Assembly (NCBI GenBank): GCA_016929595.1
Contig: JAFGIN010000029.1
Coordinates: forward strand, 1 to 56,337
DNA: 56,337 bases
From: Chitinispirillaceae bacterium
GTDB lineage: Bacteria > Fibrobacterota > Chitinivibrionia > Chitinivibrionales > Chitinispirillaceae
Direction: 5' to 3'
In this document: piece by piece, positions 1 to 56,337 of the stretch
Layout: every line of letters starts with the position of its first letter
Numbering within the stretch: the stretch's first letter is position 1
The notes under the pieces: generated by a model
What the model was told of the DNA's origin: nothing
Seen by the model: the letters and a program-made list of their open reading frames with translations, nothing else
Database searches by the model: none
Translations under genes and position numbers: made by a program

Positions 1-137
1 ACAATAGCATCATATCCAAAATACTGATTTCTCACAATGCCGGAGTCAAGTATGGGTAAAGACCTCGTTGGGGTAAGGGGTAAGGTGAATTCGGAGGTGA
101 TTCGTTTTTCACGCCAGTAGGAAACGATCCGGCAGGG

Positions 138-180
138 ACGCGATAGCCCACATCGGGTAGGAAACCCGATGTTTTCGCGT
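138..180. repeat. Two-tier hairpin upstream of transposase
   Basis: Inner perfect 9-bp stem ACATCGGGT/ACCCGATGT (150-158 with 164-172, five-base loop). It is enclosed by an outer 6-bp stem ACGCGA/TCGCGT (138-143 with 175-180). It could be an IS end structure or an RNA hairpin that shields the transposase mRNA from read-through. Confidence 0.5.
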
Positions 181-233
181 TTCGTAACCCCATTGGGTAA
201 TTATCGTGTTGATTTTATATTATATTTCCTTTT

Positions 234-280
234 AACCCGAAGGGTTTATGTCCTTTAGCAAAGGGATCATTCCCTTTGCT
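234..280. repeat. Pair of adjacent hairpins upstream of transposase
   Basis: A 5-bp stem AACCC/GGGTT with a GAA loop (234-246) is followed by a perfect 10-bp stem AGCAAAGGGA/TCCCTTTGCT with a four-base loop (257-280). Subterminal hairpins of this kind are what single-strand HUH transposases recognise. They lie 84-130 bp before the transposase start. Confidence 0.5.
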
Positions 281-311
281 GATGCGTAACACGCGGTTAA
301 ACGTTGAACCC

Positions 312-337
312 AATTTATAATTTATAATTTATAATTT
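312..337. repeat. Heptanucleotide tandem repeat (AATTTAT) x3.7
   Basis: Three perfect copies of AATTTAT plus AATTT, ending about 25 bp before the transposase start. Unit length 7 with pure A/T composition; non-coding. Confidence 0.8.
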
Positions 338-363
338 TACACCCGAAATCACAGGAGGCACCC

Positions 364-819
364 ATGTCACAATCGTTAGTACAATTTTATGCGCACATTG
401 TTTTTTCAACAAAATACCGATTTCCATTTTTGACAGACAGGAAATTACGAAATGTAATACATTCATATATGGGTGGCATTTTAAATAGTTTGAATGCACA
501 GCCGATAATAATCGGCGGGATTTCCGATCATGTTCATATTTTATGTTCGATTCCCCGGGATGCATCTATATCCGGAACGTTTGGCGAATTGAAACGGGTA
601 TCGTCAAAATGGATCAAAACGCAAGGTTGCGGGCTTGAGGATTTTTATTGGCAGAGAGGGTATGGTGCATTTTCCGTTAGCAGGTTTGGAATTGATAATG
701 TTCGAACCTATATCGAAAATCAGGAATCACATCATGCAGAAAAGACGTTTCAGAATGAATACAGGAAAATGTTAGCTGATCATGAAATCGAATATGATGA
801 ACAATATGTGTGGGATTAA
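364..819 (+). CDS. tnpA: IS200/IS605-family (REP-associated-like) HUH transposase
   Basis: A 151-residue single-strand DNA transposase. The HUH metal-binding motif is visible as DHVHIL around residues 55-60. The presumed catalytic tyrosine lies in the C-terminal helix (VRTYIENQESHH, about residues 118-129). YWQRGYGAFSVS in between is typical of this family. Length and domain order match full-length IS200-type TnpA proteins, so the gene looks intact. It has a strong ribosome-binding site and hairpins upstream. No partner TnpB/IscB gene is present. The protein would nick and join single-stranded element ends; which hairpins it uses is not known. Identification is confident, activity is inferred. 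Confidence 0.93.
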   Translation: MSQSLVQFYAHIVFSTKYRFPFLTDRKLRNVIHSYMGGILNSLNAQPIIIGGISDHVHILCSIPRDASISGTFGELKRVSSKWIKTQGCGLEDFYWQRGYGAFSVSRFGIDNVRTYIENQESHHAEKTFQNEYRKMLADHEIEYDEQYVWD

Positions 820-869
820 TATATTCCGACAAATAATCAGGACAGGGGTGGGGCGCGTTACTTTGGTAA

Positions 870-1000
870 TAACCTACACACAACCGCCACGCGGGTTCCC
901 CCTGATTATGTTTCGGCCATTAGCTGGTGATGCTCCAGCCCTCGTGATGACACATACGACAAGCTGCTCAGTGCACCGCCCAGACTGAAGCCTTTAGCAC
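870..1000 (-). repeat. Dispersed intergenic repeat, copy A (long form)
   Basis: Read on the minus strand, this 131-bp stretch starts GTGCTAAAGGCTTCAG and ends TGTGTAGGTTA. It aligns with 4951-5045 on the plus strand. Shared blocks are GCTAAAGrCTTCAGwCTGGG, GAGCA, GGCCGAA, TCAGGGGGrACCCrCGTGG and GTGTGTAkGTTA. Copy A has about 36 extra bases in the middle. It lies between the convergent transposase and typA genes and encodes no convincing protein. Its nature (mobile mini-element, ncRNA or IS remnant) is unknown. Confidence 0.7.
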
Positions 1001-1057
1001 CAGTGTATTTTGAATTTTTATTCCCTGATTGGCCAGAACTGCAAACGCGTCCGGGAA

Positions 1058-2827
1058 TTACCTTTTGCGAAGCCGGATCGATTTTGGCGTCACTTCCACC
1101 AGTTCATCATCATCGATGTAAGCGATGCAATCCTCCAGCGTCATCTCAAACGGAGGTGTCAGGATCACATTATCATCAGAGCCGGCAGATCTCATGTTTG
1201 AAAGCTTCTTTTCTCTTCCGGGGTTGACCACAAGATCATTGGTGCGGCAATGCTCACCAACAATCTGACCTCTGTAAATATCGATACCTGGACCGATAAA
1301 CATTTTTCCACGATCCTGAAGACTGAACAAAGCATAGGCAACAGATGTACAGGTATCCTTTACAACAAGAACACCATTCTGACGTGTCTTTATATCACCG
1401 GCATAAGGTCCGTACTCGAGAAACATATAGTTCATCGTTCCCATACCGCGGGTATCGGTCATAAATTCTGAACGGTAGCCAAGAAGACCGCGAGTGGGTA
1501 CTCTGAATACGATTCTGGCAAGCCCGTTATCCTGAAACATCTCCCGTACCGCTCCTTTACGTGAGCCCATCTTTTCAATAACTACACCCATGTATTTTTC
1601 ATCAACATCAACAGTTAATTCTTCGAACGGTTCTGAAAGAACTCCATTGATCTCCCTGGTAATTACCTGCGGCCGGGTTACCTGAAACTCATACCCTTCA
1701 CGCCGCATACGTTCGATAAGAATTGATATATGCAATTCGCCGCGACCGCTGACTTTGTAGCCGACCACATCCGACAACTCCTCAACGACCAGAGCAACAT
1801 CGGATAATGTTTCCCTGTAGAGGCGTTCCTGAAGATGCCTTGATGTCACAAAACGTCCCTCTTTACCGGCAAAAGGAGAATCGTTTGGTATGAAATTCAT
1901 CGAAATGGTTGGTGGATCAATCAGAATCGGAGGAAGCGGGTTTGGATTTTCTGTATCGGTAAAAGTCACCCCTACGGTCACTTCATCCATTCCCGCCACA
2001 GCTACAATTTCACCTGTTTCGGCTGTCTCTGTGGGCACCTTCTGTACCCCTTCAAAACGATACACTTTTGTTATCCTGGCAGGCACAAGCGAGCCATCAT
2101 GAAGTGCCACTGAAATTTCTTTATTGACATTTAAAGTACCTGCAGTAATTTTGCCGATTCCCAGACGGCCAAGATAGGGAGAGTAGTCAATTGTATTGAC
2201 AAGCATCTGCAAAGGAGCACTGGCATCACCCTTTGGTGCGGGAATATGTGAAATAATCTTATCATATAACGGTATCAAAGAATCACTGCTGCCATCAGGT
2301 TCATTCTTCATGTAGCCTTCCCTTGCTGACCCGTAGACAATAGGAAAATCAAGGATGTGATCGGGCGCATGTAGCTTTACAAAAAGATCAAATACCTGAT
2401 CAACAGCCCACTTCGGTCTTGCTGCTGGCTTGTCAATTTTATTGATCACGACTATAATGGGAAGAAAAAATGAAAGCGCTTTTTTAAGAACAAAATAGGT
2501 CTGCGGCATTGGACCTTCAGCAGCATCGACAAGCAACAGCGCCCCATCAGCCATTCGAAGGATTCGCTCTACCTGACCGCCAAAATCCGCATGACCGGGG
2601 GTATCGATGATATTGATATGATGCCCGCGATATTTAAATGACCCGTTTTTCGCAGAAATAGTAATACCGCGTTCTCTCTCCAGATCCATTGAATCCATCA
2701 TTCGCTCAGAGACACTCTGATTTTCGCGAAACATTCCGCTCTGTTTAAAAAGTTGATCTACAAGTGTTGTTTTTCCATGATCAACGTGGGCAATGATTGC
2801 AATATTTCTGATCTTATCCTGTTCCAT
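1058..2827 (-). CDS. typA: Translational GTPase TypA/BipA
   Basis: Ribosome-binding GTPase of the EF-G/LepA class, thought to help 50S assembly and stress or cold adaptation. From ATG 2827 it has 589 residues, close to the usual ~600. Seen: G1 AHVDHGKTTL at the N-terminus, the switch I region RERGITI, G3 DTPGHADFGGQVER, G4 NKIDKP, a domain II beta-barrel, and the BipA-specific C-terminal part (GTRGMGTMNYMFLEYGPYAG region). I prefer ATG 2827 (GGAAA just upstream) over the TTG at 2839, which would add only four residues. It is transcribed alone, divergent from the metallo-beta-lactamase gene. Confidence 0.97.
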   Translation of the reverse strand: MEQDKIRNIAIIAHVDHGKTTLVDQLFKQSGMFRENQSVSERMMDSMDLERERGITISAKNGSFKYRGHHINIIDTPGHADFGGQVERILRMADGALLLVDAAEGPMPQTYFVLKKALSFFLPIIVVINKIDKPAARPKWAVDQVFDLFVKLHAPDHILDFPIVYGSAREGYMKNEPDGSSDSLIPLYDKIISHIPAPKGDASAPLQMLVNTIDYSPYLGRLGIGKITAGTLNVNKEISVALHDGSLVPARITKVYRFEGVQKVPTETAETGEIVAVAGMDEVTVGVTFTDTENPNPLPPILIDPPTISMNFIPNDSPFAGKEGRFVTSRHLQERLYRETLSDVALVVEELSDVVGYKVSGRGELHISILIERMRREGYEFQVTRPQVITREINGVLSEPFEELTVDVDEKYMGVVIEKMGSRKGAVREMFQDNGLARIVFRVPTRGLLGYRSEFMTDTRGMGTMNYMFLEYGPYAGDIKTRQNGVLVVKDTCTSVAYALFSLQDRGKMFIGPGIDIYRGQIVGEHCRTNDLVVNPGREKKLSNMRSAGSDDNVILTPPFEMTLEDCIAYIDDDELVEVTPKSIRLRKR

Positions 2828-3156
2828 GAACTTTTCCAAATACTGTTAATGTGTATCTCTGCGAGCTGTTATCCAACGAAATCTCGGGAATCGGGTCATC
2901 GCTAAAAAGAGTGGGTAAAATTACATTCTGCGGTAGCAAATTCAAATCAGTTTTTTTTCCATTCCATTTTCACTGCAGATTTAGCAAAAAACGTCACTCA
3001 GTCACTCAGTCCCTCAGTCACTCGTAAAAGGGCAGCTAATTTGCACGTATGTTACTCAGCTATACCCGAAAAACCTGAATAATGCTGCCAAGCTTAAGCA
3101 GTTTAATCAGGCTAAAAAACATTTCACCCCTTCACCACATTCAGGAGTTGAGCCAG
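2828..3156. other. Divergent intergenic region (typA / MBL-fold gene)
   Basis: About 330 bp between divergently transcribed genes. It must hold both promoters, but I see no clear -35/-10 pair. The only distinct structure is the octamer array at 2994-3024. A possible in-frame extension of the downstream gene to 3082 is judged non-coding. Confidence 0.5.
2994..3024. repeat. Octanucleotide tandem repeat (TCACTCAG) x3.9
   Basis: TCACTCAG, TCACTCAG, TCCCTCAG, TCACTCG in tandem, with one internal substitution. It lies in the divergent promoter region, about 130 bp before the MBL-fold gene. No coding role is visible. Confidence 0.8.
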
Positions 3157-3966
3157 ATGAAAACTGTATACGTCCTTATGACGCTGGTATTTTTGTATCA
3201 ATCCTCCAGTGCCGGATTTCTGTTCCCATTATTAAACGGCGACGAAAGCTCTGACTTCAAACCGATCGACAGCGTTATGACGTCATCCGGGATAATTCAT
3301 GTTTACCGAATAAAAGCCGCTACAAGTAATATGTACCTTCTTGCCGCAAAAAGAGGGATGGTCCTTATCGATGCAGGTTGGCCTGGTTTTGAAAAACGGG
3401 TTGTACGGCTGCTCAAAAAATTGCAAAGAACCGATCTTCGGTTGATTCTCATTACCCATGGGCACTTCGACCATTATGGATCCGCTGCAGCCATAAGGCG
3501 GCTCACGGGTGCTGTGATAGCGATTCATCAGCTTGATGAAGCGTTTATGTCTGTCGGTGCAACACCTTTAGGACAAAAACATGGTTTGGGCAGACTGTTG
3601 GGCAAGCTACTTTCGGTTGGAGAGTTTTTCCTGCGGACAGAGCCTGCATTTGCAAACATAGTCTTTGATGAGTTCTTCACTCTTGAGCGGTTCGGTATCG
3701 ACGGATATGTTCTTCATACACCGGGGCATACGTATGGATCGTGTTCTGTAATTATAAACAACGAAATCGCCTTTACAGGTGACCTTTTATGCACCAGAAA
3801 AGGCGCAGTAGAATCGCAATCTTACTGTGCTTTCGATTGGAATGTACAGGCTTATTCTCTGATACTGCTCAAAAGTCTTGCCCCGCTGAGATGCTATCCG
3901 GGACATGGAAACCGTTGTATCGAACAACAGGAATTTTTAAATCTGGTTCCTCTTCAGGTCGATTAA
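3157..3966 (+). CDS. Exported metallo-beta-lactamase-fold hydrolase
   Basis: A 269-residue MBL-fold protein. The metal site is complete: HGHFDH at residues 101-106, a histidine in HTPGHTYG, the bridging aspartate in FTGDLL and the final histidine in CYPGHG. Start ATG 3157 is chosen because AGGAG lies about ten bases upstream. It also gives a classic signal peptide (MKTVYVLMTLVFLYQSSSA); the longer frame from 3082 would bury that peptide. The protein is therefore probably periplasmic or secreted. Most glyoxalase-II/MBL hydrolases of this general type are cytoplasmic, so export is a noteworthy difference. Substrate unknown: lactonase, thioesterase or quorum-quenching-type roles are all possible. 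The radical SAM gene follows after 36 bp on the same strand. Confidence 0.85.
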   Translation: MKTVYVLMTLVFLYQSSSAGFLFPLLNGDESSDFKPIDSVMTSSGIIHVYRIKAATSNMYLLAAKRGMVLIDAGWPGFEKRVVRLLKKLQRTDLRLILITHGHFDHYGSAAAIRRLTGAVIAIHQLDEAFMSVGATPLGQKHGLGRLLGKLLSVGEFFLRTEPAFANIVFDEFFTLERFGIDGYVLHTPGHTYGSCSVIINNEIAFTGDLLCTRKGAVESQSYCAFDWNVQAYSLILLKSLAPLRCYPGHGNRCIEQQEFLNLVPLQVD

Positions 3967-4002
3967 AACAATCAGGCCTGATGTATATTCTTCATAGAGA
4001 TT

Positions 4003-4872
4003 ATGCATTATACAGGAACGATAATTCGACCTCCCAGTGAGGCAGACAGCATTTTGCTTCAGGTCACTACCGGTTGCTCTCATAACCGCTGCACTTTTTG
4101 TGGAGCGTATAAAGATACTCCATTCAGTATTCGTGATGATACAACGATACTTGAAGACATTCTGGAAGCCAGGTCATTTCCTGTATGGCAGGACAAAGTG
4201 TTTCTCTGTGATGGTGATGCAATGATCCTTCCTCAGAAAAAGCTTATTTACATTCTCGACATGATTCGAAAACATCTCCCCCACATTACCAGGGCTGCTC
4301 TTTATGCTAATGCCAAATCCATAAGCAGAAAATCGGACAAGGATCTTCAGGAACTGTATCAACGCGGTCTGAAAATGGTACATCTTGGATTGGAGTCCGG
4401 TGATGACAGCACACTTGCATCTATCAACAAATGGGGTGATTCAGAATCGATAATCCGCGAGTCAAAGAGAATTATCGATTCGGGTATGCAGCTTTTTGTA
4501 ACGGTGCTTTCAGGTATTGCGCAAAAAGAACGTTCGCTGATTCATGCGGAGAAAACAGGAACTGCGCTTTCGCGAATTAACCCCCGCTTTGTCGGAGCCT
4601 TGACTGTTATGCCAGTTCCTGGAACCGTATTGTATGATCAGCTGCGAAATGGGTCGTTCATTCTTTTGACACCGGAAGAGATTCTGCTTGAACTGAAAAC
4701 AATGATCGCCTGCACCGACATGTCCTCTGGATATTTTTATGCCAATCATGCATCAAATTATCTCCCGCTCAGGATAAAAATGCCTCGTGGAAAACAGCTC
4801 GCACTCTCACAGATTGAAGATGCACTTTCCGGGCGAACCTCTCTGAAACCTGAATTTTTCAGAGGATTATAG
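4003..4872 (+). CDS. Radical SAM protein, Elp3/MiaB-like barrel
   Basis: A 289-residue radical SAM enzyme of unknown substrate. The cluster site is GCSHNRCTFC (Cys25, Cys30, Cys33), a CX4CX2C spacing rather than the textbook CX3CX2C; I recall this spacing in relatives with GCSHNKCTFC. Other features are HLGLESGDD (the SAM-contacting GxESGxxxxL type strand) and VMPVPGT toward the C-terminus. It lacks TRAM, B12-binding or acetyltransferase domains. It probably forms a small unit with the upstream MBL-fold gene (36-bp gap). Function cannot be named. Confidence 0.88.
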   Translation: MHYTGTIIRPPSEADSILLQVTTGCSHNRCTFCGAYKDTPFSIRDDTTILEDILEARSFPVWQDKVFLCDGDAMILPQKKLIYILDMIRKHLPHITRAALYANAKSISRKSDKDLQELYQRGLKMVHLGLESGDDSTLASINKWGDSESIIRESKRIIDSGMQLFVTVLSGIAQKERSLIHAEKTGTALSRINPRFVGALTVMPVPGTVLYDQLRNGSFILLTPEEILLELKTMIACTDMSSGYFYANHASNYLPLRIKMPRGKQLALSQIEDALSGRTSLKPEFFRGL

Positions 4873-4950
4873 CTCTACAGCTCTCGGGTAATATTTTTGC
4901 TCCTGCATATATGTTACATTAGGAGTTTTTTACAATACAAAAAGTATGGG

Positions 4951-5045
4951 GCTAAAGACTTCAGACTGGGTCACCCCCGAGCAAACGCGGTGTTAAGGCC
5001 GAATCTTTTTCAGGGGGGACCCACGTGGTGTAGTGTGTATGTTAA
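4951..5045 (+). repeat. Dispersed intergenic repeat, copy B (short form)
   Basis: About 95 bp, starting GCTAAAGACTTCAGACTGGG and ending GTGTGTATGTTA. It is the diverged partner of 870-1000 (minus strand). The 3' block of about 36 bases is conserved at roughly four of every five positions. Inside it, TGGGTCACCCCC (4967-4978) and GGGGGGACCCA (5013-5023) can pair, but this pairing is not kept in copy A. Confidence 0.7.
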
Positions 5046-5101
5046 ACCGCATTTTCTCGTTTACTGAATTCTATTAATTGTATATTTTCTGTTCCTTTGA
5101 T

Positions 5102-5146
5102 TTCTCTGCGAACCTCTGCGCACATCTCTCTGAGCCTTCTGCGTTA
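5102..5146. repeat. Degenerate CTCTGCG direct repeats
   Basis: Four imperfect units in a row: TTCTCTGCGAA, CCTCTGCGCACAT, CTCTCTGAG, CCTTCTGCGTTAAAA. This layout resembles CTCTGCG-type intergenic repeats I recall from several unrelated bacterial genomes. Non-coding, 35 bp before the kinase start. Confidence 0.55.
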
Positions 5147-5181
5147 AAATTTTGTATTGTTTCTGAGCAGAAAGATGTAAC

Positions 5182-5859
5182 ATGAAAGATTCTGACAACC
5201 TTCATTCATGGAGTTCCCGTTTTGTATCGATGATTACGCATGAGATCAGAACTCCTTTGACAACCATTATTTCTTTCGCACAGACACTCATCGAAGAACA
5301 GAGCATCCCGAAAGAGGAGCGTAATTATTATCTTGGAATAATTGAGAAGCAGGGAAAACGGATCAACCATTTTCTCGGTGAGCTTTCCGAAATCATGAAA
5401 ATTGAAAGCGGAAGTGTAATCAATCCTGAAGAATTTGAGATCAACAGGCTGTTATTATCTATTATCAATTCGCCTGAATCTATCACCGATAAACCGGTAG
5501 AACTTGTTCTTGCTGAAACCTCCTGTATAATAAGAGCTGATTATGATCTTCTGCAGACAGCGATCCGGATTTTACTAATTTATCTTGATAATAAATGTGA
5601 TGAGCCTTTATCGTTGCAGCTTGAACACAGTAATGAAATAGCCCGGATTACTATAATCTGCAGAAACGGTGATTTTACAGAAAAAGAAATTCACGAATTG
5701 TTTGACACAAACAGGCAGCTGCTGCTTTCCCGATCGGAAATACCGGTAAAAAATCGGCCGGTGTATGCAGCGGCTGTGATCAGAGGACACAAGGGAAGCA
5801 TATGGATATCTCCAACTCCCGGAGGGGGCGTACAGATATCTCTTGAGTTGTTAAAATAA
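5182..5859 (+). CDS. Histidine-kinase-like protein with degenerate ATPase domain
   Basis: A 225-residue protein without membrane or sensor segments. The HisKA dimerisation/phosphoacceptor helix is clear (FVSMITHEIRTPLTTIISFA, His20). The following half has the length and end of a HATPase_c domain (GSIWISPTPGGGVQISLELL). However, the ATP-binding N-box lacks the usual asparagine (TAIRILLIYLDNKC region) and no DxGxG box is present; NGDFTEKEIHELFD stands where it should be. I infer a pseudo-kinase: a phosphatase, phosphotransfer or docking protein rather than an autophosphorylating kinase. No response regulator is adjacent. A hairpin terminator follows directly. Confidence 0.8.
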   Translation: MKDSDNLHSWSSRFVSMITHEIRTPLTTIISFAQTLIEEQSIPKEERNYYLGIIEKQGKRINHFLGELSEIMKIESGSVINPEEFEINRLLLSIINSPESITDKPVELVLAETSCIIRADYDLLQTAIRILLIYLDNKCDEPLSLQLEHSNEIARITIICRNGDFTEKEIHELFDTNRQLLLSRSEIPVKNRPVYAAAVIRGHKGSIWISPTPGGGVQISLELLK

Positions 5860-5861
5860 AT

Positions 5862-5895
5862 AAAAAAAAATCCCTTCTGTGAAGAAGGGATTTTT
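5862..5895. terminator. Bidirectional rho-independent terminator
   Basis: Perfect stem TCCCTTCT/AGAAGGGA (5871-5878 with 5883-5890). It has a run of A on the left and T on the right, so it can work on both strands. It lies between the convergent kinase-like gene (ending 5859) and the lipoprotein gene (ending 5934). Confidence 0.9.
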
Positions 5896-5933
5896 CAGAT
5901 ATCTGCATCTATACAAACAACATTCAGCAGTTT

Positions 5934-6968
5934 TCACATAAGAAACTTTTCGGAAAGATGATCGCCATTTTTGTACTCGAGTTTAACGATTGCAGCAGAA
6001 GGAGCAGGGAAGATGAGTTTGAGTTTGGCTTCATGTTCCTGATCGAGTATTTCCGGTGTAATACGGACACCTTTTGCTGTATAACGCTTGCCATTCGCAT
6101 CAACAAATGCAAAATGTTCAGCTTTGAGCTTAAGCGGATTGTATGAATAGTTGTACATATCGATCAGAGTTGTGATTGTTTTACCACGTCTCTGCATGGT
6201 CGGGATAGCCATAAGGATATCATATTTGTTGATTTTTTTGAAAACAGCGGAATCCGGAATTGGATCAATTACTTTTAAATAAGCTGAATAGGTACTGGCA
6301 TTTTCTTTACGGAGGTTTTTAAGTATTTTTTTTGCACCTTCATGAGTTGAATCAAAATACAGTGCTGTAAGAGCCCAGAATTCTGCTTTAATATAATCCT
6401 CCGGGTCTTTATTGAGTTTACCGTTAGCGAAATCCATTTCTGCGAGCTCGAAATTTTCCTGTGCCATGCTTTTTCTGAGCTCCTGTCGTTTATTAACTGC
6501 CGGAGATGGATCACTTGCGACTTTCTCAGCTCTGTCTATTGTTTGAAGCGCTTCGTCGTACCGTCCCTTTTTGGAGCTTGTATCAGCCATCTGAAGAAGG
6601 AACAGGCTATACTGCTGTTTTAATTCAGGGCTGACTTCCTGGTTATTATATTTGTCTATATCATCCAGAAAAAGTGGAATGGCATCCATGTGAGCAGCAC
6701 CTTCATTGAGAACCATGCTTGCCCGAACCAACGTAACTTCAAGGTATCTGTTTCTGAGCGTAGGAGAAATCTGACCGGGATTCTCTTTAATGGCCTTATC
6801 ATAGTACATATAAGCAGTTTTTAACTGGATTCTTTTATCATTTCCTTCCAGTTTCTGCGCCAGATTGTACGCTGCATCACCACGTTTTTGATTTGCAGAT
6901 CTCGGTGCGCACGACATCATCAGAGATAAAACGCTTAAACCAGTAACTAACCGCCACAAGACATTCAT
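5934..6968 (-). CDS. TPR-like outer-membrane or periplasmic lipoprotein
   Basis: A 344-residue protein with a lipoprotein signal (MNVLWRLVTGLSVLSLMMSC, lipidated Cys20 preceded by LMMS). The body is mostly alpha-helical, with TPR-like pairs: residues 30-60 (AYNLAQKLEG..., AYMYYDKAIKENPGQ), around 135-150 (RYDEALQTIDRAEKV) and 175-205. A beta-rich C-terminal domain (about 235-344) ends in IVKLEYKNGDHLSEKFLM. I do not recognise a named family. It stands alone, divergent from the CCA-type nucleotidyltransferase. A helper of envelope assembly is plausible but unproven. Confidence 0.75.
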   Translation of the reverse strand: MNVLWRLVTGLSVLSLMMSCAPRSANQKRGDAAYNLAQKLEGNDKRIQLKTAYMYYDKAIKENPGQISPTLRNRYLEVTLVRASMVLNEGAAHMDAIPLFLDDIDKYNNQEVSPELKQQYSLFLLQMADTSSKKGRYDEALQTIDRAEKVASDPSPAVNKRQELRKSMAQENFELAEMDFANGKLNKDPEDYIKAEFWALTALYFDSTHEGAKKILKNLRKENASTYSAYLKVIDPIPDSAVFKKINKYDILMAIPTMQRRGKTITTLIDMYNYSYNPLKLKAEHFAFVDANGKRYTAKGVRITPEILDQEHEAKLKLIFPAPSAAIVKLEYKNGDHLSEKFLM

Positions 6969-7070
6969 GGAACCCCTCCGTTTTATGTTTTTTACGTTAC
7001 ACTAATGGCTTTCAATTTTATTAATGAAAGATAACTTGCGGGACCAAGCTTTCGCACGTATTTTTTGGGC

Positions 7071-8411
7071 ATGAATGCAAATTTTGTATCCCAACAGCGA
7101 GCCGGAGCTGACTTAATCGTTGAAACATTAAGAAAGAACGGTTTTGAAGCTTATTTTGCGGGTGGATTTGTCCGCGACCTTATTCTTGATTCAGCAGAAA
7201 AAGGTGATATCGATATTGCAACCAATGCAAAACCACAAACCATCGCAGCACTTTTTCCCAATACTGTGGATGTCGGGGAACAGTTCGGAGTGATGGTTGT
7301 CGTGCTCAAAGGTCAGCCATTTGAAGTTGCAACATTCCGTTCCGATATCGGTATCCATGATGGCCGTCACCCATCGAGTGTTGTATTCACTGATGCAAAA
7401 ACTGATGCACTGCGGAGAGACTTTACTATCAATGGTATGTTTTATGACCCACAAACTGGCAGCATCATCGATTTTGTTAATGGCAGTGAAGATTGCAGGG
7501 CTGGAATAATCAGAGCCATTGGGGATCCTCAGCTGCGATTCAGGGAAGATTACCTACGTATGTTGCGGGCAATACGTTTTTCTGCCCGATTCAAATTCGC
7601 GATCGAACCGGACACGTGGAAAGCAATCGTCGAAAATGCATCCCGAATAAATGAAATTTCACCTGAAAGAATTTTTACCGAGCTCACCCGGATGCTTTGC
7701 GGTCCACATCCGGATAAAGCCATAGAACTCCTCCGCGAGAACGGTATCCTTAATGAAGTACTTCCTGAAGTCGCTGCACTTTCAGGTGTTGAACAGCCTC
7801 CGGAATTTCATCCTGAAGGAGATGTATTTATTCATACGATAAAAGCTCTTCATCTGCTCAGCAACAATCCATCTCCAGTTCTGGCCTGGAGCGTGCTTCT
7901 GCACGATATTGGTAAACCACCGACACTCACCCGTTCACATGACAGAGTGCGGTTCAATAATCACGACCGTGTTGGGGCAGAAATGGCGGTGACCGTTTTA
8001 AAACGACTGAGAGCTTCTAATGCGATTATCGATGGAGTGAAAGCCTGCATTGAAAATCATATGAACTTTATGAACGTGACCAGAATGCGTCTTTCAACCC
8101 TTAAAAAATTTTTGGTCCGGCCAACCCTTAAAGATGAACTTGAACTTCACCGGGTTGACTGTCTTGCAAGTCATGGTGATATAAGCAACTGCTCATTTTT
8201 AGAAGAACAGTTGAAAAATCTTCCGGTAGAGCATATTAAACCGGCACCTTTGCTTACCGGTAAAGATCTCATTGCACTGGGTTTAAAACCGGGGCCTGTG
8301 TTCGGAAAAATACTCACAGAAGTTTACGATTTGCAACTTGAGGATCATTTCAGAGAAAAATCCGAAACAATTGAATATGTAAAAAAAATATGGGTCAGGA
8401 TACTGAGTTAA
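7071..8411 (+). CDS. CCA-adding / poly(A) polymerase family nucleotidyltransferase with HD domain
   Basis: Class II tRNA nucleotidyltransferase-type enzyme, about 446 residues. N-terminal head: AGGFVRD, then the catalytic carboxylates GDIDIAT, and the RRDFTINGMFYDP and RFREDYLRMLRAIRFSARF motifs of the class II neck. The C-terminal half has an HD phosphohydrolase domain (LLHDIGKPPT, with HDRVGAEMA). It resembles HD-containing CCA-adding enzymes, so it could repair tRNA 3' ends and trim 2',3'-cyclic phosphates; poly(A) polymerase cannot be excluded. Start: ATG 7071, or TTG 7065 two codons earlier; neither has a strong ribosome-binding site. It is close upstream of, but separate from, the rimP operon. 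Confidence 0.9.
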   Translation: MNANFVSQQRAGADLIVETLRKNGFEAYFAGGFVRDLILDSAEKGDIDIATNAKPQTIAALFPNTVDVGEQFGVMVVVLKGQPFEVATFRSDIGIHDGRHPSSVVFTDAKTDALRRDFTINGMFYDPQTGSIIDFVNGSEDCRAGIIRAIGDPQLRFREDYLRMLRAIRFSARFKFAIEPDTWKAIVENASRINEISPERIFTELTRMLCGPHPDKAIELLRENGILNEVLPEVAALSGVEQPPEFHPEGDVFIHTIKALHLLSNNPSPVLAWSVLLHDIGKPPTLTRSHDRVRFNNHDRVGAEMAVTVLKRLRASNAIIDGVKACIENHMNFMNVTRMRLSTLKKFLVRPTLKDELELHRVDCLASHGDISNCSFLEEQLKNLPVEHIKPAPLLTGKDLIALGLKPGPVFGKILTEVYDLQLEDHFREKSETIEYVKKIWVRILS

Positions 8412-8510
8412 TACGTTGAGACAGGTTCTTTTTTATTTTCCTGTATCTGCACTTATGTATTGAACTATCTGGTACCAAACAAGTATATTACAATGAAATT
8501 CAAACTTTAG

Positions 8511-8537
8511 TGTTTGCGGGCGAAAAGCCCGTTTTTT
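8511..8537 (+). promoter_or_regulatory. Hairpin leader/attenuator before rimP
   Basis: GC-rich stem CGGGC/GCCCG (8517-8521 with 8527-8531), loop GAAAA, followed at once by six T. It has the form of an intrinsic terminator and sits 32 bp before rimP. It may end the upstream transcript. It may also act as an attenuator, since comparable G/C-stem hairpins with T runs lie before rimP/nusA operons in several phyla and NusA feedback is known in E. coli. Confidence 0.6.
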
Positions 8538-8568
8538 ATTAAATAGGGTTTTAAAGGTCGTCAGGAAT

Positions 8569-9033
8569 ATGGCAGGGATTGAACAGGTAACACCTGTAAT
8601 CGAAACGAAGTTGAAGGATTTAGGGCTGGAACTTTTTGATGTGCGTTTTTTTAATGCAGGTTCAAGATCTATTCTCAGGATTACTATCGATGCTCCTGGA
8701 GGGGGCGTTAAGATAAGTGACTGTGAACGTGTCAGTAGCGAGCTTTCATTACTCCTCGATGTAGAGAAATTTTCTCCTAATCGTCCCTATACCCTGGAGA
8801 TATCCTCCCCGGGTATCGACAGACCGTTAAAAACACCCCGCGACTACCGCCGGATCACAGGAAGGCCTGTAATTCTCCATTTGACAAATGGAATCAACGG
8901 GAAAAAAACGATTCAGGGAGAAGTCGTCGGCTGTACGGAAGAGATTTTGACAATAAAACTGGATGAGTCACAACAGGTTGACATAGAACTTAAAGATATT
9001 TACAGTGGTAAAGAGGAGATCCGGTTCAAGTAA
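8569..9033 (+). CDS. rimP: Ribosome maturation factor RimP
   Basis: A 154-residue 30S assembly factor. Typical signatures: LGLELFDVRFF near the N-terminus, LRITIDAPGGGVKISDCERVS, and LEISSPGIDRPLKTPRDY in the middle. The C-terminal SH3-like domain ends IELKDIYSGKEEIRFK. Length is as expected. It is the first gene of the rimP-nusA-infB operon, 18 bp before nusA. Start ATG 8569 is supported by AGGAA upstream. Confidence 0.95.
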   Translation: MAGIEQVTPVIETKLKDLGLELFDVRFFNAGSRSILRITIDAPGGGVKISDCERVSSELSLLLDVEKFSPNRPYTLEISSPGIDRPLKTPRDYRRITGRPVILHLTNGINGKKTIQGEVVGCTEEILTIKLDESQQVDIELKDIYSGKEEIRFK

Positions 9034-9051
9034 CGGGAAGGGTACATTTAG

Positions 9052-10410
9052 ATGAAACGAAAGAACAGAAATGAAGCGTTAAAAGCCCTTGATATCGCAT
9101 CATCGATCAGTGCGGTCACCAAGGAAAAAAGTATCAGCATGGATATGGTGTTGGATACGCTTAAAGATGCACTTGCAACAGCTGCCCGTAAATTTCTGGG
9201 AAAACCGATTAACGTGGAAGTAAAAGTTGACCGTGAAAAAGGAACTCTTGAAGTATTCACTCGTCAAACGGTTGTTGAAGTGGTCGAGAACCCTGAAACG
9301 CAGATCCTCATCGGTGATGCAAGGGGTGTGGACGAGGAACTTGAGATCGGAGATGAACTTATTCAGGATCTGGACATTGACCTGTTCGGCCGCATGGCAA
9401 TCCAGACTGCAAAGCAGGTTATCATACAGCGTGTCCGTGATGCAGAACGTGACAAGATTTTTGCTGACTACGGTGAACGTATCGGAGAACTGGTGACTGG
9501 AACTGTTCAACAGATCGAGAAGGGTAACATGCTTGTTAACCTTGGTCGTACTGAGGCTCTTCTTCCCTATAAAGAACAGATTCGAAAAGAACATTATCGT
9601 CAGGGTGACAACATAAAAGCCTGCATTCTCGATGTACGCAATAACCCCAAAGGCCCACAGGTTATCATTTCCCGTACATGCCCCGAATTCCTGGCACGTC
9701 TTTTCGAGCTTGAAGTACCCGAAATATTTGATAAAACTGTCCGTATTGTGAAAGTTGTAAGAGATCCCGGTCACCGTTCAAAAATTGCTGTCACAACAAA
9801 CGATAACAGAGTCGATCCTGTTGGTGCCTGTGTCGGAATGCGTGGTAACAGAGTACAGGCAATTGTAAGGGAGTTATCCAACGAAAGGATCGATATTATC
9901 AACTGGACCGAGGAACTATCATTACTGGTTCGAAGGGTTTTTGCTCCAGCAGAAGTAAAACGGGTTATCCCGGTTGGTCAACACAAAATCGTTATAATCA
10001 TCAGAGAAGAGGATCTCGCTCAGGCAATCGGACGCGAGGGTCAGAATATCCGGCTTGCATCAAAGATGCTCGATAAGGAGATCGACGTATTCGGTGATGA
10101 AGAGTTTTCCAATCTTACAGATGAACAGCGTAATGCCGCATTGAGTGAAACGGTATCCCAGCCGGAATCCGAATCGGAAACCGCTTCAGAAAATCCGGAT
10201 ACAGCCAATGAAGAAATCAATGTGGATGATGACATTTCAAATGATGTTGATCCGGCAGAAGCACTGGAGAATGTGCATCGCGGTAATAATAATGAAGAAA
10301 ATCCGATCATGGGAGATATCGTCGAGGAAGCTATAGAAACATTGTCTGAATCGGATGAAGATGTAAAAAAGGCTATCGACGAAGATGCCGACAATGAGCA
10401 GAACGTTTAA
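9052..10410 (+). CDS. nusA: Transcription termination/antitermination factor NusA
   Basis: RNA-polymerase-binding factor controlling pausing, termination and antitermination. 452 residues: an N-terminal domain (about 1-125), an S1 domain beginning IGELVTGTVQQIEKGNMLVNLG (about 142-205), and two KH domains (DPVGACVGMRGNRVQAIVREL; EDLAQAIGREGQNIRLASKML). The tail after about residue 360 is a strongly acidic low-complexity segment rich in E, D, S and N instead of the helix-hairpin acidic repeats of E. coli NusA. It ends 110 bp before infB. Confidence 0.96.
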   Translation: MKRKNRNEALKALDIASSISAVTKEKSISMDMVLDTLKDALATAARKFLGKPINVEVKVDREKGTLEVFTRQTVVEVVENPETQILIGDARGVDEELEIGDELIQDLDIDLFGRMAIQTAKQVIIQRVRDAERDKIFADYGERIGELVTGTVQQIEKGNMLVNLGRTEALLPYKEQIRKEHYRQGDNIKACILDVRNNPKGPQVIISRTCPEFLARLFELEVPEIFDKTVRIVKVVRDPGHRSKIAVTTNDNRVDPVGACVGMRGNRVQAIVRELSNERIDIINWTEELSLLVRRVFAPAEVKRVIPVGQHKIVIIIREEDLAQAIGREGQNIRLASKMLDKEIDVFGDEEFSNLTDEQRNAALSETVSQPESESETASENPDTANEEINVDDDISNDVDPAEALENVHRGNNNEENPIMGDIVEEAIETLSESDEDVKKAIDEDADNEQNV

Positions 10411-10520
10411 AGCGAATCAGTGTTGCAAGCAACATACATTCTAAAATATACTAACAAATTTTTGAAATCAGTATCATTTGACTATTCCGACATTTCCGGC
10501 AGTCATGCGAGAGGATAAAG

Positions 10521-13055
10521 ATGGCTAAAGAAAAAGTGTACAAATTAGCGCAAGAGTTCAAAGTATCCAGCGAGGCTCTCGTTCAAATGCTTCGGGGAAT
10601 GGGGATTGTTGTCAAAAGTCACATGAGTACTGTTGATGACAGCCTGCGCAATGAAATTAAAAAGAAATTCGAGCAGGAACGTGCCGAGATAAAAAAAGAG
10701 TATGAGCGCAAAAAGCAAATGCTCACCAAGGCACGTGAAGATCTCATTGGAAAAGATGAACCAGTGGTTGCCGAAGCTGCAACAGCGCCTGAAGCGGGTG
10801 TCAGTGGATCGGTACATGGTGTGGTGCAACAACCTCACTCGCTGGAACCTCCAAGACATTCAGGGACACCACCACAGGCAACTGCTCCAACACAAGGTTC
10901 TCCTGCTCAAAGAACACCTTACCATCATGCAACACCCCATCAAGGGGCCCAGCAGCATCAGGTAGGACAGCAACCGCATCGGCATTTTCAAAGCAGAGAC
11001 TCTGCGTCGCGTCCGCCAAGAGAGCGCAGTTTTACTCCTAATCAGCAGGCATTCCAAAATCCTGCAGCACCAGCTCCGGTTCTTACCGATCCAGAAAAAG
11101 CAGCGCTGGCAGAACGCAAAGAGAAAGAAAAAGGAAAAAAGAAATCCAAAAAGCGTAATGAACGTCCTGAAGTAGCTGAAGTTGAACTTAAGGCCAATAT
11201 CAAGAAAACACTGGCAAAAATTGGATCAGGTTTTTCTAAAAAGAAGTATAAAAAAGAGGCTGTTGCAAAAGAAGACGTTGAAGATCAGGAAAGAAAAATT
11301 CTCAATGTGTCCGAATTTGTTACTGTCAGCGAACTTTCAAATATGATGAACGTACCGGTTCCGGAGCTGATCAGAAAATGTCTCGAACTGGGGCTTTTTG
11401 TGACAATCAACCAGCGTCTCGATTTCGATACTATAGAACTTCTGGTAGACGAATTTGGATTCGCAGCGGAACTGATGAATGAGTATGCATCAGATGTGGA
11501 AGAGCCACAGGAGGAGGTTGATGTAACAAAAATGTCTCCTCGTGCTCCTGTTGTCACTGTGATGGGACATGTCGATCATGGTAAGACATCACTGCTGGAT
11601 TATATTCGAAAAGCCAGTGTTATGTCCGGTGAAGCTGGAGGTATTACACAACATATAGCAGCCTATGAAGTAAAAACAAAACATGGGCCGGTTACATTTC
11701 TCGACACACCGGGACATGAAGCTTTTACCGCAATGCGTGCACGCGGGTCTCAGATTACCGACGTTATTGTCCTTGTTGTGGCTGCGGATTCAGGGGTAAT
11801 GCCACAAACCAGGGAAGCGATTGATCATGCACGTGCAGCGAATGTCCCGCTGGTAATAGCTCTGAATAAAATAGATCTGCCTACAGCCAACCTGGATAAG
11901 GTAAAAGGTGAACTGGCAAATTACAACGTACTTGTTGAAGAATATGGTGGCCAGATATCCTGTGTTGAAATTTCTGCTAAAAAAGGTACCGGAATAGACA
12001 AACTGCTTGAAGTCCTCGCACTCGAAACAGAAATTCTGGATCTTAAAGCAAATCCGGATGGAAAAGCAACCGGGGTTGTTATTGAGTCAGAACTCGATAA
12101 AGGTAAAGGGCCTATCGCTACAATTCTTGTAGAGAGAGGTACACTCAGAAAGGGTGATGCATTCGTTACCGGAATGCATTTCGGACGTGTCAGAGAGCTC
12201 TACAACGAGCTTGGCAAAATGGTTGAACAGGCCCGTCCTTCACAACCAGTACTTGTTCTGGGTCTTTCAGGGACACCTCAGGCAGGAGACTCATTCAGAG
12301 TTGTGGATGATGAAAAAGAAGCGCGTGAAATAGCCGCACGCCGTCGTCTGGCACAAAAAGAGCGTGAGCAACGCAAAATCAGTACAATATCCCTGGACCA
12401 TCTGTACGAAGCAATTAAGGCAGGCCAGGTACAGACTCTTAACCTGATCATAAAAGGTGACGTTGATGGTTCTGTGGAAGCTCTTGCCGCATCAATGGAA
12501 AAACTCAGTACCGAAGAGATTAAAGTCAGAGTTATTCATAAAAGTGTCGGTGCGGTAAAAGAAACTGACATTATGCTCGCAAAAGCATCGGATGCACTTA
12601 TTATCGGATTTCACCTGAGTCCTAATACGAAAATCAGGGAAATGGCAAAAAATGAAGGTGTAGAGATCCGTACTTATAAGATTATCTACGAAGCCCTCGA
12701 CTCAGTACGAAATGCTATGGAAGGAATGCTTAAACCGGAAATACGCGAAAAAATTACGGCCACAGTCACTGTTCGCCGTGTGTTCAAGATCTCAAAAATC
12801 GGAACTGTTGCAGGATCATACATCGAATCCGGAACCCTTGTCAGAGGTTCCAAAGTCCGTGTTATCCGAGATGATGTTATCATTGCAGAATCACATATCG
12901 ATACTCTCAAGCGAATCCAGGAGGATGTGCGTGAGGTGTCAACCGGATATGAGTGTGGTATAACTCTTCGTAATTTCAATGACATTCTCGAAAATGACCG
13001 TTTTGAAGCTTATGAAGAAGTCGAAGTTGCACGAAAGCTGACAGCACCGGTATAA
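10521..13055 (+). CDS. infB: Translation initiation factor IF-2
   Basis: GTPase that places initiator tRNA on the 30S subunit. 844 residues. The N-terminal IF2N motif VYKLAQEFKVSSEALVQMLR is followed by a charged coiled segment and a Pro/Gln/His-rich linker (about 98-180). A second IF2N-like unit begins at about 260 (VSEFVTVSELSNMMNVPVPEL). The GTPase domain has GHVDHGKTSLL, DTPGHEAFTAMRARG and NKIDLP; domains II-IV follow to the end. Start ATG 10521 has GAGAGGA upstream. Followed by rbfA after 12 bp. Confidence 0.97.
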   Translation: MAKEKVYKLAQEFKVSSEALVQMLRGMGIVVKSHMSTVDDSLRNEIKKKFEQERAEIKKEYERKKQMLTKAREDLIGKDEPVVAEAATAPEAGVSGSVHGVVQQPHSLEPPRHSGTPPQATAPTQGSPAQRTPYHHATPHQGAQQHQVGQQPHRHFQSRDSASRPPRERSFTPNQQAFQNPAAPAPVLTDPEKAALAERKEKEKGKKKSKKRNERPEVAEVELKANIKKTLAKIGSGFSKKKYKKEAVAKEDVEDQERKILNVSEFVTVSELSNMMNVPVPELIRKCLELGLFVTINQRLDFDTIELLVDEFGFAAELMNEYASDVEEPQEEVDVTKMSPRAPVVTVMGHVDHGKTSLLDYIRKASVMSGEAGGITQHIAAYEVKTKHGPVTFLDTPGHEAFTAMRARGSQITDVIVLVVAADSGVMPQTREAIDHARAANVPLVIALNKIDLPTANLDKVKGELANYNVLVEEYGGQISCVEISAKKGTGIDKLLEVLALETEILDLKANPDGKATGVVIESELDKGKGPIATILVERGTLRKGDAFVTGMHFGRVRELYNELGKMVEQARPSQPVLVLGLSGTPQAGDSFRVVDDEKEAREIAARRRLAQKEREQRKISTISLDHLYEAIKAGQVQTLNLIIKGDVDGSVEALAASMEKLSTEEIKVRVIHKSVGAVKETDIMLAKASDALIIGFHLSPNTKIREMAKNEGVEIRTYKIIYEALDSVRNAMEGMLKPEIREKITATVTVRRVFKISKIGTVAGSYIESGTLVRGSKVRVIRDDVIIAESHIDTLKRIQEDVREVSTGYECGITLRNFNDILENDRFEAYEEVEVARKLTAPV

Positions 13056-13067
13056 AGGAGAAATCAG

Positions 13068-13427
13068 ATGCCGACACAGAATTTTCATGTCGAGCGCCTT
13101 GCCGAAATGCTTCAACGGGAGATAGGAACTATCATTTCCCAGGAGATGAGAGATCCCAGGATCCCTCCTGTTGTCACAGTAACTCGGGTTAAACTGGCTC
13201 AGGACATCAGAAACGCGACAGTTTTTGTTAGTATATATGGAGAAGAAGATGTAAAATCAAATGCTGTTGAAGCATTGAATAAAGCTGTATCATTTATTCA
13301 ACATGTTGCAGCATCACGGATTGTTGTTAAACATTTTCCACGTCTCCGTTTTAAAATTGACAATTCTATTGAACATGGCCGTCATATTGATGAGCTATTA
13401 AAAGATATTCAAAATGATCTGGAATGA
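13068..13427 (+). CDS. rbfA: Ribosome-binding factor A
   Basis: A 119-residue KH-fold 30S maturation factor. Signatures: RLAEMLQREIGTIISQEMRDPRI at the N-terminus and FPRLRFKIDNSIEHGRHIDELL at the C-terminus. Usual length and usual position right after infB. AAAGGAG precedes ATG 13068. Its 3' end overlaps the start of the DHH phosphoesterase by 14 bp, suggesting translational coupling. Confidence 0.95.
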   Translation: MPTQNFHVERLAEMLQREIGTIISQEMRDPRIPPVVTVTRVKLAQDIRNATVFVSIYGEEDVKSNAVEALNKAVSFIQHVAASRIVVKHFPRLRFKIDNSIEHGRHIDELLKDIQNDLE

Positions 13428-14364
13428 CATAGAAAATGTAATCAAATCCAACCAGCGATTCGTCATCTCCTCTCATATGAGTGCTGATGGTGATTCGATC
13501 GGTTCCCAGTTGTCGTTTTACTGGCTGCTTAAGTCACTAGGGAAAGATGTCATCATCTTTGATAAGGATCCGGTTCCCTTAAAGTTCCGTTTTCTGGCTA
13601 ATTCTGACCAGTTCACCACGATAAAACCAGATAGTGCTGATGTACTTGTTGTTCTTGATTGTTCTAATCCCGCAAGAATGGGCTGGGAAAATCCAGAAAA
13701 ACTTGCCTCAACCGTCATTGACATTGATCATCATCGGGACAATTCCCATTTTGGTCATCATAATGTTGTAGAGACTTCTGCAGCGGCCACTGGTGAGATT
13801 ATCTACCAGTTTTTCACAAAAACAGGTGTCTCTTTTCCTCCGTTTGTAGCAGAAGCACTATATGCTGCAATTCTCAGCGATACCGGAGGATTTCGTTTCT
13901 CAAATACCAACAGCCGGGTTTTAAGAGTCTGTGCTGATCTTGCCGATAAAGGTGCTGATTGTTCCAAAATTTATGAGCAAATCTATTCTACATTTCCACA
14001 GCGTACGCTTTTACTTCAGTCCAGAATCTGGTCTTCGCTGAAATTTTTTGCTGATGGAAAAATCTGTATCATGGAACTGCCACTGAAAGTACTTGACGAA
14101 GTCGGAGCTGTCTATAGCGACAGTGAAGGTATGGTCGATCATACGATTACAGCTGATAGTGTTGAAGTCGGTATGATGTTAAAATACAGCGACGAAGAAA
14201 CTCACTTCAGTCTCCGTTCAAAGGGAAGAATCGATGTGGGGAAAATTGCTCAGAAGGTACCTGGTGGGGGTGGCCATTACAGTGCTGCAGGATGTACAAT
14301 CAAAGAGCCCCGTGATCAGGCACTCACCCAGATATTGGCAATAATCACACAGGAACTGGAATAA
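13414..14364 (+). CDS. nrnA: DHH-family oligoribonuclease / pAp phosphatase (NrnA-like)
   Basis: Phosphoesterase that degrades short RNAs and 3'-phosphoadenosine 5'-phosphate. 316 residues. DHH domain: SSHMSADGDSIGSQL (His21, Asp25, Asp27), VVLDCSNPARMGW, and the DHH box VIDIDHHRDN. The DHHA1 substrate-binding domain ends with PGGGGHYSAAGC. The start overlaps rbfA by 14 bp and the gene lies 6 bp before truB. A rbfA-nrnA-truB order is common, which supports the NrnA assignment. Confidence 0.93.
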   Translation: MIWNDIENVIKSNQRFVISSHMSADGDSIGSQLSFYWLLKSLGKDVIIFDKDPVPLKFRFLANSDQFTTIKPDSADVLVVLDCSNPARMGWENPEKLASTVIDIDHHRDNSHFGHHNVVETSAAATGEIIYQFFTKTGVSFPPFVAEALYAAILSDTGGFRFSNTNSRVLRVCADLADKGADCSKIYEQIYSTFPQRTLLLQSRIWSSLKFFADGKICIMELPLKVLDEVGAVYSDSEGMVDHTITADSVEVGMMLKYSDEETHFSLRSKGRIDVGKIAQKVPGGGGHYSAAGCTIKEPRDQALTQILAIITQELE

Positions 14365-14370
14365 TCTGTT

Positions 14371-15243
14371 TTGAACGGTTTTCTTTGTGTGTATAAACCT
14401 CCCGGTCCAACATCGTTCAAGATTATTTCACAGGTGCGGCGAGCGTTAAACATCAAAAAGGTTGGTCATTGTGGCACATTGGACCCGGCGGCTGAGGGGC
14501 TTTTGCTTATTGCGATTGGTTCGTCAACCCGTCTGCTTCAATATGTAACAATTGAACCCAAAATTTACCACTTTGGTATACAATTTGGGAGTGAAACAGA
14601 TTCCTGTGATCTTGAAGGACTTGTCATTTCCCAGGGAGGACATTTTCCGTCAGAGATAGACCTTTCAAAGACTCTGGGACATTTTAGTGGAAGAATCAAG
14701 CAGGTCCCGCCACTTTTTTCTGCTGTAAAAATTGCTGGTACAAGAGCTTGTGACCTTGCAAGAAGGGGTGTTACACCAGTACTTAAAGAGCGGGAGATAA
14801 CGGTTCACCGTCTCGAACTGGTTTCCTGTAATACCGTTAATGGAACTGCAGAACTGACCGTCGAATGCTCTACCGGTACCTATGTACGATCACTGGTGAG
14901 AGATATATCCCGTGCATGTGGTACCTATGGAACAGCAACGTACATCAAAAGAGTACAGATCGGTCGATATAGTACCGATGACAGTATAAGACTTGATGAA
15001 ACACCAGATCCCCTTGAACGATTGATTTCCGCGAAGGAAATCTTCAGGAATGATGTTCAAATTGAATTTGATCGTTCCGAAATTGAAAAAATATTCCAGG
15101 GTAGAAATATGTATATTGATTCTGTATCTCCTGAATCATCACTGGTTTATGCAACATTCAGGGGTGAAATAGTCGCTGTACTTAGAAAGATTGAAGTGCA
15201 ATGGTATCATCCCGAAACGGTACTTACAACTAAGATAGTATGA
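14371..15243 (+). CDS. truB: tRNA pseudouridine(55) synthase TruB
   Basis: Makes pseudouridine 55 in the T-loop of tRNAs. 290 residues. Motifs: NGFLCVYKPPGPTSFKI at the start, KVGHCGTLDPAAEGLL with catalytic Asp38, and VPPLFSAVKIAGTRACDLARRG and STGTYVRSLVRDI in the second half. The start codon is TTG at 14371, shown by protein alignment and close spacing to nrnA. Its stop overlaps ribF by 4 bp (ATGA). Confidence 0.95.
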   Translation: MNGFLCVYKPPGPTSFKIISQVRRALNIKKVGHCGTLDPAAEGLLLIAIGSSTRLLQYVTIEPKIYHFGIQFGSETDSCDLEGLVISQGGHFPSEIDLSKTLGHFSGRIKQVPPLFSAVKIAGTRACDLARRGVTPVLKEREITVHRLELVSCNTVNGTAELTVECSTGTYVRSLVRDISRACGTYGTATYIKRVQIGRYSTDDSIRLDETPDPLERLISAKEIFRNDVQIEFDRSEIEKIFQGRNMYIDSVSPESSLVYATFRGEIVAVLRKIEVQWYHPETVLTTKIV

Positions 15244-16229
15244 AAATTTTATCAATCACCGATGAAATTGCCGCCAGCGAAACTACTGTTGTTTCTGTTG
15301 GAAACTTTGATGGAATACATCGTGGCCACCAGCTGCTGATTGAAGAGATCATTCGCTATGCTCAAAAAAAAGGGAGCAGAACTGCGATTGTAACTTTTGA
15401 ACCACATACGCGACTGGCTCTATATCCTGAGTTACCGCAGTTTTTACTAACAACGTTTGAAGAAAAATCGTTGCTTATCGAACAGTCCGGGATTGATTAT
15501 CTTCTGAAGATTCCTTTTACGCCAGAATTTTCCCGTTTACCGCCGGATGTTTTTCTGAAAAAGTATCTCATTGAAAAACTCCATATGACCGACTGGTTCA
15601 TGGGTGAAGGGCATTCCATTGGAAAAGATCGTTCCGGCGGAAAGAAATTTTTGCATGATGCGATGAGCAAATACCATATTAACATATTTACTGAAAATCT
15701 GATGTCAAAGAACGATATGGTTATTTCGTCGACACAGATACGGAAGTTTATTTCTGAGGCATCGATCAGTGAAGCGGTAGAGATGTTAGGACATCCCTAC
15801 CTGATCAAAGCTGAGCGGGCAACAGGGTTAAAGATAGGAACTCAGATCGGCGTCCCAACCCTTAATTTCCATAGGCCAACAGAACAGAAGGTCATTCCAC
15901 CGCCTGGGGTTTATGCCGCTGAGCTGGAGTTCAGAAACATCAAATTGTCTGGTGCACTCTATTATGGCGACTGTCCTACATTCGAAAACAGGGACGCGCA
16001 CCTGGAGTTTCATGCACTTGAGTTTGATGGCAGGCAACCAGACATTGGTGAATCATCCAGTATCTGGCTGCACAGATTTATTCGGAACGATCAGACATTC
16101 AAAAGTGTTGATGATCTGGTTAGTCAAATGAAAGATGATATCGAAACAATTAGAACTTTTTTTCACAGGAGAAATGGTAATGGCTCTAACCAAAGAACGG
16201 AAGCAGGAATTAGTCAAGGAATTCGGTAA
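15240..16229 (+). CDS. ribF: Bifunctional riboflavin kinase / FAD synthetase
   Basis: Makes FMN from riboflavin and FAD from FMN. 329 residues. The FAD synthetase domain has GNFDGIHRGHQ (21-31) and later ISSTQIRKFI. The riboflavin kinase domain has HPYLIKAERATGLKIGTQIGVPTLNF, PPGVYAAELEF and LEFHALEFDG. The final 20 or so residues after DDIETIRTFF are extra compared with most RibF proteins. They arise because the frame runs 50 bp into rpsO. The overlap may couple translation of the two genes. Confidence 0.94.
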   Translation: MKILSITDEIAASETTVVSVGNFDGIHRGHQLLIEEIIRYAQKKGSRTAIVTFEPHTRLALYPELPQFLLTTFEEKSLLIEQSGIDYLLKIPFTPEFSRLPPDVFLKKYLIEKLHMTDWFMGEGHSIGKDRSGGKKFLHDAMSKYHINIFTENLMSKNDMVISSTQIRKFISEASISEAVEMLGHPYLIKAERATGLKIGTQIGVPTLNFHRPTEQKVIPPPGVYAAELEFRNIKLSGALYYGDCPTFENRDAHLEFHALEFDGRQPDIGESSSIWLHRFIRNDQTFKSVDDLVSQMKDDIETIRTFFHRRNGNGSNQRTEAGISQGIR

Positions 16230-16449
16230 ATCAGATACAGATTCAGGAAATACCGATGTCCAGGTCGCACTGCTCACCGAAAGAATCATTCAGCTCACAA
16301 GTCATGTTAAAGTAAATACTAAAGACCACCATACCCGTTACGGTCTGCTGAAACTTGTAGGTCAACGTCGCTCGCTTCTTGATTATCTTGCAAAAAATGA
16401 TATTGAACGTTATAGAGCATTAATCAAGAAACTCGGTTTAAGAAAATAA
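16180..16449 (+). CDS. rpsO: 30S ribosomal protein S15
   Basis: An 89-residue 16S rRNA-binding protein, exactly the usual length. Signatures: MALTKERKQELVKEFGKS, DTGS-type SDTDSGNTDVQVALLTERI, and HHTRYGLLKLVGQRRSLLDYL. ATG 16180 is the true start: AGGAGA lies seven bases upstream and protein conservation begins here, although the frame is open from 16135. It overlaps ribF by 50 bp and is followed by a strong terminator, then pnp. Confidence 0.97.
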   Translation: MALTKERKQELVKEFGKSDTDSGNTDVQVALLTERIIQLTSHVKVNTKDHHTRYGLLKLVGQRRSLLDYLAKNDIERYRALIKKLGLRK

Positions 16450-16475
16450 CGGGGGGGTGTTACCCTCCGTTTTTT
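16449..16475 (+). terminator. Rho-independent terminator after rpsO
   Basis: Stem CGGGGGG/CCCTCCG (16450-16456 with 16463-16469, one G-U pair) followed by six T. It separates rpsO from pnp, which lies about 180 bp further and probably has its own promoter. Confidence 0.88.
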
Positions 16476-16652
16476 ACTGGTACTGTTTTGCACACCCGTA
16501 GCAATCTGCAGAAATTAATCATAACTGCAGGATTACGTTTTTGTAATATGTAAAACAGTTTTTTCTTCTCGGACTTCGTTTACAATAGATTAACACAAAA
16601 GAATAAATACAGAATATTAAAAATAGTACTTTTAACACCAGGAGTTCCTTTA

Positions 16653-18812
16653 ATGGCTCATATCCAGACTGAAACAGAGATAGCAGGTGTAAAATTTTCA
16701 CTTGAAACAGGAAAACTCGCAAAACAGGCCTCGGGATCCGTAGTTGCCCGTATGGGTGATACGATGGTGCTGGTAACGGCCTGTCATGGAAGAGAAAACC
16801 CTGACTCTGATTTTTTTCCACTTTCCGTAGAATATGTCGAAAAAGCATACGCCGCAGGTAAAATCCCCGGTGGATTTATAAAACGTGAAGGAAAGCCGAG
16901 TGAAAAAGAGGTTCTGGCCGCTCGAATTGTAGACCGTCCAATCCGGCCACTGTTCCCCGATGGTTACAATACAGAAGTTCAAATCGTCTGTACCGTCATC
17001 TCTGCAGATGATATGTACAGCGCAGATATTCTTGCAGTTACCGCAGCTTCCTGTGCCCTCAGTCTCTCAGATATGCCATTCAAAGAACCGATTGCCGGTG
17101 TCAAAATCGGTATGATCGATGGCCAGTTCAAGGTTTTTCCATCACTTGCAGAAACAGAAAATGGTGAACTTGATATGGTTGTCGCAGGAACAGAATCTTC
17201 AATTATGATGGTTGAAGGTGGCGCATGTGAGCTTAGTGAGGAACAACTTCTTGAAGCTCTTACGCTGGCACATTCTGAAATCAGAAAACTTATTGAACTG
17301 CAGAAAGAAATACTCGTTAAAATCGGAAAACAACCGGTTGAATATATCGAAAAGCAGCCCGACCATACTCTCGTTGCAGATGTCGAAGCATATCTTAAGG
17401 ACAAACTTCATGAGATCAGTTTCTGTGGAGACAAAAAACAGCGCTATAGTGGTATCGATAAACTCTTCGGCGAATGCAAGGCTGCGCTAGCAGAAAAATA
17501 CCCGGAACGTGAGGGTGAGATTTCTGCAGCATGTCATCATTATGAACGCATGGATATCCGCCGCACAATTCTTGATGAAGGAGTTAGAATCGGTGGACGT
17601 GGTCTTGATGAGATCAGACAAATAACCTGCGAACTCGATATTCTTCCTCGTGCCCATGGATCAGCCCTCTTTACAAGGGGTGAAACACAGTCACTTTCTG
17701 CAACTACCCTCGGTACAAAACTCGATGAACAGCATATTGACAATATTCAGGGGGCTTACGACAAATCATACATGCTGCACTACAACTTCCCCCCCTACTC
17801 TGTTGGCGAAGTTAAACGATTCGGTACGGTTGGCAGACGAGAGGTCGGTCACGGACATCTTGCTGAACGCTCCCTTTCTCCGGTACTCCCCGATGAAAAG
17901 AGTTTCCCTTACACCATCCGTATCGTCTCTGAAATTCTTGAATCAAACGGTTCTTCATCGATGGCGACCGTATGCTGCTCATCACTATCTCTGATGACTG
18001 CCGGTGTTCCAATTAAAGGTCATGTTGCCGGAGTTGCAATGGGGCTTATTAAAGAAGATGATAAAATTGCTGTTCTTACCGATATTCTCGGTACTGAAGA
18101 CCATGTTGGTGATATGGATTTCAAAGTTACCGGAACACGTGATGGTGTTACTGCAATTCAGATGGATATTAAAATCGCCGGAATCACTCCTGAAATTATG
18201 AAAGAGGCACTTGCAAAAGCAAAAGTCGCCCGACTGAAAATCATCGATATCATGGATGCTGCGTTGCCGTCATCCCGTAAGGAACTCTCAAACCATGCTC
18301 CACGTATCAGTACCATTATGATCGATAAAGAGAAAATTCGTGAGATCATCGGTCCTAGCGGCAAGGTGATCCGTGATATCCAGGAAACAACAGGAACAAC
18401 CATCTTCATCGAAGATGACGGTACAGTTCAGATTGCAGCAGTGAACCGTGAACAACGTGATGCAGCACTTCGCAGAATCAAAGGAATTGTTGCAGAACCT
18501 GAACTCAATGCGATATACGATGCGATCGTAAAAACAGTCGTTGAGTTTGGTGCTTTCGTTGAATTTCTTCCCGGCAAGGAAGGACTCGTTCACATCTCTG
18601 AACTCGATTTCAAACGCGTTGCCAGAGTTGAGGACATACTCAATGTCGGCGATAAGGTTCGGGTAAAACTCATCGGTTTTGACCGTTTCGGCAAAGTTAA
18701 ACTCAGCCGTAAAGCTCTGTTGACATCACCAGCGCAAGCTGCTGATCCGGTACCAGAACCACCTGAAGCATCTGAACCAGGTGAACCCGAAACACCAACC
18801 AATCCTGAGTAA
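16653..18812 (+). CDS. pnp: Polyribonucleotide nucleotidyltransferase (PNPase)
   Basis: 3'-5' phosphorolytic exoribonuclease. 719 residues, normal length. Domain order: RNase PH 1 ([20 protein letters not shown] near the N-terminus), helical linker, RNase PH 2 ([26 protein letters not shown] as [11 protein letters not shown]), KH domain ([20 protein letters not shown]), S1 domain ([20 protein letters not shown]), and a short Pro/Glu-rich tail. AGGAG precedes ATG 16653. The rpsO-pnp order is the classical one. dut follows after 2 bp. Confidence 0.97.
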
Positions 18813-18814
18813 AT

Positions 18815-19270
18815 ATGCAAATGGCTGATGCTATCAGAATTGTTCGATTAGAGCATGCGACCGGACTTTCAATTCCTGTCCGCATGACTCCAGGCTCTTC
18901 CGGGTGTGATATATGTGCTGCAGTCTCTGAAGACATTATTATCATGCCCGGAGAACGCGTTCTTGTCCCCACAGGATTTTGCTTTGAAATACCCATCGGT
19001 TACGAAATACAGATCCGTCCCCGAAGCGGTCTGGCGATCAAACATGGTATCACCGTGCTTAATGCACCGGGTACTATTGATGCTGATTATCGCGGTGAAG
19101 TCAAAATTATTCTTATTAACTCAGGATCCGCAGATTTCAAGATCTGTCGGGGTGACCGTATCGCTCAACTTGTAATCGCACAAGTCGCTCATAATACTAT
19201 CTTTATCGAAGCTGATGAAATGGAATCAACTAGCCGCGGTAGTGGTGGTTTCGGCCACACGGGTATGTGA
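18815..19270 (+). CDS. dut: Deoxyuridine 5'-triphosphate nucleotidohydrolase
   Basis: Trimeric dUTPase, 151 residues. All five motifs are visible: GSSGCDICA (1, with Cys in place of the usual Tyr), RPRSGLA (2), [14 protein letters not shown] (3, with catalytic Asp and Tyr), RGDRIAQLV (4) and [10 protein letters not shown] (5). Two possible ATG starts six bases apart (18815, 18821); no ribosome-binding site is obvious, so translation is probably coupled to pnp, whose stop is 2 bp away. Lowers dUTP and makes dUMP for thymidylate synthesis. Confidence 0.96.
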
Positions 19271-19534
19271 TTCGGAGTAACAATTTTCATCACAAATTTA
19301 AACGATGTATCCAGTCTTAGTCATTGAATAATTCTATTGTCTTGCGTATACTTTATTTAGTACCTGTTTAATACACAGTAAAAAGACCAGCGATACTTTA
19401 TCCTGGGCACGCGGGATCAGCATGAACGTCTTTTTAAGTAAAATTTACGCTTACAATAAAGATTTGACCTGAAAGTAATTAAGAAATGTATCGACATCTG
19501 AACTTTTATCAATGCACCAAAGGGCCTGGTTCTA

Positions 19535-20164
19535 ATGATTAAATCGCTTGTATTCGATTTTGATGGAACGATCGCAGACAGTTTACAGGTTGTAATTGAG
19601 ATTTACAACTCTATCATCGCACCTGCTTACAATATCCGACCAATCCAGAGGAACGAAGAGGAGATTTTCAGGGCAACGGACCCTCGAAGTCTGCTGCGAG
19701 CTAATAAAATAAGTATCTTTCGATTACCGATGATGGTGTTAAGAGCACACAAAGAGATCGGTAAAAAGATCAGTGATATAAAACCGATTACCAATATAAC
19801 AGAAATTTTGAATACACTGCGCAAATCAAGTCTTACGCTGGGAGTATGTACCTCAAATTCCAGAAAGAACGTCCTTGCATTCCTTGAGGAACATAAGATG
19901 TTGGATCTGTTTGATTTCATCTACTCGGGGAAGCATCTCTTTGGTAAAGACAAATTGATCCATAAGCTACTCAAAGAGCATAAACTCAACAAAGATGAAA
20001 CGCTTTTTGTCGGTGATGAGATCCGTGATGTTGAAGCTGGGCATAAAGCGGGGTTGAAAGTTATTGCAGTTACCTGGGGATACAACACCCGTGACGCTCT
20101 CAAACTTGCTGGTCCTGATTTTGTTGCAGAATCTCCGGAAGAGATTATAGGATTTGCAACCTGA
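19535..20164 (+). CDS. HAD-superfamily hydrolase, phosphoglycolate-phosphatase-like
   Basis: 209 residues. Motif I FDFDGTIADS, motif II GVCTSNSRKN, a lysine in KDKLIHKLL, and motif III/IV FVGDEIRDVEAG with IAVTWGYNT. This is the subfamily I (helical cap) layout of Gph/PpaX-like phosphatases. Substrate uncertain. AAAGGGCC lies upstream of ATG 19535. It stands alone; the preceding 264 bp contain no gene I can support. It is convergent with the DUF2147 gene. Confidence 0.88.
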   Translation: MIKSLVFDFDGTIADSLQVVIEIYNSIIAPAYNIRPIQRNEEEIFRATDPRSLLRANKISIFRLPMMVLRAHKEIGKKISDIKPITNITEILNTLRKSSLTLGVCTSNSRKNVLAFLEEHKMLDLFDFIYSGKHLFGKDKLIHKLLKEHKLNKDETLFVGDEIRDVEAGHKAGLKVIAVTWGYNTRDALKLAGPDFVAESPEEIIGFAT

Positions 20165-20223
20165 ACCAAACCGTGTTCAATGGTCGACCTCGGCCATGCT
20201 CTGTACCATAATACTACTCAGAT

Positions 20224-20706
20224 TTATCTTAACCGTTGCCAGACAAACGTCCTACCCACTTTGAAGATTCTGTTACTGTAAGAAAATACTTCAAGTTCAC
20301 CCTTTTCATTCAGCTGCAATTCGCATTTATAAATTTTACCATCTGAAATATCAATCATTTTTCCTTTTTCCCACCCATTCTCACCTTTTGTCAACCCCCA
20401 GAGAATTTTCATGCCCTCCAGTGGTGCATTATTGAGTGAGTCAGGACAGTTCCTGCATACTGGATCATTGAGGATTTCATTACTGATAAAACCGGTAACC
20501 ATCCCGTATAGAGTATCGTGCATAGACCACACTTTTACGATAAGCTCCGGCTGCTTCGTTTCATAATTCTCTGTTCTCCAGACACCCTCAACAACATCAG
20601 CGACATGCCACGGAGGATTGTCGGCTGCTACAGCGACAAGCAGGCCGGAGATGAGAGCTGAAAGCAGATTTTTGACGAGAATATTTGAATACTGAATTTT
20701 TTTCAT
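20224..20706 (-). CDS. Exported DUF2147-family protein
   Basis: 160 residues. A signal peptide covers about residues 1-28 (hydrophobic LLSALISGLLVAVAA). The mature part follows the DUF2147 pattern: VEGVWRTENYE, YGMVTGFI, a CRNCPD pair of cysteines, EGMKILWGLTKGENGWEKG, DGKIYKCELQL and the final WQR. The family is periplasmic with no settled function. It is monocistronic, convergent with the HAD gene and divergent from the zinc-ribbon gene. Confidence 0.85.
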   Translation of the reverse strand: MKKIQYSNILVKNLLSALISGLLVAVAADNPPWHVADVVEGVWRTENYETKQPELIVKVWSMHDTLYGMVTGFISNEILNDPVCRNCPDSLNNAPLEGMKILWGLTKGENGWEKGKMIDISDGKIYKCELQLNEKGELEVFSYSNRIFKVGRTFVWQRLR

Positions 20707-20953
20707 ATTTTCCGTTTCTTATATTTGGACTCTGGAACCATCAGAGGTCATTAATAAAAATATACTCTAATTTTAACCTGAAAACTACAATAGAAGATGG
20801 AGAAACCCGAAAAGTTTAGCTGAATAATTTGTTTCATCACTCATATTAGAATACGCGAAACATATATTCAAGGCTGTTTTTATCGTAAAACCGATAGTAA
20901 AATCTAACGTACTACTATAAATACTATTTTTGCTCCTGGAGGAAGTTAAGCAA

Positions 20954-21127
20954 ATGGCTGTAAGCAAAAAACCCGCAAAAAAAGCACCTTTAAATAGTAA
21001 TAAATGCCCGTGGTGTGGATCACGAAGTTACAAAAATGTTGAGAAGTTAAATCTTCTCGAGAAGATACGTTATATCGGATGCAAGGTATCGGTGTGTTTG
21101 AAATGCAATAAAAAATGGGCAGTATAA
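20954..21127 (+). CDS. Small zinc-ribbon protein
   Basis: A 57-residue protein: a lysine-rich N-terminus (MAVSKKPAKKAP) followed by two Cys pairs, CPWCG and CLKC, about 32 residues apart, as in a zinc ribbon. Start ATG 20954 is chosen because TGGAGGAAG lies upstream; the in-frame start at 20930 would put that site inside the gene. Function unknown; nucleic-acid binding is plausible from the basic tail and zinc ribbon. The end of the gene forms half of a 14-bp hairpin. Confidence 0.75.
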   Translation: MAVSKKPAKKAPLNSNKCPWCGSRSYKNVEKLNLLEKIRYIGCKVSVCLKCNKKWAV

Positions 21128-21141
21128 CCATTTTTTATTGC
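21105..21141. terminator. Hairpin overlapping the end of the zinc-ribbon gene
   Basis: Perfect 14-bp inverted repeat GCAATAAAAAATGG/CCATTTTTTATTGC (21105-21118 with 21128-21141) with a nine-base loop. The loop contains the stop codon. Its left arm is coding sequence. AT-rich, without a following T run, so it may protect the 3' end or terminate weakly. Confidence 0.6.
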
Positions 21142-21397
21142 AGGTATTTTGTATTCAACACTGAAAGATGAAAGAAGCATAGTCCTTCCTCAATAGTGTA
21201 CTACGGTTTTTAACTCATTTCTTTTACCAATCTCAAAAATACTTTTCTTCAGTAAACCTTTTCTTAAAATTTTCAAATTCAGTTCCGTCTTCAAGCTTCC
21301 GGATTTGCACCCCACCTGTACATTAAACTCTTTTTTATCTGGTTATATTTTTGCACTCACATTTTACCTGATTTTTACCATTAACAAAGGATATTAA

Positions 21398-22255
21398 ATG
21401 AGTGGCAACAATTTCCCTCCTCAGCACCAGTATCATCAACCGGGACAAAGATCTGAAATGAATCCATTACCAATTGATGAAGACAGTTCCTGGATTCCCA
21501 GTGGAAAACTAAAAGGAAAAACAGCACTAATCACAGGAGGCGACAGCGGAATTGGCAGAGCGGTATCACTCCTGTTTGCACGCGAAGGAGCTGATATCGG
21601 AATTCTTTATTATTCTGAACATGAAGATGCCAGAGAGGTAAAATACAAAGTCGAACAATACGGAAGAAAATGCATATTGATTTCCGGTGATATCGGAGAT
21701 GAAAACTTTTGCAGAGAATCAGTTACATTAGTTGTTCAGCACCTGGGTCGTCTGGATATTCTTGTAAATAATGCGGGAGAACAGCATGTTCGTGAAAAGA
21801 TTTCTGATATCCATTATCAGGATCTTGACAGAATTTTCAGAACGAATCTTTACTCTATGTTTTTTGCCGTAAGTGCCGCTCTACCCTACCTCGAGTCCGG
21901 TTCATCAATAATTAATACAACATCGATTACAGCGTATGAAGGAAATCCGGCATTGCTTGACTATTCAACAACAAAAGGGGCTATTGCAGCCTTCACACGA
22001 TCTCTTTCACTTTCTCTTTCGGATAAGAATATCCGGGTTAATTGCGTTGCCCCGGGCCCGATCTGGACACCACTCATCCCCTCTTCGTTTCCAGAAGAAA
22101 AAGTATCCCAATTTGGTAGTAATACACCTATGAAACGTGCTGGTCAACCATATGAGGTCGCACCCTGTTATCTTTTTCTTGCTTGTAATCAGGACTCGTC
22201 CTACATTAGTGGTCAGACTCTTCACCCTAATGGCGGTCAGATAGTGAATTCATAA
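21398..22255 (+). CDS. Short-chain dehydrogenase/reductase (YghA / GSP39-like)
   Basis: 285 residues, Rossmann-fold SDR. The N-terminal extension (PPQHQYHQPGQRSEMNPLP) is typical of the general-stress subfamily. Cofactor motif TGGDSGIGRA at 46-55, NNAGEQH, catalytic Ser in NTTSITAYEG and YSTTK. It ends with the usual SGQTLHPNGGQIVNS. AAAGGA precedes ATG 21398. Substrate unknown (NAD(P)-linked aldehyde or alcohol). The 3' end overlaps the convergent methyltransferase gene by 6 bp. Confidence 0.92.
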   Translation: MSGNNFPPQHQYHQPGQRSEMNPLPIDEDSSWIPSGKLKGKTALITGGDSGIGRAVSLLFAREGADIGILYYSEHEDAREVKYKVEQYGRKCILISGDIGDENFCRESVTLVVQHLGRLDILVNNAGEQHVREKISDIHYQDLDRIFRTNLYSMFFAVSAALPYLESGSSIINTTSITAYEGNPALLDYSTTKGAIAAFTRSLSLSLSDKNIRVNCVAPGPIWTPLIPSSFPEEKVSQFGSNTPMKRAGQPYEVAPCYLFLACNQDSSYISGQTLHPNGGQIVNS

Positions 22256-22993
22256 ATCCCGGCACTTTGACAATCCAGTAGCAGCAAGATACTCTTCCTC
22301 CCTTGCGTCTTTTGTATCGATCCAGTTGGTCTTCTTGCATATATATATTTCATGAGCCGGATTCGACAGCAGTGAAAAGCCACACTCCCTTAATAGAGCT
22401 TTTACTGCTGTACTGTTGGGTACCCACCAATTAGTAGGATCATCTTCAATGGAATGTTCAATGAATGCCATTTTTGGCCACCCTTTTTTACTTAATAAAT
22501 CCCTCTCTTCAAGACTGATATTTGTCCTGTTTTCATAATAATCACAATCAGGCATAGTCATAGTCTGGAATATCAGCATTTTTTTAATATGCCGGCTGAT
22601 TATGTCAAGAGCCAGTAACGGATATCTCAAATGGTATAACACCCCCATAAACCAGATCATGTCATATGATTCCTTACAACTTGCCAGATCATAAATCTGC
22701 ATTTTTTTGAATACTATAGAAGATGAGAGACCTGAAACCTGAGCTATAAATTTTGCCTGTGCAAGATAATGTTCATCACAGTCTACAGCAGTAACCTGTG
22801 CTCCCCGCTTTGCAAGTTCAAATGAATAAAAACCCGCGTTGCAGCCAATATCAAGAACACTCCAATTTGAAAGATCTGAAGGTATTCCGGAGGCGATGTC
22901 TCGCCATTTAAACAATGGGAAATCTCCCAGCGGATGGTCAGGAAAGGTTTGAATACCATTTTCTAAATGAATATTATGGAACCACGGCCCCAT
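22250..22993 (-). CDS. SAM-dependent methyltransferase (TIGR04290-like)
   Basis: 247 residues, class I methyltransferase. WFHNIHLENGIQTFPDHPLG at the N-terminus and motif I SVLDIGCNAGFYSFELAKRG (about 45-64), then AVDCDEHYL, DMIWFMGVLYHLRYPL and a C-terminal extension. It is related to the CmoA/CmoB group. I recall this N-terminal pattern from the TIGR04290 set found near glycosyltransferases. Last gene of the minus-strand glycan cassette; possible targets are a sugar hydroxyl or a lipid-linked intermediate. Confidence 0.85.
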   Translation of the reverse strand: MGPWFHNIHLENGIQTFPDHPLGDFPLFKWRDIASGIPSDLSNWSVLDIGCNAGFYSFELAKRGAQVTAVDCDEHYLAQAKFIAQVSGLSSSIVFKKMQIYDLASCKESYDMIWFMGVLYHLRYPLLALDIISRHIKKMLIFQTMTMPDCDYYENRTNISLEERDLLSKKGWPKMAFIEHSIEDDPTNWWVPNSTAVKALLRECGFSLLSNPAHEIYICKKTNWIDTKDAREEEYLAATGLSKCRDL

Positions 22994-23020
22994 TTCTGAG
23001 ATTTTTTTTTTAACTCAACT

Positions 23021-24769
23021 TCATCCATTCGTAGTCATCTCACTTAAAATTTTTAACAGATAATTTTTATAATAATCATACTTTTTATCAAAAAGAATTC
23101 CATCATAAGTACCTTTTAAGGACTCAGCAAAAAGTTTTGATATCCCGACTCTGAATGCGCAATAAGCAATTTTATTCGGGCATACTCTTTTTCTGACCGA
23201 TATGTCTCCACTTTCTTTTATATATGCATTTGTAAAATATTTCTCTTGATCATAATTAAGGTCCCATTCGATAATACCCCCGGCAATGTCCCATGCTATA
23301 TCCTGACATCCAGGAAAGAACTGATCATGATAATGATCAGTATTATCGATTTTTATGATATGGTTATCAAATTGTAACCATTTATGCAATTGCATTCTTC
23401 CATCAATTGCAGTGATGTATTTTAGATATAGATCATCAGTATACTGGTGATATACGCTTAGTTTATCCAGAAAAGCATCACCAATACTTTCTTTTATGTT
23501 AACCATAACCATTTCTCTCATGGTATCTGGAGATACAACATCACCGCCAGGAAAAGTGTTTTTCAGGAATGCTGCATACTTTGCGGCTGAGTATAGAAAC
23601 GATGTTGTTATTTCTTTTATCCATCGGTGTTTGCCCTCTACAAATTCATATTCAATAAAACCGTTTTCGTAATTTTTTACAGGTAATGACATGCCACTTA
23701 CCTGCAAAATTTCAGCTCGTCGAAAGGTCATTTCCCCATATCTGCCTAATCCTGAAAATTTTATCAAAGTCGAAGGATCATTTCTAAGTACATTCTTTAC
23801 CACCAGATATTTTCTCCTCTCATGATGAGGGTGAACAGGAGGTATTTCCGAACTGTTCATTAACAGCCTCTCCCTCCACATTCCTGCTGATAAATCAATT
23901 AATAAATCGGTATTGAGCCACCGGTGCAATTTTCCCGAATCTATCCAGACAGATTCAAATGAAGTTGACATTTTCGGATGTCGTTCCCAGTGATCACGAG
24001 CCCCCGGCGAATTCATCATAGATGAATCGGGCTCCCAACCTGGAAAAAAGAAAATATTTTTATCCTGTACTCCTAGTTCTGATAAAAATTGAGCTGTTCC
24101 TCCAAAAGAGGAACCACTCAATCCTGGACCTTCATCGGTAATGATAAAGCCCCCATTGACTCTGTTACTTACAAACGATTCCAATTCTTTTGAAACCCTG
24201 ATTTTCCTGTCGAATGGTTCTCCCCGTGGCCTGACGGTGAAACTGGTATTATCGTATCCAAGTATTGTCAGTGCAGCAGACACAATTGCAGATAATGTTG
24301 TTCCTATTGTTCTTAATCCAATAATGGTAAGTGGACGTTTACAAAATTGTTGAGCAAATTTTTTTGTTGTTTCCAGATATGTTTCCGGGAATAAGCCATA
24401 AAATGCAAACCCTTCCGAAACACCAAAAGGTACAATTTCAGGTAAACACATCTTCTTCAATGCTGAATGCATAGAATATAACTGATAAAAATAGCATCGA
24501 TCAATACGATTGTTTTCCCAGGACTGAACGAATATTTTCCCTGCCAATATAGTCATTTCACGTAACAATCGAATAGTGCTGGTAACAGAATCTTCTTCAT
24601 TGCAAACGATATCTGTCAGAGCACACTCAAGTTCTCCGCAATCAATAAGCAGTTTCACTGCGAGGTCATGTTCGATTTGTCTGTTAAAAATTGTATTTAA
24701 ACAATGTTCAATCCTCCTGATCCAGTCGTCAGTTCGGAATTCTTCTTTCTTATCTTTGAATACTATCAT
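23021..24769 (-). CDS. Predicted phosphoribosyltransferase-kinase fusion protein
   Basis: 582 residues, no named family. Residues about 145-240 look like a phosphoribosyltransferase fold: IIGLRTIGTTLSAIV at 149-163, then a PRPP-binding-type loop FIITDEGPGLSGSSFGGTAQ at 208-227. Residues about 318-582 look like an aminoglycoside-phosphotransferase/choline-kinase fold: a Gly-rich start LIKFSGLGRYGE (335-346), a catalytic-loop-like IDGRMQLHKW (455-464), and IKIDNTDH plus DIAWDIAG (473-480, 490-497) in the metal-binding and hinge positions. The N-terminal 140 residues are helical and unassigned. It overlaps the acetyltransferase gene by 4 bp, so it belongs to the cassette. A sugar-phosphate or ribosyl-phosphate transfer role is inference. 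Confidence 0.65.
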   Translation of the reverse strand: MIVFKDKKEEFRTDDWIRRIEHCLNTIFNRQIEHDLAVKLLIDCGELECALTDIVCNEEDSVTSTIRLLREMTILAGKIFVQSWENNRIDRCYFYQLYSMHSALKKMCLPEIVPFGVSEGFAFYGLFPETYLETTKKFAQQFCKRPLTIIGLRTIGTTLSAIVSAALTILGYDNTSFTVRPRGEPFDRKIRVSKELESFVSNRVNGGFIITDEGPGLSGSSFGGTAQFLSELGVQDKNIFFFPGWEPDSSMMNSPGARDHWERHPKMSTSFESVWIDSGKLHRWLNTDLLIDLSAGMWRERLLMNSSEIPPVHPHHERRKYLVVKNVLRNDPSTLIKFSGLGRYGEMTFRRAEILQVSGMSLPVKNYENGFIEYEFVEGKHRWIKEITTSFLYSAAKYAAFLKNTFPGGDVVSPDTMREMVMVNIKESIGDAFLDKLSVYHQYTDDLYLKYITAIDGRMQLHKWLQFDNHIIKIDNTDHYHDQFFPGCQDIAWDIAGGIIEWDLNYDQEKYFTNAYIKESGDISVRKRVCPNKIAYCAFRVGISKLFAESLKGTYDGILFDKKYDYYKNYLLKILSEMTTNG

Positions 24770-25743
24770 TTTTTATTAATTTGAATACTGTAATTTTGTT
24801 TAAATGTTACACCCCAGTGGTGTTTATATATTTCATTTCCTCTTAAAAAATCAAAGCGGGAGAAACCTTTTTTAAACAACTCTTCTATTGTCATGAATAA
24901 AGCTATTGTTCCAGGACTGTACTGGCTGTATAAAGGATCTAAGCCACTCAGGTAAAAATAGACACATTTCTTTTTTTTCAGAACATAATTACAGGCGATC
25001 GTCAATTCGTCCATTTTTAATGAATAAATTGATACATCATTACTCTGATATTCACTATTCAAAACATCGAAATGCATTTTTTGAATAATTTCATCATCCA
25101 AAACACCTTTAAAACCCTTTTTTTTCCATCTTTTATTATGCAATTGTATCAGTATTTCAGATGAATTACTTTGTACAAGAGATAATGTATGATACGCATT
25201 AATTGATTTTAGGGATCTATAAACGTTTTTTCTTAAATTTTTTGGTAGTACAGTGCTTACATTTTCTACATTGGCAGCATCGATAAAACTGCAATCACTC
25301 ATTTTAGATAATGTAACACGATATGATAACAGATACTTTGATAAATTCAATAATGGAGATGTATCAGGTACATCCTGTAAATAACATTCATCCCACATGT
25401 CAGAAATTGAAACTAAGAAAGAACCAACAGTTTCTGATAACAGTTGATGGTTAATATCAATATACAGGAGATCAAGATAATCTGATATACCTGAGCCGAC
25501 TAAACACAACCTTTTTTTTTGATTTGCAGTATAAATAAAAAAAGGTGCAATGCAGATAAGTTGTTGATCATTTCTGATTGTGACAATAACCAATTCACTC
25601 TTCCCGAAATTTTTCCACCAGGGTATTACCCAGAACAATCCCTGAAAAGGCGTTGCTGTTGAAGACAGGTTATACAACTTTATCCATTCAGCTGAAATCT
25701 CTTCAATCTTTTCGATTGTTGATATCAGTTCGATTTTTACCAA
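24766..25743 (-). CDS. CelD/BioF2-like GNAT acetyltransferase
   Basis: 325 residues. The pattern is that of the FemAB/CelD-type double GNAT fold: an N-terminal EISAEWIKLYN with TPFQGLFWVIPWWKNFG, a middle strand LVGSGISDYLDLLY, and the C-terminal GTIALFMTIEELFKKGFSRFDFLRGNEIYKHHWG, which carries the conserved acyl-CoA-side motif. It likely acylates an amino group on a sugar or lipid-linked glycan. It overlaps the PRTase-kinase gene by 4 bp and lies 35 bp after the GT4 gene. Identification of the fold is good; substrate unknown. Confidence 0.8.
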   Translation of the reverse strand: MVKIELISTIEKIEEISAEWIKLYNLSSTATPFQGLFWVIPWWKNFGKSELVIVTIRNDQQLICIAPFFIYTANQKKRLCLVGSGISDYLDLLYIDINHQLLSETVGSFLVSISDMWDECYLQDVPDTSPLLNLSKYLLSYRVTLSKMSDCSFIDAANVENVSTVLPKNLRKNVYRSLKSINAYHTLSLVQSNSSEILIQLHNKRWKKKGFKGVLDDEIIQKMHFDVLNSEYQSNDVSIYSLKMDELTIACNYVLKKKKCVYFYLSGLDPLYSQYSPGTIALFMTIEELFKKGFSRFDFLRGNEIYKHHWGVTFKQNYSIQINKK

Positions 25744-25777
25744 AATATAGTCCTGAAAGAATCTCAGCTCGAGTTAT

Positions 25778-26815
25778 TTACTTTGTAATCTTTTTATAGA
25801 GTTCTACATAGTTCTTTACCATTGCATCTGCGGAAAATCGCGATCGGGCAACCTCCATACATTTTGTTCTGTCTATTTTATGAACATTTAAAATTGCTTG
25901 TTCCATCTCCTCTTCTGTACTACAAATATACCCGGTTATTCCATGTTCAATAATTGAAGGCAGGGCACCTCTGTTTGAAGCTACAACAGGAGTACCGCAA
26001 AAAAGCGCTTCCATTGCCACAAGTGAGCTTGTTTCATCAATCAGACTGGGAATCAGTACACAACGAGCATTTGTCATTAATTTGATCTTCTTCTTTTTAT
26101 CAACAACTCCCGTGAACTGGTAATTTGAGTTATCGAGTTCAGGTGCAATCTTCTGATTGAAATATTTTATGTGGCTTTCATACGGAAATACATTACCAGC
26201 GATTTTCAATGGAATTCCTGATTTTTTAGCAATTCTCAGCCCGATGTCGAATCCCTTTTCTGGACAAATCCTCCCTATACACAAAATATAATCACCTTTT
26301 GTTCTTACAGGTATCCGTATACCATTTAAATCGATCCCATTGCAGATCACTGGATGGTTCTGAAATACTGGAGGAGCCTGTATTCTTTGCTGTTCAGAAA
26401 CAAAGTTAAAATAGACATTTTTAGTTTCCATCATTTTTTCAACAGGATACAATTCAATTGGAAGATGAAGCGTTACTAAAATTGGGATATCAACATCCGG
26501 CAAATAGTGATAAAAATCAACTCCATGAAAGTGGAGTATATCAATTTTTTTATGAGAAATGATCTTTTTTAATAATGGAACGACCTTCTTGTAAATCTTT
26601 ATTTTTTCTTCCTCTGTAATGAGTTTGTTACTTTCAGGAATAGCAATTAAACTGCCCGAAATTCTTGATTTCCTCGAAGCCAGTACAAAGGAATGATATT
26701 TCAATTTCGTAAGCAGTGAATCCATGGTCAAAACTATCTGCTCGGCACCTCCAGCACAATCAGTTCGCACCGGAGCAAATGGATAGGCAACTGTCAGTAT
26801 TGATAGTGTCGTCAT
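25778..26815 (-). CDS. Glycosyltransferase family 4 (GT-B)
   Basis: 345 residues. N-terminal Rossmann domain (LTVAYPFAPVRTDCAGGAEQ) and C-terminal donor domain with ILCIGRICPEKGFDIGLRIAKK, the acceptor/donor loop ALFCGTPVVASNRGALPSII and EHGITGYIC, as in retaining GT4 enzymes. It adds a sugar from a nucleotide donor. It overlaps the upstream deacetylase by 4 bp, so the two are probably translated together and may act on the same GlcNAc-containing intermediate, as in mycothiol or bacillithiol pathways (analogy only). Confidence 0.88.
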   Translation of the reverse strand: MTTLSILTVAYPFAPVRTDCAGGAEQIVLTMDSLLTKLKYHSFVLASRKSRISGSLIAIPESNKLITEEEKIKIYKKVVPLLKKIISHKKIDILHFHGVDFYHYLPDVDIPILVTLHLPIELYPVEKMMETKNVYFNFVSEQQRIQAPPVFQNHPVICNGIDLNGIRIPVRTKGDYILCIGRICPEKGFDIGLRIAKKSGIPLKIAGNVFPYESHIKYFNQKIAPELDNSNYQFTGVVDKKKKIKLMTNARCVLIPSLIDETSSLVAMEALFCGTPVVASNRGALPSIIEHGITGYICSTEEEMEQAILNVHKIDRTKCMEVARSRFSADAMVKNYVELYKKITK

Positions 26816-27573
26816 GATATGTAAAAATTTTTATCGATTTCCTGTGAAACCTTTTCAACAACAGCTCTCCATTCACTACTGCTCATACCCCAGTCCATTA
26901 TTTCATACAGTAATTTACCATTATGAGGAGGTCGACTGTAATCATAAACCGGAGCAATTCTAAAAACTTCTTTTTCTATATTGAAGATCGACAGCATTTC
27001 TTTCTGTGATACGAAACAATCGATCATCATCTTTTTTAAATTTTTATTGTATTCAGGTAAAGAAACAGTAATCATAATCCCGCTACCAATTTTAAAAGTA
27101 CCAGTTTCTATTAAACTGTTGTGTTCATGGTAACCTGAAAATTCAAAATGCCTGATATTTGTATACCCCAGGTATACTGAAAGTACCTTCAATGCCTTAC
27201 TTACAATAAACGATGCACAATCATGATCCGGGTGGCCTCCCTCATAAGAATGAGTCAGAACGACCGTTGGTCTTATTCTCCTAACCAAATGTATCACCTG
27301 TACTGTAAGACTGTATAATGATTCGATAACCTTTTGATCAACACCATTAAGCACAAAGTGATCTTCCCGATTAAAACCGCATATTGACAAGGCCTCGCTG
27401 AGTTCTTTTAATCGCAGTGATGCATACTCTTTCTGGTTTTTACAACCGGCCCTGTATGCAAATCGCATATCATCAGGAGAACCGGCCGTTAAGTGCACAA
27501 TGAATAATTTTTCAAATTCCGGAATATGACCACCAAACCCTGCAGTCTCATCATCCGGATGTGCAACAATCAA
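26812..27573 (-). CDS. PIG-L family N-acetylglucosaminyl deacetylase
   Basis: Zinc-dependent deacetylase of the LmbE/BshB/MshB type. Motif AHPDDE sits at the very start, with TAGSPDD next and THSYEGGHPDHDCASF supplying the third zinc histidine (HPDHD). From the TTG at 27573 the protein is 253 residues, but it would begin inside the first beta-strand. The same frame continues upstream as RILLIVAHPDDE, which the fold needs, up to a CTG at 27600 preceded by GAGGT. The true start is probably there. Works with the coupled GT4; likely removes acetyl from an amino sugar. Confidence 0.88.
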   Translation of the reverse strand: MIVAHPDDETAGFGGHIPEFEKLFIVHLTAGSPDDMRFAYRAGCKNQKEYASLRLKELSEALSICGFNREDHFVLNGVDQKVIESLYSLTVQVIHLVRRIRPTVVLTHSYEGGHPDHDCASFIVSKALKVLSVYLGYTNIRHFEFSGYHEHNSLIETGTFKIGSGIMITVSLPEYNKNLKKMMIDCFVSQKEMLSIFNIEKEVFRIAPVYDYSRPPHNGKLLYEIMDWGMSSSEWRAVVEKVSQEIDKNFYIS

Positions 27574-27802
27574 AAGAATTCTCTCACATTTATTTAACAG
27601 TAAAATAATTACCTCGATATTGTACGCTTATGGTAAACCTTAAGACAGCAAGCAGTACTGCATTTATTATTCCTGCAATTAAATAATACTCACTATGATC
27701 TCACTAAAGATTATCATTTTGAATCCAGTCCTTAAGAACAGGCCACCCTTAAGTGTTTAATGAGTAAATTTAAATTGCCGATGTAATAGCTACCTGAATA
27801 AT

Positions 27803-28540
27803 TCAGATCAATAGCACATTGTTATTAATAAGTAAATGGATTGCATCCCTGTATCCCTTCAATGTACCGACATCCACGTATTTTTTTCCCGCGTAAATAC
27901 CCGATACATGAGCTCCATTTTGAATATACGCATTTACCAGAGTACCAAAATACTCATCAATTCGATTACGTTTAATCCATAAGTGATACAGTTGATGAAA
28001 AATAAAACCTGGCATTTTGAAAGCGCCCCAGATCCAGTGACTCGTTATTTCTGCTTCTTTCACCTTTATCTTTGAAATGTACCCATCTTTACCAAGTTCA
28101 ACAGCATCAAAATTTTGCGGATTATCAGAAGGAAACAACAAAAATGTTAATTCACTGGACGGTAGATAACATAGAGCGTCAACCGGAAACCACAAAGTAT
28201 CAGGAAGTCCAATAATAACATCTTCATCACAGGAAATCAGAGGAGCCGCAGTAAAAACTGCATCACAGAGTCCCCTGCGTTCCTTTTGAATAACATAATT
28301 AAAATGGATCGATGAGTGCCCTTTGCCATAGTAACGTAGTATATCTGATTTTTCAGGTGATATAACCATACAGATTTTTTCAACTCCTGCTATGGATAAT
28401 CTATCAATCAGATATTCGCTGATAACTTTTGGATATTCCTTGTCGTCAAATATAACTGAGCCTACAGGAAGGAGTTCCTTGGAAAATGCTAATGGTTGTA
28501 TCCTACTCGCAGCACCAGCTGCAGGAATAATACCCCACAT
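27803..28540 (-). CDS. Sugar nucleotidyltransferase, RmlA-like
   Basis: 245 residues, NTP-transferase fold. Activation signature WGIIPAAGAASRIQPLAFSKELLPVG (G-x-G-x-R variant; the Lys of SKELLP is kept), substrate residues IIGLPDT, and the C-terminal KKYVDVGTLKGYRDAI typical of glucose-1-phosphate nucleotidyltransferases. It probably makes the NDP-sugar used in the cassette. The 230 bp after it (before the deacetylase) hold no gene. 12 bp after the CgeB-like gene. Confidence 0.85.
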   Translation of the reverse strand: MWGIIPAAGAASRIQPLAFSKELLPVGSVIFDDKEYPKVISEYLIDRLSIAGVEKICMVISPEKSDILRYYGKGHSSIHFNYVIQKERRGLCDAVFTAAPLISCDEDVIIGLPDTLWFPVDALCYLPSSELTFLLFPSDNPQNFDAVELGKDGYISKIKVKEAEITSHWIWGAFKMPGFIFHQLYHLWIKRNRIDEYFGTLVNAYIQNGAHVSGIYAGKKYVDVGTLKGYRDAIHLLINNNVLLI

Positions 28541-28552
28541 TGTTTAAACTCC

Positions 28553-29611
28553 TTATATACTTGATAAAATCGACAAAAAGTCATCAGCTCTTTTATCAGA
28601 TGTATGATCTCTAAGCACTCTATCCTTTGCAGCCTTTGCAATTCTTTCCCTTTTTGCTTCCGGAATACACAAACTGTGCACCACATCTTCAGTAGAAGTA
28701 ACAGTAATAACTTCATTGGTAACATCAAAAAAATCCCCGAATCCTTCCCAGTGATCTGAAATAATTACTACACCGCAAGCTGCAGCTTCAAAAAGTCTGC
28801 CAGAAGGACAATACCCCAATGCAGCCATTGCAGATCTCGTAATGTTGAGTGTAAATTGACATGAACAATACAATCTCGAATGTTCATGAGGTTCAATATG
28901 TTCAGAATGCATCACATTGGCAGGCCATTCAACAGATGATGGATATTGAGCTCCACAAAGTTTGAATAGTGAATCATTATATATTTTTGCAGGTTTAAAA
29001 AAGAGATTTTCCACCGCATTTTGTCTGTCAGGTGAATATGTGCCCAAATAGGACATTTTCCCCTTATCTTCATTATAATTGACAGGAAAATGTACCGATG
29101 GATCTACGCTGCCATATAATGGAAACGTTTTCTTAGCAAGTAATAATTTCTTCTGAATTTCCAGTGAAATTCCTCCTGTATAACTTAAAACAGCATCAAA
29201 ATTTCCTAATCCCTCTGATGGGATATAGAATGGAATCGTTCCGGAATAAATCAAATTAATAGTTACCGGAGTGTCCATATCGTAATATAGTTTAGCTTTT
29301 GCCTGTGACAGAGTTATCAATTTTCCAGCAGTACAAGCGTCTGGACAATATGACGTAACAATCGCTACATCTGAGCGATTCAGGACCTCATAAGCCATTT
29401 CCACAATTGATTCCCAGGATTCATAAAAAATGATCTGGATATCCTCACCGCTATAAAAATCCCGATTCTTTGCGTAATAACTGGTATCCTGCTCAAAAAA
29501 AATTATTCTGTTTCCTTTCCTTACTAATGCATTTGCAAGACCACGCCAGAGTGTTGCATGCCCGTTACCCCATGAAGAACTGATTGACAGACCAAAAATT
29601 GTAATCAACAA
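28553..29611 (-). CDS. CgeB-like glycosyltransferase (paralog 4)
   Basis: 352 residues, GT-B. N-terminal signature SSSWGNGHATLWRGLANAL followed by IIFFEQDTSYY; C-terminal donor site SGRLFEAAACGVVIISDHWEG and RDHTSDKRADDFL. It matches spore-maturation CgeB/DUF3880-type transferases. It is most similar by eye to the gene at 30568 (same SSWGNGHAT and ALHRDF/AKNRDF-type region). It overlaps the permuted glycosidase-like gene by 7 bp. Confidence 0.88.
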   Translation of the reverse strand: MLITIFGLSISSSWGNGHATLWRGLANALVRKGNRIIFFEQDTSYYAKNRDFYSGEDIQIIFYESWESIVEMAYEVLNRSDVAIVTSYCPDACTAGKLITLSQAKAKLYYDMDTPVTINLIYSGTIPFYIPSEGLGNFDAVLSYTGGISLEIQKKLLLAKKTFPLYGSVDPSVHFPVNYNEDKGKMSYLGTYSPDRQNAVENLFFKPAKIYNDSLFKLCGAQYPSSVEWPANVMHSEHIEPHEHSRLYCSCQFTLNITRSAMAALGYCPSGRLFEAAACGVVIISDHWEGFGDFFDVTNEVITVTSTEDVVHSLCIPEAKRERIAKAAKDRVLRDHTSDKRADDFLSILSSI

Positions 29612-30528
29612 AACTGGATTCCTTTTTCGGTGGCCTCAGAAACAGTACCCTTCACAATGTAACGTTTAACTACATTTTCCGCAAAAAGTGCAAATTCCGA
29701 TACATCACATGGCGGACTTGTGATTGATGCAACTTTACCTACCGATGGAGGAGTAAAGCAGAGTGTTAGTGTTACATCAAAATCTGCAAGTGCCTGCATT
29801 TGCCGATCAAACCACTCAAGACTATCTGGCCTATACCAGTCTGCCCAGCTTATTCCTGTACGAACTTTTTTAACGCCCATTTTTTTGAGCCAGTTGCAGG
29901 CGAATTCCAGTCTTGCATCCTGATAATGAAACCATTGACATATTCCCATTTCCGGGTCGAACTCTGATAAAGCCGGTTTAACTGAACCATCAGCTCGAAT
30001 CAGTCCCATGTAAAAATGACGATAATAGGAACTTCCCTCACTTTCCTTATGCCTTGTCGTTGCTTCCCAGCTTGCCGGCAAATCTAATAAAGAGTACCAG
30101 TAGATCCTTGGAACACGTCCAAGAAGTAACTCTCTGGTTTTTTTCAACCCGAAAGTCTGGATTTCATCGGCCCCAAATGTTGATGCTCCAACCTCAGTCA
30201 CCCATATCGGCAGGTTACAAACTTTTTCGATTGCCTCAATTTTTGAGGGCCACTCCTGTATCTGCCAATGATTCCAGTCTAACGGAAAACCGTGAACAGC
30301 AACTGCATCAAAATAGGGCAGCAGACCATAGCTTGATAATAATTTGATGAAATCCGGATCGACAGGAGAAATTCCCCCTAAAACAATCGTCAATGATGGA
30401 CATACATTCCTGATTGCAACTGCAGCCTGTTGAGCCATACGAGAAAAATCTTCCCATTTTTTATCTATAGTAAAATCCCAGTGTGACAGATTATTCGGTT
30501 CGTTCCAGATCTTTATAGCCTCTACCAT
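29605..30528 (-). CDS. Glycosidase-like TIM barrel with circularly permuted strand order
   Basis: 307 residues from ATG 30528 (GGGA upstream); a TTG at 30546 would add six. The first part carries the clan GH-A catalytic pattern: IKIWNEPNN (acid/base Glu10), a strand LTIVLGGISP, DAVAVHGFP, IWVTEVGAS (nucleophile Glu112) and RIYWYSLLDL. In ordinary relatives these are strands 4 to 8. Only after this comes MGICQWFHYQD (Met194), KKVRTGISWADWYRP and DVTLTLCFTPP, which correspond to strands 1 to 3. Met194 looks like an old start codon. All eight strands are present, so a working permuted barrel is possible. Stop codons just upstream exclude a hidden N-terminal half. Confidence 0.75.
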   Translation of the reverse strand: MVEAIKIWNEPNNLSHWDFTIDKKWEDFSRMAQQAAVAIRNVCPSLTIVLGGISPVDPDFIKLLSSYGLLPYFDAVAVHGFPLDWNHWQIQEWPSKIEAIEKVCNLPIWVTEVGASTFGADEIQTFGLKKTRELLLGRVPRIYWYSLLDLPASWEATTRHKESEGSSYYRHFYMGLIRADGSVKPALSEFDPEMGICQWFHYQDARLEFACNWLKKMGVKKVRTGISWADWYRPDSLEWFDRQMQALADFDVTLTLCFTPPSVGKVASITSPPCDVSEFALFAENVVKRYIVKGTVSEATEKGIQFC

Positions 30529-30567
30529 TTTTTTTCCCGGTTTCAAGGTTAATTAATGTAAAACAAT

Positions 30568-31695
30568 CTACATACCACATGAATTCTTTTCTTGAACAGC
30601 GAAAAACTGACGTCGCGTTTGCAATGCTTCTTTGTAATACAGTTCCAGTTGCGCCGCTCTGTGTGCTGCTGTGTGTTCCATCAGGATACGGTTACGAGCC
30701 CGTTCACCAATACTCTTTCGCTGGCCTTCCGGTATTTCCTGTAAAATAGTAAGTACCTCTTCAGATGAACTTGCAATCAGGATCTCTTTTTCCAATTCAA
30801 AAAACGAATCAAGCCCTTCCCAGTAATCACTGATAACTGGTGTTCCACAAGCTGCAGCCTCGAATAGTCTGACACTAGGTGCATACCCTGCTTTCATCAT
30901 ATCTGATCTTGTTAAATTCAGAGTATATCGTTGTGAGCTGTAAAATTTACTATGTCCGGGCGGCGGGATATGATCGACATGTTTTACGTTCCGGGGCCAC
31001 TCGATACAATCTGGATACTGCGGGCCCGCCACGATGAAATTTCCTCCGGGTAAGCAGAGTGCTGGTTGTATTAATAACGCATCAAGCCATTCCTGACGAT
31101 CACAGGAGTGAGTACCCATATATCCAAGATCGTAAGTCAATTCTGATGTACTATTTTCGTATCGTGTCGTATCAACTGAACAATACAGAGGTCTTACCAT
31201 AGGTGAGCCATATACTTTTTCCAGTACTTCCAGTATTGCACCCCCTGCAAATGAAAGATACATATCATACATCTGTATTAATTCATACTTTAAATAAAAA
31301 CACTCATCCTTTTCAATTTTAGTCATGGTCACCGGAGTGTCAATATCATAAAATGCAGTGATTCCCTCTGCCGTTTTAATAACCCACTCACCTACTTCGA
31401 TACCCTCAGGCACATACGATCCCACTATGACTAAATCAGCTTTTTGTATCACTGATGCATATTGCTCCCTTAGTTCCTTTACTGTTGCATACAACAATGT
31501 TTTTACATAATCAGAATCATTAAAATCTCTGTGTAATGCATACCAGGGCATATCCCTTTCCAGAAAAAGTACCCGATGCCCTTTCGATGCTAATTCCCTG
31601 ATTAATCCACGGTAGGTAGTAGCATGACCATTTCCCCAGGATGATGTAATAGTCAACCCTAAAATAACAATATCATACTGTGAAGTTACTGACAC
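30568..31695 (-). CDS. CgeB-like glycosyltransferase (paralog 3)
   Basis: 375 residues, GT-B. TSSWGNGHATTYRGLIREL then RVLFLERDMPWYALHRDF; donor side PSVRLFEAAACGTPVISDYW and MEHTAAHRAAQLE. Same family as the flanking CgeB-like genes. It begins 13 bp after the next upstream paralog ends. Inverting or retaining chemistry and donor are unknown. The cysteine-containing tail (KNSCGM) is not shared with the others. Confidence 0.88.
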   Translation of the reverse strand: MSVTSQYDIVILGLTITSSWGNGHATTYRGLIRELASKGHRVLFLERDMPWYALHRDFNDSDYVKTLLYATVKELREQYASVIQKADLVIVGSYVPEGIEVGEWVIKTAEGITAFYDIDTPVTMTKIEKDECFYLKYELIQMYDMYLSFAGGAILEVLEKVYGSPMVRPLYCSVDTTRYENSTSELTYDLGYMGTHSCDRQEWLDALLIQPALCLPGGNFIVAGPQYPDCIEWPRNVKHVDHIPPPGHSKFYSSQRYTLNLTRSDMMKAGYAPSVRLFEAAACGTPVISDYWEGLDSFFELEKEILIASSSEEVLTILQEIPEGQRKSIGERARNRILMEHTAAHRAAQLELYYKEALQTRRQFFAVQEKNSCGM

Positions 31696-31708
31696 AATAC
31701 CTCCTGTT

Positions 31709-32779
31709 TTAATTGCATAAAATTTGTTCTACTTCCCGAGCCCGATGAGAATAGGTATGTTCATGTAATACTCGCGATTGAGCTCTACGTCCAATGGCTC
31801 TGGCATACTCTTTATCCATACTTTTTATATGACGTGAAACATCTTCACCTGAACGCGCGACAAGACATTCTCTGTCCGGTTCCAGAAAGCTCTCAATTCC
31901 CTGCCATTCATCAGTAATGATACACGCCGCCGCACCGGCTGCTTCAAAAATCCTTGTAGGTGGTGAGTAGCCATAGGATGCCATACTCGATCTATTAATA
32001 TTTAATACTGTTGAGACAGAACTGTTAAACATGTTGTGTTCGTGTGTATAAACGTGTCCTAAAACTTTTACGTTATCAATGCTGTTTACATTATTCCATC
32101 CCGATCCACCAAGAAGAAACTGTTTGTTTGTGAGATTTTTAGCCACTTTCCAGAAAAATTCCTCTACACGATCCTCCCGATCGGGCATTCTGTTTCCTAA
32201 AAATCCAAGATCACCATAGAAGCGTTCATTTGGTTTCACAGAATAATGAGTTTGCGGATCTAATGCATTGTAAACGGGACAGCATTTTTTCGCACCAAAT
32301 TCCAAATATGATTTTTTTACCGGATCTCCTCCACCATATGTAAATATATAATCATACTCAGGAACCAGTTTTCTGAAATAATCATTAGCATCAGATTTCA
32401 TTCTATCCAAAGTTGCAGGTGCATCAACATCCCAGAACAAAACCTTTCTGTTACTATTTTTTAATCCAGGCATCCACGACTCCAGCAACTCATCAAAAAC
32501 ACCAACACCGCTTGCTTTAATTATGATGTCATATTCGAGTGCCCTTTTTAATGAACTGTGAACTCCTTTCTGGGTCGATGGATACACCTCTGCATTTACA
32601 AAAGATGTATCCTCAAGATCTTTGTGCTTTTGTCTATCAAAGGCATCCGGTTCAAAAAAAGTTACACTATGACCTCGTTTATTCAGAGCACGAATCAATC
32701 CCCGGTAATAGGTTGCAGCTCCATTCCAGTATGCAGACAGGATACTTGACCCGAAAAAAGCAAATCTTAACTTACACAT
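31709..32779 (-). CDS. CgeB-like glycosyltransferase (paralog 2)
   Basis: 356 residues from ATG 32779, chosen because AGGAG lies about eight bases upstream and the fold starts here; the frame is open to 32938 but that part lies inside the upstream gene. Signature ILSAYWNGAATYYRGLIRAL, SVTFFEPDAFDRQKH; donor side PTRIFEAAGAAACIITDEWQ and LHEHTYSHRAREVE. The AC of the usual ACG motif is altered (GAAAC), which may affect donor use. It overlaps the upstream paralog by 8 bp. Confidence 0.87.
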   Translation of the reverse strand: MCKLRFAFFGSSILSAYWNGAATYYRGLIRALNKRGHSVTFFEPDAFDRQKHKDLEDTSFVNAEVYPSTQKGVHSSLKRALEYDIIIKASGVGVFDELLESWMPGLKNSNRKVLFWDVDAPATLDRMKSDANDYFRKLVPEYDYIFTYGGGDPVKKSYLEFGAKKCCPVYNALDPQTHYSVKPNERFYGDLGFLGNRMPDREDRVEEFFWKVAKNLTNKQFLLGGSGWNNVNSIDNVKVLGHVYTHEHNMFNSSVSTVLNINRSSMASYGYSPPTRIFEAAGAAACIITDEWQGIESFLEPDRECLVARSGEDVSRHIKSMDKEYARAIGRRAQSRVLHEHTYSHRAREVEQILCN

Positions 32780-33911
32780 TATATGACTCCTGTTTCTTAT
32801 CAATTTGTAATGTATCACTACCAGAATCAATTTTTCTGCAGATTTCAAGTAGTTCATCAGCTCTATGCCTGCAGGTGTGTTTTTCAAGAATCGTAGTAAG
32901 CCCATGTGATGCCATTGATCTGGCAAAATCATTATCATTGATAATCATTTGCAGATACGTTTTCATTTCTTTGCTATTTCGGGCTATCAAAAAATCTTTT
33001 CCAGGTATAAATAGCTGTTCAGTATCAAACCATGGTGAACATACAAGCGGTATTCCACAAGCAAGAGCTTCAAAAACTCTGATTGTTGGTATTCCAGGCA
33101 GCTCATGAACATATGGACGTCGGGGAATATGCACGGTAACTTTGAATTGTGAAAAAATCTCTGGAACTTTGTAATTTGGTAACCAGCCCCCATACTCAAT
33201 TCCCTGTATAGTAAGTGTTTTCAATACGTGATCAGGATATCGTACACCGTACATTTTTGTATTTAATTTTTCCGATCGTACCGGCTCAATCAGGAATTCA
33301 TGCAACTCCTCAGATCGTTCCTCATCTCCCCAGTTACCGATCCAGACGACATCACCCTCCTTCAAATTATTTTCAATGGGCTTGAAAATAGTAACATCCG
33401 CAGCTTCATGCCAGACCCACACATTTTCTGCCCACCCTTTTTCGACATACAGATCAGAAAGAACCTTTCCAAAAGCAAGTACTCCATCATAATTTCCAAG
33501 ATCAAAAGCTTCAATACTTTTCATATCTGTAATTGAGCGGTGGTGAGTGTCATGAAAAAGAAGTGTATATGAGCCATGCATCTTCCTGTGAGCTCCAACC
33601 ATCGCTACCAGTTCAGGTGAATTCCACTCATGAACAATTACAACATCAGCCTCATCAAGAATTTTGTACAGATTTATTTTGTCCGGAGGATACTGACACG
33701 TAATAATATGTGGAAAAAGCCGGTGAAAACCATCAATCGCTTTTTCACCCTGAAAACATTTCAACATTTTCAGACTCCATGATTCCTCTGATTCGTAACA
33801 GATCACTGAGTGTCCCATTGACAGCAGCTCAGTAATGACTCCCCGTAAAAAATGAGCATTTCCATTATTCCAGTCACTTATCAATGAATGGACAAAAAAT
33901 ACAAAACGCAT
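32772..33911 (-). CDS. CgeB-like glycosyltransferase (paralog 1)
   Basis: 379 residues, GT-B. Signature ISDWNNGNAHFLRGVITEL and SVICYESEESW; donor side TIRVFEALACGIPLVCSPW and LEKHTCRHRADELLEI. It is the most divergent of the four paralogs. Start ATG 33911, 9 bp after the GT4 gene. The four paralogs probably add successive residues to one glycan, but this is inference from the clustering. Confidence 0.87.
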   Translation of the reverse strand: MRFVFFVHSLISDWNNGNAHFLRGVITELLSMGHSVICYESEESWSLKMLKCFQGEKAIDGFHRLFPHIITCQYPPDKINLYKILDEADVVIVHEWNSPELVAMVGAHRKMHGSYTLLFHDTHHRSITDMKSIEAFDLGNYDGVLAFGKVLSDLYVEKGWAENVWVWHEAADVTIFKPIENNLKEGDVVWIGNWGDEERSEELHEFLIEPVRSEKLNTKMYGVRYPDHVLKTLTIQGIEYGGWLPNYKVPEIFSQFKVTVHIPRRPYVHELPGIPTIRVFEALACGIPLVCSPWFDTEQLFIPGKDFLIARNSKEMKTYLQMIINDNDFARSMASHGLTTILEKHTCRHRADELLEICRKIDSGSDTLQIDKKQESYNV

Positions 33912-33920
33912 ATACGATCC

Positions 33921-34991
33921 TTAGTTTATTTTTAACATTTCATTATATATTTCAACATACCTGTCGCACATCAAATCAGCGCTGTATTTATGCGATTGTA
34001 TATTTGCTTTTCGGGCATATTCAGAGATCATTTCATTGCTTTTAATTAACCGTTCAACAGAATCTATTATTTCTTCATTATTACGAGGATTAACAAATAT
34101 AGCCGCATCACCCCAAATCTCTCGTAAACTACTGATATCACTTAAAACCAGTGCACAATTATTATACGCAGCTTCAAGTACTGATAAACCGAAAGGTTCG
34201 TATAGTGCTGTAGAAATGTAAATTGATGCTCTTTTGTACCAGGATACCATTTCAGATTCACTCAAAAGTCCTAAATGCCTTCCGCATTCTACATTCAGAT
34301 TTCCTCTTCCAGCTATATATAATGGCCATTTAAAATGCCTTGAGATTGTCGCGAGTAATTTTAAATTTTTGGCTTCATCCCAGACTCTTCCAGAAGCGAA
34401 AATGACCGGCTCCTTATCTTTATCCCCGGTGTTATGTCTTGTTCTTCCATTATAAATGACTCTTGAATTCTTTACGCTTCCATAGTGAAACTCAAGATCT
34501 GAAAGCATTGCCATAGAAGGTGAAACTACTTTTGTGGCTGATGATAATCCATTCTTCACTCTTTTTTTATATTCTCGCCAGTGTGACTCTGGTAATGTCA
34601 GTTTAACATGATTGAACCAGCTGTAAACGCAGGAATGAGCAACACATACAACAGGTACATTCCAGGGTAATGCTACGTGTGCGTAACCGTTTACATGTAC
34701 CAAGTCTGGACCATACATTTCAAATAATGATAATAGCCATTCACCAGCCTCGTCAACATCATCCCAGGGGTTTTCCATCCATTCGAGACGAAATGGTTTA
34801 TAGCAGATAGTAACATTATCAATAGAGAGCATCTGATCAAATTGTTGTTTTAAAGGTGCTTCTCCCATAACCGCAAGTATTATTTCAAAATTACTGTCTT
34901 TGAGACACTTCGCTAATTCATACACATATGTCCATACGCCTCCCATCGCATCAGCGGTCATTAGTATGCGGTTTTTACATTTCAAAGTCAT
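33921..34991 (-). CDS. Glycosyltransferase family 4 (GT-B), second copy
   Basis: 356 residues. It begins RILMTADAMGGVWTYVYELA, a Gly-rich acceptor-side loop like that of glycogen-synthase-type GT4/GT5 enzymes. The donor domain has VIFASGRVWDEAKNLKLLA, and the E-x7-E region reads STALYEPFGLSVLEAAYNN. Probably retaining. It is 7 bp after the Gfo/Idh gene. It is distinct from the GT4 at 25778 (little similarity outside motifs). Confidence 0.88.
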   Translation of the reverse strand: MTLKCKNRILMTADAMGGVWTYVYELAKCLKDSNFEIILAVMGEAPLKQQFDQMLSIDNVTICYKPFRLEWMENPWDDVDEAGEWLLSLFEMYGPDLVHVNGYAHVALPWNVPVVCVAHSCVYSWFNHVKLTLPESHWREYKKRVKNGLSSATKVVSPSMAMLSDLEFHYGSVKNSRVIYNGRTRHNTGDKDKEPVIFASGRVWDEAKNLKLLATISRHFKWPLYIAGRGNLNVECGRHLGLLSESEMVSWYKRASIYISTALYEPFGLSVLEAAYNNCALVLSDISSLREIWGDAAIFVNPRNNEEIIDSVERLIKSNEMISEYARKANIQSHKYSADLMCDRYVEIYNEMLKIN

Positions 34992-34998
34992 TTATAAA

Positions 34999-36018
34999 TC
35001 AATTACTGAATGAATAGACAGAATCTATTATTGATGCGACATCGTAGACATGTTCAATTTCACTATCAAAATTCTTTTTGTTGTATATTTTTTTCGCCCA
35101 TTCTCTTATTGCCATATCCCCCCAATTTTGTGGACTTTTGTTAAGTACAATCCGGGACGTACCATTGTATTGTTCTGTAATAAAATCATAAAATGATCCA
35201 TTAACATTTTTTATACAGATTGTTCCATGTGTTCCGTAAAACGTCCAGTTGATAACGGCATTGCACCCGGCAGAAATTTTCCATGAACTTGCAACTTTAA
35301 TCATTGTACCTGTTTCCAGTTCTATTCTTGCCTCCGCAAAATCCTCAACAGTTGATTTTAAGATTTCTTTAGTTCTGTATCCTTTCGAGTACAATGCACC
35401 TGTAACATTTTTGACTTTCGGGAATTCAAGCATCCACATCGAAAGGTCGATCAGATGTGTCCCTAAATCGATAAGACACCCTCCGCCTGAAAACTCCCTG
35501 TTATAAAACCATGCTTTATCAGGACCGTATGCATTGTGAAAGCTGCAGTCGACAGAAAAAATGGTTCCGATCTCTTTATTTTTAATAATACTCCTGGCGA
35601 TTCTCACCCCTTCAATCCATCGATATGATAAATCAACTCCAAGTGTCAAATCATTCCTTTTTGCAGTTTCGATTACCCGCTTACACTCGTTTGCATTACG
35701 TCCTAAAGGTTTCTGGCAAAAAACAGCACATCCAGATTCCAATGCTTGAATCGATTGTTCGGCGTGCATTGCGCTTGGTGTGGCAATCACGATTGCATCA
35801 GGTCGCCTCTGCAATAATTCGTGCAGCGTATCAAAACGGACACAATCTGAAGAAATTGACTGTGCTTCAAGCGCCTGCGCATCATCGGGGTCGACTATTG
35901 CAACAGGTTCAATAAATGGTTCGTTAAGAACCCCCTCCATTCTGTTTCTACCAATCCAACCTGTTCCAACAAATCCGATTTTGATATTCTTTGTATCTTT
36001 TTCAATCTGAGTTTTCAT
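34999..36018 (-). CDS. Gfo/Idh/MocA-family sugar oxidoreductase
   Basis: 339 residues. NAD-binding start KIGFVGTGWIGRNRMEG, substrate/NAD motif AVFCQKPLGRNANE with the conserved Lys, and FSGGCLIDLGTHLIDLSMWM in the C-terminal sheet as GGGCLIDLGTHLID. Such enzymes oxidise or reduce sugars, often NDP-sugars at C3 or inositols. It lies between a GT4 and a Zn-dehydrogenase, 1 bp after the latter, so the two may run sequential redox steps on one sugar. Confidence 0.9.
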   Translation of the reverse strand: MKTQIEKDTKNIKIGFVGTGWIGRNRMEGVLNEPFIEPVAIVDPDDAQALEAQSISSDCVRFDTLHELLQRRPDAIVIATPSAMHAEQSIQALESGCAVFCQKPLGRNANECKRVIETAKRNDLTLGVDLSYRWIEGVRIARSIIKNKEIGTIFSVDCSFHNAYGPDKAWFYNREFSGGGCLIDLGTHLIDLSMWMLEFPKVKNVTGALYSKGYRTKEILKSTVEDFAEARIELETGTMIKVASSWKISAGCNAVINWTFYGTHGTICIKNVNGSFYDFITEQYNGTSRIVLNKSPQNWGDMAIREWAKKIYNKKNFDSEIEHVYDVASIIDSVYSFSN

Positions 36019-36019
36019 A

Positions 36020-37033
36020 CTACATCACCACAACAGCTTTCAAAAATCCTTCAGGTCTATTCAGAGCCATTTCAAAAGCCTCCTGTATTGAATCAAAATC
36101 AAAGGTATGAGTTATCAATTCACGGGGATCCACTATCCCTTCAGACACTGCTATTAATGCTTTTTTAATTCCATTTACATAGACGTTTTCATCACGCTCA
36201 TGAGCATTGATCACATCTATGCCTTTCCAGTTCCACTCCTGGAGATCTACGGTGCGTAATCCGTCCTGATGATATCCTGCAATGACCAGCCTGCCACGAA
36301 CACGAGTAAGAGCGGATGCAATATCGAGACATGATTGTAGTCCGGTAGCTTCTATAACAAGATCACACAATTCGTTGCTGGTTATTTTTTTTACATAATC
36401 AATTACCTTGTATTTGTCATTCAATTGTATTGTCTCTGCCACGCCAATTTTTTTTGCATATGATAGCGAAGATCTCCTTTTTGAAATCGCTATGACATGG
36501 GCACCGCAATTAACCGCAAGTGCACACAGAACTGCTCCAATAAATCCAATCCCGACAATAACGACTGTCTCCCCCTTTTTTATTGAACATCTGCTGAAAA
36601 TGTTCATTGCACAACCGAATGGCTCACCGGGGAAGGGTATCCCGTCTAAATCACCTGGTAATTTAACCACGTTTTTCTCGTTAACATTGACATACTCAGA
36701 AAAAGAATTATTAGACAAGAAAGTAACTCTGTCTCCAATATTAAACAATGTAACACCAATCCCTTTTTTTTCTATAATTCCCCACCCCTCATGGCCGGGA
36801 GAACCCTCTTCACAAGGATACTTAAACCAGCTCCTTCCTTCCCACAGAGGAATATTAGATGCACATATTCCGCAACCCTGCACCTTTATTCTCACCTGAT
36901 TATCATCAGGACATCTGATTGTCTTACTTGAAATCAGTATTTTTTTGGGAGAAACAATTACCGCAGTGTTCATTTGATTTTTTTTTACATCGTTTAACGT
37001 AATCTCTTTTGATACACAACTAAATTTTTCCAC
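36020..37033 (-). CDS. Zinc-dependent alcohol/sorbitol dehydrogenase-like protein
   Basis: 337 residues, MDR superfamily. Catalytic zinc ligands Cys in GCGICASNIPLWEG and His/Glu in GHEGWG. The four-cysteine structural zinc lobe is missing. The cofactor fold is VGIGFIGAVLCALA. Start GTG 37033 is favoured by AAAGGTG six bases upstream; ATG 36973 would drop 20 non-conserved residues and has no ribosome-binding site. It probably oxidises a sugar or inositol hydroxyl. Confidence 0.88.
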   Translation of the reverse strand: MEKFSCVSKEITLNDVKKNQMNTAVIVSPKKILISSKTIRCPDDNQVRIKVQGCGICASNIPLWEGRSWFKYPCEEGSPGHEGWGIIEKKGIGVTLFNIGDRVTFLSNNSFSEYVNVNEKNVVKLPGDLDGIPFPGEPFGCAMNIFSRCSIKKGETVVIVGIGFIGAVLCALAVNCGAHVIAISKRRSSLSYAKKIGVAETIQLNDKYKVIDYVKKITSNELCDLVIEATGLQSCLDIASALTRVRGRLVIAGYHQDGLRTVDLQEWNWKGIDVINAHERDENVYVNGIKKALIAVSEGIVDPRELITHTFDFDSIQEAFEMALNRPEGFLKAVVVM

Positions 37034-37059
37034 TTCAACACCTTTTCTAAATTCAAGTT

Positions 37060-38157
37060 TTAAACAATTATATGCTCATCTTTATTCCTGGCCTGGTAAA
37101 CCCAATTGTAAACATCATCGAGACCATTCCTTACATTTACTTTAGGATACCACCCTGTCTGTCGGTTATACTTTGACACGTCTGAAACATAATACTTTTG
37201 ATCACCTGTTCTCCAGGGAGCATACTGTACAATCATCTTTTTACCATACAATTCATGGATATAATCAATTAATTCAAGAATACTGACACTATTTTCCGGT
37301 CCACCCCCGATATTGAATACATTTCTTCTTATGGTATCAATCTCGTTCCATCCAGTTATAAATGCATCGATAAGATCATTTACATGTAAAACATCTCTAA
37401 CCTGGCAGCCATCTCCATATATACAAATATCTTCGTCGTAAATAGCTTTTTTTAAAAAGTGAACAACCCACCCCTGGTCTTCATTTCCGAATTGATGAGG
37501 TCCGTATATGCAGCTCATCCTGAATACAACAGTATCTAAACCATATGTCTTTGCATAGTCAAGTACATATTGATCTGCAGCCCCCTTCGAACATCCATAC
37601 GGACTTTGAAAATCCAGCGGTCTCATCTCATCGATTCCCATTTCATCATATCCATTTGAGGCTATAACATACCTGTTATTTTTAATTTTCAAAGGAATAT
37701 CCCTTAATCCACCGTACACTTTATTAGTTGACGTCATTATTACTGGTGGATGAACACTACTGGTTCGAACTGCTTCAAGTATGTTAAGTGTACCTTTGAC
37801 ATTAACATCAAAATCGTATAGAGGATTTTCTATACTCGTTGTAACAGCTACCTGACTTGCAAAATGAAAAACGATTTTTACATTGCCAATAACTTCTTTT
37901 ATTGTATTGTAATTTCGAATATCATTAATACAGATTTTCAATCGTTCACTGTGTTCATCTGCCAACCATCTTAAATTTTTTTCACTACCGGGTCGTGACA
38001 AGTTATCATATACAATAACCGTTTCGCCCTGAAGCATCAATTGGTGCGCCAGGTTTGCTCCAATAAAACCGGCACCACCTGTTATTAAAACCGGAACGTC
38101 CCTTTTTTTTCCATTCTTTTCATTTACATTATTAAACCGGTATGTATTTGTAATCAT
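37060..38157 (-). CDS. NAD-dependent nucleotide-sugar epimerase, CDP-paratose 2-epimerase-like
   Basis: 365 residues, extended SDR. NAD site ITGGAGFIGANLAHQL, catalytic Tyr/Lys in SPYGCSKGAADQYV, and FGNEDQGWVVHFL, which matches the TEDQGW pattern of CDP-paratose (tyvelose) 2-epimerases. A 20-residue leader precedes the Rossmann strand. It overlaps the first gene of the cassette by 4 bp (ATGA). It may supply a rare sugar; substrate assignment rests on motif resemblance only. Confidence 0.9.
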   Translation of the reverse strand: MITNTYRFNNVNEKNGKKRDVPVLITGGAGFIGANLAHQLMLQGETVIVYDNLSRPGSEKNLRWLADEHSERLKICINDIRNYNTIKEVIGNVKIVFHFASQVAVTTSIENPLYDFDVNVKGTLNILEAVRTSSVHPPVIMTSTNKVYGGLRDIPLKIKNNRYVIASNGYDEMGIDEMRPLDFQSPYGCSKGAADQYVLDYAKTYGLDTVVFRMSCIYGPHQFGNEDQGWVVHFLKKAIYDEDICIYGDGCQVRDVLHVNDLIDAFITGWNEIDTIRRNVFNIGGGPENSVSILELIDYIHELYGKKMIVQYAPWRTGDQKYYVSDVSKYNRQTGWYPKVNVRNGLDDVYNWVYQARNKDEHIIV

Positions 38158-39272
38158 ACAGATAAACCTCTTTCTACCAACTCTGCCGTTGCAATTTCCA
38201 GATTGTCACAGGCTATTTGCGATTCAAGCCATGGAACCAGTTCCCTAATACCATCGTCGATTTCTACCTCAGGCATAAAAGATAAATGTTTTCGAGCTTT
38301 TTCTATGTCAGCAAAACAGTGACGAACATCACCAGCCCGATATTTTCCATTTTTAACAGGTTTTATATGACTTTTATTAAGTACTACCGCTAATTTCAGA
38401 GCAACTTCATTAATAGAAATTTTCCTTCCGCTTCCAATATTAAATACCTGTCCTCCAATATTATTGTGCTCTAAAGCAAGTCTGAATGCCCTGCTTACAT
38501 CTTTTACACTTATAAAATCACGCAACTGTTCACCATCCTCAAAAATAACCGGTTCCCGATTATTCAAATATCTTGATGCAAATATGGCTAAAACGCCAGT
38601 ATATGGATTTGACAAAGCCTGCCGGGTTCCATATACATTAAATAATCGTAATGCAACTGTTTCGATATTGTATACCTTTCCAATCATAAGACACATTCTC
38701 TCCTGATCATATTTTGAAAGAGCATATACAGAAGCTAGTGAAGGTGATTTTACTTCAGGAGTTGCAACTGGTTTGATTTTCATTCCGTTGAAATATTCTG
38801 TATCCCATTTTCCATTTTTCAAATGTTCAATATTTCTTTCTATATTGACATTTTCCTGTGTATCACAAATCACATATGCGCCCTCTCCGTAAACACTCAT
38901 ACTTGATGTTACAATCAATTTTCGTATACCATTCTCAATGATGCACTCGAGCAGTACCGATGTACCTAAATTGTTTACAGAAGTGTATTTAAGTATCTCA
39001 TACATACTTTGACCAACACCAACAACTGCCGCAAGATGATAAACAATACTGACTCCACGCAGGCATCTCTTTACTAACTCCCGGTCACGTATATCACCAT
39101 AGATAAATTCAGCATCCCTGTTTAAATACTGTGGTTTTATGATTTCTGTTCCATGTACCTGTGGGGATAAGTTATCAATTATACGAACGTTATAACCGTA
39201 TGTTAATAGTTCATCAGCCAGATGTGATCCTATAAAACCAGCCCCACCTGTTATAAGTACTGTTTCCGACAT
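38154..39272 (-). CDS. NAD-dependent epimerase/dehydratase, UDP-glucose 4-epimerase-like
   Basis: 372 residues from ATG 39272 (a GTG at 39281 adds three). NAD motif VLITGGAGFIGSHLADEL, Ser/Thr site VTSSMSVYGEG, Tyr/Lys in SVYALSKYDQERM, and a C-terminal sugar-binding half (FNVYGTRQALSNPYTGV). First gene of the minus-strand cassette. The family interconverts NDP-hexoses or removes water from them. A possible promoter and a structured region lie upstream. Confidence 0.9.
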   Translation of the reverse strand: MSETVLITGGAGFIGSHLADELLTYGYNVRIIDNLSPQVHGTEIIKPQYLNRDAEFIYGDIRDRELVKRCLRGVSIVYHLAAVVGVGQSMYEILKYTSVNNLGTSVLLECIIENGIRKLIVTSSMSVYGEGAYVICDTQENVNIERNIEHLKNGKWDTEYFNGMKIKPVATPEVKSPSLASVYALSKYDQERMCLMIGKVYNIETVALRLFNVYGTRQALSNPYTGVLAIFASRYLNNREPVIFEDGEQLRDFISVKDVSRAFRLALEHNNIGGQVFNIGSGRKISINEVALKLAVVLNKSHIKPVKNGKYRAGDVRHCFADIEKARKHLSFMPEVEIDDGIRELVPWLESQIACDNLEIATAELVERGLSV

Positions 39273-39411
39273 AGGTAACACTCTCTTTATTGTTTAATTT
39301 TTCTCTTTCGTAATTTAAGCAACTAATATGCCATCTGAATTTCATTATTCTATATTAATAACGTTTTTTTATTGTTGATTCTTATCTAAAATTCTTAAAT
39401 TGAGAATACGA

Positions 39412-39417
39412 TGTCAA
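39412..39417 (-). promoter_or_regulatory. Candidate -35 box for the glycan cassette
   Basis: A perfect TTGACA on the minus strand, about 140 bp before the first cassette gene, in an AT-rich tract. The -10 at the right spacing is poor (GAATTT/AATTTT), so this is a weak prediction. Confidence 0.25.
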
Positions 39418-39644
39418 TTTTTTGGGCAGAGTTATACCTGATCCGGTCGATTGCTTGACTCGATCTGCTTCGCATCTTTGGTTTCCAGGAGGCTTGCAGA
39501 TGCCCGAAAACACCACATCTTTGCTTCGGGAACCTCAATATTTATGAAATGGTATACTGAAGTTCTCGAAAGCACCGCTGGCAACCCCCGGCTACTCAAA
39601 ATCCTGTGCATTTCATCGTTTATAAATCAGCCGATTCATGTTAA

Positions 39645-39670
39645 AGGCTGATATACTTCCGTATCAGCCT
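39645..39670. terminator. Terminator hairpin after the hemerythrin operon
   Basis: Perfect 9-bp stem AGGCTGATA/TATCAGCCT (39645-39653 with 39662-39670), eight-base loop. It lies 23 bp after the end of the hemerythrin gene and separates that operon from the glycan cassette. The T run is on the plus-strand side (CCTTTTT), so it is not a textbook terminator for the minus-strand operon. Confidence 0.65.
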
Positions 39671-39693
39671 CCTTTTTACATATGCATTTAAGC

Positions 39694-40140
39694 TTATATG
39701 GCTTTTTTAATCCAGATATCCTCTTTGCCCTGGAATTCTTTATACATATCAGAAAAATCATCCTCTTTAAAGATCTTTTCGGCGACTTTAAATACTTCTG
39801 TTTCCTCCTCATTGACATGATGCTCAACAATTTCTTTTAGTACGGTCAGTTTTGCACTCCATTCAGCATCGTTGATATTCAATGTCTTTAACTCGTTAAA
39901 AAGAATCTCTGCAACATGATGCTCCTCGTAAGCTTCAAGAGCGAGCATTTTTGTTTCAGGTTCATCTTCCAGTTTTGGATAAAACGATGCTTCTTCAGCT
40001 TTTAAATGAGCTATAAATTGTTTTTGAAATTTGTGAAGAGCTGATACCCGCACCTTTTCATTACCTTTTGACATTGACTCAAACATCCGTTGTATCTCCT
40101 GATGCTCCTTCTTTAACAGATCAAAAAGAGGTATTTTCAT
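39694..40140 (-). CDS. Hemerythrin-domain protein
   Basis: 148 residues from ATG 40140 (AGGGGAA upstream); an earlier in-frame start at 40182 would overlap the upstream gene. The HHE pattern is complete: LLKKEHQEIQ, FIAHLKAEEASFYP, EEHHVAEI and EHHVNEEETEVF, giving the His and Glu ligands of a diiron site. Such proteins bind O2, NO or iron, or guard iron-sulfur clusters. It is last in a three-gene minus-strand run with a ferritin-like and a PRC-barrel protein, which suggests an iron or oxygen stress role. Confidence 0.9.
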   Translation of the reverse strand: MKIPLFDLLKKEHQEIQRMFESMSKGNEKVRVSALHKFQKQFIAHLKAEEASFYPKLEDEPETKMLALEAYEEHHVAEILFNELKTLNINDAEWSAKLTVLKEIVEHHVNEEETEVFKVAEKIFKEDDFSDMYKEFQGKEDIWIKKAI

Positions 40141-40171
40141 AGACTCATTCCCCTTATTTTCATATCCCTTT

Positions 40172-41416
40172 TTATGGTACATTTACAATTTCTTCTCTGC
40201 CAGGTAACGAATCACGGCCCTGGAGTATCCCGATCGGATGATTTCCGTTTGTTTCAAAACGATAATCCTTTCCGTACTTGACAATACCATCAGCAATGAC
40301 CTGCTGCGATGGAACATATTCTCCCGTATTGACAGCATTCTGGTATTCATCAAATCGCTGCCGACTCTCAGCTTTGTTTACCGGTACCATTTCTGTTCCA
40401 TCTCCAGTGTAGGTAAACTGTTTTGCAAGCACATCCCTTACATACTCTTTATTTGACTCTAATATCAAAGGTTGTGGGAATTCTTTCGGATACATTTCTG
40501 AATAGTCTCTTTTTTCGTACTTTTTTCCAATTTCATTAATCATTTTCAGATGTGTAATTTCATTCTCCAGAAGCTGTTGCCAAACCAGTCGCATTGGTTC
40601 TTCAGTTTCTGATTTCATACATGAGTAGTACAAGTAGCACTCACAATATTCATGTAAAAGAGCCATTTCAAACCATGACATAGTCGGATCCGACAGTGAC
40701 CCATAATGAGTTACATGTTGTTCTTCGATCATGGCTATTTCCTGATATAATGCGCGTCCTGCCATATTTGCGAATCGATTACCAACATTCATATAAAAAT
40801 TCATCGTCTGTTGTTCAGCTGCAATTATGGTTGCAATATGCAGTTTGGTAAGGATATCAGCCGTATCTTTCGCAGCATACCTGCGAACGTCATCAAACGG
40901 GTGACGATGTTCAATAATAGTGGGCCTTCCGGGCATTATTTCCGTTAAATCATTTACTATCGCCTCAGCTTTCTTCGGGTCGTTATCGAGCATGAGGTTC
41001 GCATAGCGATAAAGATGATCGAAATCCTCGAGAAGTGCAAAATCTAAAGCAGCTTTAACATATGGATCGGGTTCGTTTTTAGCCATTGATGCGGTTAAAT
41101 CAACTGCCAGTTGTTCATAACCAATAGTTACCTCCAGAGTTGTTTCTGATGCAGGTATAACCCAGTTAACTGATTTCTGCTGCTGCTGTTCAACTCTACG
41201 TATCAGGGAAAGTTGACGTCGTAAATCGCTGTCCTGTGCGTGTCGATGAAAATTATGGTAGAAAAATACAGCCTCAGTCTCGATCCCATTCATAAGTATT
41301 CCTCTTGTACGAGTATATGGATGTACCGACTGAGGGTCGTATGTCGCAGTATTGAGTTCAGACCATGCTAACATCTGCTTGTCAATAGGCATTCCTTTTT
41401 CTTCAAATGGATTCAT
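40172..41416 (-). CDS. Ferritin-like-fold protein of unknown function
   Basis: 414 residues from ATG 41416 (AAGGAG eight bases upstream). Two helical halves carry Glu/His pairs typical of diiron ferritin-like bundles: GIETEAVFFYHNFHRH, LLEDFDHLYRYANL, IIAAEQQTMNFYMN with IAMIEEQHVTHY, and LLENEITHLKMINEI. These are good candidates for metal ligands. The C-terminal 80 residues are different and unassigned. I recall similar unnamed proteins in other bacteria but no characterised member. It lies between the PRC-barrel and hemerythrin genes. Confidence 0.75.
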   Translation of the reverse strand: MNPFEEKGMPIDKQMLAWSELNTATYDPQSVHPYTRTRGILMNGIETEAVFFYHNFHRHAQDSDLRRQLSLIRRVEQQQQKSVNWVIPASETTLEVTIGYEQLAVDLTASMAKNEPDPYVKAALDFALLEDFDHLYRYANLMLDNDPKKAEAIVNDLTEIMPGRPTIIEHRHPFDDVRRYAAKDTADILTKLHIATIIAAEQQTMNFYMNVGNRFANMAGRALYQEIAMIEEQHVTHYGSLSDPTMSWFEMALLHEYCECYLYYSCMKSETEEPMRLVWQQLLENEITHLKMINEIGKKYEKRDYSEMYPKEFPQPLILESNKEYVRDVLAKQFTYTGDGTEMVPVNKAESRQRFDEYQNAVNTGEYVPSQQVIADGIVKYGKDYRFETNGNHPIGILQGRDSLPGREEIVNVP

Positions 41417-41469
41417 CACTGTTCTCCTTAAAAAGTTAATAGGGTGTGAGATTTTTTATATAAATCGAA

Positions 41470-42246
41470 TTACCAGTAAGGCTCGATTTCAAAATACGCA
41501 AGCAGTCGTTTTTCAAATTCACGATCCATAGTACTGCCACTCACAGGTCCAAAACCTGCTTTTAACTTATCGGAACTGCATGAACAATAAATATGATGAT
41601 CCTGCATGTCTACACCAGTTACCAGCAGTGTGGGAATATATCGATGTACTGGAAGGACGTTATCAGTTATTGTACAAATAAGATACCGGATCACCCAGCC
41701 ATTGTCATCAATAATGAAATCATCTATTTTTCCAACCTCTTCATCGATAGATTGCACGTTTGCACCAATTAACATCGTACACAGTTCGAGCTGATGTTTT
41801 TCCCTGTCATTCTTTTTATTTGTAAACCTTTTAAGACTATCTTTTAACTCAGTATTCAGTAAATATTTTTTTTTATATTCATTCGGAAAATTATTATTAC
41901 CAAAAGAATCTGAGAAAGCCGGTAAGTCCCAGTAGTACTTCCACCCGTAATGATCATGAAGTTTTTTTTCGATATCTCTTGTTAATGGATATTTTTGTTC
42001 AATTACTTCGCTGGTTTCTATCATTTTATAGGATTCGTGCAATTTTATTTCAGCCGTTGAGACAGTCTCAAGTGCAAGTGAAGAAACAATTTTTTCCTTA
42101 TGCTGTAAAAGAATAGTACTACTGTCAATTCGAATATAGCGAATAGCCCAACCGATCTGATCAAAAATCAGATCAACCAGCCTGCCTGCTACTCGATCTG
42201 ATGTGTCTACTTTTTTGTGGTATAAAACTTTCCAGTTCCAGAACAA
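41470..42246 (-). CDS. Double PRC-barrel domain protein
   Basis: 258 residues. Two PRC-barrel-like units: residues 1-70 (VAGRLVDLIFDQIGWAIRYI) and about 155-235 (IGANVQSIDEEVGKIDDFII, DDNGWVIRYLI), joined by a helical stretch. The start is TTG 42246, with GGGAGAA six bases upstream. Similar two-barrel proteins occur near stress genes. The function of the fold is protein or RNA binding, without a known ligand here. First gene of the run that continues with the ferritin-like and hemerythrin genes. Confidence 0.8.
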   Translation of the reverse strand: MFWNWKVLYHKKVDTSDRVAGRLVDLIFDQIGWAIRYIRIDSSTILLQHKEKIVSSLALETVSTAEIKLHESYKMIETSEVIEQKYPLTRDIEKKLHDHYGWKYYWDLPAFSDSFGNNNFPNEYKKKYLLNTELKDSLKRFTNKKNDREKHQLELCTMLIGANVQSIDEEVGKIDDFIIDDNGWVIRYLICTITDNVLPVHRYIPTLLVTGVDMQDHHIYCSCSSDKLKAGFGPVSGSTMDREFEKRLLAYFEIEPYW

Positions 42247-42435
42247 AATATTCTCCCATTCAGAAAATGATCTGATAAACTATCTCAAAAACAGTGCCAC
42301 TCCATTTTTCTTTTTGTTAATTTTTAGAGGTAAGCTCAATTTATGGATCAAAAGGTTCGTAATTATCTCAACTGAAATTTCAATTTTTTTTCAGATCTTA
42401 ATGAGCTGTTTTTCTTTAACAACAGGGCATCCACT

Positions 42436-44646
42436 ATGTCTTCGACCGACAACACAATATCGCTGCCAGAATCTATCAGGACTCTTTTGTCTGATCGTAA
42501 CTCCAATGTTCTTTTTTATCAGGAAAGTGATCTCAGCGCTGAACATAATTTTGGCAGCAGCTTTTTGATTGCTCTTGATAATAAAATACTAACAGTAACG
42601 GACCAGAAAATCGTTCAGGAATACTCACTCGATGAGCTTTTAAATTTAAAAAATGATGAACTTACCGGGGGTGGCCGCATAACAGCAAACACCCGCTACG
42701 GAATCAGACATCTTATTTACTATTCAAATTTGTATGTTCCTCATTTTTCTGAGGCAGTTCGGGTGCTTTCACATTTTCTTGAAAATAACAGACTGCCACC
42801 CCATGAAAACTTTAAAACTGGATATTGCCCGAAATGTAACTACCCTCTTCCGGATCGTGAGAGCTGTTGCCCGCGCTGTATTCCTAAAATGAAAATTTTA
42901 TCAAGAATTCTTTCTTTGATGAAACCTTACAAAATCTCTGTTTTTCTACTTTCCCTAGTTTCTGCAATTGGTGTCGCATTACAAGTTTTACTTCCCTGGT
43001 TCACAAAAATGATAGTGGATGAAGTCATAAATAGTAATCATACTGATAAATTATTTATTTATACATCTGGAATGATAGCTGTTGGTACGCTCTATTTTAT
43101 TGCGCGTCTAATCAATATCAGATTAACCGCGCTGATTAGTGCCCGCATTGTATGTGATTTACGCAATACACTTCATAGCGTTGTTCAGTTTTTACAACTT
43201 CGGTTCTTCAACCGTCGCCAGCCGGGAGAAATTACCGGACGAATCATGCACGACACCGGGGAACTGCTTCAGTTTCTTGTTGAAGGAATGCCCTTTTTAT
43301 TAATTAATACATTTTCTTTCGTCGTGATTTCCATTCTGCTCTTTAAAATCAACTGGTTTCTTACGCTGTTGGTTTTTATTCCGGTACCATTACTTGTTAC
43401 TGGATCTGCCTGGTTCTGGCGAAACCTTCATCCTCTGTTTCTCAGAGAAGGTTCTTTAATTGGACACATGCACTCATTTTTAAATGAATCATTTCAGGGA
43501 TTACGAGTTGTCAAAGCACTTTCAAAAGAGCATCACCGCATTGATCAATTCATCGATATCAATCGAAATCTTTCTGAAACGCAAATAAAAACACAGACAA
43601 TCTTTGGCTGTTTCAATGAATCGATGTTCTTCATAATGTCGTGCGGGGTAACTCTTGTCTGGTATTACGCCGCTAACATGATCACCAGCATTTCGCCGCA
43701 GATGACCCTTGGAGATCTTTTTGCATTTATAGGATATGTATGGCTTTTTTATGGGCCACTCCAATGGTTTTCTGTCATTTTGAACTGGATGACACATGCA
43801 TTCTCCGGAGCGGAACGGATTTTTGAAATCATCGATTCCAGCCAGGAACTCCGTGACCCTGCTGATGCAGTAGAATTACCATCAATTAATGGGGATATTG
43901 AATTTAATAATATCCATTTCAGTTATGAACGTGGTAAAGAGACAATCAAAGGGATCTCATTCAAGATAAAAGCTGGTGAGATTATCGGTCTTGTAGGTAG
44001 ATCAGGAGCGGGAAAAAGTACTATAATCAACCTGCTTACCCGTTTTTTTGATCCGGATTCGGGTGAAATATTAATCGATAACCATGCTATCAGCAGAATA
44101 AAACTCATGCAATTACGCCAGAGTATCGGTCTTGTACAACAGGAACCGTTTCTATTCAATGCTACTATTGCTGAAAATATCGCATGGGGATTTGGTGATC
44201 AGATCGCTTTCAGGCAGATTGTCGAAGCTGCCCGCGCTGCCAATGCGCATGAATTTATTATCAGAAAACCAGATGGTTACGATACGCTGGTCGGTGATGG
44301 AGGAATAACCCTTTCTGGTGGAGAGCGACAACGTATTGCAATCGCACGTGCAATCATACTTAATCCACCGATACTTATACTTGACGAAGCGACATCTTCT
44401 GTCGATAATAAAACTGAACAGCAGATTCAGGAAGCTATACATTTATTCATGAAAGGGAGAACCACAATCGCTATCGCACACCGTTTATCAACGCTGCGTT
44501 GTGCAGACCGCCTTGTAGTCATTGACAATGGTACGATAGTGGAACAGGGTACACATGAAGAATTGATCAGCCGGAAAGGACTCTATGCAGAGATGGCTGA
44601 TTCCTATACAAAAGCTAACAATTTACAAACTATATCATGGAATTAA
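42436..44646 (+). CDS. ABC exporter with N-terminal zinc ribbon (DUF1854-associated type)
   Basis: 736 residues. Residues 1-120 form a beta-rich domain, then a zinc ribbon (Cys131, Cys134, Cys145, Cys148). A six-helix exporter membrane domain (about 165-460) follows. The nucleotide-binding domain has GRSGAGKST, a Q-loop VQQEPF, LSGGERQRIAIARA, ILILDEATSSVD and a switch His in IAIAHRLST. I recall this type being annotated as the cyanophycin-metabolism-associated ABC transporter, next to a DUF1854 protein, as here. No cyanophycin synthetase is in this window, so the substrate is open. Confidence 0.88.
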   Translation: MSSTDNTISLPESIRTLLSDRNSNVLFYQESDLSAEHNFGSSFLIALDNKILTVTDQKIVQEYSLDELLNLKNDELTGGGRITANTRYGIRHLIYYSNLYVPHFSEAVRVLSHFLENNRLPPHENFKTGYCPKCNYPLPDRESCCPRCIPKMKILSRILSLMKPYKISVFLLSLVSAIGVALQVLLPWFTKMIVDEVINSNHTDKLFIYTSGMIAVGTLYFIARLINIRLTALISARIVCDLRNTLHSVVQFLQLRFFNRRQPGEITGRIMHDTGELLQFLVEGMPFLLINTFSFVVISILLFKINWFLTLLVFIPVPLLVTGSAWFWRNLHPLFLREGSLIGHMHSFLNESFQGLRVVKALSKEHHRIDQFIDINRNLSETQIKTQTIFGCFNESMFFIMSCGVTLVWYYAANMITSISPQMTLGDLFAFIGYVWLFYGPLQWFSVILNWMTHAFSGAERIFEIIDSSQELRDPADAVELPSINGDIEFNNIHFSYERGKETIKGISFKIKAGEIIGLVGRSGAGKSTIINLLTRFFDPDSGEILIDNHAISRIKLMQLRQSIGLVQQEPFLFNATIAENIAWGFGDQIAFRQIVEAARAANAHEFIIRKPDGYDTLVGDGGITLSGGERQRIAIARAIILNPPILILDEATSSVDNKTEQQIQEAIHLFMKGRTTIAIAHRLSTLRCADRLVVIDNGTIVEQGTHEELISRKGLYAEMADSYTKANNLQTISWN

Positions 44647-44656
44647 GGACTCTCAA

Positions 44657-45112
44657 ATGCACAAACCTGTCCTTTTTAAAAAAGGTGACCAGTTATTCGC
44701 CAGGGTAATGGAAGATGAATCTCCTGTTACGGTTGTTCTGGCTCGATTTTCAATGGGATTCAGAAGTGAGATTGTAATTCTTCACCAGGAACGCGAAATA
44801 GCTCTGCTTGATGGAATTCATGAACTTGATGAAATATCTCAGAAATTTGCCATGGAGGAGCTCCGAAATAACTATTTGATTCCCAGAATCAGAAAAATTA
44901 ACAAAGCTGAGGTATACCTTGGTAACAGATATATACATGCGGAAACTGAATCAGGTAAGCGTTGTTTCATAGTTAAAAACCCGTTTGTAAGCATCAGACA
45001 TATCGATCCTGATGGGTTACTCTTTCGTGATACAATCGGCAATATGTACTACATTGATTCAATGGCAACTATGGATAAGTATTCCAGAAAACAACTGAAT
45101 AAAATCCAGTGA
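44657..45112 (+). CDS. DUF1854 protein, partner of the ABC exporter
   Basis: 151 residues, start ATG 44657 (TAAGGA upstream; the frame is open further but lies in the ABC gene). Pattern FKKGDQLFARVMEDE, IALLDGIHELDEIS, MEELRNNYLIPRI and a C-terminal half ending GNMYYIDSM... fits DUF1854. It probably acts as a soluble partner of the transporter; 10 bp separate the two genes. No enzymatic motif is visible. Confidence 0.82.
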   Translation: MHKPVLFKKGDQLFARVMEDESPVTVVLARFSMGFRSEIVILHQEREIALLDGIHELDEISQKFAMEELRNNYLIPRIRKINKAEVYLGNRYIHAETESGKRCFIVKNPFVSIRHIDPDGLLFRDTIGNMYYIDSMATMDKYSRKQLNKIQ

Positions 45113-45191
45113 TTTTTTTCATTTCTGTTTTTGGAGAGAAATTTGTTACTCTCTTTCAAAAACCATTGCCTCAATACCGGGATTTTAATCT

Positions 45192-46886
45192 ATGAATAAA
45201 TATATTGCAGTCATTCTGGCACTTGAACGATCTGGCAAACTGAACAACGATGAGTATCGGCCATATCTGGCTCAAATCCCTGTGGCTGGAAGACCGATGC
45301 TTGAATGGGTTATACGATCGCTCCGTGCCTCAGAAAAAATATCTGGTGTAATAGTGCTGGGGCCGGATCAAATCAACGAATTGTATTGCAGTCGAATGAT
45401 TGATATCCAAAAAAATAATTACAACGTAACTATTGAGGAGTTAATAAAACTTCTTCCGCAAAAAATTATTACAAGTGAGCGTTTAATCGATTTGTCTCCT
45501 CAAAACCATTACATTATTGTCAATACAACATCTATTCTCATTTCTCCTGCCCATATAAACAAAATTATCAATGATTTTGAAGAAATAAGTCAACCAATGG
45601 CGGTATTGGCGACAAACACAGAAAAAATAATTCAGGAACGTTTCCTTCCATCTTTCGTCTTTAAAATAAACGGAAAATCTTTTGCCCCTACCGGAGTTGT
45701 ACTTATAAAAAATGCAATAATGTTTAATAGTGCTATTAGTAAACTAAACAACATTCTTGATTATAAAACCAAATCGAAAACCATCGTTGAAAATAATGCC
45801 CCTCCGACACAATGGTTTGATCCAAATGAGAAGGAGCTGTGTCACCTGTTGCTCTCCAGCCATTTTCAAACAGCAGTGCTTGTCACAACCAGACATGAAC
45901 TTAACCTCGCTGCAGATAAACTGCATACTCAAAGACCACTATCCAGAAGAAAAAATTGTGTTTTGATAATGAACCCATTTTCCGGCTCTGGATCTATCAT
46001 ACCCAGACAAATGAAAACTTTAACTGGATTAAAGCCGCGATCGTTCGAACAGGGAAAAAATCCTGAACTATTATCTATTCAAATCAAGAATTATTTAAAA
46101 GAGTATGGGTTCAACCCGGAAATACATTTAACAAAGAGTTCTGAAGATGCAGGAAGTTTTGCAAAATATTGCGTTAAAAATCATCGGGAAATGGTTATAG
46201 CTGCAGGTGGTGATGGAACGATAAATGCAGTTGTTAATGGTCTGGCAACATCAGATGTCGTATTTGGAATAATTCCTCTTGGTACCGTTAATCTTCTTGC
46301 AACAGAACTGGATATACCACCTGATATTCGTTCTTCCTGCCAGTTACTCGCTGAAGGAAACATTCGCAGAATGGATCTTGGAATGATAAACGAATGGTAT
46401 TTCGCATCACTTGCAAGCATCGGCTTTGATGCATACGTCATGAAAAAAACAAAACCTCGGTTGAAACGGCTGCTGGGTGCCCTCGCATTTATTTTCTCCG
46501 CAATGAGAATTATTACCTCTTATCCATTCAAGTCAATAAGGATAAAAATCGATCATGAAACCGGAGAACGAAAGGGATATTTACTGGTTATAGGAAATGG
46601 AAAGTTCTTTAGCGCAAACATGCCTGTTGCCCCCCATGCTCGTATTGACGATCACAAACTTGATCTTGTTCTCTACAAAAGACACAACCTCGCAGGAATA
46701 CTTTCATATTTCCGGGAGATCAAAGCCGGCAATATAGTTCAAAGTCCCTACACCGATTATCTCCAGGTTGAACGTGTTTCTGTTCTGGCACATGGCCATC
46801 ATCTAGTTCAGGGTGATGGAGAAATTTTTGGAACTACACCTGTGACAATTCAGGTTGCGCCATCAGCCCTCAAAATAATTTGTTAA
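45192..46886 (+). CDS. Nucleotidyltransferase-like domain fused to diacylglycerol-kinase-type lipid kinase
   Basis: 564 residues. The N-terminal ~240 residues begin like a GT-A nucleotidyltransferase (YIAVILALERSG, QIPVAGRPMLEWVIRSLRAS), but the glycine-rich loop and its Lys are degenerate. The C-terminal ~300 residues form a DAGK/YegS/LCB5 fold: VLIMNPFSGSGS, IAAGGDGTINAVVNGL, then IPLGTVNLLA in place of the usual GTxN(D/N)FA, and a C-terminal beta-sandwich. It likely phosphorylates a lipid or lipid-like substrate. The next gene is a HAD-IB phosphatase, 12 bp away. Confidence 0.8.
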   Translation: MNKYIAVILALERSGKLNNDEYRPYLAQIPVAGRPMLEWVIRSLRASEKISGVIVLGPDQINELYCSRMIDIQKNNYNVTIEELIKLLPQKIITSERLIDLSPQNHYIIVNTTSILISPAHINKIINDFEEISQPMAVLATNTEKIIQERFLPSFVFKINGKSFAPTGVVLIKNAIMFNSAISKLNNILDYKTKSKTIVENNAPPTQWFDPNEKELCHLLLSSHFQTAVLVTTRHELNLAADKLHTQRPLSRRKNCVLIMNPFSGSGSIIPRQMKTLTGLKPRSFEQGKNPELLSIQIKNYLKEYGFNPEIHLTKSSEDAGSFAKYCVKNHREMVIAAGGDGTINAVVNGLATSDVVFGIIPLGTVNLLATELDIPPDIRSSCQLLAEGNIRRMDLGMINEWYFASLASIGFDAYVMKKTKPRLKRLLGALAFIFSAMRIITSYPFKSIRIKIDHETGERKGYLLVIGNGKFFSANMPVAPHARIDDHKLDLVLYKRHNLAGILSYFREIKAGNIVQSPYTDYLQVERVSVLAHGHHLVQGDGEIFGTTPVTIQVAPSALKIIC

Positions 46887-46898
46887 CATCAGGGAAAA

Positions 46899-47555
46899 AT
46901 GGGTTTAGAAATACGACCTGCAGCAATTTTTGACCTTGATGGGACTTTGATTCCTATGGCAAGCGCTGAACGTACGTTCTTTTTCTATCTCATCCGACAA
47001 AAAAGTCTTTCGTTACTAGACCTTGTCCGGATGTTTGGTGCGTTGTGGTCCTGGCAAGGAAATATGCACGCCATGCTCCGTGGTAACAAACGATATTTAA
47101 AAAATAAATCGGTTACTAAAATAAACAAAATTGCCAGTGATTTTTTTGAACCACAAATCAAAAAACTGATTTTTCCTGTGATGTATGAAAAAATTGAAAT
47201 ACATAGAAATGCAGGGGATCTGTTACTGCTGTTAAGTGGAACATTAGACATCATCGCCAATTGTTTCATCAGGCGATTAGGATTTGAGGGTGGAATGGCT
47301 GGGACTCTGGAACAGAGGAATGGAAAATTCACTGGAAAACTGTCTGGTATTTTGCCCTATGGAATGGGCAAACTGGAGGTACTCAGTGAACTGCGACGCG
47401 AGTATACTTTCGATCCGAATGAAACCACACTATATGCAAATATTTATTCCGACAGGTTTATTATGAATGCAATTGCTCATCCAAAAGCTGTAAATCCCGA
47501 TAAGAAACTTCGTACCTATGCAACAACCCGTAAATGGGACATCATCGAAGCTTAA
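46899..47555 (+). CDS. HAD-IB family phosphatase
   Basis: 218 residues. Motif I AAIFDLDGTLIP, helical cap, motif II LLLSGTLDIIANCF, the KLEV lysine region and a late acidic site (LYANIYSDRFIM), in the SerB/PgpC-like HAD-IB layout. In place of the usual GDS-D motif it has NIYSDRF. AGGGAAAA precedes ATG 46899. With the adjacent lipid kinase it could form a phosphorylation/dephosphorylation pair on a lipid; this is inference. Confidence 0.85.
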   Translation: MGLEIRPAAIFDLDGTLIPMASAERTFFFYLIRQKSLSLLDLVRMFGALWSWQGNMHAMLRGNKRYLKNKSVTKINKIASDFFEPQIKKLIFPVMYEKIEIHRNAGDLLLLLSGTLDIIANCFIRRLGFEGGMAGTLEQRNGKFTGKLSGILPYGMGKLEVLSELRREYTFDPNETTLYANIYSDRFIMNAIAHPKAVNPDKKLRTYATTRKWDIIEA

Positions 47556-48101
47556 TGTATGACTGAAGTTTTCACACAGAACCCCAAACGAATCAGGTAA
47601 TTTTTCCGATGTCTATAGGGCATTTTTTCCACAATACGGCAATTCTCCCTACAGGTAGTTAAAACGATTAAACCTCAAGAATTTCCCAGCATAACTAATA
47701 CCACGTGAGAGATTCTCTTTTTAATGTGAAGGGCACTTATACTCCTATTTCAGCCATTTTTAATACATTAAGTGAACCATAGGAAAGAACTTTTGCATCT
47801 AAATAATGTAACAGAACCTCTGTCCAGTAGAAGAAATAACACAAATTATTTAATTTATCAATAAATTCGGTTCTGTGCTATTACAATGTAGAAATGGACG
47901 TGAATAATCGACACAAAAGCCGGATGAAAATGCTAAGTGAATGTAATGGAACATAATGGAACATATTTCAATATTTTTGATTGCATTTTTTTAAAACATT
48001 TCAGTGTGGATTTAATGTCTGATCAGTTCAATTTTTTTTCGGCATGAAATTTGTTCAACTATCATATAGCAAATCGATTTCCCAGATAGAAGGAGCATTA
48101 T
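47556..48101. other. Intergenic region with minor repeats
   Basis: About 545 bp without a gene I can support. It contains a weak hairpin with T run (AGAG/CTCT near 47708-47722), an 8-bp inverted repeat ACAGAACC/GGTTCTGT (47811-47818, 47869-47876) and a perfect 10-bp tandem duplication TAATGGAACA (47944-47963). The last 20 bp include the ribosome-binding site of the small ORF that follows. Confidence 0.5.
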
Positions 48102-48290
48102 ATGAGAAAAAACGGATCACCTGATAGCTTCTCAAATCCAGAGAATTTTGAAGTGTCGTTTGACCAGATCATTCCATTGTTATCAGGAAGACCAGAGAGG
48201 TCGACGGTCATTAACCAGGATGATACCATCAATCTTCAAATTGCTTTGTATACATCAAAAACAATGGAAGAATTTCTTTTGTTAATTTAG
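48102..48290 (+). CDS. Small hypothetical protein
   Basis: 62 residues, MRKNGSPDSFSNPENFEV... ending TSKTMEEFLLLI. No signal peptide, membrane helix or known motif. It is supported mainly by an excellent ribosome-binding site (AGAAGGAG, 6-7 bases before ATG 48102) and by its isolated position between two transcription units. It could be real or chance; not recognised. Confidence 0.45.
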   Translation: MRKNGSPDSFSNPENFEVSFDQIIPLLSGRPERSTVINQDDTINLQIALYTSKTMEEFLLLI

Positions 48291-48321
48291 CCGTCATCCT
48301 GATATGTCTGTATAGAAGCTT

Positions 48322-49050
48322 CTACTTCATATCGCGATCGAATGACAGATTTTTTGAAACAAATGTATCAGTTTCAATTTTCTCTATTTTAGAGGTAACA
48401 AATGCACCTCCCGGTGCAATTTTAATATTTGTACCCGCCACAATAGTGAGCCATTGTTCTAAAGTGACTTCACGTGGTCCCTCGATCTCTGTAGGGCCTT
48501 CCATCTCTGCAGGACCGTTTCCGGGAATTGTATTCCCTCTGGTAACACTAAGTTCTTTCTTTAACTTGTCAGATGGGCCGATATCAACTTTACCATCATA
48601 AACGCTCATATCTACAGATTGATCATCACCAGCTCTCATTGCATAAATCGTACCTCTGATTGCAGCAATAGCAGTTGGGGTTGCGACATCAAACTCCCGA
48701 TGTTTTACAAGTTTTTTCATGTTCACCCAGACTCTGCCTGCGGGAAGTGATGATGCTGTTTTTTGAGAACTGTTCATATCTAAACAGAAAACCGTATTTT
48801 CATCAAGTCTCACAATCTCACCATTGTCAAATTTTATTTCTACCAGTGATTCGGTATGGGTTTGAATTGTGTCACCCGCACGTAAAGTCATACCCGCTCT
48901 GGCAGGAAGCTCTTTATCTGATGTACTTTTTTTCAGACCTGCACTACCCTGTATCAATTGTATCGCAGCAATACCCTTACTGCTGTTTTGAGAAAAAACA
49001 AAACGACATGCTATGGCAATTATCAGGATCGTTACTATTTTCTTGACCAT
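48322..49050 (-). CDS. FecR-domain exported protein
   Basis: 242 residues from ATG 49050. Signal peptide MVKKIVTILIIAIACRFVFS. The FecR-like beta region shows QGSAGLKKSTSDKELPARAG, AGDTIQTHTESLVEIKFDNG, EIVRLDENTVFCL and ATPTAIAAIRGTIYAM, then DVSVYDGKV-type MSVYDGKVDIG. A run of repeats GPAEMEGPTEIEGPREV follows. FecR domains often bind or sense surface polymers. It starts 11 bp after pilT ends and is last in that minus-strand set. Confidence 0.85.
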   Translation of the reverse strand: MVKKIVTILIIAIACRFVFSQNSSKGIAAIQLIQGSAGLKKSTSDKELPARAGMTLRAGDTIQTHTESLVEIKFDNGEIVRLDENTVFCLDMNSSQKTASSLPAGRVWVNMKKLVKHREFDVATPTAIAAIRGTIYAMRAGDDQSVDMSVYDGKVDIGPSDKLKKELSVTRGNTIPGNGPAEMEGPTEIEGPREVTLEQWLTIVAGTNIKIAPGGAFVTSKIEKIETDTFVSKNLSFDRDMK

Positions 49051-49060
49051 ATGCACCACT

Positions 49061-50158
49061 TTACATCATCCAGCGTCTGTCGGATGTACCTTGAATTCCC
49101 CGTACCTGAAGGTCAAAATCATCCGGATTGCTGGCATACTGTTTTGCTATTGGTAATGTAATCAGATCATCCTGATACAACTGGATCAAAGACTGATCAA
49201 AGGTCTGAGAGCCATATTGATTATAACCATTACTCACAGCATCCAGTATCATATGTGTCTGATCCGGTTTTTGTACCAGTTCCGCAATATTTGCATTGTT
49301 AATCAAAATTTCTGCAGCAGGAACCCGTCCATGTGAGTCTTTACGTGGAAGAAGACGTAAAGAAATGACTGATACGAGAACATTTGCGAGGACAAGGCGA
49401 ATCTGTTCGTGCTGATGTGGCGGAAAAAAGGAGACGATACGCGTTATTGTCTCCACAGTATTCATGGTGTGTAATGTGCTCATAACCAGATGCCCCGTAT
49501 CTGCAGCAGAAATCGCTGTTTCCATGGTTTCTTTGTCCCGTATTTCACCAATAAGAATTATATCCGGATCCTGACGAAAACTTGCTCTGAGAGCATTTGC
49601 GAAAGAATTCGTATCAGGACCGACTTCCCTTTGAGCAACAACACTTTTCTTATCTTTATAAAGAAACTCGATCGGATCTTCAATGGTAACAATATTCATT
49701 GATGCATTATTGTTGATATGCTCAATCATCGATGCCAGAAGTGTCGATTTTCCGCTTCCTGTTGTTCCTGTCACTAAAATCAATCCCCTTCGTCTCATGG
49801 ATATATCAAGAATAACCGATGGGAGACTCAATTCGTCAAATGGAGGAATCTGTGTTTTAATATATCTGATTGCAAGTGATGAAGTACCTCTCTGCCGGAA
49901 CGCATTCACACGAAACCTTCCGATACCTTTAAAACCAAGTGCAAAATCAAGTTCATTTGTTTCGATGTACGTTTCGTACTGTTTTGTATTCATAATGGTT
50001 TTAAGCATCTGTTCCATCTCTTCACCGCTGATTCTATCACACTGGATACGGACAAGATCACCATTGATACGGAAAACAGGAACAACACCAACCCGCATAT
50101 GCAGGTCGGATGCATTATTCTCAACCATAAATTTCAGCAACGATTGTATCTGTATCAT
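49061..50158 (-). CDS. pilT: Type IV pilus retraction ATPase PilT
   Basis: 365 residues, hexameric motor. Walker A GTTGSGKST (131-139), Asp box NIVTIEDPIEF (155-165), Walker B DPDIILIGEIRDKET (197-211), and His box TGHLVMSTLHTMN. The N-terminal PAS-like domain (SDLHMRVGVVPVFRING) is normal. It retracts pili or drives twitching or DNA uptake. No other pilus genes are in the window. It overlaps the M24 peptidase gene by 4 bp. Confidence 0.95.
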   Translation of the reverse strand: MIQIQSLLKFMVENNASDLHMRVGVVPVFRINGDLVRIQCDRISGEEMEQMLKTIMNTKQYETYIETNELDFALGFKGIGRFRVNAFRQRGTSSLAIRYIKTQIPPFDELSLPSVILDISMRRRGLILVTGTTGSGKSTLLASMIEHINNNASMNIVTIEDPIEFLYKDKKSVVAQREVGPDTNSFANALRASFRQDPDIILIGEIRDKETMETAISAADTGHLVMSTLHTMNTVETITRIVSFFPPHQHEQIRLVLANVLVSVISLRLLPRKDSHGRVPAAEILINNANIAELVQKPDQTHMILDAVSNGYNQYGSQTFDQSLIQLYQDDLITLPIAKQYASNPDDFDLQVRGIQGTSDRRWMM

Positions 50159-51228
50159 AAAATCATAAGCTCTTTGTCTGTTGATGTAATAATTTCTGCA
50201 CCATTGCTATGGAGTAAAACCATATCCTCAATTCTGACACCACCGATACCAGGGATATAGACACCAGGCTCTATAGTTACAATGCTGTCGGCTTTAAGCA
50301 TAACATGAGCATGCGGACTTACCCTGGGTTGTTCATGGATTCTCAATCCGACACCATGCCCGAGAGCATGTCCAAAATACCCTCCAAATCCCGCTGCCTC
50401 GATGCGATCTCTGGCAACTTTATCAAGTTGATCAGTATAAAGACCAGCCCTGGCCTGTTCACATGCACATAATTGAGCATCAAGAACGATTTCATATATT
50501 TTCTTCATTTTTACACTTACAGTTCCAATTACAAATGTTCTGGTCATATCAGAACAGAAACCTTTATATCTGCACCCGAAATCAATAAGAATAAATTTGC
50601 CCTTTGATAGCTTACTATTTCCAGGACGTCCATGAGGGAGGGCTGACCGGGAACCAGAGAGCACTATTGTATCGAATGATGGACCTTCAGAACCATTTTG
50701 CAGGCACAACATTTCAAGCTTTCTTGCCACTTCAGCTTCAGTCATTGCCGGATCAATTAAATTGACTAACTCATTAAAACTTTTGTCAGCAATTTCAGCA
50801 GCACGCCTGATAGAATTAATTTCCCGGTGCAATTTTGTTATAAACAGCGCAGAAATTGTACCTGAAAGGCCTCTGAATTTTACCTGACGCGCACTACGCT
50901 TCAATTTACTTAATGCGTCAACAGGAAGAATATCCGATTGAAAGCCCACCACCGAACTGCTATCAAACAATGCCGCTACTGATGTATATAGATTTTCTTT
51001 AGCAAGTATAAATTTCCAATCAGGATTAGTTTTCAAAAATCGTTCTGCGGAAGATTTATATCTGAAATCAGAAAAAAGCATTTTTTCTTTTTCTGAAACA
51101 ACCACGGCTGCATTTGATGATCGAAAGCCACAGATATACTCAACATCTGCCGGATCGGTAATGACTACATGTGTACATGCATTTTCTTTTAAACACAAGC
51201 GGACTGATTTTACACGATTTTCAAACAT
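50155..51228 (-). CDS. M24-family Xaa-Pro peptidase
   Basis: 357 residues from ATG 51228 (TTG 51231 adds one). Dinuclear metal ligands of the pita-bread fold: LIDFGCRYKGFCSDMTRTF (two Asp), HALGHGVGLRIHE (His), TIEPGVYIPG (Glu) and GVRIEDMVLL (Glu). The N-terminal half is a creatinase-like domain. Cleaves X-Pro bonds at peptide N-termini; cytoplasmic. It is PepQ/YpdF-like; subtype not fixed. It overlaps pilT by 4 bp. Confidence 0.92.
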   Translation of the reverse strand: MFENRVKSVRLCLKENACTHVVITDPADVEYICGFRSSNAAVVVSEKEKMLFSDFRYKSSAERFLKTNPDWKFILAKENLYTSVAALFDSSSVVGFQSDILPVDALSKLKRSARQVKFRGLSGTISALFITKLHREINSIRRAAEIADKSFNELVNLIDPAMTEAEVARKLEMLCLQNGSEGPSFDTIVLSGSRSALPHGRPGNSKLSKGKFILIDFGCRYKGFCSDMTRTFVIGTVSVKMKKIYEIVLDAQLCACEQARAGLYTDQLDKVARDRIEAAGFGGYFGHALGHGVGLRIHEQPRVSPHAHVMLKADSIVTIEPGVYIPGIGGVRIEDMVLLHSNGAEIITSTDKELMIL

Positions 51229-51307
51229 CAATAATACCCTATACTGTAGACAATCGATACAGCAAAACAGAAGATTATTTTACCTGTATCATAAAGCCTG
51301 AACTAAG

Positions 51308-54300
51308 TTACATTTTTTTTCTTTGTTCTCTTCTGTTTTTTTTCTTTTTAGATATTCTTACACCAGCAAGTGGACGGGAATCACTTTTCAACGGATTTTC
51401 TTTCATTGATGTACGAGTTGATGATTTTTTATCATTTTTACTTAAGGGATTAAAGCTCCGGATCTCACTGTTTTCATTCTGATTCTGCTCTATGCAAGTC
51501 TTTATTTCTATTATCCTGCTCTGCAGCCTGTCATTGTCAGGATCCTTCTCAGATAAACGCGAGTATATCTGTAATGCAAGTTGATACTGGCCCTGTTGAA
51601 AGTATATATCAGCAAGAGTTGGCGTTAGCACATGGTCAGGAATATTGTACGGAGTATCCTTTTCGTCTATTTCCTTCACAGACTGATTCTCAGCTGCCCG
51701 CGTCAATACCGGTGTATCATTCTGTATAGTGTTCTCAGCAACAAACAGATCCCCGGCGCAAAAACGTTCCGTTTTCTCTTCTAACGACATTTCAGGACCT
51801 GCCTCCTTAACAGGTTCAGCGTGTTCCTGAACTGCAGCCATTTTTACTGGCTCCTCTCCCTCATTTTCCTCGTCCACCATTTCCGGCAAAATATCTGAAA
51901 CAACGTCACTATCAATATCCGAAACAATTACATTATCAATTCCAGATACAACATCAAGGTCAATATCAGAAACAGAACTTATTGTTTCCGGTTCATTCTC
52001 AACATTCTCAACTGTTATTTTATTCTCTTCGGCAGGTATCGATTCAGGCTTACTATTATCATCGATCGGAGTAACAATAGTCTCATTTTCAGGTAGTTGA
52101 AGATTCTCATTGTCTCCATTAAATTCTACTGGCCGATCCATTTCGACCATATCCACACCATCGAGATCTTCACACTCCGCTGCTTTGGCAGTATTTTCGC
52201 CTGATATAGTATAGAAGTCCTGTATAAGCGTTTCTTCTATCTCTTCGTCCTCGGGGACAAGAGAGATCACTGATGAATCGCCGAGAAGATCTTTTCCAAA
52301 AAATTCTTCAAGTCTTTCTTCAACATCGGAGCCCGATATCACCTGTGAATTGTCAGCATCATCAATAATCAGTTCTTTTATTCCTGAATACCCGCTCCGT
52401 CCTGCATTATCCTCATCTTCTTTAATCAATTCAGAGCCCGGGAGCTCCATAAGAGATGCATCCAGATCGACAGCACTGTTCTTATCAATAGTATCTGAAA
52501 AGTTCCTGCTACTCTCACTGGAGAGCACTGGTGTCTCGTCCGGTTCGCTATCCAGAACAAGTTCTCTGTTATCGTTATCCGCCCTGTGATCATTGCCAGT
52601 TACTTCACTGTATTGAAAACCGTTAGTAAATTCACTCCTGTTCTCGGCAAATGTCTCATCTGACAAATTTACCATCGCAGGATTATCTGTTCCGGAAATA
52701 GTATCAAGTGTATATTCCTGATCATCCTCAATCAGTTTAACCGGCTCCTCATTAACAATAAATTGCCTTTTGCCACCGAACTCAGCCTGTTCAAATATGT
52801 CCTGGATTTTTTCAGCAACATCATCACCAGTCATCTGTTCATTTTCAGGCGAAGTAACCAGAACATCCATATCAGAAACAACGCTATCATCATCTTCAAC
52901 AGATATAATATCTGAATCATTATTCATCAGCAACAAGGGGTCATTATCCTGTATTGTATTTTCCAGGGCATCAAGATCCGTTACTGGTTCAGATAGTGAG
53001 ACTCCGGTATCAGATATGCTCGCATCCTCATTTTCCTGCTCCATAGCAGAAATGGCATTTTCCAGATCAACAACATTCATTAACCCATCATTGCTGAAAA
53101 TATCTACATTCCGGACACCTTCATCTTCAGAGGTTGTTTCCAGAATCTGATTTACCACCGGTTCTGATTCTGAATCTTCCTGTTTATCAATTGTATCCGA
53201 TGAACTATTGAATATATCATTACCATCAAAAACGCCTTCAACATCAGCCGACAGTATGTCTTCCTGCCCTGAATTTTCCAGCACTACCGATTGCAACGAC
53301 TGTTCGATATTCTCTTGATCAGAACTCAATTCATCTAAAGCAACACTATTTTGTTCTTGAGAAAGATTACTGATTAAATCGTCGAAATCGTCCTCTTCGG
53401 GTAACACAACATCATCGATTAATTGACTTGAGCCTTCAGGACCATCATTGCTATCTTCATTCTGAAGAAACATTAAACTGTCACCTGAAGAGATCTGTTC
53501 CAAATCAGAACTGTCAATAAGGTCAGAATCTTCCTGCAAGTTCAAAAACGAAAGAGCATTCTCTAGTGAATCACCGCCAGGAAGCTCTGCATCAGCATCA
53601 TTCTGACTGACTTCACTCTGTAAGGACATAAGATCATCATCGGAATTAGTATTTTCCGGACCAGAATCTCTCCTCCCGTTATCCGCTTCAGAAATTGCCA
53701 TATCTTTGATATCAGTATCTATTGCCAGATCTGACATCTCATTGAGACTGTCTGTAATATCCGGCAGCTCGGACAGCTGAAAATCAGGTGTCTCCAGTGT
53801 TTGTTTTTCTGAAGAACCATCTGCGGAGCTATCAGCTGCAATACCTGTTACAGATAATAAATCATCACCCTCCGATGATTCACCATCCGGACCTGTATCA
53901 GCAGTATTTTCGGATTCTGCATGTTCTTTAGTTTCATTATCCCCAAAGACACTTTCAATTTTGTCAGTAAAATTTTCTGCACTGAACAAACCAGATGACA
54001 CTTCATCACTTTCGGCCATGACAACATCATCAACATCGAGTTCGCCGAATTGATAATTACCATGAAAAACAGTGTCTTCGGAAACAGTACTCAGGGGAGA
54101 ATGTAACTGAACATTATCAACAGTACTTTTATCTCCACCATCGGTCAGATCCTCATCGTGAACTTCATAATTAAGTGATTGAAGTTCGTACTGTACAGAC
54201 ACATCATCAGAATTGGACTGTTCCTGGATTTCGTCATCACTATGTTCCATGTTCCGTTCACCGGCAGCATCCTGGTAAAGTTCCCCGGTCTTCCCTATTA

Positions 54301-55525
54301 CCTTGAAAGGATTTGCGGATGTTAACTCATCAAATTCAGGCTCATCATCAAGACGTGAGAACATTGATCTGTCAAATTGCAATGTCTCTTCAAATTCTTC
54401 ATCTATCGGATCGACAGAAGATTGGTTATTTGAAAACGGAATGATATTATCACCAGAGGAAGCATCATGGTTATCTGCTGTATCATCAACTGTATCCCAG
54501 ACATTTTCCTTTACAGTGTGATCTGAAACGCTACCACTCTCGTAACCATCCGGACCATCTGCAGACACTTCATTCGAAACAACAGAATTCAAATTGTCAG
54601 CAATATGATCTTCAGGGTAGATTTTCTCGGTAATGCCATCCTTGCGGATGCCGGGAGTGTCAGCGACATTACTTTCGGGAATATCGAATAATTCATCTAT
54701 ACGGCTACTGATATCTTTACCGGAAACTGGCTGCATGGAACCGGACTCATCCAGATTCTGATTCTTCTCTTCAGCTGCATCATCAATTGTATCGAATTCA
54801 TCAGGAATTTGACTTGAGCCACTTGCATTTTCTTCACCAAACAGGGAATTCATTCTGTTATTAATATCCGCACCAGTAACATTAACTGAATTTTCAGCTG
54901 AACGGCCTGGAACATCCTCAGCAAACGAGGATAGCATCTGTTCTATTGAACTATCGCCAGAGCTGTTTTCAAACCCGGCAGCATCATCTGAAACCGCTGA
55001 ATTGTCAAAATAATTATCAGCATTGTCCAAAGGTTCCGATGTTGATGAATATTCAGGTAATACAGCATCGGCGGGCGCCTGAATGCCCAATATGTCAAGA
55101 AGATCATTTTTACCGGTTGTATCAAAGCGTGAAGATAATATTTTAAATGATGAGTCAAATGGATCAAGCTGTGTAAGCAACCTGTAAAGATCACCGGCTT
55201 TTTCCGTTTCACCACGCTTCACAAATATATCAGCCAGCATTTTTATTGCAACGATATTTCGCCTGTCTAATCTGCAGATAGAAATAAACTCATCAATTGC
55301 ACTATCATAATTCTCAAGTTCAATATAACAACGTCCGAGAATGATCCGTCCTGTCACATACTCCGGATGAACCTCAAGACCTTTCTGACAAAGTTCAATC
55401 GCATGCTTTATATCACCCTCCATCCTGTACTGGTCAGCGACCCTGGAAAAAAGTAAGGAGTCGGGATTTTTAGCAAACAATTGTTTAAGCTGATCACTGT
55501 TTTTTTCCGCAACGCGGGATTTCAT
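51308..55525 (-). CDS. Giant acidic TPR scaffold-like protein with repeated short helical motif
   Basis: 1405 residues, no signal peptide. N-terminal TPR block (about 20-130: LLFSRVADQYRMEGDIKHAIE; GRCYIELENYDSAIDEF). A C-terminal TPR pair follows at about 1294-1345 (TPTLADIYFQQGQYQLALQI), then a basic tail (KKKKNRREQRKKM). In between lie over 1100 very acidic, Ser/Asn-rich, probably disordered residues. Within them one motif recurs: TGADINNRMNSLF (217-229), SGKDISSRIDELF (268-280), AENFTDKIESVF (516-527), TGDDVAEKIQDIF (899-911), SGSDVEERLEEFF (1064-1076). GGAGG precedes ATG 55525. Unlike its neighbours it has no enzymatic domain; a scaffold role is inferred. Confidence 0.8.
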   Translation of the reverse strand: MKSRVAEKNSDQLKQLFAKNPDSLLFSRVADQYRMEGDIKHAIELCQKGLEVHPEYVTGRIILGRCYIELENYDSAIDEFISICRLDRRNIVAIKMLADIFVKRGETEKAGDLYRLLTQLDPFDSSFKILSSRFDTTGKNDLLDILGIQAPADAVLPEYSSTSEPLDNADNYFDNSAVSDDAAGFENSSGDSSIEQMLSSFAEDVPGRSAENSVNVTGADINNRMNSLFGEENASGSSQIPDEFDTIDDAAEEKNQNLDESGSMQPVSGKDISSRIDELFDIPESNVADTPGIRKDGITEKIYPEDHIADNLNSVVSNEVSADGPDGYESGSVSDHTVKENVWDTVDDTADNHDASSGDNIIPFSNNQSSVDPIDEEFEETLQFDRSMFSRLDDEPEFDELTSANPFKVIGKTGELYQDAAGERNMEHSDDEIQEQSNSDDVSVQYELQSLNYEVHDEDLTDGGDKSTVDNVQLHSPLSTVSEDTVFHGNYQFGELDVDDVVMAESDEVSSGLFSAENFTDKIESVFGDNETKEHAESENTADTGPDGESSEGDDLLSVTGIAADSSADGSSEKQTLETPDFQLSELPDITDSLNEMSDLAIDTDIKDMAISEADNGRRDSGPENTNSDDDLMSLQSEVSQNDADAELPGGDSLENALSFLNLQEDSDLIDSSDLEQISSGDSLMFLQNEDSNDGPEGSSQLIDDVVLPEEDDFDDLISNLSQEQNSVALDELSSDQENIEQSLQSVVLENSGQEDILSADVEGVFDGNDIFNSSSDTIDKQEDSESEPVVNQILETTSEDEGVRNVDIFSNDGLMNVVDLENAISAMEQENEDASISDTGVSLSEPVTDLDALENTIQDNDPLLLMNNDSDIISVEDDDSVVSDMDVLVTSPENEQMTGDDVAEKIQDIFEQAEFGGKRQFIVNEEPVKLIEDDQEYTLDTISGTDNPAMVNLSDETFAENRSEFTNGFQYSEVTGNDHRADNDNRELVLDSEPDETPVLSSESSRNFSDTIDKNSAVDLDASLMELPGSELIKEDEDNAGRSGYSGIKELIIDDADNSQVISGSDVEERLEEFFGKDLLGDSSVISLVPEDEEIEETLIQDFYTISGENTAKAAECEDLDGVDMVEMDRPVEFNGDNENLQLPENETIVTPIDDNSKPESIPAEENKITVENVENEPETISSVSDIDLDVVSGIDNVIVSDIDSDVVSDILPEMVDEENEGEEPVKMAAVQEHAEPVKEAGPEMSLEEKTERFCAGDLFVAENTIQNDTPVLTRAAENQSVKEIDEKDTPYNIPDHVLTPTLADIYFQQGQYQLALQIYSRLSEKDPDNDRLQSRIIEIKTCIEQNQNENSEIRSFNPLSKNDKKSSTRTSMKENPLKSDSRPLAGVRISKKKKNRREQRKKM

Positions 55526-55715
55526 TGGCTGGCCTCCGTCATTAAAGCCAATTCAGTTTTTCGAATTCTGAAAATTATATCAGGAAAACGAATCGGGAAA
55601 TATGCTCAAATTGTTAAATATATCTAGAGTAACACTGGTTTGACTATTTTTCAAGGTCAAAACCCTAAAACTGCTGTACATTATTTAATTCTGCTTATTT
55701 TCCTGCATGTAAGAC

Positions 55716-56204
55716 TTAATTTGATAAACATATTTTTTTGACAATGCTTGTAGTTGAATATCCAGGTAAAAAGGGTACTATCTCTATTCGACCACCCTCA
55801 TGCTCTACAATTGTTCTTTCCGGAAGTTCCTCAGGTTTGTAATCACCACCTTTTACATGAACGTTTGGTTTTATTAAGCTAAGGAATCGAATCGGATCAT
55901 TTTCTTCAAAAATAAAGGTACAATCCACACTCTTTAAGGCTGCGATTATATATGCCCGATCCATCTCTTTTTGTACCGGTCTCCGGGGCCCTTTCAATCT
56001 CGCTACACTCTCATCAGAATTAATCCCCACAATAAGTGCATCACCTTTCATGGATGCATCATACAGGTAACGAACATGCCCCGAATGTATAAGATCAAAG
56101 CATCCATTTGTAGTAACAATGGATTTACCTGACTCACGAAGCATTGTTATATGTGGTAGAGCATCCTCAACACACTTAAATACGATTGATTCAATATCAG
56201 ACAT
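55716..56204 (-). CDS. rfaE2: D-glycero-beta-D-manno-heptose 1-phosphate adenylyltransferase
   Basis: 162 residues, the stand-alone nucleotidyltransferase half of HldE. HxGH motif in NGCFDLIHSGHVRYL, GINSDESVARLKGPRRPV, HVKGGDYKPEELPE and GYSTTSIV at the end (family GxSTT). Makes ADP-heptose for lipopolysaccharide or other surface glycans. AAAGGAA lies upstream of ATG 56204. The heptamer array begins about 46 bp upstream of its start and may include its promoter. Confidence 0.94.
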   Translation of the reverse strand: MSDIESIVFKCVEDALPHITMLRESGKSIVTTNGCFDLIHSGHVRYLYDASMKGDALIVGINSDESVARLKGPRRPVQKEMDRAYIIAALKSVDCTFIFEENDPIRFLSLIKPNVHVKGGDYKPEELPERTIVEHEGGRIEIVPFLPGYSTTSIVKKICLSN

Positions 56205-56250
56205 TCCAAATTCCTTTATCCTTAACCGGACAATTTTTCAACGCGAATCC

Positions 56251-56337
56251 CCATTAACCATTAACCATTAACCATTAACCATTAACCATTAACCATTAAC
56301 CATTAACCATTAACCATTAACCATTAACCATTAACCA
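56251..56337. repeat. Heptanucleotide tandem array (CCATTAA), at least 12 copies
   Basis: Perfect head-to-tail copies of CCATTAA (TTAATGG on the other strand) that run off the end of the window; at least 12.4 copies are seen. All frames contain stops because the unit carries TTAA/TAA, so it is non-coding. It lies upstream of rfaE2 (minus strand). Copy number is likely to vary by slippage, which could change promoter spacing. Confidence 0.95.

Follow-up and report, generated by a model that had tools for sequence, protein, structure and literature searches.

Sequence comparison and structure prediction point to a widespread family of naturally circularly permuted glycosidase-type barrels in TIGR04290-linked glycan cassettes

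The known natural case of a permuted glycoside hydrolase barrel is that of the GH70 glucansucrases (clan GH-H), in which the chain starts at α3 and then forms β4. Non-permuted relatives of these enzymes, GtfC and GtfD, survive, and a permutation-by-duplication model is available for them (PMC4919382, PMC11299179). PslG, a GH39 endo-β-glucanase of the Psl exopolysaccharide cluster (PDB 4zn2/5bx9), has the catalytic pair Glu165/Glu276 and is labelled covalently by a cyclophellitol-type probe (PMC11912335). MmpH is an endomannosidase of the mycobacterial methylmannose polysaccharide cluster that cleaves the product into new primers (PMC9883506). The open-access literature that was searched, which does not cover CAZy itself, yielded no description of a permuted family in clan GH-A; searches there on permuted clan GH-A or TIGR04290/TIGR04295 returned only GH70, GH13 MalS (permuted domains) and other carbohydrate-active enzymes.

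The window, meaning the whole 56,337-nucleotide stretch of Chitinispirillaceae DNA that was analysed, carries on its minus strand an ORF with an ATG start that encodes 307 amino acids plus a stop (29605-30528). The original prediction was that this ORF encodes a glycosidase-like barrel in circularly permuted strand order. Its features are as follows.

29605..30528, minus strand: predicted permuted GH-A-like barrel protein, order β4-β5-β6-β7-β8-β1-β2-β3 (sequence comparison and AlphaFold2)
29950..30528, minus strand: segment A, residues 1-193, strands 4-8, with putative acid/base Glu10 and nucleophile Glu112 (alignment, model)
30499-30501, minus strand: Glu10 codon (predicted acid/base)
30193-30195, minus strand: Glu112 codon (predicted nucleophile)
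29605..29949, minus strand: segment B, residues 194-307, strands 1-3 and helix 3, with invariant Arg223 on strand 2 (alignment with the ordinary-order protein L067, model)
30553..30555, minus strand (complement): in-frame TAA, nine codons 5' of the ATG

The motifs WNEPNN (with Glu10) and WVTEVG (with Glu112) lie in the first half of the ORF, and the segments GICQWFHYQD, VRTGISWADW and VTLTLCFTPP, which correspond to strands 1-3 of ordinary GH-A barrels, all lie C-terminal to residue 193. This arrangement, with catalytic motifs first and strand 1-3 segments last, is as predicted and is common to about 60 homologs; the residue numbers proposed for Glu10, Glu112 and Met194 (MGICQWFHYQD), and the coordinates, were also right. 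The upstream TAA indicates that no N-terminal half is missing, as had been argued, although the stop had been placed three codons upstream, a spacing that holds only for an alternative TTG start at 30546. Homologs align continuously with residues 1-193 and 194-291, so the N-terminus of the protein is complete.

The suggestion that Met194 is a former start codon is not specifically supported. In the alignment column of the join, only 26 of 59 permuted homologs have Met; 24 have Leu, 6 Ile, 2 Phe and 1 Val. L067, a 321-residue stand-alone protein of order B-A from Candidatus Laterigemmans baculatus (Planctomycetota), reads MRNR-LGICQWFHYQD at the equivalent site. Met194 is therefore not necessarily the original start codon.

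The halves were exchanged at Met194, as had been proposed, and the same six proteins were used as a profile in native and in swapped order and matched to PslG. The native-order profile scored 28.5 bits and reached only residues 131-301 of PslG (β4-β8), whereas the swapped profile scored 46.9 bits and matched residues 25-301, which is the whole barrel, in a single collinear alignment. With the window protein alone, swapping improved the E value from 0.0091 to 7.5e-6, and the swapped alignment spans the re-made strand-3/strand-4 junction. Whole-domain similarity to GH39 was not found in chain order; the whole-barrel match to PslG requires swapping. A mixed profile of swapped and canonical (ordinary-order) proteins also reaches GH39 β-xylosidases and GH1-type β-glucosidases. 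By these sequence relationships, the barrel is of clan GH-A type and related to PslG/GH39.

Pfam matches of the window protein are sub-threshold only, and their scores rise only slightly after swapping. No NCBIfam model matched the protein, no GH39 model matched in Pfam or NCBIfam, and no similarity to GH70/GH13 was seen in Pfam and PDB searches. A phmmer search of PDB with L067 alone found nothing. Hermes transposase matches (E about 0.003), which appeared with the swapped single sequence, are absent from the profile search listing and were taken as chance.

Matches of the native-order protein to Pfam and PDB are confined to strands 4-8, as they would be if the ORF encoded a truncated glycosidase comprising these strands followed by an unrelated C-terminal domain that resembles strands 1-3 by chance. 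However, residues 194-291 in segment B are 43% identical to residues 4-101 of L067 (43-44% for segment B against residues 4-105), and residues 1-193 are 37% identical to its residues 107-298, L067 being a single-genome sequence on a long branch. The B part of the swapped profile is also collinear with PslG, and AlphaFold2 completes one confident barrel. A truncated enzyme with a chance appendage is accordingly very improbable.

The eight-stranded barrel whose prediction had been suggested as a check is recovered by AlphaFold2 (38 homologs) with a pLDDT of 89.4 and a pTM of 0.88, each of β1-β8 being present, so that the closed barrel fold is a confident prediction. The strands occupy residues 4-7, 47-53, 75-79, 108-113, 142-145, 196-197 (short), 221-227 and 251-257, and a C-terminal helix begins at residue 276; the succession is β4-β8, β1-β3, α3. 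The model has the (β/α)8 fold of clan GH-A, and the usual chain order of that clan, β1 to β8, is found neither in this protein nor in its close homologs. Foldseek, which depends on chain order and can show only the absence of a full-length collinear match, found no TM of at least 0.5 among the 50 best PDB matches; the best, GH10 xylanase 4pmx, covers only 162 columns. Single-sequence AlphaFold2 of L067 gave a pLDDT of 33, and this protein provides no structural control.

We conclude that the window protein is almost certainly a naturally circularly permuted (β/α)8 barrel. The barrel is opened in the loop between helix 3 and strand 4, with the old N- and C-termini joined through a short helix-8-to-strand-1 linker. 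The chain begins inside strand 4 with the acid/base Asn-Glu and finishes on helix 3, and the predicted fold closes with the usual active site, comprising Arg223 (β2), Asn9-Glu10 (β4), His79 (β6), Glu112 (β7) and Trp144 (β8). Perhaps segment A of one chain instead pairs with segment B of another in a domain-swapped oligomer, the permutation having been fixed for oligomeric state or binding surface. The join sits in a linker between two large halves, and half-barrels obtained from a (β/α)8 β-glycosidase are reported to be isolable and to undergo an activation process (PMC4591997). However, the linker is short and the monomer model is confident, which makes the oligomer quite unlikely compared with a barrel closed within one chain.

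The permuted layout is real but is not peculiar to the window protein, being common to a family. About 60 homologs with 50-73% identity all have it, and they come from at least eight phyla (Pseudomonadota, Acidobacteriota, Chloroflexota, Ignavibacteriota, Myxococcota, Gemmatimonadota, Planctomycetota and Actinomycetota), although several sources are MAGs whose phylum assignments may be wrong. Order A-B was read in 118 ORF entries, some from overlapping loci, and B-A in canonical relatives. Genome contigs contributed 51 loci, 50 with the permuted order; further homologs came from genomes of the same family as the window and from 147 plasmid records, mainly from Sinorhizobium and Rhizobium. In every permuted homolog, an in-frame ATG or GTG lies seven codons (eight in one) before the W of WNEPNN, and this constant position indicates that permuted proteins begin in strand 4.

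The window contig belongs to a 224-contig assembly, which might raise the suspicion that the join near 29947 was created by faulty assembly or annotation. However, the junction recurs in many finished plasmids, and its identity in about 60 independent assemblies excludes the assembly error against which the original prediction had cautioned; an artefact of either kind has a negligible probability.

With a canonical-order query, and with the centre genomes counted in, the permuted form was found in 12 of 398 genomes of Pseudomonadota, 2 of 294 of Planctomycetota, 3 of 247 of Acidobacteriota and, in the phylum of the window itself, 9 of 168. Such a wide but thin distribution is what a cassette would be expected to show. 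No homologs of the permuted barrel were found in viral and phage collections. One locus (L127, G027:C117, 9100-11059) has two tandem permuted barrel genes in overlapping frames, with 50-65% identity to the window protein. An Acidobacteriota permuted homolog (L130, G1095:C76:14408-14710) has one TGA within its B segment and is possibly a pseudogene or a contig error.

The barrel gene had been placed inside a glycan cassette, and the flanking genes bear this out (22250-39281). The order is SDR2, SDR1, zinc-type dehydrogenase, Gfo/Idh, GT4, CgeB4, CgeB3, CgeB2, the barrel and CgeB1, followed by a nucleotidylyltransferase, PIG-L, GT4, a 325-aa protein, a 582-aa protein and a TIGR04290 methyltransferase that exceeds its curated cut-off.

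38154..39281, minus strand: SDR2 epimerase/dehydratase
37060..38157, minus strand: SDR1 epimerase/dehydratase, whose ortholog elsewhere has an N-terminal canonical-order barrel fusion
36020..37033, minus strand: zinc-type dehydrogenase
34999..36018, minus strand: Gfo/Idh/MocA oxidoreductase
33921..34991, minus strand: GT4-type glycosyltransferase
32772..33911, minus strand: CgeB-like glycosyltransferase 4
31709..32938, minus strand: CgeB-like glycosyltransferase 3
30568..31695, minus strand: CgeB-like glycosyltransferase 2
28553..29611, minus strand: CgeB-like glycosyltransferase 1, whose listed TTG start overlaps the barrel gene 3' end by 7 bp
27803..28540, minus strand: sugar-1-phosphate nucleotidylyltransferase
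26812..27573, minus strand: PIG-L/BshB-like deacetylase
25778..26815, minus strand: GT4-type glycosyltransferase
24766..25743, minus strand: 325-aa cassette protein, labelled GNAT-like, with no NCBIfam match
23021..24769, minus strand: 582-aa cassette protein of a family not recognised, recurrent near permuted barrels
22250..22993, minus strand: TIGR04290 (meth_Rta_06860) methyltransferase, the cassette end in the window (316.4 bits versus a cut-off of 300)

Glycosyltransferase 1 is presumably CgeB-like, a name given by recognition of its sequence; it has no NCBIfam match. Elsewhere in the window, 39694-40182 weakly matches PA2171, a family of ribosome-binding persister proteins (68 bits versus a cut-off of 190), and 42436-44646 encodes an ABC transporter nearest to the cyanophycin-associated/MsbA type, under the curated cut-offs of the families listed. 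An Azospirillum cassette (L094, 10723-14596) contains a TIGR04295 B12-binding radical SAM protein and myo-inositol-1-phosphate synthase, which may point to a sugar or inositol component of an unusual kind.

Barrels of order B-A are also found as the N-terminal domain of NAD-dependent epimerases of approximately 700 amino acids, in genome G191, Ignavibacteria G500, Rhizobium phaseoli and two further Pseudomonadota. L067 and the G191 barrel form a single collinear alignment with 41% identity. A 472-aa Acidobacteriota ORF (L135, G1130:C17:15030-15968), collinear with L067 at 31%, is a distant canonical-order relative outside the permuted clade. On the Xanthomonas sacchari plasmid NZ_CP010410.1 (L092, 10828-14084), a canonical barrel-epimerase gene is split over two frames within strands 1-3, by a frameshift or a sequencing error.

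In a tree of rearranged sequences, which has a long stem and a root placed on the fused group, all 59 permuted proteins group together with 100/100 support, and L067 and the canonical fused proteins branch outside this clade. These sequences suggest that the permutation is an old event, apparently of single origin, that became fixed in a widespread family. The standard model of circular permutation is a tandem duplication from which the outer halves are then lost. Here, the gene for a stand-alone canonical barrel, located just after the TIGR04290 methyltransferase gene, would have been duplicated and trimmed in this way, and the product would have spread with the cassette. The L067 gene directly follows a TIGR04290 methyltransferase gene, with a 16-base overlap counting the stop codon, and of the 47 permuted loci with sufficient flanking sequence, 36 have their barrel gene immediately after that methyltransferase gene; the simplest reading is therefore permutation in place within the stand-alone lineage. 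Tandem copies exist, as in the two permuted genes of G027. This route, which the original prediction had put forward, fits the layout, but no fused intermediate (A-B-A, B-A-B or B-A-B-A) was found in 146 loci. Duplication of the stand-alone canonical gene is probably the source of the permuted form.

Asn9, Glu10, His79, Glu112, Trp144 and Arg223 are invariant in an alignment of 38 diverse permuted homologs. We take their positions, on β4, β6, β7, β8 and β2, to be those expected for clan GH-A. Asn9-Glu10 at the end of β4 and Glu112 on β7 are the Asn-Glu and Glu of that clan, and in the mixed-profile search both glutamates are matched to the Asn-Glu and Glu motifs in PslG. The window protein is likely to be an active retaining glycosidase or transglycosidase, judging from these conserved residues.

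In Ignavibacteria (L123, G500:C31), the cassette has the order of the window where it was read, differing in that a canonical barrel is fused to SDR1 and the methyltransferase gene precedes the permuted barrel. The SDR1-fused canonical barrel (6336-8450) has lost its nucleophile Glu, the motif being WITAAG in this one genome, and an intact permuted barrel lies about 8 kb downstream (16674-17636). In this single genome, it looks as though catalysis had passed from the fused to the permuted copy. Fusion to SDR1 might alternatively suggest that the barrel is a catalytically dead glycan-binding or scaffold subunit of the cassette epimerase, and the fused copy without a nucleophile, with a permuted copy also present, speaks for this. 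That role is unlikely for the permuted proteins, because all those aligned keep both glutamates together with Asn9, His79, Arg223 and Trp144.

The permuted barrel is likely cytosolic, since no signal peptide was seen by eye in the members read. The protein would trim or re-prime an oligosaccharide built by the glycosyltransferases, epimerases and methyltransferase of the cassette. This trimming or priming role on a methylated glycan is suggested by analogy with MmpH, and we propose it tentatively. The database name "beta-xylosidase" is an automatic annotation and an unsupported label. The explanation as a whole, that of a permuted GH-A-type barrel related to PslG/GH39, of single origin and predicted to act as a cytosolic trimming or priming enzyme, seems to us a good deal more probable than its rivals.

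On balance, we lean toward regarding these proteins as the first natural permuted family of clan GH-A, in which one old permutation within the cassette replaced a stand-alone canonical barrel that survives in a genome of Planctomycetota, the canonical paralogs being fused to epimerases. If so, a before-and-after pair showing how barrels get rewired would be available, together with a new CAZy-type family that is cytosolic and acts on a biosynthetic methylated oligosaccharide. A naturally permuted catalytic barrel is seldom caught together with non-permuted relatives in one kind of gene cluster, and this would be a second, independent permuted glycosidase case besides GH70, in another clan and with an almost identical helix-3 cut. 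Whether the helix-3 loop is a preferred opening point of (β/α)8 barrels, and how permutation affects activity, stability and oligomeric state, are testable now with a comparison set of canonical L067, epimerase-fused barrels and permuted proteins. Family HMMs, in both Pfam and NCBIfam, miss the permuted family.

MmpH resembles the permuted barrel in that its gene lies beside glycosyltransferase and methyltransferase genes, and it serves as a model for the proposed role; however, its glycan is different, and the likeness is a functional analogy only. The epimerase-fused canonical barrels (for example, Rhizobium phaseoli WP_064830242) are homologous over the full barrel at about 28-37% identity and share the TIGR04290 cassette and the catalytic motifs, but have the ordinary strand order and are fused to SDR1. 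PslG, the best structure-bearing sequence relative after the swap, likewise has Asn-Glu on β4 and Glu on β7, and its gene, too, lies in a cluster for polysaccharide synthesis (PMC11912335). The PslG chain is larger, carries a signal peptide and runs in the ordinary strand order, whereas the permuted proteins show no signal peptide and are encoded beside CgeB-like transferases and the TIGR04290 methyltransferase. GH70 shares with the permuted family a nearly identical cut site and surviving non-permuted relatives, and differs in clan, catalytic residues, size and accessory domains. The GH70 cut is one helix earlier: a GH70 chain starts with α3 and continues to β4, whereas the window chain starts in β4 and ends with α3.
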